64,000 nt of DNA, from assembly GCF_000504205.1 (NCBI RefSeq), contig NZ_AZAJ01000001.1, positions 124,001-188,000 of the forward strand, written 5' to 3'. The position numbers and the translations under genes are program-made. Position 1 is the stretch's first letter, and the number at the start of each line of letters is the position of its first letter. A model generated the notes under the pieces. It did no database searches, was not told the DNA's origin, and saw nothing but the letters and a program-made list of their open reading frames with translations. This DNA is from Methanolobus tindarius DSM 2278. Its GTDB lineage: Archaea; Halobacteriota; Methanosarcinia; Methanosarcinales; Methanosarcinaceae. Positions 1-64,000 of this stretch are shown here, one piece after another.

Positions 1-393
1 CTGATACTCGTATCAGACATAAGCAACCTTGAAAAAGAGCAGAATTCACGTCCATATATTCGTTTCCTGTCAATTCTTTTGCGTAAAAGTGAAGAATATG
101 ATAGCACCATGATAGCCATGGTTGGTGAAAAATGCAGCAATCCACTGGTTAAGGCTGAACTGATACCTCATTTTAAAAAAGTATTCCTGCTAACAGAAAG
201 CAAGACAATTAAAAGCATAGATGGATCCCCTGAAATGAGATATTCCATAGAAAATGGCAAACTCTATCTTGAAACACAGCTTCAGGACGATATGAACAAA
301 ATAAAAGAGATTTTCAGTCTTACACCCGAAGAAAAGAAAGAACTTGACAGGATAGTCGGAGAAAGTCTTGAGGAATACAGGACATCCCTATAA
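1..393 (+). CDS. C-terminal part of a probable RecA/RAD55-like ATPase (truncated by window edge)
   Basis: The reading frame is open from base 1 to the TAA at 391-393, so only the last 130 residues are visible and the true start lies outside the window. The first residues (LILVSDISNL, then RPYIRFLSILLRKSE) resemble the Walker B strand and following helix of KaiC/RAD55-type single-domain ATPases. The family assignment rests on this short resemblance and on two similar ATPase genes nearby (1721 and 7801). The tail is charged and helical. The gene converges on the ParA-like gene with a 26-base gap. Confidence 0.45.
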   Translation: MILVSDISNLEKEQNSRPYIRFLSILLRKSEEYDSTMIAMVGEKCSNPLVKAELIPHFKKVFLLTESKTIKSIDGSPEMRYSIENGKLYLETQLQDDMNKIKEIFSLTPEEKKELDRIVGESLEEYRTSL

Positions 394-419
394 CATATCC
401 TATCCAGATTTTTAATTAT

Positions 420-1145
420 TTAGTCAACAAGCTTTTCTGCTATCTTTTTTAACTCAGTGCAATATTCACATTCAGGATCATCCTGCATTGCTATTTTTCT
501 GGACCATGATTTAGCAACATAGTCATCATAAGCAATAAGTCCTAAAAGCTCTGTTCCAAGCTTATTACTGAAGTCAGAAACAATAGACATTATATCATCT
601 CTTTTTTCAGCTGGTATTCTGTTAAACAGAAGAGCTGCATGTGTTTCCAGTTTTGCAGACATACTGGAAAGTACGTATGTTCCCCGGATATCCTGAATAT
701 CAATTGTTGACACAATTACAGCCTTGTCAACTATATTCATGGTTAAAAGACTTGACTTATTGATACCGGGACTACAATCGAAAAGAAAATGATCGATATC
801 CAGTTTTTCTCCAAGTTTCTTTACCAGGGCAAGTAATTTATCCCTGGCTTCACCCGGCGTGTTAAACATTGCAGATATGTCTTCTTCACATGCTTTGGAA
901 GGAACTACGTAAACATCAGTTTCCCCGTATTTATAAACGATATCATCTGCACTGCAAACACCCTGCAGATAATCTATGAGTGTCATATCATACCTTATAT
1001 CAAACAAAGAATGCAGACCCGGACCATTTACGTCAGTATCGATTATGCAAACTTTGCTGCCCTTTTGAGAGAGCATGACCCCCAGATTTCCCACAAATGT
1101 CGTTTTACCCGTACCACCCTTATAAGAATGAAAACTCAAAAGCAT
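420..1145 (-). CDS. ParA/MinD-type P-loop ATPase
   Basis: A deviant Walker A motif (KGGTGKT, residues 9-15) opens the protein. A switch-like strand with DTDVNGPG and a Walker B-like FLFDCSPG segment follow, which is the standard layout of the SIMIBI ParA/MinD class. These ATPases dimerise on ATP and position cargo such as DNA, chemotaxis arrays or motility machines. ATG at 1145 was chosen because GGGTGAG sits five bases upstream; a GTG at 1154 is the alternative and overlaps the preceding stop as GTGA. The upstream winged-helix gene is co-transcribed. No ParB-like or MinE-like partner is visible. Given the archaellins in the window, polar positioning is a reasonable guess, but cargo cannot be read from sequence. 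Confidence 0.85.
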   Translation of the reverse strand: MLLSFHSYKGGTGKTTFVGNLGVMLSQKGSKVCIIDTDVNGPGLHSLFDIRYDMTLIDYLQGVCSADDIVYKYGETDVYVVPSKACEEDISAMFNTPGEARDKLLALVKKLGEKLDIDHFLFDCSPGINKSSLLTMNIVDKAVIVSTIDIQDIRGTYVLSSMSAKLETHAALLFNRIPAEKRDDIMSIVSDFSNKLGTELLGLIAYDDYVAKSWSRKIAMQDDPECEYCTELKKIAEKLVD

Positions 1146-1150
1146 TTTAC

Positions 1151-1570
1151 TCACCCAAGTAACTGGTCAAGTTTGTTCTCAACCTCTTCAACCGCAGACC
1201 AATGTTCATTGTTCTTACTTTCAACTTTCTTACTCAAAGAATAATAGATCTTTTTACCTTTTCTTTCCCTTTCAAGCCATCCGGCCCTATAAAGCTCATT
1301 AAGGTATTTGTTTTCTATTGAGCGATGTCTTCCAGTAATTTCGCTCACTTCATCTGCTGTGCATGAAGTTAATTTTGAAACTGCAAACAATGATTTACGG
1401 ATAGAATCAGGAACTGTTAGGAAAACAGCCATTTTATCATTGATTGCCGGGGAATTACGGGCTTCAAGATCTGCAATGCGTAATTCCAGTAATTTCAAAC
1501 GCTCGTTTATATCATTAAGATATTCCAAAATCCCGTTGTTGTTTTGAAGGTCAGCCATGATAATCAACAT
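1151..1570 (-). CDS. Winged-helix protein with N-terminal coiled coil, partner of ParA-like ATPase
   Basis: Residues 10-40 form a leucine-rich heptad pattern (coiled coil). Residues 50-115 fit an ArsR/MarR-like winged helix: a helix pair around LTSCTADEVSEITGRHRS, a recognition helix with YLNELYRAGWLERE, and a KGKKIYYSLS wing. A second short helix ends the protein. Its stop overlaps the GTG of the ParA-like gene, so the two form an operon, and this protein may serve as DNA or partner adaptor for the ATPase. The start could also be the ATG at 1558; neither has a strong ribosome binding site. A TATA-like element lies at about 1617-1624 on this strand. Confidence 0.7.
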   Translation of the reverse strand: MLIIMADLQNNNGILEYLNDINERLKLLELRIADLEARNSPAINDKMAVFLTVPDSIRKSLFAVSKLTSCTADEVSEITGRHRSIENKYLNELYRAGWLERERKGKKIYYSLSKKVESKNNEHWSAVEEVENKLDQLLG

Positions 1571-1690
1571 GAAGAAGAATTATTTGATTGTAATATCCAA
1601 TTTAATAGGGCTGATAATATATAAGCTTGCTTAAATACATTTGATATTAAATGAGAAACTGACGTTAATCTTTTTAATATTACGACAACC

Positions 1691-1720
1691 TTATAAAATA
1701 GCAGTACATATATAAAAAAA
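1691..1720 (+). promoter_or_regulatory. Promoter of the RAD55-like ATPase gene
   Basis: TTATAAAATA at 1691-1700 is a good archaeal TATA box. Transcription would begin about 25 bases downstream, close to the GTG at 1721, which suggests a leaderless or very short-leader mRNA. No ribosome binding site is visible. The promoter is divergent from that of the ParA operon. Confidence 0.45.
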
Positions 1721-2407
1721 GTGGATGAAATGAGAAGCCCATCATATATCGCAAAGCTGGATGATCTTCTTTACGGGGGACTGATTAAGCCATCATCCAT
1801 TTTAATTGCAGGTTCTTGCGGGACTGGGAAGACAAATCTGTGTATGCAATCACTTTTCAATGCTGCCAGAAAAGGTGAAAAGTGTGCATATGTCTCACTA
1901 TTATCGGAGTCAAATGAAAAGATAGTCAGAGCCATGTCTTCGTTCTCATTCTATGATGAAAAACTTGTAGGCGACAAACTAAAAATCTTCTCAATTAGTT
2001 CAGATGTTGTAGCTAAAGGTGATTTTGCAATCTTTGAATATATCAATGAAAATATTCTGAAAGATAAGCCATCCAGAGTTGTAATTGATACAATGAATGT
2101 ACTTGAAGATATTGAAAGCACCTTTGATGAACGTCCATTCCATAAATCTGAGCTCCGCGCCTTTATACAGAACCTTTTTCAGGAGTTTGACGACAATAAT
2201 ATTCTCCTGATAGCCACAGGTGAAATACCTGCTGCAAACATCAACTCAAGTCAATGGTCATATATTTTTGATACTGTAATCACACTTGGTACAACAGATG
2301 ACGGTAAAAGCAATTATCGTTTCCTTGAAATAATCAAGGAAAGAGGAAGTGATTTTACCTCTGGAAAGCACAAGTTCAGTATCACAAAGGATGGAATCAC
2401 TTTTTAA
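1721..2407 (+). CDS. RAD55/KaiC-like single-domain RecA-family ATPase
   Basis: Walker A GSCGTGKTN (residues 31-39) follows the typical LDDLLYGGL entry segment, and the Walker B strand is RVVIDTMNVLEDI. At 228 residues it is one RecA core, as in the archaeal RAD55/KaiC-like group often used in signal transduction (related in fold to ArlH). The catalytic-glutamate region reads VSLLSESNEK, not the usual SxEE, so hydrolysis may be slow or altered. It starts at GTG 1721, or at ATG 1730. It stands alone, divergent from the ParA pair and convergent with the eight-gene operon across the structured gap. Confidence 0.75.
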   Translation: MDEMRSPSYIAKLDDLLYGGLIKPSSILIAGSCGTGKTNLCMQSLFNAARKGEKCAYVSLLSESNEKIVRAMSSFSFYDEKLVGDKLKIFSISSDVVAKGDFAIFEYINENILKDKPSRVVIDTMNVLEDIESTFDERPFHKSELRAFIQNLFQEFDDNNILLIATGEIPAANINSSQWSYIFDTVITLGTTDDGKSNYRFLEIIKERGSDFTSGKHKFSITKDGITF

Positions 2408-2507
2408 GAGAATATCCATATTACATGAAAGTGACATATTTCTAAGTTTCATGAGCTAACCAGAATATGTCCGGTATCATATCCCGGTCACCTCTTCTTT
2501 TGTAGAA

Positions 2508-2579
2508 GTTGCTTTGCAGGAAAAATGCTTGTTATATTACAATTACAGGAGGTAGTAGATTTTTCTAACACAAAGCAAC
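2508..2579. repeat. Inverted repeat, 9-bp perfect arms
   Basis: GTTGCTTTG at 2508-2516 is matched by CAAAGCAAC at 2571-2579. The 54-base loop contains a GGAGGTAG element at 2548-2555. Confidence 0.5.
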
Positions 2580-2625
2580 CATTATTATAGCATTATTACT
2601 ATCATTGTAGCATTATTATAATTAT

Positions 2626-2692
2626 GCCTGAAAGAGAGGTGTAAACCACGATTTTGTTGGTTGGTATAATCCATGGCAAACCTCTTTCAGGC
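2626..2692. repeat. Stem-loop, 11-bp perfect stem
   Basis: GCCTGAAAGAG at 2626-2636 pairs with CTCTTTCAGGC at 2682-2692, and the stem can extend to ACCT with a two-base bulge. The 45-base loop can form an inner stem (AACCA with TGGTT). It is the strongest structure in the gap. Confidence 0.55.
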
Positions 2693-2705
2693 TAAATTGA
2701 AGCAT

Positions 2706-2746
2706 ATTAATCATATATGTACCACAGGTTCCATTATATGATTAAT
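2706..2746. repeat. Stem-loop, 12-bp perfect stem
   Basis: ATTAATCATATA at 2706-2717 is the exact reverse complement of TATATGATTAAT at 2735-2746, with a 17-base loop. It follows the previous stem-loop by 13 bases. Confidence 0.5.
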
Positions 2747-2870
2747 ACTCACTAAACCCACTCCCCAGTGTGTTTATTCCCTAGCCCCAATTACTTAATA
2801 TGTTTTGCAAGTTATATCAATTAACTGCATTTTTATTCATTATAGCTTTTGAATAAATAACAGCGTTATT

Positions 2871-2891
2871 TATTTTAACGCCGTTAAAATA
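2871..2891. repeat. Palindrome, 9-bp arms with 3-base spacer
   Basis: TATTTTAAC-GCC-GTTAAAATA reads the same on both strands except for the spacer. It sits about 70 bases beyond the 3' end of the eight-gene operon and is either its terminator or a protein binding site. Confidence 0.5.
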
Positions 2892-2961
2892 GATAAAAAA
2901 TAAGAAGAGAAACACCAGTAGGCATTTAATAAAAGTTTTGAAATAGTTACGGAAAATGAAC

Positions 2962-3543
2962 TCAAAGATGAAGAGTCATGTCATCCAGTTCACGCTTACA
3001 ATGATTCTTGATAATATTGTTAAGTCGCATGCGTACTGTTTTCAGACCTTCCTCATCGGTGAAATGAGAAAGCACATCTGCAAGCTGGTCTACCATTAAT
3101 TGATAATCCCTCTCAGTGCCCATATCCCTTAGTTTTTGCATTGCAGACTCTGCAATTTCAGGAGTCCATTCCTCATTAGTATAATAGGTCTTGTCTTCAA
3201 CCTCAAGCTTTTTCCTTGCTACGTCATTATTGACCCTGGCAAAAATAAGCTCCACGGTATGAGGATCACCAACAAATTCATTCATAAACTGCATGATGTC
3301 CATGACAACTTCAAAATAAGGTATTTCCGGATTCTCAGAATCCTTGAAAATCTGAGACAGCTCCAGTCTTATGTTTCTCTCGGCTGGTTTTAGAAGATAA
3401 CTGGTTATATCATCAATAATATCTGCACAATTACCGCCATCCATATTTGAGGATAATTCATACGTATTAGCCGGTAATACGTTAAATTTCCCGTAATACT
3501 TTAATAAATTCTTACGCAAACGCTGGACATCTAAATTTGCCAA
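2962..3543 (-). CDS. Unrecognised helical protein, last gene of the signalling operon
   Basis: The 193-residue protein is soluble, charged and predicted mostly helical, with no motif I recognise. TTG at 3543 is taken as start because AGGTGATATT precedes it at good distance. It follows the GNAT gene by 21 bases on the same strand and ends the run that begins with the CheF-like gene. Acidic and aromatic residues are spread evenly and there is no signal peptide or membrane segment, so a cytoplasmic partner of the complex is likely. Confidence 0.6.
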   Translation of the reverse strand: MANLDVQRLRKNLLKYYGKFNVLPANTYELSSNMDGGNCADIIDDITSYLLKPAERNIRLELSQIFKDSENPEIPYFEVVMDIMQFMNEFVGDPHTVELIFARVNNDVARKKLEVEDKTYYTNEEWTPEIAESAMQKLRDMGTERDYQLMVDQLADVLSHFTDEEGLKTVRMRLNNIIKNHCKRELDDMTLHL

Positions 3544-3564
3544 AATATCACCTGAAATTTTAAG

Positions 3565-4329
3565 TTATTTTAAATCAAATCCCCTGATAAAAGAATTCAT
3601 TTCGCCTTTCAGTTTACTATCCAGAAGTTCTCTGGAACTTTCAAATAATGTCAAAAAATCACTTATATCATCAGAAGTAATGTTTTTTCCCATGTTTCGT
3701 CTGAACTTGAGAGCTTCATAGCTGCCAATCAGCTCAGGCATTACCATTCTTGGATAATCTCCTGCCATTGTTTTCAGCATGTTTCTTGCACGCGGATACG
3801 GAAGCATCAGGTATCCTTTATACCTTGATGAAAGGCCGCTGCTTTTAGGATTAAGTGTCGTAAATCCCAGTTTATTTTTGAAGAAGCGTGCAGCACCAGG
3901 ATTATCTGGCATTGTTATTACATTTGTCTTTAAATGATTTACAGAAGTTGCAAAAAGAAGGCGCCCTATACCAACATGCCTGTGTGCAGGATGGATCTCA
4001 ACACTTCTTAACAGATGAATGGAATGATGCACTACATTGGTCTTTCCACGATAGGTTTTTTCTGTTTCCTCAGATAATTGTTCAAACCTTGCAAAACCAA
4101 GCAGCTTATTGCTGCCTTCTACTGCTACAAATAATGAATGACCTGAACTCAGGGAGCTTTTTAGCAGAAAATCATATGGCATCCCAAACTTGTTATGGAA
4201 ATAATTAAAACCTATATTGTCAGAATTTCCAATATCTATGTCAAGCTGATCCACCGACGAGCCTGCTTCAAGTATACCATAGCTGACATTTCCTGCTACG
4301 TGCAGTATGTTCATACCTTCAATTGACAT
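3565..4329 (-). CDS. GNAT-family N-acetyltransferase
   Basis: The acetyl-CoA site is visible as RSVEIHPAHRHVGIGRLLFA (R/Q-x-x-G-x-G/A pattern RHVGIG) at about residues 109-128, after a beta strand and the LLGFARFEQL segment. The NPGAARFFKNKLGF motif of the later helix is also typical. The C-terminal 80 residues are an extra helical region. The protein transfers acetyl groups from acetyl-CoA to an amine; the substrate is unknown. It lies 16 bases downstream of the 883-residue scaffold gene, so it probably modifies a member of this complex. It resembles the other GNAT at 11017 in layout, including the final GYLML strand. Confidence 0.8.
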   Translation of the reverse strand: MSIEGMNILHVAGNVSYGILEAGSSVDQLDIDIGNSDNIGFNYFHNKFGMPYDFLLKSSLSSGHSLFVAVEGSNKLLGFARFEQLSEETEKTYRGKTNVVHHSIHLLRSVEIHPAHRHVGIGRLLFATSVNHLKTNVITMPDNPGAARFFKNKLGFTTLNPKSSGLSSRYKGYLMLPYPRARNMLKTMAGDYPRMVMPELIGSYEALKFRRNMGKNITSDDISDFLTLFESSRELLDSKLKGEMNSFIRGFDLK

Positions 4330-4345
4330 TTTTAATCATCTGATC

Positions 4346-6997
4346 TCAAACATTTACAGTTCCCGCAACCGAATAGAAAGTGTATCTACCTTTTTTGACA
4401 GTATCCACCATCTGTTCCTGCTCCAGATAACCCATTACAAGAGAGAGTTTTTCAAAGTCTATAGGATAACCACTTGACTTTATCTGTTTCTCAAGCTGCT
4501 TGAGAGTTGCTGAACCTGCAATCGAAAGCTGACCGATTATAACTTCCTCTATAGGCATGTCTTTTAATCGTATGGGCTGTGGCTGCTCAGGAGCTTCCTC
4601 TGTAACGATGTCAGCTTCTGACAATGTCAGTCCCTTTGAATTTTCCAAAATCTCATCAGGACTAAGATCAAGAGACTCGAGATCAAGAGGAACTTCTTCA
4701 GGGAAAACTTCAGGAGATTCAAAATCAACTGGGACTTCAGCAGGACTCAGGTCCAATGAATCAAGATCAAGAGGAACTTCCTCAGGAACAACTTCAGAAG
4801 ATTCAAAATCAACTGGGACTTCAGCAGGACTCAGGTCCAATGAATCAAGATCAAGAGGAACTTCCTCAGGAACAACTTCAGAAGATTCAAAATCAACTGG
4901 GACTTCGTCAGGACTCAGGTCCAATGACTCAAGGTCAAGAGGAACTTCTTCAGCAACAACTTCAGGAGAATCAAAATCAACTGGGACTTCGTCAGGACTC
5001 AGGTCCAATGACTCAAGGTCAAGAGGAACTTCTTCAGCAACATCCTCAGAAGACTCAAAATCAACTGGAGCTGCATCAGGACTCAGGTCCAATGACTCAA
5101 GGTCAAGAGGAACTTCTTCAGCAACATCCTCAGAAGACTCAAAATCAACTGAAATGTCATCGGGACTCAGGTCCAATGACTCGAGATCAAGAGGAACTTC
5201 ATCGGGAACAACTTCTAAGGATCCAAAATCAACAGGCATGCTTTCTGCTTCAGGAACCAGATTATCCTGATCCGGAGCGAAGTCCTCAAGATTCAACGGT
5301 TCAGGAGTGAGTTCAGCTGTTTCAGCCTGAGCCGGTGACTGTTCTTCAAAGATCTGATCAGGTTCAGGAGTGACTTCTGATGGCTCCGGTAAGAACTCTT
5401 CCTGCTCTAATTGATCTGCCTGTGAATTAATATCAGTAGAATCTTCAGGGAAAACGTCTTCAATGGCATTATCCTGCATAGAAACTTCAGTCTGAGGTAC
5501 AATTTGCTCATCAGGATAATCATGAATAAATGATTCCTCATAGCCAGGAATATGGATATGGAGCTGTTCCTGCAGGGAATTAAACATTCCACCTACAACT
5601 ACCTTAAAAGACTCTATTTCGCCTGCAATTGCCATTATTTGTTCTTTGCTTGCATTTGGAGCATCACTTTCCTGCGTAGGAATTGGTGAGTCTGCAAGCT
5701 CTTCACTACTCTTTTCTGCAGCGGCAGCAACAGACTCAGTAAAGTCCAGTTCTTTTAGTGTACGATTCAGTTTGGTTATTGCTTTGGTATGCAGATTCAC
5801 AGCCTTTGCAATGCTTTTTATCTGCTCCATGATCTCTTCAAGCTGTTGTGTATTGGAAGCAGCTTCTTCAAGCTGGTTATTCTGAAGCTCTGCCATAAAG
5901 CTAACATTTTCTGTAAGATTGTCCAGCTCACCTTTGTGTTCGGTTAAATCTGAAACTATCCTGTCAAGATGTTTTTCGTGAGCAACGACCTTTTCAATTG
6001 TATATTCCCGACTTCCGGTCTCAACAAAAGAACGGAAATCCTGGGAATTATAATTAGGAACATACTGGGACAGCATTTTAAACAGTTCAACATAAGTGCC
6101 ATGTATCTGCTTTACAGAAACGATCTTGGAAGAAATGGCATCTGAAAGTCCCCTGACAATAAAAGCCTCATTCTCGAACCTGAAAAAGTCAACACCTGCA
6201 CTGAACTCACGTACGCTGTCCCTTGCAGTCTCTACCATATCAAAAGATTCACGTTCACCATAAATGGCTATCATGGCATTTAAAATATCATTCAGGGTCT
6301 TAGCATAAGTGATTTCCAGAACATCAGAAGGCACTTTTGTAGGGTCCAGTGATTCGGCATTTACAGAATCCTCTGCCTGGACAACACGCCTGAGTCTCTT
6401 GGAAAAAAGATCGAAATCCTGCCTCAGTCGTTTATAATCAGATTCATGTGCTTTAGAATACAGATCACTTTCTAAAGTGGATAGCTTATCACCACTTGAT
6501 TCAAGTTCATCAGTCATTTTTTTCTGCATATCGTTGAACTTTTCTTCAAACATGAATAAACGAGTTTCAAGCTCATTGTAACGACTTTCCGCATCTTCAA
6601 GCCTTGTAACAAGTTCAGAATTTGCAAGTTCCAGATCGGACTTAATATCTGAAGCTACATGAATACCTTTATCCCTCTTTTTTCGAAGGACTGAATTATC
6701 ATCCACAATTATAAGGGACTTGGCACCTGCCGGAACAGGTCTTTCTGAATGCGCAGAGCTGTCATCCATTATGTTTTCACTGTTGCCTATTTCTGCATCT
6801 GCCTTACCGGTCTGCTTCAAATTATCATCTGTAATATCTTCAACGTAAGTTTTTGGGTCTTCCATTGACCCTGTAGAATCAGAAGCCTTTTCGTCTTCGC
6901 TAATCTCCATGTCATAATCCCGTGAGCTGCTTTGTGAAACTTCTGTATCCATAATTTCAGTATCACATTTTTCCATTGTGCATATTTCGTCATCCAT
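4346..6997 (-). CDS. 883-residue coiled-coil scaffold with 28-residue acidic repeats and C-terminal winged helix
   Basis: Layout: acidic disordered N-terminus (1-115), coiled coil (about 125-205), a conserved-looking helical domain (about 215-345, containing RESFDMVETARDSV and FFRFENEAF), a second coiled coil (345-440), an acidic Pro-rich linker, seven tandem repeats of 28 residues (598-782, core PLDLESLDLSP), and a winged-helix-like domain (about 808-883, ending KKGRYTFYSVAG). There is no signal peptide or membrane span. The start ATG has AGGTGAG five bases upstream. It looks like an elongated scaffold binding several partners through its repeats. It is not ArlCDE; I see none of their signature region. 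The family is unknown to me. Confidence 0.8.
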   Translation of the reverse strand: MDDEICTMEKCDTEIMDTEVSQSSSRDYDMEISEDEKASDSTGSMEDPKTYVEDITDDNLKQTGKADAEIGNSENIMDDSSAHSERPVPAGAKSLIIVDDNSVLRKKRDKGIHVASDIKSDLELANSELVTRLEDAESRYNELETRLFMFEEKFNDMQKKMTDELESSGDKLSTLESDLYSKAHESDYKRLRQDFDLFSKRLRRVVQAEDSVNAESLDPTKVPSDVLEITYAKTLNDILNAMIAIYGERESFDMVETARDSVREFSAGVDFFRFENEAFIVRGLSDAISSKIVSVKQIHGTYVELFKMLSQYVPNYNSQDFRSFVETGSREYTIEKVVAHEKHLDRIVSDLTEHKGELDNLTENVSFMAELQNNQLEEAASNTQQLEEIMEQIKSIAKAVNLHTKAITKLNRTLKELDFTESVAAAAEKSSEELADSPIPTQESDAPNASKEQIMAIAGEIESFKVVVGGMFNSLQEQLHIHIPGYEESFIHDYPDEQIVPQTEVSMQDNAIEDVFPEDSTDINSQADQLEQEEFLPEPSEVTPEPDQIFEEQSPAQAETAELTPEPLNLEDFAPDQDNLVPEAESMPVDFGSLEVVPDEVPLDLESLDLSPDDISVDFESSEDVAEEVPLDLESLDLSPDAAPVDFESSEDVAEEVPLDLESLDLSPDEVPVDFDSPEVVAEEVPLDLESLDLSPDEVPVDFESSEVVPEEVPLDLDSLDLSPAEVPVDFESSEVVPEEVPLDLDSLDLSPAEVPVDFESPEVFPEEVPLDLESLDLSPDEILENSKGLTLSEADIVTEEAPEQPQPIRLKDMPIEEVIIGQLSIAGSATLKQLEKQIKSSGYPIDFEKLSLVMGYLEQEQMVDTVKKGRYTFYSVAGTVNV
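4651..5205 (-). repeat. Seven in-frame 84-bp tandem repeats within the scaffold gene
   Basis: Each 84-base unit encodes 28 residues (consensus EEVPLDLESLDLSP followed by DEVPVDFESSEVVP). Units 4-6 are nearly identical at DNA level and units 1, 2 and 7 are more diverged, which points to recent internal expansion. The last unit is partial. Confidence 0.9.
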
Positions 6998-7010
6998 AGC
7001 ATCTCACCTG

Positions 7011-7781
7011 TCACACGAAGGACTCAAGTTTGTGTTTAATATCCGGTATCCATTCGGCTTCACACACATCCGCTACATAATCCCCATGTAGCGGACGAAT
7101 CTGGTCCCTGATAATCATTTCAACAAGAAGCGGCCACAGGTCTTCAGTCATCCATTTAGGTGAAGAGGCAATTTCGTTAAAAGCCATTGCAAGTACCTGC
7201 TCAACTTCTCCCCTGCCCATGACACCTGTGATCTTCTCTTTGATGTCAGCAAGTATTTCCATATTCTTCTTGTATTCGGAAGACTGGGTATACATCTCAT
7301 CAAACACGATTTTTGCCAAGATACGCAATTCACTTGCCACTTCTTCAGGATAAGTTGCAAGCTGCTCTTTTGTCATTGGACGCTGTTCGAAAACATGACG
7401 TATAACAGCTTTGGCAATTTCAATTTTATCCATATTTTCAGCAAGATCGGCTTTTCCCGTAAACAGGGATATTAAAAGAGCTCCGCGTCCCACTGATGAG
7501 AAAATAACTGTGCCAAACTCGTATTCAATTACTGACTGTTTCAGCCCCATTTCAAGCTGCTGGCTAACATGCAGCAGGTTGTTGCTGATAAGATTGGTCA
7601 GCTCAAATATTTTAGGGCCAATACTCTCCGGTATGTAGGATGCATAGATCTTTCCGTCAGCACCGGCAAAGAGCAGTACATCTACATCACTGGATTGGTG
7701 TGTCCTTTTAAGCTGTGCGACCAGAGCAAACTTCAAAAGGGAAACATCCTCAAGGTCATCTTTTGTTTTTCTAACCGACAC
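7011..7781 (-). CDS. Roadblock/LC7-like domain protein
   Basis: The first 115 residues fit the roadblock/LC7 fold: a strand DVDVLLFAGADGKIYASYI, a long helix, then VIEYEFGTVIFSSVGRGALLISLF. Archaeal and bacterial roadblock proteins regulate small GTPases or organise signalling and polarity complexes. The remaining 140 residues are helical and not recognised. GTG at 7781 is chosen because GAGGTGG lies seven bases upstream; a TTG at 7796 is weaker. It sits 19 bases after the KaiC-like gene and 13 bases before the scaffold gene, which argues for one complex. Confidence 0.7.
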   Translation of the reverse strand: MSVRKTKDDLEDVSLLKFALVAQLKRTHQSSDVDVLLFAGADGKIYASYIPESIGPKIFELTNLISNNLLHVSQQLEMGLKQSVIEYEFGTVIFSSVGRGALLISLFTGKADLAENMDKIEIAKAVIRHVFEQRPMTKEQLATYPEEVASELRILAKIVFDEMYTQSSEYKKNMEILADIKEKITGVMGRGEVEQVLAMAFNEIASSPKWMTEDLWPLLVEMIIRDQIRPLHGDYVADVCEAEWIPDIKHKLESFV

Positions 7782-7800
7782 GTCAACCCACCTCAATTAC

Positions 7801-8871
7801 TCATTGGATCATTTCTTCCAGTTCGCTAAGATTGTCTATATCAATAAGCGGTTCATCTTCCTGTGAAGGCTCTTCTTCAGGTACTATATCTTCATCCTGC
7901 TGCATGGAACCCGTAAGTTCAGAAACTTCCAGTGCTGCAGCTTTTGTGGAGGATTCTTCCCTGCGCTTCTCAAGTTCTTCCCTGGTAATGGCATCATTAA
8001 GACCCTGAGACTCGAAGAATATCTGTAGTGTTTCCTTCGGGGAGAATGGATATGACCAGTTTTCCTTGACATATACAAGCCTTTCAAGCATTCTCTCACT
8101 GGCACCCAGATCAGCGGCAGTGCGTATGGCTTTGTCAAAGACATCGTCATACTTGCGTACATCTTCTGCAGATACCAGAGGCGTAGTTCTTACAACCACA
8201 CCAACACCACGGACAAAAATGTAAGGATAAACTTCCTCACCATGCCTGGTTGCACGCATTTTCACAATTTCAAGAGCCCTGTTAAAAGCTCCGCCAATTG
8301 GCCTGTATGTCAGGTGAACTGCACCATCGGACATGTAGATAGGAATCAATACATCCTCACCGATAGTCTCACCGGGAGATGCGTGTTCTTCTGTTGTAAT
8401 AAGAACCGGACCAAGCTGCTTTAGTGTGTAGAACAGTTTTGTGATAATCTCACGCTGTTCCTGTTTGTCCTGTATCGCCCATATAAGCGGGGTCAACGGA
8501 TCAATAATCACACGCGTCTTTACTGCATAGTTCTTATTTGCCTCCACTAGGGCTGGAAGCTGCTCATCAACAAGTTTGACAAAATCCTTACCTTTTGAGT
8601 GGAAGAAGAATAATTCTTTTTCATAATACTGATCAAGGTTAAATCCAAGCATTTTTGCTTCTCTCATTATTTGCTCAGGTGGTTCTTCCATACTAATGTA
8701 GAGACCATTCTCTCCATGCTCAAGCCCGTAATTCAGGTATTGCATCGCAAAGGTTGATTTTCCGGTACCACTGGAACCTACAACCAGGAGGGTTGAATTA
8801 TCACGTACACCTCCTTCAATTACTCTGTCAAGACCTGCAATTCCGGTTGGTATCCGTGTTTCGCTGCTCAT
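7801..8871 (-). CDS. KaiC-like RecA-superfamily ATPase
   Basis: The N-terminus TRIPTGIAGLDRVIEGGV is diagnostic of the KaiC family. Walker A GSSGTGKST is at residues 33-40, catalytic glutamates are in SMEEPPEQI, and Walker B is RVIIDPLTPLIW. The RecA core ends near residue 235 and is followed by a helical extension and an acidic tail (about 310-356). Single-domain KaiC-like proteins act as ATP-dependent hexameric switches in archaeal signalling. The ATG has GGAGGAATT upstream inside the preceding gene and overlaps it by four bases, so LSm-like and KaiC-like proteins are translationally coupled. Confidence 0.88.
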   Translation of the reverse strand: MSSETRIPTGIAGLDRVIEGGVRDNSTLLVVGSSGTGKSTFAMQYLNYGLEHGENGLYISMEEPPEQIMREAKMLGFNLDQYYEKELFFFHSKGKDFVKLVDEQLPALVEANKNYAVKTRVIIDPLTPLIWAIQDKQEQREIITKLFYTLKQLGPVLITTEEHASPGETIGEDVLIPIYMSDGAVHLTYRPIGGAFNRALEIVKMRATRHGEEVYPYIFVRGVGVVVRTTPLVSAEDVRKYDDVFDKAIRTAADLGASERMLERLVYVKENWSYPFSPKETLQIFFESQGLNDAITREELEKRREESSTKAAALEVSELTGSMQQDEDIVPEEEPSQEDEPLIDIDNLSELEEMIQ

Positions 8872-9287
8872 TTAAATTCCTCCGGAAGTATTACCTCATC
8901 GAGGCTGCTTAATTCACTAATTTCTGTAATCTCAAGATTTTCTGCAAACTCATCCAGTCCTTCGATAACGGGTTGAGGATCTGGAAGCTCTGACCCATTT
9001 TCAATTGAAAGAATGAGAGATTCATTACTGTCAAAAGGAAAACTCTTCTCAATATAGACCGATTCTATTGAGTGACCCATGACCAGCATATAGTCACTAA
9101 GTTCTACCCATCCGGTTTCATTTTTTTTAACAACATTTTTAAGAATCACATTGTTATTTTTCCGGTCTATTTTTTCACATTCACCTCTGTAATGTGAACT
9201 GTTTGTAATCACCCTCACATTCTCACCTACAAATTCATCCAGATGAGAATATGGCGAAACTGATCTGTATCCTGCCATAAAAATCAC
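8868..9287 (-). CDS. LSm-like small-domain protein
   Basis: Residues 15-80 fit the Sm fold: HLDEFVGENVRVITNSSHYRGECEKID (Sm1-like, with the D-x-x-N position as DRKNNNVIL) and a later LVMGHSIESVYI strand in the Sm2 position. The rest is an acidic tail. LSm proteins form rings that bind RNA, but a fold match does not prove RNA binding here. The GTG at 9287 overlaps the preceding stop (GTGA) and has GGAG five bases upstream; ATG 9278 is an alternative. Its place between V4R and KaiC-like genes suggests an Sm-fold adaptor in a protein complex. Confidence 0.6.
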   Translation of the reverse strand: MIFMAGYRSVSPYSHLDEFVGENVRVITNSSHYRGECEKIDRKNNNVILKNVVKKNETGWVELSDYMLVMGHSIESVYIEKSFPFDSNESLILSIENGSELPDPQPVIEGLDEFAENLEITEISELSSLDEVILPEEFK

Positions 9288-10201
9288 TGCTGCTCCTTCT
9301 TCATTTTAGAAAGAAGCTCGGCAAAGCTGTCTGTCTTTTTAGCTTCTTCCTGTAATTTTGCGGTTTCTTCAGATACAGGTGGTTTGGGTGCAGCCGGTGA
9401 GGAATTATCAGGCACCTGTATCTTTTTGGCCATTTCACCAAAAGCGCCACCAAAGGTGCTGTGAGAATCAGCTATGGAAGAAAGTTCTTCCTGAAGTTTC
9501 CATGGAGGGTCAAATACCTTCTCCTGTACCGGCATGTTATTGGCAAACTGCATGTAAGCGTTACCAATTTCTGACAGACGACCGCTGTCCAGTAATTTAT
9601 AAATTGTAAGTGTTCGTACCCTTTCCCTGAGTTCAGTGTCATCAACAGGCGGTCTGATACCGGATAAGATCTTCTTATCGTACTCATCAAGCATGACCTG
9701 ATATGCAGATATAGGCTGGAGGTCAACTTTGAATTTGCAAACCGGATCACCGTTCTTTATGCACTCGGTTTCCTCAACGGAGCATTCAAGTTCAAGGTCT
9801 TCCCTGAAGAACCTGTGAAGGGCATCGGTTGTGGCTACACATACTTTCTGGTTTTGAAGTGCAGGATAGAAATTACATACGGGATTGTTCGGAACTGCAA
9901 ATATGTAATGCATCGGTGCATACGAAATAAGCTGCATGTTTCCAAGTCCGATATCCTTGAAGAACTTCATGTGGAACTTATAAAGTGAAGTTCCCCTTAT
10001 CAGCTCTATTGTGCTTGCTTTAAGGAACTTTCTTGTTTCATTCCACGGGACTTTGGCTTTTGGGAACTTGTCACTAATATTCTGCTGGAGTTTCAGCAAT
10101 GCTCCGAAAGCCCCCATGGACTGCCCGAAACTTCCATCCATTGCCGGAGGCGGACCGCCGGCTGAATTTGTCATAAACGGAGGGAGACCAGGATCTGCCA
10201 C
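9284..10201 (-). CDS. V4R-domain (4-vinyl-reductase-like) sensor protein
   Basis: After a Pro/Gly-rich start, residues 40-175 match the V4R pattern, a small-molecule binding domain: a helix-strand unit LKASTIELIRGTSLYKF, then the Cys signature ECSVEETECIKNGDPVCKFKV (three cysteines within about 19 residues). V4R domains bind hydrocarbons or metal-linked ligands and serve as sensors in bacterial and archaeal regulators. The C-terminal part (180-305) is helical with a Lys/Glu-rich tail. It starts at GTG behind GAGGGGG. It overlaps the LSm-like gene by four bases and follows the CheF-like gene by 34. Confidence 0.65.
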   Translation of the reverse strand: MADPGLPPFMTNSAGGPPPAMDGSFGQSMGAFGALLKLQQNISDKFPKAKVPWNETRKFLKASTIELIRGTSLYKFHMKFFKDIGLGNMQLISYAPMHYIFAVPNNPVCNFYPALQNQKVCVATTDALHRFFREDLELECSVEETECIKNGDPVCKFKVDLQPISAYQVMLDEYDKKILSGIRPPVDDTELRERVRTLTIYKLLDSGRLSEIGNAYMQFANNMPVQEKVFDPPWKLQEELSSIADSHSTFGGAFGEMAKKIQVPDNSSPAAPKPPVSEETAKLQEEAKKTDSFAELLSKMKKEQQ

Positions 10202-10235
10202 TTATAATGCCCCCTCTGTGGTCATTAGATTCATT

Positions 10236-10823
10236 TCACATCATCTCCTTGATCTGCTTTATACCCTGTTCAGTAAGTTTTCCTGAAGTGTCACACATGC
10301 TCTGCTCTCTCAGATTCTTGAAACTGGCTGCAAGGGTGTCATTATCGACACCAATGAAAAATGTCAGTTTCTGCAAATCGTTCACACCTGTATAAAGCAT
10401 GTAAAGGAGCTTTTTATCAATGTCAGAAAGTGATTGTTTCTTTGGAGGTGTGCCACACATTGGTTGCAGATAAGCTTTGAGCGTATTGATAACGGCTTCA
10501 TTACCTGCAAGTAAAGCAGTCGCCGGAGCTGTGGCTCCTTCTACTACTGATGATGCCTGGAGATAATCTATCATAAGGATGTGTGAAGTCCCGATTGTAC
10601 GCTGGGCTTTTACACGGATTGGATCTGAAACTTCCCTGCCTACCATACTTACACTTTTCAAAGGAATTGTTAACCATCCCCCGCCTTCTGAGAACCACAG
10701 GTTAAGGTTGGTAAGATAGAGAACACCTTTCTCCCAGTTGTCAGAGTAAAGGGAATTACCCATCATCACTGCTTTATAAATATAACTAAGATCAACTTTT
10801 GCGATACCCTGCTCTTGAGCCAT
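10236..10823 (-). CDS. CheF-like protein (archaeal taxis adaptor type)
   Basis: The 195-residue protein has a beta-rich first half (EKGVLYLTNLNLWF, WLTIPLKSVSMVGREV) and a C-terminal HTH-like half (DIDKKLLYMLYTGVNDLQKL, then KLTEQGIKQI). This is the layout of archaeal CheF (PF04283), which links CheY to the archaellum motor. The match is by pattern only and could be a distant relative. It is the first gene of the eight-gene run, with a TATA element about 30 bases upstream. No CheA, CheY or CheW gene is in the window. Confidence 0.5.
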   Translation of the reverse strand: MAQEQGIAKVDLSYIYKAVMMGNSLYSDNWEKGVLYLTNLNLWFSEGGGWLTIPLKSVSMVGREVSDPIRVKAQRTIGTSHILMIDYLQASSVVEGATAPATALLAGNEAVINTLKAYLQPMCGTPPKKQSLSDIDKKLLYMLYTGVNDLQKLTFFIGVDNDTLAASFKNLREQSMCDTSGKLTEQGIKQIKEMM

Positions 10824-10870
10824 AATGAAAAGACCCCATATAAGTAAATTATATATCTAGTATTATAATT
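10824..10870 (-). promoter_or_regulatory. Promoter of the eight-gene signalling operon
   Basis: A TATA box (TATATAATTT on the minus strand, about 10846-10856) lies about 25-30 bases before the ATG at 10823. The leader is therefore only a few bases long and no ribosome binding site is visible. This is the only convincing promoter seen before 2962. Confidence 0.45.
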
Positions 10871-11016
10871 ATAGATACTATTGTATTAACGGTATTAATA
10901 CCCTTCTGTTGAAATGTGAAAAATAGTAATTTTTGCACAAATAGAATGGATTCTATTATGCAAGCAACTCTAAAAAACCTCATAAAATAAAAAAATTAAA
11001 ATTTAAATAGATTTAA

Positions 11017-11877
11017 TTATTTCTTCTTCATCGGAAGGAAATACCTTTCAACATTGCAATTAGTACATATAAACGCAGTACCACTTCTTTTGCCTGTAAC
11101 CATATACTTGTTCACAAGGAAATTTCCACATTTACATGGGGACATCATTTTTTGTTCTCCAAGGAACTTACCTTCAAAATCCACAGGACTTGAAATGTCT
11201 TCAGGAGGCTTATCACCAGGAACACTTGTAGTAACATGTCCGGAACCTTCGACAGGAGAATCAGAATCTGATGCTTCGGGTTCCTTTTTCATATTAATAA
11301 GTGAATCTGAAACTGCTTCCTTAGGGAAAAGTTTGTGCCTGCAGGCTTTTACATTATCCTCATAAGGAATAATTCCTTCACAGGCTACTACATGTTTTCT
11401 GCTTTCCTCAAGTATAAGGTAACCGGGATAATTACCCAGATCAACAGGACTATTGTGAGTTGGCTCTACAAAGTCCAGTGACTCAAAAAACAGTTTTGCA
11501 ATCTTGTTTACCGGTTTTGTAATAATGTGTCCGACAAGTATTCCCGAAATAAAACAGAATATCTTTTTTCCCATACCCGTCCTGGCAAGCTTTGGTGAAA
11601 CTTCAATTCCACGAAGTACATATGTAGGTCTGCTGTCCTTTGCAGGAGAGCTCCATTTTTCATTCATTGACCAGCCAAGCACAGTATTATCCTTTACAGC
11701 AACGACAAGAACCACAGTCGGTCTTTTAAGCCAGCTCTGGAAATTTGACAGGTAATCAGACATACCCAGGTATTTCCTGAAATAAGTGAATTCACCTATT
11801 GTAAACTTGTCAAGCTCAAAAGCATGTTCAAGTTTATAAAATGCAATTCCATCTTCACTCTTTCCAAGTTCGAACAT
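11017..11877 (-). CDS. GNAT-family acetyltransferase with C-terminal zinc ribbon
   Basis: The acetyl-CoA motif is RGIEVSPKLARTGMGKKIF (R-x-x-G-x-G, about residues 89-107), followed by the KLFFESLDF helix and the NYPGYLIL strand, as in the GNAT at 3565. A disordered acidic linker joins it to a C-terminal Cys4 ribbon (C248, C250, C271, C274), which could bind the substrate protein or nucleic acid. It is 15 bases downstream of two deacetylase-like genes, so writer and eraser of acetylation are encoded together. The substrate is unknown. Confidence 0.8.
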   Translation of the reverse strand: MFELGKSEDGIAFYKLEHAFELDKFTIGEFTYFRKYLGMSDYLSNFQSWLKRPTVVLVVAVKDNTVLGWSMNEKWSSPAKDSRPTYVLRGIEVSPKLARTGMGKKIFCFISGILVGHIITKPVNKIAKLFFESLDFVEPTHNSPVDLGNYPGYLILEESRKHVVACEGIIPYEDNVKACRHKLFPKEAVSDSLINMKKEPEASDSDSPVEGSGHVTTSVPGDKPPEDISSPVDFEGKFLGEQKMMSPCKCGNFLVNKYMVTGKRSGTAFICTNCNVERYFLPMKKK

Positions 11878-11892
11878 TTAATCAACTATCCT

Positions 11893-12960
11893 TTAAATAT
11901 GACCCCAATACGGCTCCAGCCTGGCTTTCAGGAGGGACAGATTATTATTAAACTCTTTTCTGGTTTTAGCATGTCTTGATGCAAGCAGATCAATCTGATC
12001 AACCTCATCCTTAATATTTTCAAGTCCGGCCAATGCACGCAGGACAACGGATGCAAGAAGACCAAGATCATCATGATAGCCACCCTCCAGCAGGGTTACA
12101 ACGTTCCATTTACTTGCAAGTTTAAATATTATTCTATAGTAACCATCAACAGTGAGGTTCAGCTTGGCCAAAGGCTCTTTATGGTAAGCATCAAAGCCGC
12201 ACTCCAGAATAACCAACTGCGGGTTGAACTTGTCAAGTATTTTTTCAGCAACCTCATCATAAAACAGGGAATATTCAGGATTACCTGATTCAGTAGGCAT
12301 TTCCATATTTATGCAATATCCAATTGCAGGTCTCACACCAATATCTTTGATGAAACCCTTAAACGGATAAAGTGTTTTCTGATCCTGATGCATAGATATG
12401 CACAAAACTCTGGGATCGGCTTCAAAAGCAGCATAGGTACCATCCGAAGCATGTGCATCAATATTGATTATGGCTATCCTTTCAAGGCCTTTTTTCTCAA
12501 GCATATATCTGGCCAGAATACCTGAATTGTTGAATATGCAGAACCCATTACATGAATCAGGACCTGCATGGTGTCCCGGCGGACGTATCAGTGCATAAGC
12601 ATGCCTGCACTCACCTGATATAACCAGGTCCCCGGCTTTCAGAACACATCCCAATGCATGAAGAGTCACATCAAACGAAGATGGACAAACATATACATCA
12701 TTACCAGGACTTTGCCGCGGATCTCTTGTACATGCTTTAATGAGATCTACATACTCCCTTGTATGCACCCGTAATATATCCATTACAGATGCAGGGATAG
12801 AATCATAAAAACGGAATATTTCACCATCAATAAGACCGCTACTTTCAAGATATTCCAGTATATTCTGGATTCTTTGAGGATTTTCAGGACACGGATAGCC
12901 ATTCAATAAAGAATCATGCAAATGATGGTTTTTATTGAAAGTGATACCTACCCGGGTCAT
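11893..12960 (-). CDS. Histone deacetylase / acetylpolyamine amidohydrolase family protein (copy 2)
   Basis: All catalytic elements are present: RPPGHHAG (126-133), the metal ligands D168 and H170 in NIDAHASDGT, D257 in ECGFDAYH, and the catalytic Tyr295 in LLEGGYH. The 355-residue length is normal for the family. It removes acetyl groups from lysine or polyamines using zinc. Its ATG shares one base with the stop of the longer deacetylase upstream (TGATG), and AGGAGG sits just before it, so the two are coupled. It precedes the GNAT gene. Confidence 0.9.
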   Translation of the reverse strand: MTRVGITFNKNHHLHDSLLNGYPCPENPQRIQNILEYLESSGLIDGEIFRFYDSIPASVMDILRVHTREYVDLIKACTRDPRQSPGNDVYVCPSSFDVTLHALGCVLKAGDLVISGECRHAYALIRPPGHHAGPDSCNGFCIFNNSGILARYMLEKKGLERIAIINIDAHASDGTYAAFEADPRVLCISMHQDQKTLYPFKGFIKDIGVRPAIGYCINMEMPTESGNPEYSLFYDEVAEKILDKFNPQLVILECGFDAYHKEPLAKLNLTVDGYYRIIFKLASKWNVVTLLEGGYHDDLGLLASVVLRALAGLENIKDEVDQIDLLASRHAKTRKEFNNNLSLLKARLEPYWGHI

Positions 12961-14987
12961 CAGGCCTCCTGTGATAACAGAGCCGGATGATGACTTTTTG
13001 TTTCTGAAACCTTTTTCTGTAACTCTGCAAATATCTGTTTCTGTTGTGTCTGTTTATAGCTTGATATTTCCTGTTTGTCCTGAACCGGATTTGGACGTCC
13101 ATGCAGAGAACTCAAAACACTATGGCACAACTGGCCATTAAAATCATGATAGCCACCTTCAAGAAGGAAAACAACAGGTCCTTTAAACACCGAATGCAGT
13201 TTAGCTGTCATCTGGTGATATGCATCTGAATCCAGTGCCAGGCCGATATTCATCTCATGATAATGTGCATCAAAACCACAGCTGAGTACTATAAAATCCG
13301 GATTGAAATGTTCGACCATGGGGATGACAGTCTCATCAAAAGCATACATATATTCCTCATTACTTGAACCTGCAGGCATTTCCACATTCATTGTATACCC
13401 TTTGCCGGCATTCTCACCTGTTTCGTTACTGAAACCTTTCCTGGGATAGAATCCATGTGGATCACGATGAAGAGAAATAAGCATCACAGTCGGGTCTTCA
13501 TAGAATATTTCCATGGTACCGTCACCTGCATGAGCATCCCAGTCAAGTATCAGCACTTTACCAACTTTCCTGTTATGCTGAAGATGCCTTGCAAGCACTG
13601 CTGCATTGTTAAAAAGGCAGAAACCTCCGTATTTCTGGGAGCTTGCATGATGTCCGGGAGGACGTGTCAGGACAAAAGCATGGGTGAATTTTTTGTCCAC
13701 AAGCAGATCCCCGGCCTGTATAGCTGCACCAGCAGCAGTTTTTGCGATATCATAAGATCCTGAAGTCATGTATGTACTGTCCCCAAGGAAACCTCCCCCG
13801 GATCCAGAATATGATTTTACGAAAGAAACATAATCCTTACCATGAACCCTGTGCAGATCTTCTTCATTAGCAGTCTGGAAATCGCTTATCAACGTGCATG
13901 TGCCATCAGTAAAAACCTTGTTCTTTTCAAGATACCACATGGCTTTGATTATACGTTCAGGTTTCTCGTGAGTAATAATAGAAAGTAAGGATGCATCATG
14001 TTTCATATGGTCCTCACTGTAAAGGAAAGCAATGTTCACCGGACCTGCAGGTTCATTAGAAACAGCCTTTTTTGCTGCAACAGTGGTTTTTGAAGCAGGA
14101 CTTGCCGGAGGGACCACCTTAGAAGCTGGAGGTTTAGGAGCAACTTTAGCCGGCTGTGCTGATGCAGGTTTTACAGAAGAAACTGGAACCTGTTTTCCTG
14201 CATTAATATTAACCCCGGAAACAGAAGGATTAGCAACATTATTTGCAACATTTTCTGATTGTGGTTTTGCCGTTGTTTGCGGTTTTGTCTGTATAGAGGA
14301 TGCTGCTTTAGGTACAGATTTATCTGCATGAGCCTGTATATCTGACTTCTGTACAGTCTTTGCAGGATGGGGAGGAAACTCTTTTTTTGGATCAGGTACC
14401 TGTTGAGCAGGTTTTACCTCTGCTGACTTTTTGTTAACTGTTTTTGGAACTTGTGGCTGCAAATCTGAAGTTTGAGAACTACCTGAATGCTGGTAAGAAG
14501 AAACTTTGGGAACCTTCGGAGTTTTTTGCAGAATCTCGGATACGGCTTTTGAGTAATCCTTTTCTTCATCCTTAACATTACTTTTCTCTTCATCCATTTC
14601 AATTTCAACCGACTGATAGGAAACATCATCAAAAGCACCGGACAGAACATCAGGTACTTTTGCTTCAAATGAAGGGAATGTAGAAGGCTCAATTTGCATA
14701 TCCTGAGTATCAGAATAAGTTATAGTCTCATCACCAGCCTCAATAAAACCTTCACCTATGACAATCATTTTTTTGGCTTCAGTACCTTTTTCCTGATTGC
14801 CGGCTTTTTCATCCACAAAACCTGATTTAATAAGATCAAGGATAGAATCCTTTTCTGAAAGGTCAATACTACTTTTACCAGGCTTTTCACCATCAAAATA
14901 AGACAAAAATGCCTCGTTGAGCTTTTTCATGACATCAGAAGATAGCTGTTTATTTTTTTCCTCGTTTTTTTCTGCATCTGAAGACAC
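12960..14987 (-). CDS. Histone deacetylase-like enzyme with 320-residue disordered N-terminal extension (copy 1)
   Basis: The second half is a full class II-type deacetylase domain: RPPGHHASSQ, DWDAHAGDGT, SCGFDAHYHE and LLEGGYHDF, so zinc ligands and catalytic Tyr are kept. The first 320 residues contain a short helical cap (KKLNEAFLSYFDGE) and a long acidic region turning into a Pro/Ala/Lys/Val-rich linker, absent from ordinary members. The linker probably tethers the enzyme to a partner. GTG at 14987 is favoured because GGTGA lies five bases upstream; TTG 15002 is possible. Copy 1 and copy 2 look like tandem paralogs. Confidence 0.88.
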   Translation of the reverse strand: MSSDAEKNEEKNKQLSSDVMKKLNEAFLSYFDGEKPGKSSIDLSEKDSILDLIKSGFVDEKAGNQEKGTEAKKMIVIGEGFIEAGDETITYSDTQDMQIEPSTFPSFEAKVPDVLSGAFDDVSYQSVEIEMDEEKSNVKDEEKDYSKAVSEILQKTPKVPKVSSYQHSGSSQTSDLQPQVPKTVNKKSAEVKPAQQVPDPKKEFPPHPAKTVQKSDIQAHADKSVPKAASSIQTKPQTTAKPQSENVANNVANPSVSGVNINAGKQVPVSSVKPASAQPAKVAPKPPASKVVPPASPASKTTVAAKKAVSNEPAGPVNIAFLYSEDHMKHDASLLSIITHEKPERIIKAMWYLEKNKVFTDGTCTLISDFQTANEEDLHRVHGKDYVSFVKSYSGSGGGFLGDSTYMTSGSYDIAKTAAGAAIQAGDLLVDKKFTHAFVLTRPPGHHASSQKYGGFCLFNNAAVLARHLQHNRKVGKVLILDWDAHAGDGTMEIFYEDPTVMLISLHRDPHGFYPRKGFSNETGENAGKGYTMNVEMPAGSSNEEYMYAFDETVIPMVEHFNPDFIVLSCGFDAHYHEMNIGLALDSDAYHQMTAKLHSVFKGPVVFLLEGGYHDFNGQLCHSVLSSLHGRPNPVQDKQEISSYKQTQQKQIFAELQKKVSETKSHHPALLSQEA

Positions 14988-15020
14988 CCATATCACCCAC
15001 AATATAATTGTTTTACAAAA

Positions 15021-15956
15021 TTACTGAACCTGCAACCATACAGGATCAAGCACACCGATGTACTTATTCCCTCCGAAATTGAATACCACAGTTGGTTCTT
15101 CAATGGAGGCCCAGCCTGAAAGTTTTGGTTTCACTACCCATGTACGTTTCACAGTTTCCCCAGGAGCTATCGTATCAAAGAAAAGGTTGATCTTTTCAGG
15201 CTCAACGGAATTTGAAAACTTAGCTTTGATAGCAAAATCATTGTATGGCTGCTGCGTGAAGTTCTTAACCCATACATCAACCGTTGCTGGTTTACCAATT
15301 GTAATTTGCTGTGAAGGAACAAATTTTACATATTGTGCAATGGTTTCTTTCTGTATTGGAGTTGCACCTGAAACATCAATTGTCCTGCTGTTTTGTTTTT
15401 TCTTGGTTTTGTCTCTCTTATCTATATATAGACCAAGACCAAGCATAATTACAGCGCCAATAAATATAAGCGGAGCATTGTTTGCAATGACATCTATTTT
15501 TGTTGTTTCAACTTCAACATCAACAACTTCTGCATTGTCCAGTGTCAAAGGAACAGTGAATGAAACCCTGGTAACTATCCATCCAAGCTGGCTGTTCTGA
15601 AGTGTGAAATATATAGGAACAACACTAGTTCCGCCGTCTGAATTTGACACGGTACACTCAGCTTCAACAGCTGCTATATTTTCACTGATTTCCTGGGAAA
15701 CAATGTTAATATCTTGAATTGAACCCGGCTCTATTCCTTTATTGCTGAATATCATTTTAATACTTGCAACTGCAAGGAAATCCTTACCTGTGTACATATT
15801 AAAAGCCGTATTGAAATCTCCATCATTAATGGCAGTTAAAAATGTGGTCACTGTTTCAGGTACTTCTTCTTCTGGATTATTGCTGACACAACCACTACTA
15901 TACACGCTAATCAGGATAACAAATACTAGGATAACTGAACAATACTTGTGTTTCAT
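15021..15956 (-). CDS. Membrane-anchored lipoprotein with CARDB-like domain
   Basis: A signal peptide ends in the lipobox YSSGC (Cys23). Residues 30-150 resemble small NTF2/DUF4878-like lipoprotein domains (FLTAINDGDFNTAFNMYTG). One membrane span lies at about 165-183, followed by a lysine-rich segment and a CARDB-like beta domain (about 205-311, VDVWVKNFTQQPYNDFAI). The Lys/Arg-rich stretch after the span would put the second domain in the cytoplasm, though CARDB domains are usually outside, so topology is uncertain. It lies 119 bases after the EF-hand-like gene, same strand as the archaellins. Confidence 0.7.
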   Translation of the reverse strand: MKHKYCSVILVFVILISVYSSGCVSNNPEEEVPETVTTFLTAINDGDFNTAFNMYTGKDFLAVASIKMIFSNKGIEPGSIQDINIVSQEISENIAAVEAECTVSNSDGGTSVVPIYFTLQNSQLGWIVTRVSFTVPLTLDNAEVVDVEVETTKIDVIANNAPLIFIGAVIMLGLGLYIDKRDKTKKKQNSRTIDVSGATPIQKETIAQYVKFVPSQQITIGKPATVDVWVKNFTQQPYNDFAIKAKFSNSVEPEKINLFFDTIAPGETVKRTWVVKPKLSGWASIEEPTVVFNFGGNKYIGVLDPVWLQVQ

Positions 15957-16075
15957 TTAAGCACCTGAGATTATCAAATATTATTATTATACAATTATAA
16001 TATAGACATAGTACTTAATTTTATTTGTAGTAATTGTATATATTGCTTGTTAGAAAAAAGAAAGGAAGATAAAAA

Positions 16076-16744
16076 TTAGAATAAAGAAGGAAAACGGGAC
16101 AAATCTGCAATAAACTTTGATTTGCCGGTTTCAATCATAACGGCATATTCAAATGTCTGTCTTCCATCAACAATAAATGAGCGGATACCGCTACGCCCTT
16201 CAATTAACTGCCTTCCTGAATCACAGGAAGTCTGAAGTTCATCAATGCCGTCAATATCTGTCACCAGCATTTCAGAAGGAAGATAAATGCTCATTTTTTC
16301 AATTGCAGGATGCCCAATAACCCATATACTATGCGTACCAGATTTCAATGATTCTGGCGCGCCATAAATAATATTAGTTGTGACTTTTATCTGCGAAGTA
16401 TTTACATTACCTTCAGCACCTGAAACCTGCATATCAAAGGAATCCAGAGAAAGAACTGTATTTCCATCATCTATCAAAACATAACCCAAATATTGCCCTG
16501 TGCTGTTTCTTTTGAATTCATCAACAAAACTCTCAACTTCCTTTTGACTTACGATGCTATTGTTATCAGAATCAAGACCCAGCCTGAAGGCTTCAGCATC
16601 GATGCCCGTATACATTTCATTAATTGTAAAATCAATTGACGTATCGTGGACCTGCAACTCATTTGTGAAAGTTGCGTCTGCCGATGAAAGTGAAATTGAT
16701 GACAAAATCAGTATCAAAGATATTAATAGAATTTTTTGTGACAT
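16076..16744 (-). CDS. Exported protein with EF-hand-like calcium loop
   Basis: A clear signal peptide (SQKILLISLILILSSISLSSADA) is followed by a beta-rich domain of about 195 residues. The loop LDSDNNSIVSQKEVESF carries D, D, N, S and E at EF-hand positions 1, 3, 5, 9 and 12, with a helix after it. There is no second membrane segment, so it may be secreted or cell-wall bound. ATG 16744 is chosen because GAGGG precedes it. It is 39 bases downstream of an archaellin gene and probably in the same transcript. Confidence 0.65.
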   Translation of the reverse strand: MSQKILLISLILILSSISLSSADATFTNELQVHDTSIDFTINEMYTGIDAEAFRLGLDSDNNSIVSQKEVESFVDEFKRNSTGQYLGYVLIDDGNTVLSLDSFDMQVSGAEGNVNTSQIKVTTNIIYGAPESLKSGTHSIWVIGHPAIEKMSIYLPSEMLVTDIDGIDELQTSCDSGRQLIEGRSGIRSFIVDGRQTFEYAVMIETGKSKFIADLSRFPSLF

Positions 16745-16783
16745 AGAATCCCTCAAAAAAGTTAAGGTGAATATTATTTCACC

Positions 16784-17560
16784 TTAAGGATATAATTGTA
16801 TCGTTTCTCTGGTACCGTACGATGAAGGAGTTACAAACTCAGCCATGGTAGTAGCTCCGGCCTCAGGAGTCATCACTATTGCAACCGTAGTGCGTGGTTC
16901 TAGATCCAGATTAGAATCTTTCTGGTTACCACTGGTTGTTACACCATCTATTGTTGTATAAGAAGTGTCACCATCTGACACAACAGAAACATAAATAGTC
17001 ACCAGGTCACCTGTATTCATTATAGGATTACCCTGAGAGAATGAAACGTCTTCATCTCTTATCTTCTGCACAGTAAAGAAGTATCTGCCATTTGCACCTG
17101 GAGGACTTTGAGTGTCCGTCAGTAAATGACCCAGATTTACACTTGCAGTGTTAGAAGATGAGAAGTTTTCCATGGCACTACCGTATGTTTTATCGTTATT
17201 GGCATATATCAGGTCATTTGTGTTAGTTCCATCAGTTATTGTAATAATTAACTGATTGAGATCCACAGGAGAACTTCCAACATTAAGACCCACTTTTACT
17301 TTAAGAAGGGACATATTAGAAGCCATCGTAGATCCGGTTTTTGCACGTACACCTTCAATGCTTTTGACGATCAGATTAGATGATACTTCCTGTGTAGCCT
17401 GCTTACCGGTTGACTGTGCCTGTTGCTGAAGTGTGCCGGATGTCTGGATAAGCACAGATGCAGCTACAGCAGCAATCAGCACCATAGCTATGAAAATAAT
17501 CAAAGTACCTATACCCACCTGGGCAGCATTGTCTTTTGTAAAGCTGGCATTAGAGATCAT
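16784..17560 (-). CDS. Archaellin (distal copy of first pair)
   Basis: The class III signal region is followed by the diagnostic [22 protein letters not shown] segment and [20 protein letters not shown], the conserved N-terminal helix of archaellins (ArlB/FlaB) packed in the filament core. The rest is the beta-rich outer domain ending EFVTPSSYGTRETIQLYP. Cleavage by the prepilin peptidase would fall before AQVGIG. It follows the next archaellin by 53 bases. It is closest in length and in the variable loop to the copy at 20165. Confidence 0.95.
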   Translation of the reverse strand: MISNASFTKDNAAQVGIGTLIIFIAMVLIAAVAASVLIQTSGTLQQQAQSTGKQATQEVSSNLIVKSIEGVRAKTGSTMASNMSLLKVKVGLNVGSSPVDLNQLIITITDGTNTNDLIYANNDKTYGSAMENFSSSNTASVNLGHLLTDTQSPPGANGRYFFTVQKIRDEDVSFSQGNPIMNTGDLVTIYVSVVSDGDTSYTTIDGVTTSGNQKDSNLDLEPRTTVAIVMTPEAGATTMAEFVTPSSYGTRETIQLYP

Positions 17561-17613
17561 GATAACCTCTTAATGAAAAAGATCTGCAGTGAAAGCACTG
17601 CAGTTCTCTTACA

Positions 17614-18423
17614 TTATGGATAGAGCTGTACCGTTTCCTTAACACCGTATGATGAAGGTGCTACAAAATCAGCTGTCGTTGCTGCACCGGATTCTGGAGT
17701 CAGGACAATGTTTACAGTGGTTCTCGGAACCAGATTCAGTCCTGATGTTTTCAGAGCAGAAGTTACAGTAGTAGTCCCAAGATAGTCATAATCTGTTGAT
17801 ACTGCAGTACTGGATGTTGTTGCAATATAAACTGTAATCAAGTCACCAGTATTCATCACAGGATTGCTCTGTGAGAATGAAGAATCTTCATCACGAATCT
17901 TTTCTACAGTATAATAGTGATCAGAATTATTGAAAACACTGGGTGACGACGATGCATTTTTTAAAAGAGTGGCCAGATTTCCAGATGCAGTTGATCCAAA
18001 GTAGTCCATTGCTCCATCAGTACCGCCTGCAGAAGCATATGATTTTGTATTTCCTGCATAAACAAGATTGTTTGCAGTTGTACCATCAGTAATTGAAATT
18101 ACTACCTGATTTACATCTACAGGGGAACTGCCAACATTAAGACCTACCTTGAGTTTCAGAAGGTCGATTGTTTCTGACATAACAGTTGCGCTGTCCTTTG
18201 CACGTACACCTTCAATGGTCTTGACCATCAGGTTAGATGATACTTCCTGGGTTGCCTGTTTACCGGTTGACTGAGCTTTCTGCTGAAGTGTACCGGAAGT
18301 CTGAATCAATACAGCAGCTGCAACTGCTGCGACCAGAACCATGGCGATGAATATGATAAGAGTACCAATACCCACCTGAGCTCTGGTATTTTTTTTCAAA
18401 TATAATGCGTTGTTTGCTTTCAT
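17614..18423 (-). CDS. Archaellin (proximal copy of first pair)
   Basis: [18 protein letters not shown] marks the processing site and core helix; the C-terminus VKETVQLYP is shared with the copy at 20990, to which it is nearly identical over the first 90 residues. ATG 18423 has a strong AGGAGGAT ribosome binding site; an upstream in-frame ATG (18444) does not. Promoter, leader hairpin and a 27-base upstream motif are shared with the 20990 copy. It builds the archaellum filament together with the other copies; which one is major cannot be told from sequence. Confidence 0.95.
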
Positions 18424-18438
18424 GCATATCCTCCTATA

Positions 18439-18454
18439 ATCCAAATATATGGAT
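18439..18454 (-). promoter_or_regulatory. Leader hairpin before the archaellin ribosome binding site
   Basis: ATCCA and TGGAT flank a six-base AT spacer, directly upstream of the AGGAGG. The paralogous leader at 21815-21838 has a longer form of the same element. It may tune translation or mark the start of the transcript. Confidence 0.4.
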
Positions 18455-18488
18455 GAATTTATATATCTATTAATAATATATATATTGA

Positions 18489-18515
18489 TTGGTTGGAAAT
18501 CTCAAACGTCAAACT
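18489..18515. promoter_or_regulatory. Shared 27-base motif between divergent archaellin and 7-TM genes (copy 1)
   Basis: TTGGTTGGAAATCTCAAAC continues to 18515 and matches 21873-21899 with one mismatch, while surrounding DNA differs. On the archaellin side it sits just upstream of the TATA-rich element (about 18460-18478). On the other side it precedes a TATA element at about 18540-18547. It is a candidate binding site controlling both directions. Confidence 0.55.
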
Positions 18516-18580
18516 ATGCAAGTTCGACGTGAGGAAGCATTATATATTAACAATGTGTAAATAATAGTCAGAGGGATTAG

Positions 18581-19372
18581 ATGAATGCAGGCTTATTAGT
18601 AAATGCCACAATATGTTTTGCAATAACAATATCTTCATTTGCTTTTGCATGGGTACTTGCCCGCAGTGAAGAAGAACATAATGATAAGAGTAAACCTGCC
18701 CTCTGGTCACTTGTAATATTATGGTCACTTGTAGGACTTACTTACCTGCCTACCACCATCAGAATGGTAGCTGCATATTTAGGAAGAGAAAATCTGGATC
18801 TTGTGATGTACAGCCTTGCAGCAGTTCCTTTTTCCTTTGTAGCAGTTCCACTGGTCTTTTTCATATTATATGTAATAGTAGGGAATAAAAAAATAAGTGC
18901 ATACATTTCACTTCTCTTTGTACTCTTCGGTGCAGCATACCTAATGCTACTCTTTACAAATGGAGTAATTGGACCCATAGTTTCAAGTTATTCATCTCTG
19001 TTTACTATAAATAGTGACATTGCAATTAACATATACTTAATGGGACTTTTTGTCATACCTACTGCAATGATCATAGGATTTTTACTGCTCATATTCCTGC
19101 AGAAAATGCCAAAACATCTCAGATACAGGACAGCATTGCCACTTGTAGCAATATCTTTTGTATTTGACTTCATGCTTACCGACATGATCACAATGGTGGA
19201 TGTAATGCAGCTTGTTGCAAGGATATTTGTACTCATAGGAACCGTACAGGCATTTTTAGCGTATTTCCCACCAATGACATTACAGGAAAAACTGGGTATT
19301 AAAAAATACCAGTACGAGCTTTATGATGAAGATTTCGACATTGATGGAGAGGAGGACAGCATAGATGTCTGA
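18581..19372 (+). CDS. Seven-transmembrane protein of unknown function (copy 1)
   Basis: Seven hydrophobic spans are visible between residues 3 and 235, ending in a short acidic tail (YDEDFDIDGEEDS). Conserved spots shared with the paralog at 21960 are LTYLPTTIRM after span 2, RYRTALPLVAISFVFDFMLTD in span 6, and YFPP after span 7. No enzymatic motif, kinase or HAMP domain follows, so it could be a membrane receptor signalling through a partner. ATG 18581 has GAGGGATTAG upstream. It overlaps the winged-helix gene by eight bases, which makes that protein a likely partner. Confidence 0.75.
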   Translation: MNAGLLVNATICFAITISSFAFAWVLARSEEEHNDKSKPALWSLVILWSLVGLTYLPTTIRMVAAYLGRENLDLVMYSLAAVPFSFVAVPLVFFILYVIVGNKKISAYISLLFVLFGAAYLMLLFTNGVIGPIVSSYSSLFTINSDIAINIYLMGLFVIPTAMIIGFLLLIFLQKMPKHLRYRTALPLVAISFVFDFMLTDMITMVDVMQLVARIFVLIGTVQAFLAYFPPMTLQEKLGIKKYQYELYDEDFDIDGEEDSIDV

Positions 19373-19727
19373 TGATATTGATGTCGAACTTGAACAGGCA
19401 GTGGCAGAATTCTATCAATCATTGGGAATTCACCAAGGACCAGGAGATATTCAATACAGACTTATCTTGAAAGTCCTTGGAAGGAATGAAGGAAAAATTA
19501 CAGAATTCTCAGAAATCAGGAAATACACCGATCAGTTTGCAGACAAAGGCAGCATTGGAAGCAAAATGAAAACCGTGTTCCAGCTCGAAGGACTGGTTGA
19601 AAAAGTGAAACGTGGCGGCTATGTTATTACTGATAAAGGAATAACTGCTTCTAATTTCCTCAAAGACAGCACTGCATTCTACAAGAAAAACAAGAGAATG
19701 GGCGAGATTATTGAGAGAATGCCCTAA
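19365..19727 (+). CDS. Winged-helix-like regulator coupled to the 7-TM protein
   Basis: Residues 20-95 fit a winged helix: IQYRLILKVLGRNEGKI, a second helix FSEIRKYTDQFADKG, a recognition helix SKMKTVFQLEGLVEK and a RGGYVITDKG wing. The N-terminus is acidic. The eight-base overlap with the 7-TM gene indicates translational coupling. It may regulate the divergent archaellin genes, but the second 7-TM copy has no such partner. Confidence 0.65.
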   Translation: MSDDIDVELEQAVAEFYQSLGIHQGPGDIQYRLILKVLGRNEGKITEFSEIRKYTDQFADKGSIGSKMKTVFQLEGLVEKVKRGGYVITDKGITASNFLKDSTAFYKKNKRMGEIIERMP

Positions 19728-20164
19728 GATTCTTTTTATTTATAGTTATAAACAGGTTCTGCAGAAGCAGAAATATTAACAGCCTATTTTCAACAAGTTA
19801 CTTGCAATGGTTCTGATAATTGCGTATAGTGGTTCTTTCTAATCATTAATTAATCGGCTTCGTAAGACAGGATGATTATGCTAAAGCATTCTAATTATTA
19901 AATGCTCAGCAAGAACTTAAAATAAATAACCACGAACCATGCTGAATGAACAAAAGTCTTGTTAAAAATTGTTTATGATGCACTACATGACCACAAACCC
20001 TAACAAAGCTAACCCTGTGCTATCCTACTATTTTTAAAACAGTAGATTAACAGAATGCAGCTTCAGAAAAACTAAATTTAAGATAAAAAGAATTAATCAG
20101 AAACATTAGATAATAAGACTTTAAAAAGAAGAAATAAAGTGAGATATTAAATTAGTATCTCACA
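19728..20164. other. 437-base intergenic region between the duplicated cassettes
   Basis: No gene is seen. A short hairpin (TTCTGC-AGAA-GCAGAA, 19757-19772) follows the winged-helix gene. A near-perfect 21-base palindrome lies at 20025-20045 (arms CTACT and AGTAG, AT core). The latter is about 120 bases beyond the stop of the convergent archaellin gene. The region is A+T-rich and may be the scar of the cassette duplication. Confidence 0.5.
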
Positions 20165-20944
20165 TTATGGATACAGCTGTACATTTTCTTTGGTACCATA
20201 TGAAGATGGCGTGATAAAGTCAGCTGTTGTAGCTGCACCAGATTCTGGCGTCAATACGATACTAACGGCAGTTCTTGGACCTACAACAAGACCAGTATCA
20301 TCCTGTTTACCGCTTGTTGTGGTATCACCTATTGAAGTGAATCCTGTTGCACCTGATGCTACTGTAGAAATATAAACAGTTATAAGGTCCCCAGTATTCA
20401 TTACTGGTTCTCCCTGAGTAAAAGATCCATCTTCATCACGAATCTTCTCTACAGTGAAGAAAAACTTACCGTTAGCACCAACGGTTCCAGAATCTGTCAA
20501 AAGTTTTCCAAGATTTGTACTTGCAGATGCAGATGATGAGAAATTTGCCATTGCGCTTCCATATGTACGATCATTATTTCCATATATCAGGTTATTAGTA
20601 GTAGTTCCATCAGTTATAGAAATAACAACCTGATTTACATCTACAGGAGAACTTCCAACATTAAGACCTACTTTTAGCTCCAGCAATGAAATATTGGCAG
20701 CCATATTAGTAGCCGAAGATTTTGCCCTAAGACCTTCAATGGTTTTAACCATCAGGTTAGATGAGACTTCCTGAGTTGCCTGTTTACCGGTTGACTGAGC
20801 TTTTTGTTGCAAAGTACCTGATGTTTGAATCAGAACTGCAGCTGCAACTGCTGCAACCAGAACCATTGCAATAAAGATAATCAGAGTACCTATACCCACC
20901 TGCGCGCTTGTATCTGATTTCATGAATTTACCATTTGCTTTCAT
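20165..20944 (-). CDS. Archaellin (distal copy of second pair)
   Basis: [20 protein letters not shown] marks the processing site and core helix; the C-terminus reads SSYGTKENVQLYP. The protein is about 257 residues and pairs best with the copy at 16784 in variable-loop sequence (NNDRTYGSAM against NNDKTYGSAM). ATG 20944 is favoured by GGAGT upstream over the ATG at 20953. It lies 45 bases after the next archaellin. Confidence 0.95.
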   Translation of the reverse strand: MKANGKFMKSDTSAQVGIGTLIIFIAMVLVAAVAAAVLIQTSGTLQQKAQSTGKQATQEVSSNLMVKTIEGLRAKSSATNMAANISLLELKVGLNVGSSPVDVNQVVISITDGTTTNNLIYGNNDRTYGSAMANFSSSASASTNLGKLLTDSGTVGANGKFFFTVEKIRDEDGSFTQGEPVMNTGDLITVYISTVASGATGFTSIGDTTTSGKQDDTGLVVGPRTAVSIVLTPESGAATTADFITPSSYGTKENVQLYP

Positions 20945-20989
20945 ATTTATCAACTCCTAAAAATGTGCGAAGGAATCGCACATTATTCA

Positions 20990-21799
20990 TTATGGATACA
21001 GTTGTACAGTCTCCTTCACACCATAGGAAGATGGAGCTACAAAGTCTGCTGTTGTTGCTGCACCAGACTCAGGAGTAAGAACAATGTTTACAGTGGTCCT
21101 CGGAACCAGATTCAGTCCTGAAGTTTTCAGACCTGAAGTTACAGTAGTAGAACCTAGATAATCATAGGTACCTGAAACCGCAGTGTCAGAAGTTGTAGCA
21201 ATATATACAGTAATAAGATCACCAGTATTCATTACAGGATTACTCTGAGAGAATGAAGAATCTTCATCTCGAATCTTTTCTACAGTATAGTAATGATCAG
21301 AATTATTGAATGTGCTGCTTGCTGTTGTATTTGCAGTTAACAGATATTGTAAATTAGTAGATGCAGTTGATCCAAAGTTATCCATATCACCATTGTCCTG
21401 ACCAGTTGTTGCATATGATTTTGTATTTCCTGCATAAACAAGATTGTTTGCAGTTGTACCATCAGTAATTGAAATTACTACCTGATTTACGTCTACAGGG
21501 GAACTGCCTACATTAAGACCGACCTTGAGTTTCAAAAGGTCAATTGTGCTTGACATAACAGTTGAGCTGTCCTTTGCACGTACACCTTCAATGGTCTTGA
21601 CCATCAGGTTAGATGATACTTCCTGGGTTGCCTGTTTACCGGTTGATTGCGCTTTCTGCTGAAGCGTACCGGAAGTCTGAATCAATACAGCAGCTGCAAC
21701 TGCTGCAACTAGAACCATAGCGATGAATATGATAAGAGTACCAATACCCACCTGAGCTCTGGTATTTTTATTTAAATGTAATGTTTTGTTTGCTTTCAT
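20990..21799 (-). CDS. Archaellin (proximal copy of second pair)
   Basis: It is a close paralog of the copy at 17614: same start MKAN, same NTRAQVGIG site, same length (269 residues) and same VKETVQLYP end; they differ mainly in the loop around residues 125-150. The ribosome binding site is GAGGAGGAT. The near-identity suggests recent duplication or gene conversion. Confidence 0.95.
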
Positions 21800-21814
21800 G
21801 TACGATCCTCCTCT

Positions 21815-21838
21815 TATATCCAGATATTTTTGGATATA
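21815..21838 (-). promoter_or_regulatory. Leader hairpin of second archaellin pair
   Basis: TATATCCA at 21815-21822 pairs with TGGATATA at 21831-21838 across eight bases, just before the ribosome binding site. It is the counterpart of the hairpin at 18439-18454. Confidence 0.45.
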
Positions 21839-21872
21839 TTACTATTATAGTAATGAATAATATAAATACCAT

Positions 21873-21899
21873 TTGGTTGGAAATCTCAAACATCAAACT
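21873..21899. promoter_or_regulatory. Shared 27-base motif (copy 2)
   Basis: It matches 18489-18515 with one difference (A for G at position 20). It lies 74 bases before the archaellin start (66 in copy 1) and just upstream of its TATA element, and 60 bases before the 7-TM gene. Confidence 0.55.
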
Positions 21900-21959
21900 C
21901 GCAACTTTTGAACAATGAAAATATATAAATAAAAAGCAACTAATTAGTAGTAGACAGGA

Positions 21960-22763
21960 ATGAACCCGGGACTGCTGCTAAACGGAACAATATGTTTTGC
22001 AATTACATTATCATCCCTTGCATTTGCATGGGTACTTTCTAAAAACAAAGATAGTTACAAAGAAAATAGCAAGCCTGCTCTTTTTTCACTGATTGTATTC
22101 TGGACGATGGTTGGACTTACTTACCTGCCAACAACAATCAGAATGTTTGCAGCGTATATGGACAATCAGGAAATTGATGCCATAATGTATTTTGTTACAG
22201 CGATTCCTTTTGCATTTATATCAGTACCGCTTGTGTTTTTCATAATATATGTGATTACAGGCAGCAAAAAAATAGGAGAATACATCTCCCTCTTTTTCAC
22301 ACTTATAGGAGCAGCATATCTTACTTTTCTTTATGATAGTGGGATAGTTGGACCCATAGTTACTGAATGGGGTTCAATTTTCATGATCAACAGTGATGCT
22401 GCAATTAATTTGTATCTAATGGGGTTATTTGTTATTCCAACTTCCATGATACTGGGATTACTGCTGTTGATATTTCTGCAAAGGATGCCAAAAAGAATCA
22501 GGTACAGGACAGCGCTGCCACTGGTAGCTATTTCTTTTGTATTCGACTTTATGCTTACCGACACAATTGCAATTGTTGATGCAATGCAAATGTTTGCAAG
22601 ACTATTTGTCTTTATAGGGACAATACTTGCCTATCTTGCTTATTTCCCCCCGGTGACAGTTCAGGAGAAACTGGGGATACATGAGCAGACAAACTCTGAG
22701 CAGGAAAACCATACTGATCATAATATTGAATTTTACCTGAAAGAAGAAATAAATAATACCTAA
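21960..22763 (+). CDS. Seven-transmembrane protein of unknown function (copy 2)
   Basis: It is a paralog of the protein at 18581 along its whole membrane part, with the same LTYLPTTIRM, RYRTALPLVAISFVFDFMLTD and YFPP signatures and seven spans. The C-terminal tail differs (EQTNSEQENHTD). No winged-helix gene follows. ATG 21960 is preceded by ACAGGA. It is divergent from the second archaellin pair, repeating the arrangement of copy 1, so a function tied to motility or surface structure is likely, by context only. Confidence 0.75.
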   Translation: MNPGLLLNGTICFAITLSSLAFAWVLSKNKDSYKENSKPALFSLIVFWTMVGLTYLPTTIRMFAAYMDNQEIDAIMYFVTAIPFAFISVPLVFFIIYVITGSKKIGEYISLFFTLIGAAYLTFLYDSGIVGPIVTEWGSIFMINSDAAINLYLMGLFVIPTSMILGLLLLIFLQRMPKRIRYRTALPLVAISFVFDFMLTDTIAIVDAMQMFARLFVFIGTILAYLAYFPPVTVQEKLGIHEQTNSEQENHTDHNIEFYLKEEINNT

Positions 22764-22795
22764 AACACATCCTGTTTTATGATTTTATTTTAGGA
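22761..22795 (+). terminator. Terminator after the second 7-TM gene
   Basis: TAAAACA-CATCC-TGTTTTA (22761-22779, starting at the stop codon) is followed by the T-rich ATTTTATTTTA. Confidence 0.5.
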
Positions 22796-22813
22796 CATTC
22801 CTGATATATTTTG

Positions 22814-22866
22814 CAACAAAAGAAGACTGCAAGGAGATTTATTTTTGTTGGAAGACCGGCAGTCTT
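22814..22866 (+). other. Interleaved inverted repeats with pseudoknot topology
   Basis: CAACAAAA (22814-22821) pairs with TTTTGTTG (22843-22850), and AAGACTGC (22823-22830) pairs with GCAGTCTT (22859-22866). The order A-B-A'-B' is that of an H-type pseudoknot if transcribed. It ends at the TATA box of the trp promoter. Confidence 0.4.
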
Positions 22867-22900
22867 ATATATATTTACATCCATGTACGTTTTTGTACAT
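22863..22900 (+). promoter_or_regulatory. trp promoter with candidate TrpY-type operator
   Basis: TATATATATTTA (22867-22876 core) is the TATA box. ATGTAC-GTTTTT-GTACAT (22883-22900) is a perfect inverted repeat covering the expected transcription start, and contains TGTACG and TGTACA. TGTACA is the TRP box bound by TrpY in Methanothermobacter. Repression at high tryptophan would follow if a TrpY homolog exists. Confidence 0.5.
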
Positions 22901-22923
22901 TATAGAACATACGTGGTTATTTG

Positions 22924-23739
22924 ATGCATGCAGTAATAAATGACATAATTAGCTCTACTGAAAAAAGAGTACAGAATCTTAAGATTAAAACAGAACCAGC
23001 TTCGCTTAAGTCTTCAGTTAAAGAAAGAGATAGCAATAAAAGAGACATAATTGGTGCTATTACTGAAAGAAAGCAGCGGGGAAAGGTTGCAGTTATAGCA
23101 GAAGTAAAGCCTGCATCCCCGGGAAAAAAACTCAGGGATATTAATCCAGAGGATGCAGCTATAATTGCAGCAGAAATGGAAAGGGCCGGAGCAGTAGCAA
23201 TATCTGTTTTGACTGAGCCAGAGTTTTTCCACGGTTCAACAGATAATCTTAGATCTGTGAGAAATGCAATTTCACTTCCTGTTTTACGTAAAGATTTTAT
23301 TGTTGATGAAATCCAATTCAGTGAAATTGAAAGCGATCTTATATTACTAATAGCAGGCATTCTTGGAGAAAAGCTTGAAGAAATGGTAGACATGGCAATG
23401 TCAAAAGGATTTGAACCACTTGTTGAAGTCCACAATGAAACTGAACTTAAAAATGCGCTTGAATCAAAAACAAGAATAATTGGAATAAATAACAGGAATC
23501 TAAGCAATCTTGAGATTGATCTAAATACTACATTACAACTTATACCGCTTGTTAAAGACTATGATACAAAAAACGGACAAAATCATATTATAATCAGTGA
23601 AAGTGGAATGCATACCATAGATGACGTAAGAATGGTTGTTAAAGCCGGGGCTGATGCGGTACTTGTAGGCACATCCATTATTAAAAGCGGAGAAATATAT
23701 GCAAAAACAAAAGAGCTTGTTGATTCACTTTACTATTAA
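22924..23739 (+). CDS. trpC: Indole-3-glycerol-phosphate synthase
   Basis: The enzyme closes the indole ring, converting carboxyphenylaminodeoxyribulose phosphate to indole-glycerol phosphate. Visible signatures are [12 protein letters not shown] near the start, the [10 protein letters not shown] and [10 protein letters not shown] strands, [16 protein letters not shown] and [11 protein letters not shown], which together line the TIM-barrel active site. Length 271 is normal. ATG 22924 is chosen over the TTG just before it. It opens a trpCBA operon; trpF and trpDEG are not in the window. Confidence 0.95.
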
Positions 23740-23759
23740 CTAACACACGGAGAATGATA

Positions 23760-24971
23760 ATGAAAAAATCAATGTATGGCAAATTCGGAGGACAGTTTGT
23801 TCCCGAAGTGCTCATGCCGGCACTTACTGAGCTTGAAGAAGCTTATGAACGTTACAAGGATGATCGTGAGTTTTTAAAAGAACTTGATTATTACATGAAA
23901 GAGTTTGCAGGCAGGGAGACTCCACTTTATTTTGCCAAGAACCTCAGCGAGAAATACGGAATTAAAATTTATCTGAAACGTGAGGATCTTGTTCATGGCG
24001 GTGCCCACAAATTAAACAATACTCTTGGACAGGCACTTCTGGCTAAATACATGGGAAAGAAACGTCTTATTGCCGAAACCGGAGCAGGACAGCACGGAAC
24101 TGCAACAGCAATGGCTGCTGCCAATATGGGATTTGAATCTGAAGTATACATGGGAGCAAAGGATGTTATTCGCCAGCACATGAATGTTTACAGAATGGAG
24201 CTTATGGGCACTAAAGTAAATGCTGTTGAATCTGGTTCAAAGACCCTCAAAGATGCGATTAATGAAGCATTCAGAGACTGGGTCACAAACGTTGAGAACA
24301 CACATTATCTTATAGGTTCAGTTGTTGGATCGCATCCATACCCAATGATAGTGCGTGATTTCCAGAGCGTTATTGGAAAGGAAGTCAAGGACCAAATAAT
24401 GGAAAAAGAAGGAAGATACCCCGATTCCATTATCGCCTGTGCAGGTGGTGGAAGTAATGCAATGGGTATTTTTTATCCGTTCATTGAGGACAAGGAAGTC
24501 AAGCTTTTCCCTGTTGAAGCAGGGGGTAAAGAAATGAGAACCACTGAAAAAGAAGCACTTCACTCTGCATCGCTTTGTGTTGGTGAAGAAGGTATTCTTC
24601 AGGGTGCACATACACTCATACTTCAGGATAAATATGGCCAGATACTTGAATCCAGCTCCATATCCGCTGGGCTGGACTATTCAGGAGTTGGACCGGAGCT
24701 TGCATATCTGGCAGATATTGGCAGGATAACTCCATGTTATGCAAATGATGACGAAGCACTGGAAGCTTTCTATGAACTCAGTCGCCTTGAAGGAATTATC
24801 CCTGCACTTGAATCATCGCATGCAATTGCTTATCTTATGAAAATGGCAAAGATGGGAAAACTTGGAGAGCTCGGTGATCTTGTTGTTATCAACCTATCAG
24901 GAAGGGGAGATAAGGATCTTGAAACTGTATTTAAATTAAAGGAAGAAGAGTCAAAGGAGGATTGTCTGTGA
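23760..24971 (+). CDS. trpB: Tryptophan synthase beta chain
   Basis: TrpB joins indole and serine with PLP. The PLP lysine is in [10 protein letters not shown] (Lys84), the phosphate loop is [10 protein letters not shown], and [10 protein letters not shown] is the conserved catalytic region. The 403-residue length and [14 protein letters not shown] start are those of the standard TrpB1 form. ATG 23760 is seven bases from GGAG. It overlaps trpA by four bases (GTGA). Confidence 0.97.
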
Positions 24972-25741
24972 AAATTGAAGACAAGTTTGCAGAACTTAAA
25001 GAGAGGAATGAAAAGGCACTTATTGCCTACGTCTGTGCAGGTGATCCTTCATCTGAAGCTACAAAAGAAATTGTTAATGCACTTGTAAAAGGCGGAGCAG
25101 ATATTGTTGAGCTGGGTCTCCCATTTTCAGATCCTGTTGCAGACGGACCTACGATACAGGCAGCATCAACCAGAGCTTTGGAAGCAGGCATGAACCCGGA
25201 TCTTTATTTTGAAATGGCAGCATCAATTAAGGAAAATGTTCCTCTGGTATGCATGACATACTATAATCTAATATACAAAAGAGGAAACGAGAAATTTGCC
25301 AGGGATTGTGCTGAGGCAGGAATTACAGGAATTATTGTACCAGATCTTCCTGCAGAAGAAGCAGACGAACTACATGCTGCATGCAAACAGAATGGCGTTG
25401 ACCTGATATTCCTTATCACACCCGTCACAACAGGAAAAAGGATGGAAAAGAACCTGGAAAAAACATCCGGTTTTGTCTATATCGTTTCAAGACTTGGAGT
25501 CACCGGAGAAAGAGTTGATGTTGCAGAGTCTACAAAGAACATACTTTCCCGCATTGATACAACAGTTCCAAAGGCAGTTGGGTTTGGAATATCCAACGGA
25601 CAGCAGGCTGCAGAAGTTATCAAAGCAGGTGCTGATGCCGTAATTGTAGGTTCTGCTTTTGTAAACATAATCGCTTCAGGTGAGAATGTAAATGAAAGAG
25701 TAGAGAAACTTGCATCAGAATTAAAGAAAAGCTGCAGATAA
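24968..25741 (+). CDS. trpA: Tryptophan synthase alpha chain
   Basis: TrpA cleaves indole-glycerol phosphate and channels indole to TrpB. Catalytic residues are in [18 protein letters not shown] (Glu and Asp), with the [11 protein letters not shown] and SRLGVTGER segments and the phosphate loop [12 protein letters not shown] 24968 is chosen because AAAGGAGG ends seven bases before it; the earlier TTG would be too close. Confidence 0.97.
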
Positions 25742-25826
25742 TTTACTGCCAGCTTTTTTCCTATTTTAAATTAGAATCAATTTTTAATTTAAACTGTTTT
25801 TAAAAAAGCAAATTAGAGAATGCAAA

Positions 25827-26969
25827 TCATTCTCCAAAAAGCTGATCCACAAACCACTGAGGATCGAATTTACGAATATCATCATATCCCTGCCCCATTC
25901 CAAGGAACAATATTGGTTTTCCTGTTATGTAGGCAATGGAGATTGCTGCACCACCTTTGGAATCGGCATCTGTTTTTGTCAGAATTGAACCGCTTATAGG
26001 AACTGCATCATTAAACTGTGCTGCCCTTTCTACAGCATCGTTGCCTGCAACTGCTTCATCCACAAAGATAATGAGGTCCGGAGGAGCTACACGGCAGACT
26101 TTTTTAAGCTGCTCCATGAGGTTAATATTGGTATGCATCCTGCCTGCGGTGTCAGATAATACTACATCCACATTATGTGCTTTTGCATGCTGCATTGCAT
26201 CATAAATAACAGCAGCCGGGTCACCCTGCTCCTGATGTTTAATTATTTTTACACCAATATTATCAGCATGGATTGCAAGCTGATCAATAGCTCCTGCCCT
26301 GAATGTGTCACCTGCAGCAACTACAACGGACATACCCTGATCCTTGAAACGTTTGGAAAGCTTGGCAATTGAAGTGGTCTTTCCAGTTCCGTTTATACCG
26401 ATAAAAACAATATGCACCGGCTTTTCAGCTTTTTCCACATATTCATCAAGGTCAAATACATTGGCACTCATCACATCATAGATTGCATTTTTCAGAGCAT
26501 CTTCAACAATGTTCCCCGTATTGCTACCAATACGTCTTCTGGTCCCAACCAGCTGGCTCTTTACTGAGTTTACAATTGCTTCTGAGACTGAAAGTGCAAT
26601 ATCACTCTCAAGAAGTGCCATTTCCAGATCCCAGAGAGGTTCTTCGAGATCATCCTCTTCCAGAATGAATTCTCTTTCAAAAACAAGAGCTTTGGCTTTT
26701 TGTGCGAAACCAAATTTCTTAGTAGTTTTGCTCTCCTCTTTTGGATCGGTCCGGGTTTCTTCAGCTGGAATTTCAGGTTTTTCTTCTAATACTTCCTGTG
26801 AAGAAGGAGAAATTGAAACAGGAGATTCCAGCTCTTCATCAGATTCTACAATTTCCTCTACAATTTCTTCAACGGATTCGATAGCTACAGCTTTTTCATC
26901 TATTTTACTGCCAATCTTATCCTTGAATCCACTGAGTTTTGCCTTGAGTTTATTGAACACGTGATACAA
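25827..26969 (-). CDS. ftsY: Signal recognition particle receptor FtsY
   Basis: The SRP receptor GTPase docks ribosome-SRP complexes at the membrane. An acidic N-terminal A domain (about 1-85) precedes the helical N domain and the G domain with G1 GINGTGKTT (191-199), DTFRAGAIDQL, G3 DTAGRMHTN and G4 TKTDADSKGG. It is the last gene of the conserved translation and targeting block, 41 bases beyond pfdA. Confidence 0.97.
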   Translation of the reverse strand: MYHVFNKLKAKLSGFKDKIGSKIDEKAVAIESVEEIVEEIVESDEELESPVSISPSSQEVLEEKPEIPAEETRTDPKEESKTTKKFGFAQKAKALVFEREFILEEDDLEEPLWDLEMALLESDIALSVSEAIVNSVKSQLVGTRRRIGSNTGNIVEDALKNAIYDVMSANVFDLDEYVEKAEKPVHIVFIGINGTGKTTSIAKLSKRFKDQGMSVVVAAGDTFRAGAIDQLAIHADNIGVKIIKHQEQGDPAAVIYDAMQHAKAHNVDVVLSDTAGRMHTNINLMEQLKKVCRVAPPDLIIFVDEAVAGNDAVERAAQFNDAVPISGSILTKTDADSKGGAAISIAYITGKPILFLGMGQGYDDIRKFDPQWFVDQLFGE

Positions 26970-27010
26970 CTCGCAAGTTTGTTAAAAATAGAAAAAATAG
27001 AAAAAAAGGT

Positions 27011-27448
27011 TCACTGGGAACCTGCATTACCTTGTGGCTGCTGGAGCTTTGCAAGGAATGACTCAATAGCCTGCATCTGCTGGCTTAACTGGGCAAGGGT
27101 GTTATTCATATTATCAAGAGCTGTTGTAAGCTTTTCTCTGCGGCGCTGGAGAATTTCCTTTGCTTCAGGAAGAGGTCTTTCAACAGTTAACCCTGCACCG
27201 ATATCAACCACTGCTTTGTCAGTGTGACTGATATTGGCATATATAAATGAACCGGAACCTATAGGAAACATTATTTCAGAACCAGCGGAAACAGTGTTAA
27301 GCTCATCTATTGTGTTAATTGCTCTATTACAATCTTCCAATGATATCTGGACCATGCTCATCTGCTGCTGAACCATCTCCGCACGCTTTTGAAACTCACG
27401 GTGCTGGTTTGCAAGAACCCTTGGATCCTGTCCATTCATATCCGCCAT
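27011..27448 (-). CDS. pfdA: Prefoldin subunit alpha
   Basis: Two long coiled-coil helices flank a beta hairpin (IMFPIGSGSFIYANI, VDIGAGLTVERPL), the layout of the alpha subunit of the archaeal prefoldin hexamer that passes unfolded chains to the thermosome. It lies three bases downstream of the L18a gene. At 145 residues the length is normal. Confidence 0.93.
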   Translation of the reverse strand: MADMNGQDPRVLANQHREFQKRAEMVQQQMSMVQISLEDCNRAINTIDELNTVSAGSEIMFPIGSGSFIYANISHTDKAVVDIGAGLTVERPLPEAKEILQRRREKLTTALDNMNNTLAQLSQQMQAIESFLAKLQQPQGNAGSQ

Positions 27449-27451
27449 GGA

Positions 27452-27628
27452 TCATGCCTCAGTTATACTTTCGATCTTTATCAAGTTTCTTTTAAGACCA
27501 TGTTGACTGCCGACGAGTGAATACACTTTATCCTCTGCATTCTTCTCGTTCTGGCTCTCAATGACCTTTGTAAACTTTTCCCATGCTATTCCGGCCTTGA
27601 ATGTGCCTTTGACCTGAAATGTCTTCAT
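27452..27628 (-). CDS. rpl18a: Ribosomal protein L18a (LX)
   Basis: This small gene encodes 58 residues beginning [13 protein letters not shown] and ending IKIESITEA, the archaeal LX/L18Ae single-domain form. It sits between eif6 and pfdA, its usual place in archaea. GGTGA lies before the ATG. It contributes to the large ribosomal subunit. Confidence 0.93.
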
Positions 27629-27646
27629 TTAAATCACCTAAAACCA

Positions 27647-28303
27647 TTATTCTAATAAGTCCAGGGCATCCTCTATTCTTCCCAGTTCATGTCCCGTAGT
27701 CTTCGAACCTGCAACATAACCTTTGGAATTTGCAATCAATCCGGAACCAACCATTTGAGTTCCATAATTAGAGGTCCCAATATCTACGGGAAGATCGAAC
27801 AACTTTTCGAGCATTTCAAGCTCGGTACTGGTTGCCCGCGGATTTACAAGCAAACCTTTATTGGTTGCAACTCCGGCCATCCCTACAGTTTTTGCACCGC
27901 CTATAGTGCCTCTTTTAACATCTACATTAAGAGCTTTCTCAATAGTTTCCACAGATTTATCATTGAGTTCCGGATGTACAAGTGCAGCAGAATCATTTGC
28001 AAGCACAACATTACCTATAGCATTAAGCTTACTTGGTAATTCAACAACAGGAACATCGATCTTTTCTATGCCTCTGACATTGGAATCCATTGGAACAAGC
28101 ACTGCGTTGGAATTTCCCCGACAAAGTGAACCCACAATAGTACTTCCATTGATAAGGGTTTCCACTACATTTGCCTGCAAGAACTGGCCTATCTTTTCAC
28201 GGACAGGCTCAGGTGTACCTAAGGGTACAAGCACTATATTTTCGGTGCATGTTGCAAAAGCCCCTAGAATGGGGCTTTCCTGTATAGTTATAGTTCGTAA
28301 CAT
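27647..28303 (-). CDS. eif6: Translation initiation factor aIF6
   Basis: aIF6 binds the large subunit and prevents premature joining. The five-fold pseudo-repeat of the pentein fold is visible (SPILGAFATCTENIVLVP, GNSNAVLVP, ANDSAALVHP, ATNKGLLVNP, ANSKGYVAG). Length 218 is typical. The order L31e, aIF6, L18a is conserved in archaea. Confidence 0.96.
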   Translation of the reverse strand: MLRTITIQESPILGAFATCTENIVLVPLGTPEPVREKIGQFLQANVVETLINGSTIVGSLCRGNSNAVLVPMDSNVRGIEKIDVPVVELPSKLNAIGNVVLANDSAALVHPELNDKSVETIEKALNVDVKRGTIGGAKTVGMAGVATNKGLLVNPRATSTELEMLEKLFDLPVDIGTSNYGTQMVGSGLIANSKGYVAGSKTTGHELGRIEDALDLLE

Positions 28304-28337
28304 TATATTCTTAAACTGGAATGATACCCGGGATCAT

Positions 28338-28604
28338 TTATGCGAGTTCCGCCTGAACTTCTCCATCCTCGAACTTTGCAGCCCTTATACGGATGGAGAG
28401 AGGTGGTTTCTCAGAACCATGTTCCCATACTTTCTCATTGATAGTCTTGTCTAACTTGATCATGTCAGGCTCAACTTTCATGTGTTTTGTAAGGTATGCT
28501 CTGATAACTTTTACAGCCTTCTTTGATCTCTTCCAGCGAGGGTATTCCTTCACTTCACGGAGAGGGATCGTATAGATCTGCTCTTTTACTATATCTTCTG
28601 CCAT
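28338..28604 (-). CDS. rpl31e: Ribosomal protein L31e
   Basis: The 88-residue protein has the L31e signature [21 protein letters not shown] and [20 protein letters not shown] 28604 is chosen because AGGTGAT lies seven bases upstream. It follows the L39e gene by 13 bases. Confidence 0.96.
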
Positions 28605-28617
28605 TATCATCACCTAC

Positions 28618-28773
28618 TTATTTCACATCGAGACTGCTTCTTCTCCAGTGTCTTCTCTTTGGATGGCTTACGACCTTACGACCGGTCTTAATGATAACCC
28701 AGGTAGGAACCCTGTGGTTCTGCCTGTGTGCTTTTGCCAACCTTGTCTTCTGTCCTTTAGTATTGTGGCTCAC
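28618..28773 (-). CDS. rpl39e: Ribosomal protein L39e
   Basis: This 51-residue basic protein starts [19 protein letters not shown] and ends [12 protein letters not shown], the invariant L39e sequence lining the exit tunnel. The start is GTG at 28773, with GGTGAG upstream. It lies just before rpl31e on the same strand. Confidence 0.95.
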
Positions 28774-28876
28774 TTGTCTCACCTATGCTATGATTTGTAT
28801 TATAGTATCGATTGAATTTTGAACTTATAACATAATTATTGTATAAATCCTTAATCATGTTGTTCCGTTCGCTGTT

Positions 28877-29485
28877 TCATTCCTTCACGCTTATCTTGCG
28901 TTCGATAACATGTGATTGTACATGAGTGGGGAATATTTCTTTAATCTTTTCAGAACCATGACTTTGAACTATCATTTCCCTTAGTTCAGTTTCATAATCT
29001 GCTTTAAGTACATCCTCACTCAGACCTTCTTCGATGACCAGATGCTTATTCACAAGTTCATTTACTGCAGCACGCCCAAATCCTTTCAAAGGGCATATAT
29101 AGTGAACACCAAACCGATCCTCAATGCTTCTTATCTGTGATAATTCAAGCATAGGAACACGATCATCACGGCGAATTCCGTCAGCAATGAATGTGACATT
29201 AGAGTCGACCGCTAGATGCTCTATAACGCTTCTGTGAATGAAATTGATTGCATTTTTGGGGAAGCCATCCTCCATAATCATATCGTATGCCTTTTCAAGA
29301 ATTGAAACATCAGGTTTGATAATCCTGTGGGCAAAACCAAGCCTCTCTGCAGTTTCAGCAGCTACTTCCCCAACAGGAAGCAGTGAAAAACTACATGTTA
29401 CTAGTTCAACTTCAAAGAAAGGCTCCAGCAGTATTGCGGACAAAGAACTGTCCTTTCCACCACTGAACATTACCGATACATGCAT
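28877..29485 (-). CDS. PP-loop ATPase family protein
   Basis: SGGKDSSLSA (residues 8-17) is the PP-loop that binds ATP in N-type ATP pyrophosphatases such as tRNA-modifying enzymes and asparagine synthetase. IADGIRRDDRVPM is a conserved later segment. Members occupy this position next to L39e in many archaea, but their substrate is not known to me. There are no CxxC motifs of sulfur-transfer enzymes. It is ten bases from the PDCD5-like gene. Confidence 0.75.
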   Translation of the reverse strand: MHVSVMFSGGKDSSLSAILLEPFFEVELVTCSFSLLPVGEVAAETAERLGFAHRIIKPDVSILEKAYDMIMEDGFPKNAINFIHRSVIEHLAVDSNVTFIADGIRRDDRVPMLELSQIRSIEDRFGVHYICPLKGFGRAAVNELVNKHLVIEEGLSEDVLKADYETELREMIVQSHGSEKIKEIFPTHVQSHVIERKISVKE

Positions 29486-29494
29486 GAAGGGCGC

Positions 29495-29857
29495 TCACAT
29501 ACGCTTAATAGTAGTTTCCCTCTTTTTGGGCTGCATCTGAACCAGAAGCTGTTTGAGTTTTTCATCGTCGATCATGGATTGTAGCCTGCCACTCTGTGCA
29601 AGCATGATCAACTGGTTTTCAAGCTGCTCAACAAGTTCCTTACGGGACATGCGTAGATTTGTCAGCCTTTCACGCGCTTCCGGAGTCAGGATCTGACGCA
29701 TCAGAGCCTGCTTCTTTGCTTCCATCTCAGCCTGCATTTGCTCCTGTTGCATTGCAGCCTGCATATCAGCTCCGCCTGCCTGTTGTTGAGCTGCCTGTTG
29801 CTGCTGCTGGATTTGTGCAAGTCTTTTTCTTCTTATCTCTTCAAGGTCATCAGTCAT
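29495..29857 (-). CDS. PDCD5-family DNA-binding protein
   Basis: The 120-residue protein starts MTDDLEEIRRKRLAQIQ, then a Gln/Ala-rich segment, and contains ILTPEARERLTNLRMSRKE and the three-helix bundle of the PDCD5/TFAR19 family, which is conserved beside rps19e in archaea. ATG 29857 has GGTGA five bases upstream. The function is uncertain; nucleic-acid binding is documented for relatives. Confidence 0.92.
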   Translation of the reverse strand: MTDDLEEIRRKRLAQIQQQQQAAQQQAGGADMQAAMQQEQMQAEMEAKKQALMRQILTPEARERLTNLRMSRKELVEQLENQLIMLAQSGRLQSMIDDEKLKQLLVQMQPKKRETTIKRM

Positions 29858-29924
29858 GAAAGTCACCTTTGCTTATAAGATTAAGCAGTGATTCCTTATA
29901 GAAGTTATCGAACTGGAATCGCAC

Positions 29925-30374
29925 TCAGTATTTTGCAAGACCTGGAATGGTTTCCAGAAGATCTTGTTTTACCTCATATGCAACATTGTCAAGCATGGAC
30001 TGTCCCTGTGGGGATACCACACGACCGCTCTTGAGAGTGCGTACAAAACCTGCTTCTTCAAGCTGCTGAAGTGCAGTTCTTGCTATTGCACCGCTGCCCT
30101 TTGCCTTTTTGCCAGGAGCAACGCCTCTGTCCTTCTTTCCACCATAGACAGATCTCATTCTCTCAACACCGATTGGGCCCTGGGTGTATACAGTTCTAAG
30201 TACTGCTGCACATCTTGTGTACCACCATTCAGTATCGATTGGTGGAAGTTCCTTGTGCACACCTGTCTTCACGTATGTTGCCCATTCAGGTGCATTTACT
30301 TTATCGTTATCTTTCAACTTTTCTGCTACCTTTGCTATAAACTCGGCTGCAGGAACGTCATATACAGTTGTCAT
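29925..30374 (-). CDS. rps19e: Ribosomal protein S19e
   Basis: The protein carries the S19e signature [32 protein letters not shown] and [19 protein letters not shown]. Length 149 is typical. It opens the conserved block that runs to ftsY. A TATA element at about 30483-30490 would give a leader of some 80 bases. Confidence 0.96.
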
Positions 30375-30518
30375 TAATATTCTCCTGAATTATAATATCT
30401 GTTAAGATACCCACCATCTGCAGGACTCAATTGCATCAAGTGATTAGTTCAGCTGGATTTGTGATGTTTAAACTATTGAGTAGTATATACGTTTTTCGGC
30501 AGTTTTCGCCAAAAAGTA

Positions 30519-31790
30519 TTATTTTCTGAAGGTCTGCTCCCTTGCAGGACCTACAGAAATAATATCTATCTTTACACCCATCTTATCTTCAAGATAAGTT
30601 ACATAGTCCTGGGCTGTCTGTGGAAGATCGTTGAATTCCTTCACACCGGTAAGATCACTGTCCCATCCCTGAAGGTCTTCGTATACCGGTTTGCATCTTG
30701 CAAGTTCGGAAGTATCTTCAGGAGGATAATCTATTACTTTTCCATCCAGCTCATAAGCAACACAAACTTTTACCGTGTCAAGATTGGATAAAACATCTAA
30801 TTTAGTAAGTGCAATGGATGTGTAACCATTCAGGTAAATTGCTTTCCTTAGCAGTGGAAGGTCAAACCATCCACACCTTCTGGATCTGCCGGTAGTAGTA
30901 CCAAACTCCCCACCAACATCCTGTATTTGCTTACCGATGTCATCAAAGAGTTCTGTAGGTAATGGGCCTTCTCCAACCCTTGTGATATATGCTTTCACAA
31001 TCGCCAGCACTTCATCAACCCTTGTTGGCCCTACACCAATATTGGCACATGCGGAACCTGCAATTGTACAGGAAGAAGTTACAAACTTCTGGGTTCCATG
31101 AATTACATCGAGATGAGTTCCCTGTGCACCTTCCGCAAGGACATTCTTACCTTCATCAAGTGCCTTGTTAACTTCATAAGAAACATCCGTTACATAAGAA
31201 GCAAAACGCTTACCAAGTTTCACATATTTGTCAATAAGCTCCTGATCCATAACTATAGAAGGATCACCACCAAGCTCTTTTATAGCTGCTTCTTTTGATG
31301 CTGCCAGATCTTCAAGTCTTTTAAGGAACTTTTCTTTATCAGCAAGATCACCCATGCGGACTTCGTCCCTGGCAACCTTATCAATATATGCAAAACCAAT
31401 ACCACGTTTTGTAGTGCCTATCTTTTCAGTCCTCTGCGATTCCCTCAGGCCATCCAGTTCAATGTGATATGGCATTATAATACTGGCTTTGGCATCGACA
31501 CCTACCCTTGTTGCATCTAAATTAATGCCACCTTCTGCAAGCATATCAAGTTCTTCTGCCAGCACTTCGGGATTAACAACAGTACCCGGACCTATTAGTA
31601 CTCTTGAATCTAAAAGAAAACCAGATGGAATGAGGTGAAGCTTGTATACATCCTCACCTACTTTAACAGTGTGTCCCGCATTGTTTCCACCCTGGAAACG
31701 GACAACCAGATCATAGTTACCGGATATTAGGTCAACTATCTTACCTTTACCTTCATCGCCGAATTGAGCACCAGTAATAATTGTAAACAT
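30519..31790 (-). CDS. purA: Adenylosuccinate synthetase
   Basis: PurA makes adenylosuccinate from IMP, aspartate and GTP. GDEGKGK (11-17) is the GTP loop; GGNNAGHTV, GPGTVVNPE, GIGFAYIDK, TTTGRSRRCGWFD and ALTKLDVL are all present. The 423-residue length agrees with the family. A short stem with T-rich flank (about 30491-30512) lies just past the stop. Confidence 0.97.
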   Translation of the reverse strand: MFTIITGAQFGDEGKGKIVDLISGNYDLVVRFQGGNNAGHTVKVGEDVYKLHLIPSGFLLDSRVLIGPGTVVNPEVLAEELDMLAEGGINLDATRVGVDAKASIIMPYHIELDGLRESQRTEKIGTTKRGIGFAYIDKVARDEVRMGDLADKEKFLKRLEDLAASKEAAIKELGGDPSIVMDQELIDKYVKLGKRFASYVTDVSYEVNKALDEGKNVLAEGAQGTHLDVIHGTQKFVTSSCTIAGSACANIGVGPTRVDEVLAIVKAYITRVGEGPLPTELFDDIGKQIQDVGGEFGTTTGRSRRCGWFDLPLLRKAIYLNGYTSIALTKLDVLSNLDTVKVCVAYELDGKVIDYPPEDTSELARCKPVYEDLQGWDSDLTGVKEFNDLPQTAQDYVTYLEDKMGVKIDIISVGPAREQTFRK

Positions 31791-31835
31791 GGGTGCAGAA
31801 TTACCCTGTTGGCTTAATAAAGTTTTGATTGGGCT

Positions 31836-32195
31836 TCAGATATCCTCTTCAAACGCAAGCATACGGCAGCCTTCATCACAGAAGCCTGATGAATCTACCT
31901 TACGACAACGTAAAGCCTTTGTAACTCCCATATCCACAAGAGTATCGATCAGTTTCTCCGCCACGGTGATACTTACGTTGAACTCAGATTGAAGCATGTA
32001 TATGGCATCCGGCCTTTTTATAGAATAGAAACAAGCACGCGATCTTTTGTCTGACTGACAGGTATCATATGCATCACATTTCATAACGCGGGAACTGTTC
32101 TTAAAATGAATGGCAAGCCCCTGCCAAGAGTGTACGTTATGCATACCCTTTATGCCATAGATATTTGCCTTCGTTTTTTCCTTGTGTCTTAACAT
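31836..32195 (-). CDS. Small cysteine-rich protein of unknown function
   Basis: I do not recognise the family. The conserved-looking part starts near MKCDAYDTC and has six cysteines in pairs (KCDAYDTC, RACF, RCRK, FCDEGC), suggesting a zinc or iron-sulfur site, with a helix-turn-helix-like middle (FNVSITVAEKLIDTLVDMG). A TATA box at about 32193-32199 would place transcription inside the longest frame, so the real start is probably ATG 32144 or 32084. It lies upstream of purA on the same strand. Confidence 0.55.
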   Translation of the reverse strand: MLRHKEKTKANIYGIKGMHNVHSWQGLAIHFKNSSRVMKCDAYDTCQSDKRSRACFYSIKRPDAIYMLQSEFNVSITVAEKLIDTLVDMGVTKALRCRKVDSSGFCDEGCRMLAFEEDI

Positions 32196-32420
32196 ATATA
32201 CTTACTAGCAAAACAAAAATATAATTACTTTTTGTTCAAAATATGAACAATCGCTATTTTGCCAAAGGGAAGCTAAAAAAACTAATTAATTGGCATAGGC
32301 TTTTAAATCACCCTAAAAACGCATTGTGGATATATCATCCTAAAAATACAAAAAGTAAGCAACATAATTTCACAAGGTATTAATAGTATCATGGAGTTTT
32401 AATAGACGAGTGGAGATCAA

Positions 32421-32684
32421 ATGCTGACAAGCACAATAATAACCACAACAACCAGTACGATATCTTCAGCAGCGAGTGCCGTGTCAATGACGACACCAGT
32501 AGGACTGCCGGAATACGGTGTACTGGCCGTCGTTGCGCTGATCTTGTTGCTTTCGGCAAAAGAAATTTTATCTGCTTCTGACAAGTGGAATAAATCTCTG
32601 GATTGTTCATTAAATATGACAATCCTGCCGTTGTTGGTATCGTTTGTAGCAATAGTGATCTTCAAGGTATCAGAAATACTCTGA
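32421..32684 (+). CDS. Small membrane protein, two spans
   Basis: The 87 residues include a Thr/Ser-rich start, a hydrophobic span (GVLAVVALILLLSA) and a second near the C-terminus (ILPLLVSFVAIVIF). GGAGATC precedes the ATG. A T-rich terminator-like tract (CTTTTTCTTTTTT) follows the stop. The family is unrecognised. Confidence 0.6.
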   Translation: MLTSTIITTTTSTISSAASAVSMTTPVGLPEYGVLAVVALILLLSAKEILSASDKWNKSLDCSLNMTILPLLVSFVAIVIFKVSEIL

Positions 32685-32779
32685 TGCCTTTTTCTTTTTT
32701 AAATTTCATTACCATATTTTTTAATAAACAATGTTGACCGGCAAAATATCCGGCCAATTAAAACGAAAAACAGTAGTGC

Positions 32780-33781
32780 TCACTTATATCGATTCTTACG
32801 GAATCCTATAAAAATAGCCCCCAGACAAAGCACACCGACTACAGCACCCATCACACCAAGTTCCGGGATTTTACTCTGTATACCTGATAACGATTTGTTT
32901 TCCAGAATGTAACCATCCACCTCACCGGTGTCACTGTCACCTTCTGAGCTTTCGTCTTGGGTGGATTCCATATCAGCATTGTGGAGAATCTTCTCAACTT
33001 CATCACCAACACCGGAAGATTCTTCATCATCATTGCCAAGTGTGTCTGCATCAACAATCTTAAGCTCTGTCCCCGTGTGACTGCTGCTTTTTTTAGTGGA
33101 AGAAGATGAAGATGTGGAAGATGAACTACTGGAACTGTCGTCATCATCACTGGAACCATCGATTGTTCCTAAGGGAATAGACAGAGTCTGCCCACCTACC
33201 GTAAGAGCAAAATTACCCTCAGGCATGTTTTCTGTTGTATACGGATATTCAAAATACCCATCGGAATCTGCAGTAATAGAACCTTTCCCTCCGAAACTCA
33301 GAGTAACTTCGCTACTTGAAGAAGTGCCACTTACTCCTATATCATAGGTTCCACTTGTTATTTTGCTAGTACCAAAAGTAGCAACCCCGTTGTTCACAGT
33401 AACAGGTAGAGATGGCAATCCTTGACCTAAAACATACAGAGTTATATCCAGACTGTCAACACCTTCTGCCCTTAAGCTAAAAGATTCAGAGCCATCCGGT
33501 ATTGTAATTTTTCCTATATGATACTCATAGCTCCCATCTGAAACAGATTGAATTTTTTCAAAAGTAACTGATACAGATATTTCCTCATTCGGAGAAGCCG
33601 TCCCACTAACAGTTACCGTATCTCCAGGAGAAGGATTAGGTGGTGAATAACTAAGATTAGTAACTTCTGCCATTGCTGTTGATGTCATTAACAATACAGC
33701 GGTAACAAGAACCAGCAACAATAATGAACTTTTTTTCATGAGGCCTGTTGGACTATGAAACAGGCTTTTTTTGTGAATCAT
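32780..33781 (-). CDS. Exported, C-terminally anchored surface protein
   Basis: A signal peptide (MKKSSLLLLVLVTAVLL) leads to beta-sandwich material (YSPPNPSPGDTVTVSGTAS), a poly-Asp/Ser linker (about residues 210-235), an acidic region, and a C-terminal PELG motif followed by one span and FRKNRYK, a sorting-signal layout. The start may be the ATG at 33739, directly after a hairpin, instead of 33781. It may be a cell-surface or S-layer-associated protein. Confidence 0.7.
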   Translation of the reverse strand: MIHKKSLFHSPTGLMKKSSLLLLVLVTAVLLMTSTAMAEVTNLSYSPPNPSPGDTVTVSGTASPNEEISVSVTFEKIQSVSDGSYEYHIGKITIPDGSESFSLRAEGVDSLDITLYVLGQGLPSLPVTVNNGVATFGTSKITSGTYDIGVSGTSSSSEVTLSFGGKGSITADSDGYFEYPYTTENMPEGNFALTVGGQTLSIPLGTIDGSSDDDDSSSSSSSTSSSSSTKKSSSHTGTELKIVDADTLGNDDEESSGVGDEVEKILHNADMESTQDESSEGDSDTGEVDGYILENKSLSGIQSKIPELGVMGAVVGVLCLGAIFIGFRKNRYK

Positions 33782-33971
33782 ATAAGATGCATCTCCATAA
33801 ACAATTCTAAGGGATGTTTAGCGCATATACTAATCATTTATTCTTATATTATACTGGTCATCTATTTATTTAATAATTCCTGTAAATTTTTTTAAAAATA
33901 TAGATCTCATGTAATATCATGCAATTATACTTTAGAAATTACAATAAATAGACAAAACTGGCAGAAATAGT

Positions 33972-34814
33972 TCAGGCCATCAGAGGTATTATTCCAAAAA
34001 GGAATATGTTTACCAGACCGTGAGCAAGTGTGATTAAAGGTAAACTGTTTGTTTTCTGGAACATATATCCAAATATCAAACCTGCAAATCCCGTGAAAAA
34101 TATCTCATAAATAGTTCCATAACCAGAGTGCATTACACCGAACAAAAGACTTGCAAGCAACAATCCCTTAAAATCTCCGAAAGATTCTGAAAACCTGGTT
34201 TGAATTAATGACCTGAAAACCAGTTCCTCCACAAAACCGACAAAGAAGATCATGATAATTGAGATCTTTAAAAGACTTGCAATTGAAAGATCAGGTATAA
34301 GATTGCCTGCATGAATAGTGAAATGTTCACCCTGTGCAATAATTATACCCACTATAAATGCAAGAGGAACATACTTAGCCATATTTTTGAAGTGGACACC
34401 TAAGGTCTCTTTTGAGATGTTTTGATGACGTATTACCAGATATGCCGGCACTATCAATGGAGCATATATGTATACATAAAGATTAATCGTCATCTCAGAA
34501 AACACCGGCATAGACATGTTCAAAAGACGAAGAATCGGGAGCAATGTCAAAACCTGAAGACTCCTTGCTACATGAGTCCCATCTATCCATATTGATGAAA
34601 CAGACAATGCAATTAACGTAATGACATGTAATGTTACTCCTGCCCTGTAATTCCCGGAATATAAAAGCAATTCCGCAAGTATTATCATAAGCATAGCAAT
34701 AGAAATAACATAAGTATCTGTCAAACCCGGGATAACAGACTCTATATTCTCAGTTCTCGCTTTTTTGAAACTGTCACGTAAATTCCAGGAACCTTTCAGT
34801 TTCTTGTGTTTCAT
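33972..34814 (-). CDS. CPBP-family intramembrane metalloprotease
   Basis: Several membrane spans and the CPBP motif GFVEELVFRSLIQTR (EExxxR), with later FGVMHSGYG and LAHGLVN histidines, identify an intramembrane glutamic/metal protease (CAAX protease and bacteriocin-processing group). ATG 34814 shares one base with the stop of the upstream gene (TGATG) and has GGAGG seven bases before it, so the longer frame starting at 34841 is rejected. The substrate is unknown. Confidence 0.88.
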   Translation of the reverse strand: MKHKKLKGSWNLRDSFKKARTENIESVIPGLTDTYVISIAMLMIILAELLLYSGNYRAGVTLHVITLIALSVSSIWIDGTHVARSLQVLTLLPILRLLNMSMPVFSEMTINLYVYIYAPLIVPAYLVIRHQNISKETLGVHFKNMAKYVPLAFIVGIIIAQGEHFTIHAGNLIPDLSIASLLKISIIMIFFVGFVEELVFRSLIQTRFSESFGDFKGLLLASLLFGVMHSGYGTIYEIFFTGFAGLIFGYMFQKTNSLPLITLAHGLVNIFLFGIIPLMA

Positions 34815-35698
34815 CAGGCAGCCTCCGTTACATTTATCCATAGATGCAGATCCCTGTAAGGTTCTGTCATATTGTCATCACGGTAAAGCAGATATTGTAA
34901 TTTCATATCCTCGCCGGTGATACCGGGAACAAATGAAACCGGTTTTTCCCACGTCACATTATGGGCAAGTGCAATATGATTAAGGCTTGGAGGAGTTTCA
35001 ATAGTTTCATTATTCAGCCGTATCACAAGAGAATAATTCACCACAGAATATTCATGGTTAACTATCCCTACAACAACATCCACACTTTCACCAATCTCAA
35101 GCTGAGTCTTGTAGTTATCAGCCATTCTCTCCGGACCCAATATGTAGAATTCAGTAAACTTTTCACCCTGTTTAGGTGTAACAACAACATATACAAGAGT
35201 CATTACTGATGCAAGTATGGAAATTACCAGAATTATCGTAAGAATTCTATCGAGTCTTGATTCCGGCTTCTCATTAATTTCAGCCATGACAGACTCATAC
35301 ATTTCCCTGAAAGGAACCGAAAATGCATCTGCTCCAAGTGCCTCACGTCTATAGACTGCCACAATGGACATCAGTATAGTAAAATTTGTCAGGAATACCA
35401 GTATTGGAACAAGTCTTATGCCCCAGGGAGTGTAATTCAGACCCAGACCGATTAAAGGAACAACTGCTATACTAAGCCCAAAACTCAGGGCAATGCGTTC
35501 TATGCCATCAAGATCATCTTTTCCCGGAAAGAGAGCAGCTATCAAAGCATAACCTGGCAGGAACAGAACCATTGGCAGGCCAAGCACAGTACGTATAGGA
35601 CTGTCACTCAGGAAAGGAATAAGCACAAAAATGTCTGTAAGCAGAACAAGTGCGATGACAAGTTTGATGTCCGTAGGAGTATGTTTTTTATCGGGCAT
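34814..35698 (-). CDS. DUF1616-family membrane protein
   Basis: Four to five N-terminal spans with PMVLFLPGYALIAALFPGKDDLDGIERIALSFGLS, the DUF1616 signature, are followed by a further span and an extracellular beta domain (about 185-294). Archaeal DUF1616 proteins are often found with surface or S-layer genes; their role is unknown. It is coupled to the CPBP protease by a one-base overlap. Confidence 0.85.
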   Translation of the reverse strand: MPDKKHTPTDIKLVIALVLLTDIFVLIPFLSDSPIRTVLGLPMVLFLPGYALIAALFPGKDDLDGIERIALSFGLSIAVVPLIGLGLNYTPWGIRLVPILVFLTNFTILMSIVAVYRREALGADAFSVPFREMYESVMAEINEKPESRLDRILTIILVISILASVMTLVYVVVTPKQGEKFTEFYILGPERMADNYKTQLEIGESVDVVVGIVNHEYSVVNYSLVIRLNNETIETPPSLNHIALAHNVTWEKPVSFVPGITGEDMKLQYLLYRDDNMTEPYRDLHLWINVTEAA

Positions 35699-35980
35699 TT
35701 CTTTTATTAGGTACAGTATATAGTATATTTAATCTTTCTGAAAGGTTTACCGTTCTGAATAAGACTATTTGCATCACATCTAATATAAATAACACAGACA
35801 TATAATTTTAATATATATGTCTTTTGCAAGCCAATATATAAATATCATACTATACTAATTCCTAAATGTTAACCATTTCAAATATATCGCAGATTTTGCA
35901 CAAATCACATAATTTGATGCATACATCGAGAAATAAATATAGCCACAATTGTGCTGAATTCATAAATAACAACGATAAAT

Positions 35981-37129
35981 ATGTACATTCCGTCATCTGA
36001 AATTGTTGGTATTGTTGATACCATTGAAAACCTGAATGTAAAAAACAATGAAACTATCCTTTTACTAATGGCAGAGAGAAATCTTCCAGATATCGATAAT
36101 CTCGTATCTGAACTAAATAAACTAAAAATAGATTTTATTGGTGCCATATTTCCGGGAATAATACATAATACTGATACATATGATACTGGAACTATAGTTC
36201 ATGTACTTCCGACAATTCAAAAACCAATACTAATCAAAGGAATAAACACCTCGCAAAAAAAGCTGGAACAAAGTATATCACCCTTCAGCCCATTGTGCAA
36301 AAAAGGGACAACTGCCTTTATAATAGTAGACGGAATGACAACAGATGTTTCTCCTTTTCTCACTTCGATGTATAATTTATTTGCAGACTCAATAGAATAC
36401 CTGGGTTGTGGTGCTGGTTTTATAGATATGGAACAAAGACCATGCATCATTTCCCCTGATGGGTTTTTTGAAGATGCTGCTTTAATTTTATTCCTTGATG
36501 CTTCATGTAAAATCGGCGTTCAGCATGGGTGGGTGCAGGACATAGGACCGCTGGTTGTTACAAAAAGTGAAGATAACATCATAAAGGAATTGAACTGGAG
36601 GAATGCTTTAGAAGTTTATCGGGAAGCGCTCCTGACAAATTATCAAGTTGATATCAACATTGACAATGGTTATAATGTACTAAGTCACTACCCTTTTGGA
36701 ATCTATGTTGAAGGGCATGAAGATCTCATAAGGGAAGTATTCAAAATCAATGAGAAAGGGGAACTTGTCTGTGCAGGCAATATTCCTGAAAATGTAGTCC
36801 TCTACATATTAAAAAGTGATAAGAAGAAAATGCTCCATGCTGCTGAAATGGCTGTTAAAGAATGTCTGGAAGAAAATGAAATTGACGCAGAACATTGTCT
36901 TGTAATGGATTGCATTGGAAGGTCATCTTACCTCCAGGATGATTTTATAGAGGAACTATCAACCATTAAAAATGGACTTGAAAATAAAAATATAGACCTG
37001 ATACCGGAAGGTGTGCTCTCCGCAGGGGAAATTGCTTCCATGAAAGGAGATGTGCTGGAATATTTTAACAAAACCATTGTTATAGGAGTTCTTAATGGAC
37101 CACGAGAAAAAGTATGCAGAGATATTTAA
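35981..37129 (+). CDS. FIST-domain sensor protein
   Basis: Residues 20-200 fit FIST_N (IGAIFPGIIHNTDTYDTGTIVHVLP) and 215-370 FIST_C (HYPFGIYVEGHEDLIREVF, CLVMDCIGRSSYL). FIST proteins are ligand-binding input modules of two-component systems, proposed to sense small molecules. It overlaps the downstream kinase by 35 bases, so the two are produced together. Confidence 0.85.
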   Translation: MYIPSSEIVGIVDTIENLNVKNNETILLLMAERNLPDIDNLVSELNKLKIDFIGAIFPGIIHNTDTYDTGTIVHVLPTIQKPILIKGINTSQKKLEQSISPFSPLCKKGTTAFIIVDGMTTDVSPFLTSMYNLFADSIEYLGCGAGFIDMEQRPCIISPDGFFEDAALILFLDASCKIGVQHGWVQDIGPLVVTKSEDNIIKELNWRNALEVYREALLTNYQVDINIDNGYNVLSHYPFGIYVEGHEDLIREVFKINEKGELVCAGNIPENVVLYILKSDKKKMLHAAEMAVKECLEENEIDAEHCLVMDCIGRSSYLQDDFIEELSTIKNGLENKNIDLIPEGVLSAGEIASMKGDVLEYFNKTIVIGVLNGPREKVCRDI

Positions 37130-38381
37130 CCAGATATCGTTGTTATACGAACTTTCACTTTCAGTTGGCAACTCACTGGATATAACCGAAAATTGTGATA
37201 GTTTCCTGAAAAAATTAATGTCCAGAAAGAAAGTTAATTTTGTTTCAGTCTGGATAAAAGATGAATTCCTTGATTTTAAAATATCTGAAAATGCAAGCCA
37301 GGTCTATGCAAACCCTGAATATTATGCCAATATGAAAAAAATACCAGTATATCATCCCATTTTCAGAGAAACCACACCCAACATACCATTCGTTGTCAGT
37401 GCAAATGAAGATAACTTCAAGCAAATAGTCATTGAAGACAGTTTTAATTCCGGAATGTGCATGCTTTTTCCGCTTAAAGATTTTGGAGTTCTTAAGCTTT
37501 ACTGGATAAATGATTTGAAAGAACCGCTTTATGTAGCAAATCAGCTCAGTAAAGTTATATCAAAATTCGCATTTTCTCTTGAAGCCTGCCTGTTACATAA
37601 CAGAGCTCTGTGGGAAATAAAAGAAAAGAACAAAGAGTTTGAGGCACGACTGAATGCAGAATCATCTAACCGTGCTAAAAGTGAATTTCTTGCAAATATG
37701 AGTCATGAGCTTCGCACACCGCTAAATTCCATAATAGGTTTCTCGGAAATGCTTACCGAAGGAAATTTTGGAGGTCTTAACGATAAACAGATCAGGTATG
37801 CAAACAACATTTCCAATAGCGGAAAACATTTACTGACAATCATCAATGATATCCTGGACCTTTCAAAGATAGAAGCTGGAGAGATGACACTTAACTATGG
37901 AGAGGTTTCTGATAAGAAACTTATCTTGGAAGTAATAGCCATCCTTAAACCTCTTGCAACAAAAAAACAACTATCATTGGAAACAAAGTATATTGAAGAT
38001 ATTACCGTACAGGCTGATCAAAGCAAACTGAAACAGATACTTATCAATCTTGTAGGAAATTCTCTAAAATTTACACCTGCTGGTGGATATGTGTATCTTT
38101 CTACGCACATGGAAAATAATAACTTACACATTCAAGTTGAAGACACAGGGATTGGCATTTCCCAGGAAAATAAGAAAATCCTTTTTGAACCATTCAAACA
38201 AATTGATTCCAGTCTTAACCGCCAGTATGATGGAACAGGCCTTGGCCTTTCACTTGTAAGAAAGCTCATAGAAATGCATAATGGTAAGATTACTGTGAAA
38301 AGCGAAGAGGGAAAAGGTAGCATTTTCACAATAATATTACCAATTGACAACAAACCAACTGACACCAATAATGCTCGATAG
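37095..38381 (+). CDS. Histidine kinase with GAF-like input domain
   Basis: Residues 10-170 are GAF-like. After a short coiled coil, the HisKA domain has the phospho-acceptor H204 in FLANMSHELRTPLNS, and the HATPase domain shows LINLVGNSLKFT (N box), DTGIGISQENK and GTGLGLS. There is no membrane span, so it is cytosolic and may take its signal from the FIST protein. No receiver-domain regulator is adjacent. Confidence 0.93.
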   Translation: MDHEKKYAEIFNQISLLYELSLSVGNSLDITENCDSFLKKLMSRKKVNFVSVWIKDEFLDFKISENASQVYANPEYYANMKKIPVYHPIFRETTPNIPFVVSANEDNFKQIVIEDSFNSGMCMLFPLKDFGVLKLYWINDLKEPLYVANQLSKVISKFAFSLEACLLHNRALWEIKEKNKEFEARLNAESSNRAKSEFLANMSHELRTPLNSIIGFSEMLTEGNFGGLNDKQIRYANNISNSGKHLLTIINDILDLSKIEAGEMTLNYGEVSDKKLILEVIAILKPLATKKQLSLETKYIEDITVQADQSKLKQILINLVGNSLKFTPAGGYVYLSTHMENNNLHIQVEDTGIGISQENKKILFEPFKQIDSSLNRQYDGTGLGLSLVRKLIEMHNGKITVKSEEGKGSIFTIILPIDNKPTDTNNAR

Positions 38382-38413
38382 GTATTTATTTCATAATCCC
38401 TGATTGGAAAAGG

Positions 38414-38441
38414 AGTATCATAATATTATAGAAATGATACT
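38414..38441 (+). promoter_or_regulatory. Inverted repeat framing the ferredoxin TATA box
   Basis: AGTATCAT (38414-38421) and ATGATACT (38434-38441) flank TAATATTATA. A protein bound here would block TBP, so it is a candidate operator. Confidence 0.45.
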
Positions 38442-38457
38442 TAGGGAGTGAAAGAAA

Positions 38458-38631
38458 ATGCCAGCTGTTGTTGATAAGAATACATGTACAGGATGCGAGC
38501 AGTGTGTAAATTCCTGCCCGGTAGAAGCTATCTCAATGAACGATGACGTCGCAGTCGTTGATGCAAACGAATGTGTCGACTGTGGCGACTGCGTTGACGT
38601 TTGTCCGGTAGAAGCAATCACTTTAGAGTGA
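38458..38631 (+). CDS. 2[4Fe-4S] ferredoxin
   Basis: The 57-residue protein has two clusters: CTGCEQCVNSCP (C10, C13, C16, C20) and CVDCGDCVDVCP (C39, C42, C45, C49). This is the clostridial type of low-potential electron carrier. GGGAGTGA precedes the ATG. A T-rich tract after the stop probably terminates it. Confidence 0.96.
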   Translation: MPAVVDKNTCTGCEQCVNSCPVEAISMNDDVAVVDANECVDCGDCVDVCPVEAITLE

Positions 38632-38690
38632 TGCTTTTTTCTTTTTAATCCTGAAATGACTGCCTTTTTTGATCTAATTTTTACAATACT

Positions 38691-39911
38691 TTAACAGCTA
38701 AGTTTTTCCATGCAAGCTGCAAGTCTTTTGATTCCCTCTTCGATATCATCAGGATCAGAATTGGAATAATTCAGCCTAAGTGTGTTGGAACCTGCTCCCT
38801 CTTTAGTATAGAAAGGACTGCCAGGAACAAATGCAACATTCTCTTTTATCGCCAGATCAAATAAATCCATGGAAGAAACATCTTCAGGTAATGTTACCCA
38901 AACAAACATGCCGCCTTCTGGTTTGGTATAGCTGATACCTTCCGGGAAATATCTGGCCATCATATCAATCATGTGATCGCGACTTGAGCCATATGCATCC
39001 TTAATCTTTGAGATGTGCCTGTCAACGTCATTGTCCAATAGATACTGGCAGATAATTCTTTGAGAAAGATAATTGGAATGCAAATCAGCTGCCTGTTTTA
39101 CAACAAGAAGTCTTTCCATGATATCTTTCTTTGCACATATCCAGCCAAGTCTGAGTCCCGGAGCAATTATCTTTGAGAAGGAACCCATGAGAATTGTATT
39201 TTCCAGATAATTCCTGATAGTAGGTACATCCTCACCTGCAAACCTAAGTTCACCGTAGGCATTATCCTCAACGCAAACAACTCCGTGTTTATCAAGAACC
39301 TTTGCAGTTGCTTCTCTCTTCTCTTTTGAATAAGTAACACCGGAAGGATTCTGGAATGTGGGAACAGTGTAGAATAGTTTTGCATCGCTTTCTTCCAGGG
39401 TTTTGTCAAGAGCATCAATATCGATTCCATCATCCAGAAGTGGAACTTCCCTGAACTCCGGTTCAAATATTGAGAAAGACTGTATGGCGCCAAGATAGCC
39501 AGGACTTTCAATAACAACCCTGTCTCCTTTATTCAGAAAAACCTTACCGATAAGATCCAGACTCTGCTGTGAACCGTTTGTTATAAGGATCTCTGAAGGA
39601 TCTATCTCAAGTCCGCTCTTTTCAAGATACCTCTGTGCAATGAATTCACGTAAAGGCAGGTACCCCTCTGTAGTACTATATTGCAGGACATTCGCCGCAT
39701 CCTCTGACATGACCTTGGCAGCCGCTGCTGCAAGCTGCTCTGCCGGGAAAAGTGCAGGGTTTGGCAGTCCTCCGGCAAATGAGATAATCTCCGGCTGCTG
39801 CGTGATTTTCAAGATCTCCCTGATGAAGGACTTTCTGCTGTTCTCCATCCTGTCAGCAAATCTATATAATTGTACTGGTTTCTCTAATGAACTTTTTTCA
39901 TCTGTTTTCAT
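38691..39911 (-). CDS. PLP-dependent class I/II aminotransferase
   Basis: The 406-residue enzyme has NGSQQSLDLIGKVFL, the Asp-containing VCVEDNAYGELRF, the PLP lysine in GSFSKIIAPGLRLGW and the RLNYSNSD arginine. It resembles the 2-aminoadipate/aromatic (LysN, ARO8) aminotransferase group, with ISFAGGLPNPALFP at the start. The exact amino donor is not readable. It is monocistronic and convergent with the ferredoxin gene. Confidence 0.9.
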   Translation of the reverse strand: MKTDEKSSLEKPVQLYRFADRMENSRKSFIREILKITQQPEIISFAGGLPNPALFPAEQLAAAAAKVMSEDAANVLQYSTTEGYLPLREFIAQRYLEKSGLEIDPSEILITNGSQQSLDLIGKVFLNKGDRVVIESPGYLGAIQSFSIFEPEFREVPLLDDGIDIDALDKTLEESDAKLFYTVPTFQNPSGVTYSKEKREATAKVLDKHGVVCVEDNAYGELRFAGEDVPTIRNYLENTILMGSFSKIIAPGLRLGWICAKKDIMERLLVVKQAADLHSNYLSQRIICQYLLDNDVDRHISKIKDAYGSSRDHMIDMMARYFPEGISYTKPEGGMFVWVTLPEDVSSMDLFDLAIKENVAFVPGSPFYTKEGAGSNTLRLNYSNSDPDDIEEGIKRLAACMEKLSC

Positions 39912-39989
39912 TATACCATCTGATTAGTATTCGTTATTAATATGGTTGATACAAAAAATAAATATTAATTTTAGCATAGTGATATAATC

Positions 39990-40151
39990 ATGCCAAAGTT
40001 ACAGTGAAATGGCAGTTAATATATTTTAACCATACCCAAAGAGATTGTTGACCTTGAAGGATGGAAAAAAGGCCAGAATATTAAACTCCGTAGAATCAGT
40101 TCTAAAGATTAAGAATATATTGCACTAATACCAAAGGAGGACTATTCCTAA
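39990..40151 (+). pseudogene. Remnant of an AbrB/SpoVT-type antitoxin gene
   Basis: Translation in pieces gives a VTVKW start fragment, then TIPKEIVDLEGWKKGQ and EYIALIPKED, the order of an AbrB-fold antitoxin, broken by frameshifts and an in-frame TAA at about 40110. No intact frame covers it. Confidence 0.5.
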
Positions 40152-40217
40152 GTATATTGTAGAGTTTGGAGAAATAGGTAGTAACTTATTTATGCAAACG
40201 GAGGATATTCTCTATTA

Positions 40218-40397
40218 ATGGCCATAAATACTCATTCACGTTCAATAACAAAAATACATCCTTCCAAATCTATTGCTGTTGATTCAGTGCCATTGAATCA
40301 TAGAACCATTAAACGCATAGAGGAAGCAAAAAAAGATTTGAAAGAAGGTAATGTTTGTACCCTTGATGAGCTTAAGGCCGAACTTGGAATTGAATGA
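40218..40397 (+). CDS. Antitoxin of a RelBE/ParDE-type module
   Basis: The 59-residue protein has a basic, Ser-rich start and a C-terminal helix EEAKKDLKEGNVCTLDELKAELG, the layout of small antitoxins paired with RelE toxins. GGAGGAT lies 11 bases before the ATG. Its stop overlaps the toxin start (ATGA), as usual for such pairs. Confidence 0.8.
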   Translation: MAINTHSRSITKIHPSKSIAVDSVPLNHRTIKRIEEAKKDLKEGNVCTLDELKAELGIE

Positions 40398-40684
40398 CGT
40401 TTGAAGGTGTTTTTACTACGGCCTTTAAAAAAGACTTAAAGGACGTAAACAAAAAGCATCCTCGAGATGTGAAAGCTATTGTTAATTCTATCGAGAATGT
40501 TATTTTAGTCAATCCTTTTAATGCTGATACTAAGCAGTTGCAGTGTTTCGAACATTATAGACACCGTATTGGGAAATACAGAATCGTTTTTGACTTCACA
40601 GATGAAAACACAATTGTTTTTCTAGCTGTTGATTTGAGAGCTTCAATATATGCCAAATTAAGGCGAAGATTCAATAAGTGCTAA
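40394..40684 (+). CDS. RelE/ParE-superfamily toxin (type II TA system)
   Basis: The 96-residue protein follows the RelE pattern: FKKDLKDVNKKHPRDVKAI helix, then HYRHRIGKYRIVFDF and FLAVDLRASIYAKLRR strands with basic residues. Relatives cleave mRNA at the ribosome or poison gyrase; which applies is not clear. The frame is intact and coupled to its antitoxin. Remnants of other TA genes lie on both sides. Confidence 0.85.
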   Translation: MTFEGVFTTAFKKDLKDVNKKHPRDVKAIVNSIENVILVNPFNADTKQLQCFEHYRHRIGKYRIVFDFTDENTIVFLAVDLRASIYAKLRRRFNKC

Positions 40685-40724
40685 AAAGAGGAATATATCG
40701 CATTAATTATAAAGGCAAACCTGA

Positions 40725-40832
40725 TTTTCTCGCCTGCTCATAGATTATTATCGGGCGATATTTGCTATTAAAAATGACGTCGTATACATACTCGAAATAA
40801 TACCACATGAACATGGATACAAGCGATTGTGA
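40725..40832 (+). pseudogene. C-terminal remnant of a second RelE-like toxin
   Basis: DYYRAIFAIKNDVVYILEI followed by IPHEHGYKRL and TGA matches the last two strands and tail of RelE toxins. There is no start, and a stop lies directly upstream in frame. Confidence 0.55.
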
Positions 40833-41224
40833 TAGACCTTGTGTTTCCATTCTATTTATTAATCGCCTCCCAATAACTGGTAGTTTGGGATGTTAAACTG
40901 TAAAAATGAAATATGAAATAAAATTAAGTATTCTTGGATTAATTTTTTATATGTGTTTGCTAAACGCTTAACATTTTCAAGCAACTCAGGTTTATCAGTA
41001 TCATTAAAACCAATTACTAGTATGCTAAATTAAAATTTGAAATCGGTTTTCTACAGAACCAAAGTTCCAATACACTTAAAATCTTTTCATCAGTAAAATA
41101 CCAGCTCATTTTTGATAATATTATAGCGGAAAGGATTGTAGCAAAAAAGGGAACAAGAATGCCATCTTGTAGAAAATAGCATTCCTAGTTTCTGCAATAC
41201 AAATTATGCTTTTACTGCAATTCT
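40833..41224. other. Intergenic region after the TA remnants
   Basis: About 390 bases, A+T-rich, with no gene, hairpin or RNA gene that I can support. Confidence 0.5.
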
Positions 41225-43513
41225 TTACTTGTCGAGAATTACAACATGCAGGGAATTGCCGCGCCACATACTGAGAGTATCGAATTCCCAATTGCTTGCA
41301 AGTCCTCCTGTACCACTGAATGCTCTGCTGCGTCCTTCAAGGTAGAAGCGATATCCTCCTTCATCCACCGTGGCTGGAACATTAACTGTCCAGTCCAGTA
41401 CCTTGTTGTTGTCATCAACGGCCTGATGCCAGTAACTGTCACTTCCAACTGAACCCGAACAACCAGTAAAACTGATGGCTATATCTCTCAGATGGCTTGC
41501 AGCCACATTATACTGAACCTTTAGTTCAATATCAGACCCTGCAGTCCTCCTGATGATTGGACAATGCAGAGGTGCTTCTTCCCATGCACCTCCACCCTCC
41601 CTGTATTCAAGTTTGAGGAAGTCCACTGGCGAAGGTTTACTGTTATCTATTACAACCTTTACAGGATCCAGAGCAGCAGCTATTGGATTGTGGGCTGCAT
41701 CATAGAGTTCCATTCTGAGTTCGTATTTCCCATCCGGATAGCGATGTGTCCTCCAGTTTATCAGCGTATGATATGGGAAATAATCATTCGGCGGAGTAAG
41801 CACTTCATAGAAACCATTTGAATCAGGCTTTACATGATGCGAGGTTCCTGCGCTTATGTTGTAAACATGCCATGATTCAGTGAAGTGTGTTTCAGTTCCG
41901 CCCTCATACGTGTAGAAGACCTTATAATAGGTGGCAGTTCCATATTCCGGACAGCCTACAATACGAATTGTCTTGCATAGCGGTGTCTCAGCATCTGGCC
42001 TGGTAATATGTGGCATAGGGAACAGGATAAGCTGCTTTGGCCTGTTAACTCCTGTCACATAACCCTCTGAATCAAAGTACATTGGATCGATTGCAATGTC
42101 ATTGAATCCCACAATACCTGCCTTTGTGCATGGCTGGTAAGACTGGCCACATGGAACACAAATAGCATTTGACCATGCTTCTATCTGCACATCGGTTGTG
42201 GATTCACTGAGGTTCCAGTTTACATCAAAATAACCTTCTTCATAGATAGTCTCCGGAACACCGTCACCGTCAATATCCTGTTCAACCTTGAATACAATAT
42301 CAGGTACATCCAGGAAAAGGTTCCATTCAGGCACAATTTCCGGCCAGCAGCGCAGAAGTCTTACTATTGGTTTTGACACCCTTATCTGAGCCATGGTTGA
42401 TGCGATATCTTTTTTGTTCTTACCGAGCATTTCTATCAGGAGATCATCGTCCGGAAGTGAGGGAGGAGTGATAGATTTTGGGAATGCCGGTTTGTCAAGT
42501 ACAGAAGACTTGTCCTGGCTTACGGGTTCGAAAAGAGAATTCTTCCGGAACAGGTTTTCACGAACTGCTTCAAATCTGGATTTGGTAAAAAGATCACTTT
42601 TACTGCTGCTGAGATTGATGTTTGAACTAAGTTCTTTCTTTATCTCTGCTGAAATCGTCCCAATGGCGTTCTTATCCGCAGACTTCAAGTTCCTGTATTC
42701 TGTTTCTTTAATCACAGGCTCATTTGGAGGCCATGGTTCCGGTCTGGGTTTTACCCGCATTTCAGGAAGCTTTTCAAGCTCGGGATAATAACGTATGTCA
42801 GGCTTTACACCGAGATCAATTGCTTCAATTACCGAAGGTTTTCTCAGAATTTCCCACAGACAGCGGTAGCGCAATCTCCACCTGAGAACCGCGTCAATAT
42901 CAAAATAAGGGATATTCACACAGAAATAACCGCATTCATCTGTTTTGGCTGTGGCTATTTCTTCCCTGCGGTGCGGGAAGAACGGATATACCCACCCCCA
43001 TGGAAGACCCGGGTTTGGATACCACCAGAAGAAATTCAGGTCAACATCATACACATGAACCGTTGCTCCGGGAACAGGACACTGTTCACCCGTGCTGGGA
43101 TCGGTCTTGAATACACGACCGCAGACTTTGTGCTTAAGCTGCAATAATCCCAGAACACGATCAACTGGCTTTAAAACAATATCATCCTCTTTTAAAATCC
43201 CATTGCGGGATAGAACGGTTTCTTTGTTTATGCTGGCAACCGATGCATTCTCAGATGAAGAAAGCCTTAATATTTGAGTTCCCTGTTTCATTTCATTGGG
43301 AACAATAGCTATTTTTGAGTTCTCAGGCATCTTTGAAGCATCCAGCTTTAATGCCACATCCACTTTATCTGTTGTAAGTTTCTTCTCTGCCAGTATTTTT
43401 ACTTCATTCCCGTCATCCGTAAAAACTACAGCTTTAAGTGGAACAGGCGAATTTTTCACACCTTCGGCTTTTGCTGTAATCTTAACCCCTGTTGTTCTTT
43501 TGTATCTTGCCAT
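41225..43513 (-). CDS. Large protein with carboxypeptidase-regulatory-like and other beta domains, no signal peptide
   Basis: The 762-residue protein begins with a beta-rich domain, then a transthyretin-like segment (VCGRVFKTDPSTGEQCPVPG, ATAKTDECGYFCVNIPY) with Trp/Pro-rich inserts, a charged linker, and further Ig-like domains. Neither signal peptide nor membrane span is seen, which is unusual for such domains. ATG 43513 is chosen because GGGTGAC precedes it. It is somewhat more G+C-rich than its surroundings and lies next to TA debris, which suggests acquisition. Function unknown. Confidence 0.7.
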   Translation of the reverse strand: MARYKRTTGVKITAKAEGVKNSPVPLKAVVFTDDGNEVKILAEKKLTTDKVDVALKLDASKMPENSKIAIVPNEMKQGTQILRLSSSENASVASINKETVLSRNGILKEDDIVLKPVDRVLGLLQLKHKVCGRVFKTDPSTGEQCPVPGATVHVYDVDLNFFWWYPNPGLPWGWVYPFFPHRREEIATAKTDECGYFCVNIPYFDIDAVLRWRLRYRCLWEILRKPSVIEAIDLGVKPDIRYYPELEKLPEMRVKPRPEPWPPNEPVIKETEYRNLKSADKNAIGTISAEIKKELSSNINLSSSKSDLFTKSRFEAVRENLFRKNSLFEPVSQDKSSVLDKPAFPKSITPPSLPDDDLLIEMLGKNKKDIASTMAQIRVSKPIVRLLRCWPEIVPEWNLFLDVPDIVFKVEQDIDGDGVPETIYEEGYFDVNWNLSESTTDVQIEAWSNAICVPCGQSYQPCTKAGIVGFNDIAIDPMYFDSEGYVTGVNRPKQLILFPMPHITRPDAETPLCKTIRIVGCPEYGTATYYKVFYTYEGGTETHFTESWHVYNISAGTSHHVKPDSNGFYEVLTPPNDYFPYHTLINWRTHRYPDGKYELRMELYDAAHNPIAAALDPVKVVIDNSKPSPVDFLKLEYREGGGAWEEAPLHCPIIRRTAGSDIELKVQYNVAASHLRDIAISFTGCSGSVGSDSYWHQAVDDNNKVLDWTVNVPATVDEGGYRFYLEGRSRAFSGTGGLASNWEFDTLSMWRGNSLHVVILDK

Positions 43514-43810
43514 ACATGTCACCCTACCCATGTGCGAAAACAGGTTCAAGACATAAAATAAAATACAAACTGCTGAGCTGGATAATCGGTAAAGGATTCA
43601 TGATGAGATGAACTGATTTTCGAACATACATAACATGGATACCCGTATCATTACCCGGCAAATCAATGTAAACACGTAGACCTGTTCCCCACAAAACGGT
43701 ATCTCTACATATATAAATTCAGTTATAGTTATATTTAAAATATCCGTATTAAGATAATATGAACAGTCCGGCTTTTATATACGTAAAATATTTTAACTTA
43801 ATGAACTCTT

Positions 43811-43840
43811 TTATATACCTGTAAACTAAAGTAGTGCCAA
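43811..43840 (+). promoter_or_regulatory. Promoter for the dolichol-kinase-like gene, probably leaderless
   Basis: TTATATACC at 43811-43819 is a TATA box about 25 bases before the ATG at 43840. No ribosome binding site is present, so a leaderless mRNA fits. Confidence 0.45.
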
Positions 43841-44421
43841 TGACTGGTATTTCTTTTGCTAACGAAGTAATGAGAAAGGGAGTACACCTTACTTCAATAC
43901 TCATAGTTCTTGTTTACGCATTTATGGGAAAACAGGCATGCCAGATACTTTTAATAACATATCTTGTGCTGATATTGAGCATCGAACACCTGAGACTTGA
44001 CAGGGGATTCAAACTCCCTGTTTTGCACGTTGTTTTACGTCAAAAAGAAAAAGATGCTATCGGTTCATATGTTTATTTCACCATTGGTGCACTGATTGTA
44101 GTTTCAGTTTTCAGCAAAAATATAGCATTTGCAGCCATACTTATGACAACATTCGGCGATATGAGTGTGGCACTTATTGGAAAGAAATATGGCAGGATAA
44201 GAATTAGTAACGGTAAAAGTCTGGAAGGTTGTATAGCTGAATTTATAGTAGACCTTACAATAGCTATTCTTTTACTTGAGAATCCTATTATCTCGCTTCT
44301 TATGGCATTTACTGCAACCTATGTTGAGACAATCTTTGTAAAAATAGATGATAATCTGGCCATCCCAATATTCTCTGCTTCAGTTGCAGAACTTGCATTC
44401 ATAATCCTGTCTTTGTCATAA
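43840..44421 (+). CDS. Dolichol kinase-like integral membrane protein
   Basis: About six spans and the motif FANEVMRKGVHLTSI at the start, with ATFGDMSVALIGKKYGR and NGKSLEGCIAEF, place it in the dolichol/phytol kinase and CTP-cytidylyltransferase group. These enzymes phosphorylate or activate isoprenoid alcohols. The GKSLEG segment is the nucleotide-binding part. It is convergent with the next kinase gene. Confidence 0.8.
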   Translation: MTGISFANEVMRKGVHLTSILIVLVYAFMGKQACQILLITYLVLILSIEHLRLDRGFKLPVLHVVLRQKEKDAIGSYVYFTIGALIVVSVFSKNIAFAAILMTTFGDMSVALIGKKYGRIRISNGKSLEGCIAEFIVDLTIAILLLENPIISLLMAFTATYVETIFVKIDDNLAIPIFSASVAELAFIILSLS

Positions 44422-44436
44422 GATAATAACATGGAT

Positions 44437-45444
44437 CTATTTTCTGCGCCAGTATACTTCATTTACAGAAACAGGTAGCTCTACTAAAAATACGGATCCT
44501 TTTCCGGGTTCACTCTCAACCCATACTTTCCCTTTATGCAAAGAAACAAGATCCTGAACGATGCTTAAGCCAAGACCAGTTCCTTTATATCCCGAATCCT
44601 CCATATTGCCAAGCTGCTCAAATGGACGGAATATCTTTTTCATATCATCGGGACTCATGCCAGAGCCGTTATCTGATACTTTCAGCAACATTGTATTGTC
44701 ACGTATTTTTTCTGCCATAATTGATACTGTTCCTTTTTCAGAAGTGAACTTGATAGCATTACTCACGAGATTGAATAATATCTGCTTTATTTTCAGCCTG
44801 TCAGCATTCAGTAAACCAAGATCAGGAGTTACCTCATAGGAAATAATTATACTTTTCTTTTTTGCAAGAGCAGCAATTATGGCACTGACCTCATCAAAAA
44901 GATCCTGCAACTCAAATTCCTCAATATTTAGCTCAAGCTTTCCCGATTCTATTTTAGCAAGGTCAAGCAGCTGGTTTATCAGATGTAACAGATGTGTACC
45001 GCTTTTTGATATTGTATAAACATAATCTTTCTGTTTTTCATTCAATTCACCGACCATACCATCAAAAAGAATGTCAGAAAAACCAATAATTGCATTCAAA
45101 GGAGTACGAAGTTCATGGCTCATATCAACAAGAAATTTACCCATACTGGTTTTAGCTTGGTCTGCTTCATTCTTTGATTTCAGGAGATCCTGCTCAAGTT
45201 TCTTTCTGTTCTGGATTTCCTTTAAGGCATCCTTCCACCTTCTGAATGAAAACAAAGAAAAAGCTAATGAAAAATATATGCTCAATACGAATAATTCGTC
45301 TATTTCCCACTTTTCATGAGCTATTGCAAAATCATGGATTACCTCAAATAGATCAAGGTGTGCTGTGATAATAGCAACTAGCACCGCACCAATGAAGATG
45401 ATAAACATTTCTTTTTTGAGTGTGTATCTTTCATTCATTTGCAA
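44437..45444 (-). CDS. Membrane histidine kinase
   Basis: Two spans (about 13-30 and 50-66) enclose a very short outside loop, so a small or membrane signal is likely. The HisKA phospho-acceptor is H110 in FLVDMSHELRTPLNA, and the HATPase has LFNLVSNAIKFT, DNGSGMSPDD and GTGLGLS. The kinase core resembles that at 37095. No response regulator is adjacent. Confidence 0.93.
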   Translation of the reverse strand: MQMNERYTLKKEMFIIFIGAVLVAIITAHLDLFEVIHDFAIAHEKWEIDELFVLSIYFSLAFSLFSFRRWKDALKEIQNRKKLEQDLLKSKNEADQAKTSMGKFLVDMSHELRTPLNAIIGFSDILFDGMVGELNEKQKDYVYTISKSGTHLLHLINQLLDLAKIESGKLELNIEEFELQDLFDEVSAIIAALAKKKSIIISYEVTPDLGLLNADRLKIKQILFNLVSNAIKFTSEKGTVSIMAEKIRDNTMLLKVSDNGSGMSPDDMKKIFRPFEQLGNMEDSGYKGTGLGLSIVQDLVSLHKGKVWVESEPGKGSVFLVELPVSVNEVYWRRK

Positions 45445-45632
45445 CTAACCTACTATAATTGAAACTTCAGGAATCGAGAAATAAGGCAATTATCTGTAAA
45501 AAACCCAAATATCCTTCCTTATTTGTGATAGTGTTGCTCATAAATAAAACTATGTATAACAGGTGCTAATTGGAATACTCTTTAATTTGACCATCAGAAT
45601 CCTTTAATAACCATGAATCCAATCTAAAGAAT

Positions 45633-45896
45633 ATGAGCGAGAACAAGAAAGATGAAAATAAATTAGCAGAAGAGATGGAAGGAAAAAGTACTTCAAGGTT
45701 GTTACTTGAAAACACATTCTACAAACCTTTTGACGCTGAAACTCCTTCTGCACCAGGTTTTAAAATTGAATTCACACAGCACAAATCTGCTGGCCTGCAA
45801 AGTGCATCTGACATGTGGATAGATAAAGACAGGCTCTTTGAAGGTGTCAGAGACAAAAAAGATATTGAGAAAATAAAGAAGATGTCAGGTCTTTAA
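45633..45896 (+). CDS. Small hydrophilic protein of unknown function
   Basis: The 87 residues are charged, with a Lys/Glu-rich start, FKIEFTQHKSAGLQ in the middle and a helical C-terminus (KKDIEKIKKMSGL). No cysteines, spans or motifs are seen. It stands alone. Confidence 0.5.
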   Translation: MSENKKDENKLAEEMEGKSTSRLLLENTFYKPFDAETPSAPGFKIEFTQHKSAGLQSASDMWIDKDRLFEGVRDKKDIEKIKKMSGL

Positions 45897-46108
45897 CTTT
45901 TCATATTATTTTCATTTTCACTTATTTTTTGAAACAATCTACTTTAGTGATAGAAAATTAATTTTGCTATCTCTTTCTTCACTTGGATATCCCCCTGATA
46001 TCAAGCCAACTTGATTTATAGGCAAGAACATTTTTTGACAAGGTATTTATACAACGCGATAATACGTAATTATATACTCAACTTAATTACACACCAGAGG
46101 TTAAAAAT

Positions 46109-46288
46109 ATGGCACCATGGGAATATGATATCAAAGCTGTTCGCTACGGTGAATGGGACAGCACAAAGGAAGACCTGAACAAGATTGGAATAGAAGGCTG
46201 GGAGCTTATTCGTTTCTCAGAGGATATCGATGACAACGGAATGATAAAAGCGTTCTTTAAAAGGCCTGTTGACTGTCTTGAAGTCTGA
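46109..46288 (+). CDS. Small DUF4177-like protein
   Basis: The 59-residue protein begins MAPWEYDIKAV and has LNKIGIEGWELIRF and a final FFKRP, the pattern of DUF4177-type mini-proteins (WEY, LN-x-x-G-x-x-GWEL, KRP). Function unknown. TATA-like sequence and an AGAGG lie upstream. Confidence 0.75.
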   Translation: MAPWEYDIKAVRYGEWDSTKEDLNKIGIEGWELIRFSEDIDDNGMIKAFFKRPVDCLEV

Positions 46289-46425
46289 ACCTTTTATTTC
46301 ATTATTTCTTTTATTTTAAATCTTTTTCATAAACTTGACTTGTTTTATTGAATTTACTTTTTCAGATAACAGGAAGATATTTTATGCCTTCAATCCCGAT
46401 TTAAACGTGTTCACCCAATCATTTC

Positions 46426-48486
46426 TTAATCAGGAACCGGAAGAATCACATGCACGGTTGTTCCGACATTCTCGGTGCTTTCAAGCCAGATGTCTCCACC
46501 ATGGCTTGTAATTATCTTCTTGCTGATGAAAAGGCCTATTCCTGCTCCACCATATTTTCTGGTAGGAGAACCATCTACCTGGTAAAAATCATCAAATACA
46601 GATTCCAGTTTTTCATGTGGAATACCAATGCCCGTATCTTCCACTGATACGTGAATCCTGTCACTTAGAAGTGAAGCAGAAAGAATGATATTTCCACCGG
46701 AACCTGTAAACTTGATGGCATTATTAAGCAGGTTCCAGAATACTTTAACCAGATATTCCTCATCACCTTTTATTGCAGGAAGTGATGGGTCTGCATTAAG
46801 TGACAGATTTATTCCTTTAGATTCTGCATCGTGAGAGAAATTGCTGACAATTTCAGAAAGTAATTTACTAAGATCCAGATATACCAATTTGCATTTCAGA
46901 CCTTCTTTGCGGGAACTGGCAACATAAAGTAAAGAATCAATTAGCTTTTCAAGATCCTGTGAACTTTGGATAATTGTACTAAGAGCATTTTTCTGCTCGG
47001 TGTTAAGTTCACCCATATTCCCATTATGCATCAATTCTGCAAATCCTTTTATGGAATTCATAGGAGTTCGCAATTCATGACTTACATTTGATATGAATTC
47101 ATTTTTAAGCATGTCAAGCGATTTTAATTCATCATTTTTTATTGAAAGTTCTTCAGCAAAGTTTTTAAGAGTGGTTTCCGTCTCTTTTCTTTCAGTAATA
47201 TCCTTACCAGCAGCAAGCATTCCTGTGATATCACCAAACTCATCTTTAATAGCAGATGCATGCCACATAACTAACCTCACTTTCCCATTTTTAGTAAGAG
47301 TTGCAGATTCGCAATACTGGCTATCATCATTTTTGTTACCTAGCATTGCATCGCAGACTTGCTTCATATGCTTGCGATCATTTTTTGGAATGAGTATTTC
47401 CAGCCAATTAGCACCTATTATCTCAGATCTGGTGTAACCTAAAAGTTCCTCCACCTTTTTGTTCACAAGAGAGATGTTCCCATCAATATCAAGTATTAAA
47501 AACATCACACCGGAATCATCCAGGTATTTCTGTGTTAGCTCTTTTTCCATCCTGAGCTCGCTTGTCTGTAAAGCTACGGATGTTTCAAGATCCCGTTGTC
47601 TGCTGAAAACAAAGTAGAGCATAATTGAGATTAAAATAACCGGAAGAATAGTTATAAGTTTAAAAAGAGCTACCTGTTTGGCAACAGATGCTTCCCAGCC
47701 ACCTTCAGGTATTCTGGCAAGTTCCCATTCTTTGTTATACAGTGAAATAGTCTGGGTAACAGGGTCCTGTTCAAAAACATCAGGATTGCCAATTATGGTT
47801 TGATTGTCAGTTCTCATGGCAATATCGGAATTGTTGAAATTTATGCCTGTCTCTTCAAAAATGTAAGGCATATCTATGACCATTGTCACCAGGGCGAAGA
47901 AATCACCATCTGTGTATATGGCTTTCCTGGCCACCAGCCCAAATCCTCCCTGCCGCAATTCATATGGCCCACTTAGAATCAAATCTCCTGTTGATATAGT
48001 TAAATTGACATCTTTTCTCACATTTTCCCGGCTGTCGTTGATAAGGTCATGACCTAACATAGATCCGGCTTCAGATTCAGGATAGATATAAGTCTGAATT
48101 CCTCCGGGTGCAACCGCAAAATTACGAATTCCACCTGATACGAAATAAAAACCTTCAATATAAGTAGTGAAATGTTTTTCTAAACTGTCGCAACTGTTGT
48201 GCACTTGTGTAAAAGATGCAAGGCCTTCCAGCAGGGAAATTCTTTTATTAACACTTATTGAAAGAGAATCAGCCTGCAAGATTAATGTTTTAGTCTCTTC
48301 AGCTCTTATTTCTGAATAAAGATCCTGCTCATACCAGTGACAAAACTGAGCCCATACTATAAGCAGGATGATAAATATGCCAATAGTTACAGCAATGTTC
48401 ATGGAATGAATTGAAGATGTTTTGTCTTTTCCAGTGTTTTTTCCATTCCCATGGCTAAGACTATCATTTTTCCCCATGTTACCCAT
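46426..48486 (-). CDS. CHASE-PAS sensor histidine kinase
   Basis: A span at about 29-48 and another at 276-294 enclose a CHASE domain (VSGGIRNFAVAPGG, GFGLVARKAIY). A coiled coil leads to PAS (321-435, VMFLILDIDGNISLVNKK), a second coiled coil, HisKA with H470 (FISNVSHELRTPMNS) and HATPase (FWNLLNNAIKFT, DTGIGIP, GAGIGLF). It senses an external ligand. No regulator gene is adjacent. Confidence 0.95.
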   Translation of the reverse strand: MGNMGKNDSLSHGNGKNTGKDKTSSIHSMNIAVTIGIFIILLIVWAQFCHWYEQDLYSEIRAEETKTLILQADSLSISVNKRISLLEGLASFTQVHNSCDSLEKHFTTYIEGFYFVSGGIRNFAVAPGGIQTYIYPESEAGSMLGHDLINDSRENVRKDVNLTISTGDLILSGPYELRQGGFGLVARKAIYTDGDFFALVTMVIDMPYIFEETGINFNNSDIAMRTDNQTIIGNPDVFEQDPVTQTISLYNKEWELARIPEGGWEASVAKQVALFKLITILPVILISIMLYFVFSRQRDLETSVALQTSELRMEKELTQKYLDDSGVMFLILDIDGNISLVNKKVEELLGYTRSEIIGANWLEILIPKNDRKHMKQVCDAMLGNKNDDSQYCESATLTKNGKVRLVMWHASAIKDEFGDITGMLAAGKDITERKETETTLKNFAEELSIKNDELKSLDMLKNEFISNVSHELRTPMNSIKGFAELMHNGNMGELNTEQKNALSTIIQSSQDLEKLIDSLLYVASSRKEGLKCKLVYLDLSKLLSEIVSNFSHDAESKGINLSLNADPSLPAIKGDEEYLVKVFWNLLNNAIKFTGSGGNIILSASLLSDRIHVSVEDTGIGIPHEKLESVFDDFYQVDGSPTRKYGGAGIGLFISKKIITSHGGDIWLESTENVGTTVHVILPVPD

Positions 48487-48713
48487 TTAAAGTGAGTATG
48501 TAAACTTTATAAACTTATGGGTCTTTGAAGAACATTATTGTACAATACATCATAGATTATTTTATATTAAGTAACAATATTCTGAAATATAGCCAAGATC
48601 AAAATAAACATAATCTTTAAATATTATAAAGACGGTAAAAGGATTCTGTTTACTGAATAACTACAAATAAGAGTTTAGTAAACAAGCAAAACACAAACAG
48701 GCAGATAGATAAT

Positions 48714-49136
48714 ATGACAGAAACTGTTACGAATTTGAACACTCTCCAAATCCCAGAGGGCTACAGTCTGAAGAAGATACAGTTCTACTTCTGGCTAGGA
48801 ATGTTTTCAGCTGTATTCCTTAGGTTGATAATAATTGCAGATTATTACAACGGGATTTTGTCAAAAGCTCTATTCTACCTGGGAGTACTTGGATATCTGA
48901 TATTTTTCGCACACAGATATCATGTTGCAACACGCAGGGTTGGAGTTTTGAGAAAACTTGAGTTGCTCAGTAAGATAGAGAATAGGACTTCTTTGAGTGA
49001 AGAGGACTACCGCGGACTACAATATATTATGTGGAGTTTGTCAGTTTCAAAGGAACGTATGAATTACCTGGTAATATTTGCTTTCTCTGTAATAGCAATT
49101 GTATTATCACTGGCACTTGACCTGAGTATTGTTTGA
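48714..49136 (+). CDS. Small membrane protein, three spans
   Basis: The 140-residue protein has spans at about 28-46, 50-68 and 118-136, with a basic cytoplasmic loop (HVATRRVGVLRKLELLSKIENR) between the second and third. Family unrecognised. It precedes the corrinoid fragment by 68 bases on the same strand. Confidence 0.6.
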   Translation: MTETVTNLNTLQIPEGYSLKKIQFYFWLGMFSAVFLRLIIIADYYNGILSKALFYLGVLGYLIFFAHRYHVATRRVGVLRKLELLSKIENRTSLSEEDYRGLQYIMWSLSVSKERMNYLVIFAFSVIAIVLSLALDLSIV

Positions 49137-49204
49137 AGAACAAAAATAAAGAATCAGAAAAATGACCTAATTAAATGAAAAACACCAAAAAATAGGTGAG
49201 ATAT

Positions 49205-49513
49205 ATGAACCCAACTAAGGAAGAGATCTTTGACAAGGCAAAGCATGCTGTAATGGATCTCGATGAAACAGCCGTCGAAAAGATAGCCCACGAAGCCCTA
49301 GATGCAGGAGTTAGTCCGGTAGAACTGATAGAATTTGGATTTGTGGAAGGCATGAAAGCCGTGGGAGACCTTTTTGAGGAAGGTAAGTCACAGCTTGCAG
49401 AAATATTTGAAGCATCGCACATTGTAGAGTCAGGTATCGATGTACTCAGACCTGCGATAATGGGTTCCAAAAATGATGTATGTCTTTTCGGCAACCTCGT
49501 TGTCGGAATGTAA
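49205..49513 (+). CDS. Helical cap domain of a methyltransferase corrinoid protein, without B12-binding domain
   Basis: The 102 residues match the B12-binding_2 cap domain (EIFDKAKHAVMDLDETAVEKI, LFEEGKSQLAEIFEAS) of MtaC/MtbC/MttC-type corrinoid proteins. The chain ends GNLVVGM where full-length members continue to the Rossmann domain with DxHxxG. Downstream DNA shows no remnant of it, and a neat terminator follows at 49528. GGTGAGAT precedes the ATG, so it looks expressed. Either a truncated relic or a free-standing cap with a new role. Confidence 0.8.
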   Translation: MNPTKEEIFDKAKHAVMDLDETAVEKIAHEALDAGVSPVELIEFGFVEGMKAVGDLFEEGKSQLAEIFEASHIVESGIDVLRPAIMGSKNDVCLFGNLVVGM

Positions 49514-49527
49514 TTAATACTTACACC

Positions 49528-49575
49528 AATTGTTTTGTTCCTTACAAAACAATTCCTCCTTCTTTTTCTCCTCCA
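49528..49575 (+). terminator. Intrinsic-type terminator
   Basis: AATTGTTTTGT (49528-49538) and ACAAAACAATT (49544-49554) form an 11-bp stem, followed by the pyrimidine-rich CCTCCTTCTTTTTC. Confidence 0.6.
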
Positions 49576-49785
49576 TTTTTTAAATGCCTTGAATCAAGTA
49601 TTTTTCTATGATTGAAATTATTCTATAGAAAATCATAGTCTAAATAGAAATATCAGATCTACTAAGACTAACTTTATACATCAAGTAAATTCTTTTACAA
49701 ATATTATTCCTATACCCAATACAATTATTATCCGGATATAATCCGTAAAATGCAAAGCTATTGGGCATTAGTAGGGTGGTACAAC

Positions 49786-51009
49786 ATGAAAATAAATGTA
49801 GTAATTATAATAGTATTGTTGATGGCATTAATTACCAGTGCCGCAGCAACAGCTGAAAATCTAAGAGAAAATCCTGAAACCAAAGTAATGGTGATGTCAC
49901 CATCTACAAGTTCAACCTCAACTTTCACAACAACCGATCTTGATACAATCTCCAAAGAACAGATTGTTTCTACTATACTTGGATCAGGTGTCACCGTAAA
50001 AGACATCAGAGTCACAGGTGCAAACACAGCCATAGGTACATTCAGTGATACTGAATCCGTACTTGGAATTGAACAGGGGATTATCCTGAGCACAGGAGAT
50101 ATTGCATATACATCGGGCCCAAATAATGCCGATGACACAACTAAAGCTCATGGACTGGCTGGAGACACTGATCTAGACGGACTTGTCCCTGAATACGAAA
50201 CACACGATGCCACTATCCTTGAAATTGATTTTATTCCTGAAGGATCACAGCTTGAATTCAATTATGTATTCGGATCTGAAGAATATAATGAATACGTAGA
50301 TACTAACTTTAATGACGTTTTTGGATTTTTCCTCAATGGACAGAACATTGCATTAATTCCCGGAACAAACGAACCAGTTGCAATCAACAATGTAAATCTC
50401 AATAAGAGTTCTGCCTACTATAAAGACAATGATTTTGGAGACCTGAACCCGATTCCATACAACACAGAACTTGATGGTTTCACTAGCGTACTAACAGCTA
50501 CAGGACAGGTCACTCCCTCTGAAGTAAACACTATAAAAATTGCAATAGCCGATTCCGGAGACTTTTGGTATGATTCCGCTGTATTAATAGAAGCAAATAG
50601 TTTCAGTTCAGCAGATTTCTTCCTTACACCTGAATCCGCAACAAACAATGTTGGTGAAACACATGAAGTCACAGCAAAACTTGTGGAAAGCACACAAAAT
50701 GGAGTATTTCCAATAGTAGGCGAAAATGTGAACTTTGAAATCATAAGCGGTCCTAATGCAGGAAAAGCAGGTTCTGATGTAACAGACCTGAAAGGACTTG
50801 CAACCTGGAGTTATACCAGTTCAACCCCAGGTACTGATACCATAAAAGCATTTGTTGACTCTACTACATATCCTTACATGGTATCAAACGAAATTACTAA
50901 AAAATGGGTTGGAGAGCAAAATAACGCAGAAGTTCCCGAATTCCCAACAATTGCACTTCCGGTGTTGGCAATTATAGGAATAGCATTGTTCTTCCAGCGC
51001 AGAAACTAA
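49786..51009 (+). CDS. Surface protein with choice-of-anchor L domain and PEF-CTERM signal
   Basis: A signal peptide (MKINVVIIIVLLMALITSAAA) leads to a choice-of-anchor L domain (LGIEQGIILSTGD, YVFGSEEYNEYVDTNFND), an Ig-like repeat (about 305-385, VGETHEVTAKLVE), and the C-terminal sorting signal PEFPTIALPVLAIIGIALFF plus RRN. PEF-CTERM proteins are processed by archaeosortase C. ATG 49786 is chosen because GGGTGGT precedes it. Confidence 0.88.
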   Translation: MKINVVIIIVLLMALITSAAATAENLRENPETKVMVMSPSTSSTSTFTTTDLDTISKEQIVSTILGSGVTVKDIRVTGANTAIGTFSDTESVLGIEQGIILSTGDIAYTSGPNNADDTTKAHGLAGDTDLDGLVPEYETHDATILEIDFIPEGSQLEFNYVFGSEEYNEYVDTNFNDVFGFFLNGQNIALIPGTNEPVAINNVNLNKSSAYYKDNDFGDLNPIPYNTELDGFTSVLTATGQVTPSEVNTIKIAIADSGDFWYDSAVLIEANSFSSADFFLTPESATNNVGETHEVTAKLVESTQNGVFPIVGENVNFEIISGPNAGKAGSDVTDLKGLATWSYTSSTPGTDTIKAFVDSTTYPYMVSNEITKKWVGEQNNAEVPEFPTIALPVLAIIGIALFFQRRN

Positions 51010-51028
51010 TACACGGAATTATTTTAAC

Positions 51029-51060
51029 AGAAGAACAATGATGTTCTTCTACTTTTTTAT
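51029..51060 (+). terminator. Intrinsic-type terminator
   Basis: AGAAGAACA-ATGA-TGTTCTTCT (9-bp stem, 51029-51050) is followed by ACTTTTTTATTTC. Confidence 0.65.
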
Positions 51061-51076
51061 TTCAATTAAAATCACA

Positions 51077-51094
51077 ATCTTACTTCAGTAAGAT
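51077..51094. promoter_or_regulatory. Palindrome in the aconitase upstream region
   Basis: ATCTTACT-TC-AGTAAGAT has 8-bp perfect arms. It lies 227 bases before the aconitase start and 67 bases after the surface-protein gene, and lacks a T tract. The rest of 51,010-51,320 shows nothing else clear. Confidence 0.4.
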
Positions 51095-51320
51095 ATCTTC
51101 AATAGTAGCATGCAGAAGGCAAAGTTATTTATTCCAATGCGGGTTCTTATATCCAAGTCAGATAGTCCTGCAAAAAGCATCATGAATGTTTACAGATGCT
51201 TAAAAATTACACGTGAAAAGGACTGTTCAAAAGTATAATACTAATGATCCCGGTATCAACCCCGGTTTTAACTTTGCAGATAACCGCTTAACTGAAATTG
51301 CATTTGAATAGGTGACATTT

Positions 51321-54101
51321 ATGAAATGTGATAATCTTAAAGATTCTTTTGGATCTAAACAAACTATTACTATCGCTGATAAAGAGGTAACATTCTATAG
51401 CTTAAAAAAGCTTGAAGAGGCAGGTATTGCCAATATTTCCAAATTACCTTACTCAATCAGAGTACTGCTTGAAGATATCCTGAGAAACGTTGATGGAAAA
51501 GTTATCACAGAAGATGACGTCAAAAATCTTGCAAGCTGGAGCCCAGATGGTGTGCTTGCTGTAGATATACCATTCATTCCTTCAAGAGTTTTAATGCAGG
51601 ACTTTACAGGCGTTCCTGCAGTCGTAGATATTGCAGCCATAAGATCAGCAATGGAAAGACTTGGAGGTGACCCTTCAGCAATTAATCCGGTCATTCCTGC
51701 AAATCTTGTTATCGATCACTCTATTCAGGTAGATTATTACGGCACATCATATGCACGTAACTGCAATGAGAAATATGAGTTCCACCGCAACAAGGAAAGA
51801 TACGAGCTGCTCCACTGGGCACAGAATGCTTTTGATAACCTGAAGGTTGTTCCACCTGCAAGCGGTATTATCCACCAGGTCAACCTCGAGTACCTTGCAT
51901 CCGTTGTTCACCTGAATGAAAAATGTGGTGAGCTCATTGCATACCCTGATACCCTTGTTGGAACAGATTCCCACACCACTATGATCAACGGACTTGGTGT
52001 ACTTGGATGGGGAGTCGGCGGTATTGAGGCTGAAGCTGTTATGCTCGGACAGCCATATTACATGCCAATTCCTGAAGTTGTCGGATTCAAGCTCACTGGA
52101 GAACTCAGGGAAGGCGTTTCAGCAACTGACCTTGTACTTACAGTTGTACAGATGCTCAGGGAGCATGGTGTTGTCGGAAAGTTCGTGGAATTCTACGGAC
52201 CTGGTTACAAGGCTATTGAGCTTACAGAGAGAGCCGTCCTTGCGAACATGGCTCCTGAATACGGTGCAACAATGGGATTCTGCCCTGTTGATGAAGTTAC
52301 ACTTGCATACATGACCATGACCGGCAGAACTGAAGAACAGGTTGAACTTGTCAGGCAGTATTGTAAAGAGCAGGGACTCTTCCTTGAAAATGACGCACCT
52401 GAACCTGAATTCACATCTACACTTGAACTTGATATAAGCACCGTGGAACCATCACTTGCAGGACCAAAGAGGCCACAGGACCGCATACCAATTCCTGAAA
52501 TGTCAAGGGCATTCCACCAGACTATGAAGGAAGTGTTCGCTGCAAAGAGCGGAAAGGAAGCATGTGAAACCGATCCTGATTACGGACGCTGGCTTAACGA
52601 AGGCGGTTACAGTGTTTCCGAAATAACACATCCACATCACACTGGCATTACAAAAATCAAGTGTGCAGACGACGTTGTTTCTGTAACACATGGTTCTGTT
52701 GTAATTGCTTCTATCACATCATGTACTAACACATCCAGCCCTGCACTTATGATCGGAGCAGGACTTCTCGCGAAAAAGGCTGTTGAAAAGGGACTTAAGG
52801 TCAAACCATTTGTCAAGACAAGTCTTGCACCTGGTTCCCGTGTAGTTACCGACTACCTTGAAGAAGCAGGTCTTATGCCATATCTTGATGCACTGGGATT
52901 CCACCTTGTTGGCTACGGATGTCTCACATGTATAGGTAACAGCGGACCACTTAGAGAGGCTGTTTCAAACGAAATAGAAGACAAAGACCTTACCGTTGCA
53001 GCAGTTCTCAGTGGTAACAGGAACTTTGAAGGCAGGATAAACTCCCAGATAAAGGCAAACTACCTTGCATCCCCAATGCTTGTTGTAGCATATGCACTCG
53101 CAGGAACAGTTGATATTGACCTCATAAATGAGCCAATTGCCTGTGATCCAAACGGACAGCCTGTTTACCTGAAAGACATCTGGCCAGGTAAGGAAGAACT
53201 TAATGAGTGCATGCAGGGTGCAGTCACACCTGAGATGTTCAAAGAACAATACTCCAACGTGTATGAGGGTACAGAACTCTGGAGAGAACTTGATGCACCA
53301 AAAGGTCTGCTCTACGATTGGGATGCAGATTCCACCTACATACAGGAACCACCATTCTTCAAGGATTTCCCATTGGAAGTAGAGGCACTTGCAGATATTA
53401 AGAGCTCAAAGGCTCTGGCATATGTTGGAGACAGTATAACTACAGATCATATTTCACCTGCCGGTTCTATCCCAACATCATATCCTGCAGGCCAGTACCT
53501 AATTGCAAAAGGCGTGGATGAAAAGAACTTCAACTCATACGGTTCCAGGCGTGGTAACCACGAAGTAATGATGAGAGGAACTTTTGGAAACGTACGTCTT
53601 AAGAACAAACTTGTTGGAAAAGAAGGTTCATGGACAATGTACCTGCCAGAAAACAAGGAAATGCCAATCTATGATGCTGCAATGAAATATATAGAACAGA
53701 AGATTCCACTGATTGTTGTTGCAGGAAAGGAATACGGTACCGGAAGCTCACGTGACTGGGCAGCAAAGGGAACCCAGCTTCTTGGAATTAAAGCTGTTAT
53801 AGCTGAATCATTTGAAAGGATACACCGCAGCAACCTTGTAGGTATGGGTGTACTACCGCTTCAATTCAAGGAAGGAGAATCAGCTGAGGCGCTTGGACTT
53901 ACCGGAACAGAGACATACGACATAACCGGAATTGAAGAACTCAAACCATTCGGAGAACTTACCGTTGTAGCAAAGTCCGATGATGGTGAAGAGAAGAGTT
54001 TCATGGTTGATGTCCGTCTTAACTCAGAAATTGAAATTGAATACTACATGAATGGAGGAATTCTGCACAAATTCCTCAGAGACAGAGTAAAGGGTGAATG
54101 A
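51321..54101 (+). CDS. acnA: Aconitate hydratase
   Basis: AcnA interconverts citrate and isocitrate. The 926-residue protein has the cluster ligands in SITSCTNTSSP and CLTCIGNSG, the GTDSHTTMINGLGVLGWGVGG active-site segment, and the swivel domain with GTGSSRDWAAKG. The AGGTGA at 51310-51315 sets ATG 51321 as start. It precedes citrate synthase by 161 bases. Confidence 0.97.
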   Translation: MKCDNLKDSFGSKQTITIADKEVTFYSLKKLEEAGIANISKLPYSIRVLLEDILRNVDGKVITEDDVKNLASWSPDGVLAVDIPFIPSRVLMQDFTGVPAVVDIAAIRSAMERLGGDPSAINPVIPANLVIDHSIQVDYYGTSYARNCNEKYEFHRNKERYELLHWAQNAFDNLKVVPPASGIIHQVNLEYLASVVHLNEKCGELIAYPDTLVGTDSHTTMINGLGVLGWGVGGIEAEAVMLGQPYYMPIPEVVGFKLTGELREGVSATDLVLTVVQMLREHGVVGKFVEFYGPGYKAIELTERAVLANMAPEYGATMGFCPVDEVTLAYMTMTGRTEEQVELVRQYCKEQGLFLENDAPEPEFTSTLELDISTVEPSLAGPKRPQDRIPIPEMSRAFHQTMKEVFAAKSGKEACETDPDYGRWLNEGGYSVSEITHPHHTGITKIKCADDVVSVTHGSVVIASITSCTNTSSPALMIGAGLLAKKAVEKGLKVKPFVKTSLAPGSRVVTDYLEEAGLMPYLDALGFHLVGYGCLTCIGNSGPLREAVSNEIEDKDLTVAAVLSGNRNFEGRINSQIKANYLASPMLVVAYALAGTVDIDLINEPIACDPNGQPVYLKDIWPGKEELNECMQGAVTPEMFKEQYSNVYEGTELWRELDAPKGLLYDWDADSTYIQEPPFFKDFPLEVEALADIKSSKALAYVGDSITTDHISPAGSIPTSYPAGQYLIAKGVDEKNFNSYGSRRGNHEVMMRGTFGNVRLKNKLVGKEGSWTMYLPENKEMPIYDAAMKYIEQKIPLIVVAGKEYGTGSSRDWAAKGTQLLGIKAVIAESFERIHRSNLVGMGVLPLQFKEGESAEALGLTGTETYDITGIEELKPFGELTVVAKSDDGEEKSFMVDVRLNSEIEIEYYMNGGILHKFLRDRVKGE

Positions 54102-54262
54102 GAATTCACTCCCCACCCTCGTTTTGATTTTCTTGCTTGATTTAATAAATAATTATTATAAATCATATTGAATTCAAGCAAACTTTAATATATGGACAAT
54201 TGAAAGGTATTATTGAACATATTCTATCAAAACGTACATTTGATCCATCGGGGGATTTTTAA

Positions 54263-55360
54263 ATGGAAGAGATGAAAAAAGGCCTAGAAGGCGTAGTAGC
54301 TTTGGATACCAAAATTTCCTATATAGATGGTATCCAGGGAATCCTGAAGTATAGGGGTATCAAAATAGAGGATCTGGCTGATCTCTCTTATGATGCTGTT
54401 TCCTATCTTCTCATCAATGGAAAGATTCCCGGTGAAGCAGAGTTGTCCGAATATTCCCGGATGCTTAAAGAGAATCGACGTATTAATGGAAAGCAGATCG
54501 AAGTGCTGAAAGAGTTTGAGTTTGGTACTGAAGCCCTGGATGGTCTTCGAACAGCCATATCCTGTACTGCACACTTTGATGAGGAAAATAATCATCATAC
54601 ACCTGATGCAAACAAAAATAAGTCAATAAGACTTGTTGCAAAATTTCCTACTATAGTTGCAGCCCTGCACAGGGCAAGTTTCGGTGAAAAACCAATTGAA
54701 CCTATGGATAATTTATCCCACGGAGCTAATTTCCTGTATATGTTAAGCGGTAAAATTCCTACTGAACTTGAAGCTGAAGCAATGGAAAAAGATCTCATAC
54801 TCAGTGCTGAGCATGAGCTGAATCCGTCTACATTTGCACTGAGAATAGCTGCTTCAACACTCTCTGATCTTTACTCAGCGGTTATCTGTGGTCTTTGTAC
54901 ACTAAAAGGACCTCTCCATGGCGGTGCCAGAAAAGGAGTTATGGACATGCTGGATGAGATCGGAAGCATCGAAAATGTAAGAGATTATACCCTGGGAAAA
55001 CTTGAAAATAAAGAAAAGATCATGGGTTTTGGTCACCGTGTGTATAAAACACTTGATCCCAGAGCAAGAATATACAAGGATGTTGCCAGGGCACTTGCAG
55101 AGGAAAATGGCGACACATATTGGTTTGACATGGCAGAAGAAATAGAGCATATTCTTTACCATGAGTTCATAGAAATCAGAGGAAAGCCAATCTATCCGAA
55201 TGTTGATTTCTATTCTGCAGTGGTGTACAAATATCTTGATATTCCCGCCGAACTTGCAACTTCCATCTTTGCAATGGGAAGGGTTTCAGGCTGGATAGCG
55301 CACTGTATGGAACAATATTCAGACAACAGAGTTATCAGGCCGAGGGCACACACTGTGTGA
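54263..55360 (+). CDS. gltA: Citrate synthase (Si type)
   Basis: Key residues are in LSHGANFLYML, GPLHGGARKGVMDML, GFGHRVYKTLDPRA and RVSGWIAHCMEQY (conserved His, His and Arg/Asp). The 365-residue length is that of the short archaeal/Gram-positive form. With aconitase it supplies the oxidative branch from oxaloacetate to isocitrate for glutamate synthesis. An 8-bp inverted repeat (54133-54140 with 54174-54181) precedes its TATA element (about 54184-54192). Its 3' end overlaps the convergent gene by 26 bases. Confidence 0.96.
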   Translation: MEEMKKGLEGVVALDTKISYIDGIQGILKYRGIKIEDLADLSYDAVSYLLINGKIPGEAELSEYSRMLKENRRINGKQIEVLKEFEFGTEALDGLRTAISCTAHFDEENNHHTPDANKNKSIRLVAKFPTIVAALHRASFGEKPIEPMDNLSHGANFLYMLSGKIPTELEAEAMEKDLILSAEHELNPSTFALRIAASTLSDLYSAVICGLCTLKGPLHGGARKGVMDMLDEIGSIENVRDYTLGKLENKEKIMGFGHRVYKTLDPRARIYKDVARALAEENGDTYWFDMAEEIEHILYHEFIEIRGKPIYPNVDFYSAVVYKYLDIPAELATSIFAMGRVSGWIAHCMEQYSDNRVIRPRAHTV

Positions 55361-55805
55361 AGCCCTTCTTGTTTCTCTTTTCACATTCATTTTTCAGACT
55401 TGAATTCATTTTCTCAAAACCTGCACGGGTTTTCTCACCCAGCACATACAGTATCAGCGGAGCAAGTATACCTTTGAACCTTTCACACTGGATTAACCTT
55501 GTACGACCGTTTTCAAGTTCTTCAAGCCTGAAGGCATGTTCTCCGTCAAATATTCCTTTGACCCAGAGATTTCCTATCCACCTGAATTCATTAAATGGTT
55601 CTACTTTTGTAATAACCGGGGACATATCAATTCCTTTTGTCCCTGGCGGATGAAGATGAACTTCCAGCTTAGAACCGAGTTCAAGTTTTCCTTTTATTTT
55701 TGTGATAAAAGGATTCCATGTTTCAAAATTATGAAAATCTGTAAGGAGGTCCCAGACCTCATTGATAGGTGCTTCAATTACTATATCAGTACATATTTTA
55801 TGCAT
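55335..55805 (-). CDS. SRPBCC/START-like domain protein
   Basis: IVIEAPINEVWDLLTDFHNFETWNPFI is the polyketide-cyclase/SRPBCC N-terminal signature, followed by KLEVHLHPPG and the long C-terminal helix. These proteins bind hydrophobic ligands. ATG 55805 is favoured over the start at 55835; GGAGG is upstream. The last 26 bases overlap the end of citrate synthase. Confidence 0.85.
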   Translation of the reverse strand: MHKICTDIVIEAPINEVWDLLTDFHNFETWNPFITKIKGKLELGSKLEVHLHPPGTKGIDMSPVITKVEPFNEFRWIGNLWVKGIFDGEHAFRLEELENGRTRLIQCERFKGILAPLILYVLGEKTRAGFEKMNSSLKNECEKRNKKGFTQCVPSA

Positions 55806-56146
55806 TGTGAGGATAACCTCCGGAAAAAAGGGCAAAATAAGAAGAAAATGTTAGATTGTTCACACTAATTACCTGCATTACTTTTCAACCGTTTTAGAGC
55901 TAATCAAATATATATTTTTAGATGATATACAAACATAGGTCATAATTTACAATATCACCTACTAAATGAAAAGAAGCAAATAAGAAATTGATTCATAAAC
56001 ATATATTTGTCGCCTACTTTCGCTAATAGCCTACATGGTTTAAAAGCCTTGCTATATACATCGTGTAATTAGGAATCATGCCCTGCAATCTCAACTTTTT
56101 TATACAAATAAGCTATGTTATAATTAAAAACTATAAGGTGATTAAC
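55806..56146. other. Intergenic region of about 340 bases
   Basis: A+T-rich divergent promoter region. TATA-like elements are seen near 55908-55918 and 56052-56060, but no gene, RNA or strong repeat. Confidence 0.4.
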
Positions 56147-56353
56147 ATGGGTGGATCAAAAACACACGGCGTTCCGGCGCTATTATCATTTTTTATTCCC
56201 GGCCTTGGGCAATTAATTAAAGGAGAAATATTCAAAGCAATAGGTATATGGGTTGCACTGGGAATCTCTTTCGTACTGCAATTTGTCCTTATTGGCTATG
56301 TCACAGGGCTTATTGTCTGGGTCTGGCAGATCTACGATGCCTACAATAATTAA
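56147..56353 (+). CDS. Small TM2-like membrane protein
   Basis: The 68-residue protein has PALLSFFIPGLGQLIKGE, then two hydrophobic spans and the end VWVWQIYDAYNN. This is the pattern of TM2-type small membrane proteins. AAGGTGA precedes ATG 56147. Role unknown. Confidence 0.75.
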   Translation: MGGSKTHGVPALLSFFIPGLGQLIKGEIFKAIGIWVALGISFVLQFVLIGYVTGLIVWVWQIYDAYNN

Positions 56354-56394
56354 TGTCTTTTGCAAAAATCACAGAAAAATCAGGATTTCAGGAA

Positions 56395-56799
56395 TCAGAG
56401 AATCTCACTGATTCCGGTAGCTTTTTCTCCCCTGGCACCCTGAACTGTGACTTCAAAATTCTTGAATTTTGGAACTCCGGTGCCACCTGTTTCATCAGGT
56501 ACAAGAGAATTAGACCATGGACTGTTTACCATATAAGCAACCCCTGAATGTGACTCTTCATAATCTGATTTGACAGCTGTGACAACAACTTTTCCAGAGC
56601 TATTTTTAACAATCACAGTCTCACCATCTTTGATAGAAAGTTTAGCAATGTCTTTTGGATCCAGTTTAATGACAGCTGAAGACTTCTCATATTCTTCCCC
56701 AAAACGGGAAGTTTCCTGAGCAGTGTTCTGGAACACATCTCTGTACGTTATGACTTTCAGTTTAATTTCAGGTGCTGCAAGAAATTGTCCAAATCCCAT
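56395..56799 (-). CDS. fwdD: Formylmethanofuran dehydrogenase subunit D
   Basis: The 134-residue protein is the molybdopterin-dinucleotide binding beta-barrel domain: VITYRDVFQNTAQETSRFGEEY, DIAKLSIKDGETVIVKNS and MVNSPWSN. In the complex it pairs with FwdB around the tungsto- or molybdopterin. Its ATG shares one base with the FwdB stop (TAATG). FwdA and FwdC genes do not follow. Confidence 0.92.
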   Translation of the reverse strand: MGFGQFLAAPEIKLKVITYRDVFQNTAQETSRFGEEYEKSSAVIKLDPKDIAKLSIKDGETVIVKNSSGKVVVTAVKSDYEESHSGVAYMVNSPWSNSLVPDETGGTGVPKFKNFEVTVQGARGEKATGISEIL

Positions 56800-58049
56800 T
56801 AAATTGCCTCCGTGATTTTCCTGAGAATCTCAGCATCCGGGAGATTTTCAGTATCAAGTATCTTTTTAAGCTTGACTTCAACTCCATCCATTCGAACAGC
56901 AGTTCCACCATATTCCACACCTCCAAAGGCACATGGTATGGTTACTTCCGCTTTAGATGAGGTCAGATTTCTACATGGATCAATAGTAATCAATGGAATA
57001 TCAGCAAGATATCGTGAAACTGACAATGGAAGACTGGATAGAGGATCGGAACCTATGATAAGTGCAGCATCAACACTTTTTTCCCTGAGAGATTCCACAA
57101 CTGAAAACTCCGGTCCGTGTTTTGCTTCACCGGTTTCTGAATTAAATTTGACACGGTTGATAAAACCTGTTTCTTCGTAAAGATTCTGGTTAAAACCTCT
57201 CATATTGTACTGGCCAACCATTGGCATGAGACTGAACTCTGAAACTTCATTGAGTTTGTCAATTAACCGGAACAATGGCTCCAGATCTTCCAGAGAATAA
57301 ATTAGTCCGAGTCCGACACAAATTACACCGAATTTTGCCTTTTTCAGTACATTTGCAAGTTCAAGTATTCTCTTTGCATCAAATCCGAATGATGTTTTTG
57401 GAACCTTACTGGAGAGTGCACTTACAAGTGCATCCATAAACTCTTCATCTCCACCCATTGGTATCTGGTAAAAACGATTTGCACCACAGATAACTGCAGT
57501 TTCGGATTTCCTGACATCAACACAAATAGCTGTCCTGTCTTCTTCCCAGCCTCTCTGGCGTTCCTTGCCTCTTGGGAAATAAGAATATCTTGAAAGATGA
57601 CGTGGGTGTGAGTTTGAAGGGTCAGCACCCCAGAATATGATTACATCAGCCTTGTGCCTGATATCATCAAGAGTGCATGTTCTGAGTTTTTCCTGCAGTA
57701 TCGCCTCTATTACCGGCCCCTGGCAGAAAGATGAAGTATCATCCAGATATGCACCTGTCTTTTTTGCAAGACCGATGGACAGTTTCTGAGCTTCTGAACT
57801 TGAGTTACCATGACCAAAAATCAATGGGTTCTCTGCTTCACGGAGAATCTCAGCGGCCTTTGTAATTGCAGAATCAACATCAGTTTTTTCACCATCCACA
57901 GTACATTCCAGAGGATCGCTGCAACCTTTCATGCGGGCAACACCTTTACGGCATGCTGCATGAACTGTTTTTATTTTGCTGTTTTCAATTTCAACTTCTA
58001 TGTCATCACAAAGAAGTGCACAGCCCGTACAAACATAATATTCACTCAA
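56799..58049 (-). CDS. fwdB: Formylmethanofuran dehydrogenase subunit B
   Basis: FwdB reduces CO2 to formate for formylmethanofuran synthesis. Its [4Fe-4S] ligands are C7, C10, C14 and C33, and the metal-ligand Cys109 is in DDTSSFCQGP (Cys, not Sec). The WGADPSNSHPRH and GSDPLSSLP segments bind pterin. It starts at TTG behind GGTGAT. Length 416 is normal. Confidence 0.95.
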   Translation of the reverse strand: MSEYYVCTGCALLCDDIEVEIENSKIKTVHAACRKGVARMKGCSDPLECTVDGEKTDVDSAITKAAEILREAENPLIFGHGNSSSEAQKLSIGLAKKTGAYLDDTSSFCQGPVIEAILQEKLRTCTLDDIRHKADVIIFWGADPSNSHPRHLSRYSYFPRGKERQRGWEEDRTAICVDVRKSETAVICGANRFYQIPMGGDEEFMDALVSALSSKVPKTSFGFDAKRILELANVLKKAKFGVICVGLGLIYSLEDLEPLFRLIDKLNEVSEFSLMPMVGQYNMRGFNQNLYEETGFINRVKFNSETGEAKHGPEFSVVESLREKSVDAALIIGSDPLSSLPLSVSRYLADIPLITIDPCRNLTSSKAEVTIPCAFGGVEYGGTAVRMDGVEVKLKKILDTENLPDAEILRKITEAI

Positions 58050-58085
58050 ATCATCACCACACTGAAAAATAAGAAAAATAAGAGT

Positions 58086-58547
58086 TCATACGAACTCAAT
58101 GGCCTTGGTTGGACATGTATCTATGCAGGCAACACAAAGAATCCTGTTCTCACCAAAGCGGCGGCATTCCTGAACATTGCGGGCTTTAACAACACCATCT
58201 TCAACTTTAAAGATTACTTTATCAGATGTTGGTGCTTTCCCACTGCCAGCTCCAAGTGGGTCATTGGCTACATTTACAGGACATGCAACAACACAGTTTC
58301 CACATCCTATACATTTATCCTCATGAACAATAAGGCCCGTATCAGTTACACCGCTAACAGGAGCTATCATCTCTGAAAGTTTGTCATAACCTGCTTTGTA
58401 CTTAGCATCATTTACAAGAGGGGGACAATCATCCACACTGACCTTACGTGCCAGCAAATCCACAGCAAATGCCATACATGTACTTTTTCCACATTCCTTA
58501 CAATTTGTTTTTGGAAGCAACTGGTATATTTCCATCACATTTGCCAT
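58086..58547 (-). CDS. Iron-sulfur protein, FwdG-like, with CODH/ACS-type cluster domain
   Basis: The N-terminal 50 residues have the PF04060-type motif TNCKECGKSTCMAFAVDLL plus a following Cys, as in corrinoid iron-sulfur proteins. Two [4Fe-4S] motifs follow, CIGCGNCVVACPVN and the split CVACIDTCPTKA. It probably feeds electrons to FwdB; the order FeS-B-D suggests one unit. ATG 58547 is chosen because AGGTTGA precedes it. Confidence 0.85.
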   Translation of the reverse strand: MANVMEIYQLLPKTNCKECGKSTCMAFAVDLLARKVSVDDCPPLVNDAKYKAGYDKLSEMIAPVSGVTDTGLIVHEDKCIGCGNCVVACPVNVANDPLGAGSGKAPTSDKVIFKVEDGVVKARNVQECRRFGENRILCVACIDTCPTKAIEFV

Positions 58548-58636
58548 GATCATCAACCTTCGTTTATGTTAATTTAAATAATCGATTCTGAGTCCTATGT
58601 TGTTTTATTTTGTTTTGTTAATTGTTTACAGGACAA

Positions 58637-58915
58637 TCAGACTTTGAAGAACAAGGAACAGTGACAGTTTCCATCATTCTCTATCTCATCCTCATGGTAA
58701 ACACATGGACAGATGATCTTACGATCTTCTTCGGTATCACCTGTTCTCAGTCTGCATGGACAGTACTGCTTCCCATGTTCATGTTTATTTTTAGAAAGAC
58801 CTTCAATAACCATCATAAGCATTTCTTCGTCAGGATTGAGAATAAATCCCTTTTTCTTTGCGTATTTTGATGCCCATTCGTGGGTCTTTTCCATTATTGG
58901 TGCAAGGTCTGTCAT
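58637..58915 (-). CDS. Ferredoxin:thioredoxin reductase catalytic-subunit-like protein
   Basis: The 92-residue protein carries the FTR pattern CPC (C52, C54), CPC (C69, C71) and CHC (C84, C86) binding a [4Fe-4S] cluster next to the active disulfide. It would reduce thioredoxin-like targets with ferredoxin. It has no rubredoxin extension. It precedes the Fwd genes on the same strand, 80 bases away. Confidence 0.92.
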   Translation of the reverse strand: MTDLAPIMEKTHEWASKYAKKKGFILNPDEEMLMMVIEGLSKNKHEHGKQYCPCRLRTGDTEEDRKIICPCVYHEDEIENDGNCHCSLFFKV

Positions 58916-59227
58916 AGATAATCTCCGATAGAATGAATTATAGTATGAATGGTATATTCAGGATATCATTATTTAACGCCTTCGACTAAATGGAACCTGC
59001 AGTTGCTTGAATTAAATTATATGATTAAACTAATTTTTTATAAATAAACATATAAATATAATGCAGATTGATTTTATTTTGCACAGTGGGGGAATTGAAA
59101 TAAATCTAACTGTGCCTCCTGTAGTCTGGCAGGTTCTCCGATCAACACCTTCCATGAATCCTGTCAGGCTATCCAGATAACCTGCTGAAAAAAAAGAATA
59201 CTGGAAAATCAAAAGGTGATTTCCAGT
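58916..59227. other. 312-base intergenic region with possible structured RNA
   Basis: A TATA-like run lies at about 59048-59060. Then come two inverted repeats: GCACAGT (59081-59087) with ACTGTGC (59109-59115), and GCAGGTT (59129-59135) with AACCTGC (59179-59185). A run of eight A bases follows. A frame downstream of the cupin stop on the minus strand (to 59030) contains AGYLDSLTGFMEG but lacks a start signal. Function unclear. Confidence 0.35.
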
Positions 59228-59566
59228 TTACATCATTTTTGTCTGTTCGGTCTGACGTGGCACCTTTACCACAAGGAAACGGAACAGACTGTCGCTTTCA
59301 TTCATGAGCCTGTGAGGAATTTTAGCGGGACTATCCACCAGCATATCCTTAGTTATAGTCTCCTGCTCATCACCAATCTCTACTATGCCTTCACCTTCAA
59401 GCACATAGAAGAAAACATCAACCGGAGTAGAGTGCTTCTTTAGAGCTTCACCGGGCTTGAGCTGCATGTGCATAACCTGGGCATGTTCGGTGTCATAGAG
59501 CTTGTGTACGGTTACTCCATGAGGGTTATCTTTCTTTTCTGCATCTTTATAATTTGTAATTTTCAT
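59228..59566 (-). CDS. Cupin-domain protein
   Basis: A single cupin barrel of 112 residues: VMHMQLKPGEALKKHSTPVDVFFYVLEGEGIVEIGDE, then the second motif DMLVDSPAKIPHRLMNE. Metal-ligand histidines are partly present (KKHSTPVD lacks the second His of HxH). Function unknown. It ends in a T-rich tract that may terminate it. Confidence 0.88.
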   Translation of the reverse strand: MKITNYKDAEKKDNPHGVTVHKLYDTEHAQVMHMQLKPGEALKKHSTPVDVFFYVLEGEGIVEIGDEQETITKDMLVDSPAKIPHRLMNESDSLFRFLVVKVPRQTEQTKMM

Positions 59567-59644
59567 AATACACTTCCTTAAATATTAAATAAAAAGGAAA
59601 TTAGAGATTTTAATATAATCATTCCTGAAACGGCTGTTAAAGAT

Positions 59645-61342
59645 TTAAATGAGGGTTTTAAGATCCTCATCTACTGTGGTGTTTGGCATGATATTGAAGT
59701 TCTCAACAAGCACATTCAGTACATTTGGTGAGACAAATGCCGGGAGTTTGGGACCAAGCATTATGTTCTTGACACCAAGACTTAGCAGTGCAAGCAGGAC
59801 AAGACATGCTTTCTGCTCATACCATGCAATATTGTACGCAACCGGCAGGTCGTTGATATCCTCAACACCAAAGGCTTCTGCAAGAGCCTGTGCAATGACT
59901 ACTAGTGAGTAACTATCGTTACACTGACCTGCATCAATAACTCTTGGTATTCCGCCAATGTCTCCAAGTGCAAGCTTGTTGTAGCGATACTTTGCACATC
60001 CTGCTGTAAGAATAACAGTGTCATCAGGCAATGCTTCTGCAAAGTCTGTGTAGTAGCTTCTCTCTTTGTGTCTTCCGTCACATCCGGCCATCACAACAAA
60101 CTTCTTGATCTGGCCGTCTTTTACAGCCTCAATTATCTTGTCGGCAACGGAAAGTGCTGATACATGAGCAAAACCACCCATGATAGTACCTTCCTCAAGT
60201 TGTTCAGGTGAGCTGCATGCCTTTGCCTGCTCAATGATTGTGGAGAAATCCTTTCCTCCATCCTCAGCGGCACTTATGTGTGCTACACCATCAAAGCCGA
60301 CAATTCCGGTTGTGTAGATCCTGTTGAGGTAACTTTCCTTAGGAGGAACAATACAGTTTGTGGTCATAAGTATAGGACCATTGAACTTTTCAAACTCTTC
60401 CTTTTGTCTCCACCATGAACCACCGTAGTTGCCTACGAAATTATCATACTTCTTGAAAGCCGGATAGGAATTTGCAGGAAGCATTTCACCGTGAGTGTAG
60501 ACATCAACACCTGTGTCCTTTGTCTGTTCAAGGAGTTGTTCAAGGTCTCTCAGGTCATGACCGCTGATAAGAATACCAGGTTTTTCTCCCACGCCAATGT
60601 TGACTGCGGTTGGCTCCGGGTTACCGTAGGTTGTAGTGTTTGCCTTGTCAAGCAGTGCAAGAGTTGTTACACCAACTGAACCACATTCGAGTACCAGCGG
60701 AACCAGTTCATCGACACCCATGTCATCATCCATTGTGGCAAGGAGTGCTTTTTCCATAAATGCCATTACATCATCATCCTTGTAGCCAAGGACGTTTGCA
60801 TGGTGAGCGTAAGCTGCCATTCCTTTGAGACCATATATCAAAAGTTCCCTGAGGGAGCGGATGTCCTCGTTCTCAGTGGCAAGAATTCCGGTATTGATAT
60901 TGGCCAGTGTTGCAGGTGTGACTTTTGCCATTACAGGCAAACCCTCACCGGCATTTGGAGCAGCACCAAGAAGTTTTTCCTTAATCCATCTAGGGAATGA
61001 TGAGCCGGATTTTTCATTGATTACCTTTTCATCCATAAGCTTCTGCTTGATGCCATCCTTTATTTCAAATCCTTCTTTGATAAGTCTTTCAATATCTGTT
61101 TTACAGAAATTAGTGTTTGTAACTGTTGCAAACAATCCGTCAAGGATGAACTCATCGGTCTTTGCATCATTCAGATTGTTTGCCCTTGCCTTTGAATTGT
61201 AGAAGGCAATACTCTTCAACAGATAGATTAAATCATCCTGAAGGTCAGCAACTTCTCCTTTTTTTCCACATACACCGTTTTTTGTACAGCCGGTACCATT
61301 CATAGTTTCTTCACATTGATAGCAGAACATTTTATTCACCAT
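59645..61342 (-). CDS. hcp: Hybrid cluster protein (hydroxylamine reductase)
   Basis: The first cluster ligands are in [15 protein letters not shown] and GVCGKK. Hybrid-cluster ligands include [28 protein letters not shown] and [14 protein letters not shown]. Hcp reduces NO or hydroxylamine under nitrosative stress. At 565 residues it has the normal class length. The start is ATG 61342 or ATG 61330, both with usable ribosome binding sites. It is monocistronic. Confidence 0.96.
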
Positions 61343-61354
61343 GCTTCCTTTAAT

Positions 61355-61400
61355 TGGTATCTTTTAGATACCAGTATATTGTGGATACTTGCATATAAGG
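61355..61400 (-). promoter_or_regulatory. hcp promoter with palindromic operator
   Basis: TGGTATCT-TTT-AGATACCA (61355-61373) covers the expected transcription start; the TATA element TTATAT is at about 61393-61398. Half-sites GGATAC recur at 61383-61388 and 61417-61422. This is a candidate repressor site for nitrosative or redox control. Confidence 0.5.
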
Positions 61401-61659
61401 AGGACAGTTTCCAGTTGGATACTGCATACGAAATATTCTCATTAACTAAAATGAGGTAAAATCCTGAAATTTCAAAACACAGATTCTATGACCGGTAGAT
61501 GTCACTCCCCCATTCCCATACATTTACCCATATGTAGTTGGATGCCGGACTTTATAAATATATCTAGTATAAAACTCGTATAAATACAACATTGAAAAAA
61601 GAAATCAAGCTAACCGGAAAAAATAGGTTAAAATATATCAAAAAAATCAGAGGAGATTA
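61401..61659. other. Rest of the hcp upstream region
   Basis: No gene is seen. An AT-rich tract at about 61552-61585 (TTATAAATATATC) could be a promoter facing right, but no frame follows it. Confidence 0.35.
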
Positions 61660-63069
61660 TTACTCCTCTTTCCTGCTGTGGAAGACAAATGCAAGTCCTA
61701 TTATTGCTGCTATTGGAAGAGCAATGGTTGGAAACTCCGGAATTTCATTGTTGTTATTGTTGTTTCCAGACTCCTCCCAGACACAGTTTACCTCGTTGGA
61801 AGTGATTACTACTTCCTGATTATCGATGAAACTTGCTTCAATTACATCTGTTCCTGCAGCTGTACCGGTGTATGTAAAACTAACCTGACCATTGGTATCT
61901 GTAATTCCAGCATAATCGTAACCTGCATGGGGTCCAGATTTCACGTTAATGTTAACTCTCTTTGATTCAACAGGATTTCCACTGTCATCCTGAACTGTTG
62001 CGGTTACTGTGTAGGAATCTCCTACCGTAGCAGTTGCTGATGAAGGACTGAGAAGAATTCCCTCTCCTACTATAGCTGTAGTTGATTTCAGGTTGAAGTA
62101 TGCAAAGAAAATATTGTCGTCATCGGATGGATTTTCTGTGTATACTGTTATTGTATTATCACCATCGTTCACAAACGGAAGGATGTCGTACAACTCATCA
62201 TCCTGGCGTGGATCGGAATATGCTGTTGCATCCGGATCTGCTGGATTTTTATTGCTGTCACCAAGACCTCCTACAGTTAGAAGTTCTCCGTCTGATGATT
62301 CACCATCATCCTCGCCACCAGCTGCTGATGTAAGCCTCTGCCCATTTACATCAACTATACTGTACTGATCTGAGTCGGATTGGTAACTGAATGAAATACC
62401 AAGTCCCATGTCAAAACTCATATCAGGAACGCTTTTGTCAATAGGATCTGCCAGTAGCAGGTTAAATGTATCTCCGTCTGTACTCTGGGCACCGAAAAGG
62501 AGAACGATTGTATTATCATCTACCTGATTAGGATCATCAAAAATCACAACAAGTACTGTTCCATCAATATTGAAGGATTTGTCCTCTGTAATTGTGAAAT
62601 CAATTGTTCCTGCAGGAGCTGCATCAATCTTTTCTTTTACAAGAGAAGTGACATCAGCCCAGTGATTGTAAGTATATTTATGGACGAAGTAGTCCCAATT
62701 AACATTCTGACCATCTATTTTTACCTGACCATCTGCTATTGGAACCGCAGACCAGAGAGAAGCTCCAGCCATATATGCTGCTTTTACAGTTGCACCTTCT
62801 GGTTTGTCAACCTGGATAATTCCAGTACCTGTTGTTCCAAGTCCATCTACTGAAAGGCTGATCTTTCCAGTCTCTGTAACTACAGGTGAAAGACTTGTAG
62901 AAGAAGCAATTGTTGGAGTAGGGCCTGCGCTTGCAGTTCTAACCGCTGCTGACGGAGCAGCAGTTCCTGGCTCTGTTGCTGCACTGACTGGCATAGCGAA
63001 AACTGCTGAAATCACAGCAACACAGACCAGTGTAGCCACTATATTTTTAAAAAGGGTTGTTTTTATCAT
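61660..63069 (-). CDS. PEF-CTERM surface protein with DUF3344-like domain
   Basis: A signal peptide (MIKTTLFKNIVATLVCVAVISA) precedes a DUF3344-like region (LWSAVPIADGQVKIDG, NHWADVTSLVKEKI, VLVVIFDDP), an Ig-like Big_1 domain (about 350-435, VGDSYTVTATVQDDSG), an Asn-rich linker and the sorting signal PEFPTIALPIAAIIGLAFVF plus HSRKEE. ATG 63069 is chosen because GAGGGTGGT precedes it. It is the second PEF-CTERM substrate in the window. Confidence 0.88.
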   Translation of the reverse strand: MIKTTLFKNIVATLVCVAVISAVFAMPVSAATEPGTAAPSAAVRTASAGPTPTIASSTSLSPVVTETGKISLSVDGLGTTGTGIIQVDKPEGATVKAAYMAGASLWSAVPIADGQVKIDGQNVNWDYFVHKYTYNHWADVTSLVKEKIDAAPAGTIDFTITEDKSFNIDGTVLVVIFDDPNQVDDNTIVLLFGAQSTDGDTFNLLLADPIDKSVPDMSFDMGLGISFSYQSDSDQYSIVDVNGQRLTSAAGGEDDGESSDGELLTVGGLGDSNKNPADPDATAYSDPRQDDELYDILPFVNDGDNTITVYTENPSDDDNIFFAYFNLKSTTAIVGEGILLSPSSATATVGDSYTVTATVQDDSGNPVESKRVNINVKSGPHAGYDYAGITDTNGQVSFTYTGTAAGTDVIEASFIDNQEVVITSNEVNCVWEESGNNNNNNEIPEFPTIALPIAAIIGLAFVFHSRKEE

Positions 63070-63254
63070 ATTTACCACCCTCACTTTGTACTTTTCAGTA
63101 AGCAAGCAAGTGAGGCGTGCATATAAGAAAGAATCATATTTAAATGTAATTTATATAGTAATTAAAAAATAGTGGCTAATGACCCTATTTATTTTGAAAT
63201 ATACCGGGCAAATTTGAAAAATGTGATGTTTCTAAAAATGAGAATTGCCAGTTT

Positions 63255-63965
63255 TCACCGTATCCTTTCAAACAGCGGCAACTCATCAGGATGATAACCT
63301 TCCCTTAAGGAATAATTCTTATATTTACCACTGATTTCAACTTCAAGACAGTCGATTTCCTCAAGTGTCCTGATATGGGAACTTACAGCACCTTTGGAAA
63401 GACCAAGCTTCTCACAAAGCTCCATATTGGTTATTCCCGGATTTTCATATATCACGCTGCACACTTTCTTGCAGGTTGCCCCCGGCAGATGAGGTTCGAT
63501 ACGTTTGTGATTCTTATTCCATAGTGCGCTCTCATTTCTGAAAAGGCTCACATAGTTCCCGTTTCTGAACATGAGAATCTTGCCCGCATCCTTTAAATTA
63601 CTAACATGATACCGCACAGTTCCACGTTTGATACCAAGATCAGTCCCTATCGCGTTGACTGTACTTCCTGGATTTTTTTCAATAAAACTAAGTATTCTCT
63701 GGCGATTTTCATTATTGGGATCTTTTTTAGCCCATGCTGTGAGAATGGCAACGAGTTTCCAGCCGAGGCCGAGGATGATAAAGAAAATAGCTACAAATTT
63801 CAATTTAAAAGGCAAATCTAAAAAGCTATATGTACCTTGAACCCCCGTTAAATCTGATTGAATATCATATGTTGAATTGTGATGTTCTGCAAAGGGGATT
63901 GCAGAAGAAGGGGCAACTAGAATAAAAAAAAGAAGAAAAGTTATGTATGATAATAATTTATACAT
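63255..63965 (-). CDS. Membrane-anchored regulator with two winged-helix domains
   Basis: A signal-like N-terminal span (5-22) and a second span (55-76) place a short loop outside. Two winged helices follow in the cytoplasm: 85-145 (GTDLGIKRGTVRYHVSNLKDAGKI) and 165-225 (CEKLGLSKGAVSSHIRTLEEIDCL). Such one-component membrane regulators are common in Methanosarcinales. It is upstream of the PEF-CTERM gene and may control it. Confidence 0.85.
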   Translation of the reverse strand: MYKLLSYITFLLFFILVAPSSAIPFAEHHNSTYDIQSDLTGVQGTYSFLDLPFKLKFVAIFFIILGLGWKLVAILTAWAKKDPNNENRQRILSFIEKNPGSTVNAIGTDLGIKRGTVRYHVSNLKDAGKILMFRNGNYVSLFRNESALWNKNHKRIEPHLPGATCKKVCSVIYENPGITNMELCEKLGLSKGAVSSHIRTLEEIDCLEVEISGKYKNYSLREGYHPDELPLFERIR

Positions 63966-64000
63966 AATTTCTCTATGATGTTTATATAGAATAATCTTCT

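Follow-up and report, generated by a model that had tools for sequence, protein, structure and literature searches.

In Methanolobus tindarius DSM 2278, a cluster of eight genes appears, on balance, to encode a lineage-specific CheF-KaiC-V4R-roadblock output module that joins chemotaxis to one archaellum lineage in the Methanosarcinaceae. This reading is based on the CheF homology of gene 1, on conserved synteny, on linkage to archaellin and che genes, on co-loss with CheA and on the exclusion of canonical CheF. The link of the cluster to chemotaxis and the archaellum is well supported. Because the cluster, with its cut-down CheF, replaces the usual adaptor and tends to vanish with chemotaxis, it probably represents a more elaborate kind of steering module, hitherto undescribed, in swimming methanogens. 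No description of the gene set was found in the literature searched, which covered work on archaeal KaiC hubs incompletely.

Eight real and tightly packed open reading frames, all on the minus strand, occupy positions 2962-10823 of the window, the whole 64,000-nucleotide stretch of DNA that was analysed (Table 1). Within the cluster two junctions are overlaps of 4 bases each and the other five are spacers of 4, 13, 16, 21 and 34 bases, while 5′ of gene 1 lie 193 AT-rich bases with T-runs and a TATA-like stretch. The measured spacing bears out the dense one-strand packing described in the first-pass annotation (two four-base overlaps, three spacers under 20 bases and one visible promoter). The array is not limited to these eight genes, as had been supposed. 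On its upstream side come a GNAT-like gene, a pair of HDAC-family deacetylase genes and then genes for a lipoprotein and a secreted protein, before the archaellin genes are reached. The first-pass annotation had overlooked the archaellins, both HDACs and the second GNAT-like gene, as well as the CheF-less che operon of the same genome. No GTPase is present among the genes of the array. Downstream, a MinD/ParA-family ATPase is accompanied by a coiled-coil wHTH protein and a second KaiC, all three being syntenic in Methanolobus and Methanomethylovorans.

Table 1. Genes of the cluster and its surroundings (positions in the window).
Feature	Position	Strand	Basis or remark
MinD/ParA-family ATPase	420-1154		downstream of cluster
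Unclassified accessory protein, 193 aa	2962-3543	-	alignment, synteny
GNAT acetyltransferase, 254 aa	3565-4329	-	PF00583, RHVGIG motif
Scaffold with coiled coils, a conserved helical domain (residues 188-350, approximately), acidic repeats specific to the lineage and a wHTH-like segment at the C-terminus	4346-6997	-	
Roadblock/LC7-like protein, 261 aa, helical C-terminal half	7011-7796	-	PDB profile match
KaiC-family ATPase, 356 aa, single RecA domain	7801-8871	-	PF06745
LSm/Sm-like small protein, 139 aa	8868-9287	-	profile match
V4R protein, 305 aa	9284-10201	-	PF02830, ortholog alignment
CheF-like adaptor (gene 1), 195 aa, predicted PH-like domain and CheF C-terminal winged-helix domain	10236-10823	-	profile comparison, AF2 model
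GNAT-like paralog of 3565-4329, 286 aa	11017-11877	-	blastp to GNAT, E 6e-8
HDAC-family deacetylase, 355 aa	11893-12960	-	PF00850 E 1e-77, active-site motifs
HDAC-family deacetylase, 680 aa, low-complexity N-terminal half	12960-15002	-	PF00850 E 4e-86, active-site motifs, syntenic
Lipoprotein-like protein, one TM segment	15021-15956	-	conserved neighbour, syntenic in carrier genera
Secreted protein, 226 aa	16076-16756	-	conserved neighbour, syntenic in carrier genera
Archaellin	16784-17560	-	PF01917 E 7e-30
Archaellin	17614-18444	-	62% identical to 16784-17560
Archaellin	20165-20953	-	sequence; PF01917 match G000:C1:144216-144905
Archaellin	20990-21799	-	sequence

The archaellins adjoin the cluster, and the motor operon, which lies elsewhere in the genome and carries no archaellins, is complete (arlCDE-F-G-H-I-J), ruling out the KaiC and scaffold proteins as substitutes for ArlH and ArlCDE. 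The genome's own che operon has the order cheY-B-A-C-R-C-C-D-C, with CheF absent. In two species of Methanosalsum the che operon is located directly downstream of the cluster, and in M. natronophilum the CheF-like and LSm genes adjoin arlCDE and archaellins. Gene 1 is linked to che and archaellum genes. A role for the module as a replacement for absent Che proteins is ruled out, since the carriers possess CheA and a che operon.

The chemotaxis signal is regarded as reaching the archaellum through the adaptor CheF, whose PH domains are proposed to contact ArlCDE. In the canonical protein CheY-P binds to the C-terminal winged-helix domain, and in haloarchaea CheF is found at the cell poles via ArlCDE (PMC9126983). 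Gene 1 aligns with canonical CheF over 159 columns (hhalign, residues 21-194, probability 97.5, E 5.4e-12) and with the CheF structure 7ovp in a profile search (E 0.028), while remaining below the PF04283 gathering cut-off at 17 versus 25 bits. Used as a tblastn query, it finds the CheF genes inside the che operons of two genomes (G148 and G091). The match to the CheF model begins only at about position 100 of 277. Consistent with this, the AF2 model comprises a PH and a wHTH part, both spanned, among the chains listed, by CheF 7ovp, with a single PH-like domain where CheF has two at its N-terminus; the wHTH-like domain corresponds by homology to the part of CheF that binds CheY-P. As judged from profile and predicted model, gene 1 is a half-size CheF that retains the second PH domain and the C-terminal CheY-binding domain and is missing the first PH domain. 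The long dimer strand is apparently lost as well. Among CheF-type genes it alone is short; away from the cluster, at a locus not linked to it, a KaiC gene adjoins a tandem CheF-like gene.

Most of the domain assignments of the first-pass annotation are confirmed. Those of KaiC, V4R and GNAT exceed their Pfam cut-offs, while the CheF-like, LSm-like and roadblock proteins are recognised by profile comparison and not by Pfam. The V4R protein passes narrowly (31.3 versus 31 bits), and its V4R region alone has no PDB match. Orthologs occur in 39 genomes. Five cysteines of this domain are invariant in the ortholog alignment, an arrangement that would be compatible with a metal site, and a C-terminal SFAELLAKMKK motif is conserved. 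The LSm-like protein, sub-threshold in Pfam, matches the profile of Sm D3 across the whole barrel (residues 14-76, E 8.9e-4). The KaiC-family protein (PF06745 E 3.5e-47) has the Walker A motif GSSGTGKS, an EE pair and, in the ortholog alignment, a conserved acidic C-terminal tail, LIDIDDLSELEE. With a single RecA domain in place of the double-domain KaiC, and no KaiA or KaiB match among the cluster proteins, the cluster does not match a circadian Kai clock, and its KaiC falls well short of the NCBIfam cut-off for ArlH (54.6 versus 215 bits). The only PDB profile match of the roadblock-like protein is to Roadblock/LC7 (9jue, E 3.6e-4), and its family membership is weak because there is no Pfam match; it is limited to genomes that carry the cluster, with a single marginal match outside the family among 393 genomes of the phylum.

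The scaffold gene does contain the repeats first reported for it (84 bp x 6.9), but these are a local expansion rather than a conserved feature, the parts conserved in the alignment being the coiled-coil/helical domain and the C-terminal winged-helix-like segment. Its AF2 model has a pLDDT of 79, rising above 90 in the core, and the model of the conserved domain gave no fold match (best Z 4.2). The GNAT scores 33 bits against a PF00583 cut-off of 20.7; its paralog reaches 14.6, below that cut-off, and is syntenic in all five well-covered genera. The shorter HDAC gene is not at the corresponding place in Methanosalsum or Methanohalobium. The eighth gene, present in 20 of 36 loci, has no known domain and no Pfam or PDB match.

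Gene order proved to be conserved when relatives were searched, being kept in 39 genomes from six genera of Methanosarcinaceae (Methanolobus, Methanomethylovorans, Methanosalsum, Methanohalobium and two more). In five genera it was found at 36 loci, with core proteins 55-98% identical, and the sixth has at least the CheF-V4R pair; this recurrence is far beyond chance. Canonical CheF was counted with a purpose-built profile, because the PF04283 search undercounted it and missed one genome (G095). Within the family 17 genomes have it, whereas all 39 carriers lack it (hypergeometric P 3e-4, ignoring shared ancestry). Where motor type 1 is the only motor, the cluster is present in 36 of 36 genomes with CheA and absent from 14 of 16 without it; the two genomes that depart from this pattern are about 72% complete (36/2/0/14, Fisher P 7e-11, again ignoring shared ancestry). 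On the motor tree the association corresponds to about four to six separate losses of the cluster together with CheA. One Methanolobus genome (G129) has lost CheA, the cluster and the HDACs while retaining an intact motor operon and archaellins. Another genome (G138) has a CheA gene, no CheF-like gene and damaged KaiC and V4R genes, so either the cluster is decaying there or the module is not strictly needed. The connection between the CheF-like protein and the archaellum, proposed earlier from sequence, is supported far more strongly than that first reading could show, by adjacent archaellins, co-loss with CheA and exclusion of canonical CheF.

The loss pattern also bears on the alternatives. 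The cluster might instead serve the polar placement of archaella and chemoreceptor array: KaiC, roadblock, scaffold and MinD-like ATPase would form a platform, the CheF-like protein would be the tether to the motor, and no switching role would be needed. The syntenic genes downstream, the long coiled coil of the scaffold and the polar position of haloarchaeal CheF (PMC9126983) would fit such an organiser. We consider it unlikely, as the MinD-like gene is not at the corresponding place in Methanosalsum or Methanohalobium and archaellated relatives lacking CheA are without the cluster, although they should still need to position their archaella. Less probable still is control of expression, in which the HDAC/GNAT pairs and winged-helix proteins would regulate archaellin or che transcription through chromatin acetylation, the CheF-like protein being a divergent regulator. 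The HDACs and GNATs do directly adjoin the archaellin genes, and the CheF-like and scaffold proteins have winged-helix-like ends, but the winged helix of CheF is the known CheY-P binding domain (PMC9126983), the conserved tails on the KaiC, V4R and roadblock proteins suggest a protein complex, and co-loss tracks CheA rather than archaellins. An archaeal KaiC signalling hub only loosely tied to chemotaxis, its linkage and co-loss reflecting shared lifestyle, would suit the frequent occurrence of KaiC and roadblock genes beside type IV pilus loci (PMC4858521) and the unlinked KaiC/CheF-like pair, but is very improbable given a sole short CheF-type gene within the same tight operon, the contiguous che genes in Methanosalsum and the fact that canonical CheF and the cluster never share a genome.

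For the favoured output module, we infer both the binding events and what KaiC, V4R, LSm, roadblock and acetylation each contribute, as follows. Through its single PH domain the half-size CheF probably binds the ArlCDE switch ring, and it probably takes phosphorylated CheY on its C-terminal domain. Its operon partners, the LSm-like, roadblock and coiled-coil scaffold proteins, probably compensate for the lost parts of CheF. A second input to the switch decision would come from the KaiC ATPase and V4R protein, in the form of ATP state and of a redox or ligand cue, and the GNATs and HDACs may tune the switch through reversible acetylation. The redox or ligand input suggested for V4R, the ATP switch for KaiC and the GTPase link for roadblock stay at the level of analogy. 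KaiC and roadblock genes are common at type IV pilus loci (PMC4858521); taken alone, their presence therefore speaks only weakly for a switch role. Tentatively, KaiC and the V4R sensor may be complexed with the reduced CheF in a multi-protein archaellum switch, whose reversal would integrate CheY-P with an energy- or redox-dependent signal and be set by reversible acetylation. Such a switch, if real, would differ as a chemotaxis output from both bacterial FliM and canonical CheF.

A whole clade has a full che operon and an archaellum but no canonical CheF, with a truncated CheF sitting among conserved KaiC, V4R, roadblock, LSm-like and acetylation genes. Two questions can thereby be tested directly: which portion of CheF switching requires, and what archaeal KaiC hubs do, since for this hub a partner is predicted and swimming reversals can be measured as its output. 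Archaeal HDAC/GNAT pairs would gain a candidate non-histone role.

Archaeal KaiC-like signalling hubs were reportedly proposed by Makarova, Galperin and Koonin in 2017. Like these, the cluster sets a KaiC ATPase beside roadblock and further small signalling proteins, close to a machine of the type IV pilus kind, but its KaiC is linked to genes of CheF, V4R, LSm-like, HDAC and GNAT type and is inherited together with CheA. This KaiC belongs to the same RecA superfamily as ArlH, the archaellum motor's own KaiC-family ATPase (24% identity), whereas the true ArlH gene is in the separate motor operon. In E. coli, control of CheY by CobB and acetylation (PMC2883070) is a precedent for deacetylase control of chemotaxis output; the cluster differs in having HDAC-family enzymes and GNATs. 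A further parallel is CheF itself (PF04283; PDB 7ovp, 7od9), to whose second PH and C-terminal domains gene 1 is homologous; gene 1 is likewise linked to che and archaellum genes and makes up the complement to the missing canonical form. In contrast to CheF, gene 1 has no first PH domain and a shorter C-terminal strand region, and shares its operon with seven other proteins, whereas canonical CheF is encoded within the che operon.

The cluster comprises eight head-to-tail open reading frames running from 10823 to 2962 on the minus strand, in a one-contig, 3.15 Mb genome of the Methanolobus group. Neighbouring genes overlap by 4 bases in two cases and are otherwise separated by 4, 13, 16, 21 and 34 bases, bearing out the tight packing on one strand that had been described in the first-pass annotation. 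The genes immediately upstream are separated by 15-18 bases or overlap by 1 base, and beyond them come a secreted protein and four archaellins. Since the 193-base region ahead of gene 1 is AT-rich, with a TATA-like stretch and with T-runs following the GNAT-like gene, the eight genes may form their own transcript inside a longer archaellum locus. The lipoprotein-like and secreted 226-residue proteins (15021-16756), which match no Pfam family, lie between archaellins and HDAC in the carrier genera. Multi-TM and wHTH proteins between archaellin pairs (18581-19727) likewise adjoin archaellins in Methanosalsum natronophilum (locus L128).

Genes of the cluster and its upstream neighbours (window positions)
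Feature	Position	Length (aa)	Strand	Location
Gene 1, CheF-like	10236-10823	195	minus	cluster
Gene 2, V4R		305	minus	cluster
Gene 3, LSm-like		139	minus	cluster
Gene 4, KaiC		356	minus	cluster
Gene 5, roadblock-like		261	minus	cluster
Gene 6, scaffold		883	minus	cluster
Gene 7, GNAT		254	minus	cluster
Gene 8, unassigned family	2962-3543	193	minus	cluster
GNAT-like gene (GNAT2)	11017-11877		minus	upstream
HDAC-family gene	11893-12960		minus	upstream
HDAC-family gene	12960-15002		minus	upstream
Lipoprotein-like gene	15021-15956		minus	upstream

As a single sequence, gene 1 scores 17 bits against Pfam CheF, where the cut-off is 25. When a profile of 12 gene 1 orthologs was compared with nine canonical CheF proteins, residues 21-194 aligned to the second PH domain and the C-terminal domain of CheF (probability 97.5, E-value 5.4e-12), and the first PH domain of the nine was left unmatched. 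The top match of the gene 1 profile in the PDB is CheF (7ovp), over the C-terminal domain, and tblastn with gene 1 alone retrieves CheF from the che operons of two relatives (E-values 3e-9 and 2e-6). In the AlphaFold2 model (mean pLDDT 71) a winged helix comes after a PH-like domain; 7ovp is the listed structure that aligns over both parts (Z 10.6), with an rmsd of 14 Å, so that the two parts agree with it but their arrangement does not. On these profile and model comparisons gene 1 is a reduced CheF. At about 1.522-1.526 Mb of the same contig (L101:7958-11650) a 232-residue KaiC-like ATPase adjoins a PAS protein and a 400-residue CheF-like protein resembling two tandem PH-wHTH units, and the CheF-KaiC pairing thus recurs in the genome.

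The roadblock protein, whose closest named relative is in Methanolobus vulcani PL 12/M (98% identical), is present in 37 of 186 genomes of the order, from five genera, with no clear homolog beyond these carriers when 393 genomes from the whole phylum were searched with a profile. A V4R profile search adds two partial genomes, bringing the carriers to 39 in six genera. Named carrier relatives are Methanolobus, Methanomethylovorans (grouped with one MAG labelled Methanococcoides), Methanosalsum, Methanohalobium and one unclassified Methanosarcinaceae MAG. The gene order proposed for checking in relatives holds there, the CheF-V4R-LSm-KaiC-roadblock-scaffold core being maintained in nearly all of 36 fetched loci; the GNAT and eighth gene are found in many, and GNAT2 and HDAC lie upstream wherever the contig extends far enough. 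By identity the best conserved proteins are roadblock (70-99%), KaiC (68-92%) and CheF-like (58-96%), while the scaffold differs in length between carriers and its 84-bp repeat is restricted to close relatives. In the complete Methanolobus genome G138 (L056:7060-9384) a deletion has taken out the CheF-like gene together with the beginning of V4R, the KaiC N-terminus is disrupted by a small deletion with frameshift and CheA is retained, reflecting either a decaying copy or assembly errors.

The source genome carries a full arlCDE-F-G-H-I-J operon, without archaellins, at about 923-930 kb, and a che operon lacking CheF (cheY, B, A, C, R, C, C, D, C; about 682-694 kb). Between cheC and cheR of the latter (L120:11733-13853) is a 706-residue protein, FtsA/actin-like by eye, with no match in the fetched Methanosalsum or Methanohalobium che operons. 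The canonical CheF profile finds a full-length canonical CheF in 17 of the 112 genomes of the family, not one of them among the 39 carriers. The cluster gene is the top match in nearly all carriers, the exceptions being G126 (where the contig ends within the gene), G138 (where it is deleted) and G145 (where it is present but gave no hit at the threshold of this search). Motor types were told apart by ArlH score, fragments in G098 and G185 being assigned by judgement. Counted across related genomes, 52 have type 1 only: all 36 with CheA have the cluster, and it is absent from 14 of the 16 without CheA, the two possessing it being 72-73% complete. In five genomes both motor types occur together with canonical CheF, and the cluster is absent. 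A type-2 motor and a CheA, without canonical CheF or cluster, are found in G080-G083 and in several genomes of the Methanosarcina group.

On the ArlH-I-J tree, where support is weak at some nodes (0.11 inside Methanolobus, 0.71 and 0.73 deeper), six maximal groups lack the cluster, implying four to six losses, and every loss coincides with that of carrier-type CheA. One case is Methanolobus G129; further groups are what we take to be Methanohalophilus and Methanococcoides. G129 retains the motor operon, with ArlI and ArlJ at about 90% identity, but lacks both CheA and the cluster and gives no match to the HDACs, even though che genes and cluster lie apart in the genomes of its relatives. The main alternative, that the cluster is a polar organiser, would fit the MinD-like gene downstream but is weakened by the archaellated relatives without CheA, which are also without the cluster. 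Earlier work (PMC4858521) had already pointed to genes for KaiC, roadblock and MinD-like proteins close to archaeal pilus loci. Synteny of the MinD/ParA-family ATPase, a wHTH protein with coiled coil and a second, convergent KaiC (420-2407) is seen in Methanolobus and Methanomethylovorans. The cluster is followed directly by che genes in two Methanosalsum species, and in M. natronophilum the CheF-like and LSm-like genes are relocated next to arlCDE and archaellins. It is well supported that the cluster acts where chemotaxis meets the archaellum of this lineage, gene 1 taking the place of CheF.

The Walker A motif of KaiC is intact and a Glu pair is present; in the ortholog alignment the linker varies and closes with a conserved acidic tail. 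The V4R region resembles MsvR, a methanogen regulator; the five cysteines of the domain are invariant among orthologs and the tail is conserved and basic (SFAELLAKMKK). These acidic and basic tails look like docking motifs. Profile hits underlie the putative assignments of the roadblock and LSm proteins, and no match among PDB structures was found for the confidently predicted helical domain of the scaffold. The two HDACs, with active-site motifs present, are paralogs of each other, as are the two GNATs.

CheF proteins that have been studied bind CheY-P through their C-terminal domain, and contact with ArlCDE is proposed for the PH domains (PMC9126983). CheY-P would bind gene 1, and the LSm-like, roadblock and scaffold proteins could make up for the PH domain and the dimer contacts that have been lost. 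Acetylation may tune the output, for which there is a precedent in E. coli, where CobB controls CheY (PMC2883070). A second input would come from KaiC and V4R. Neither an operon combining CheF, KaiC and V4R nor a CheF of half size was found described in the literature covered. Archaeal KaiC hubs were reportedly proposed in 2017. With a reservation for that proposal, we rate the cluster as a variant, not found described before, of the known CheF output system.
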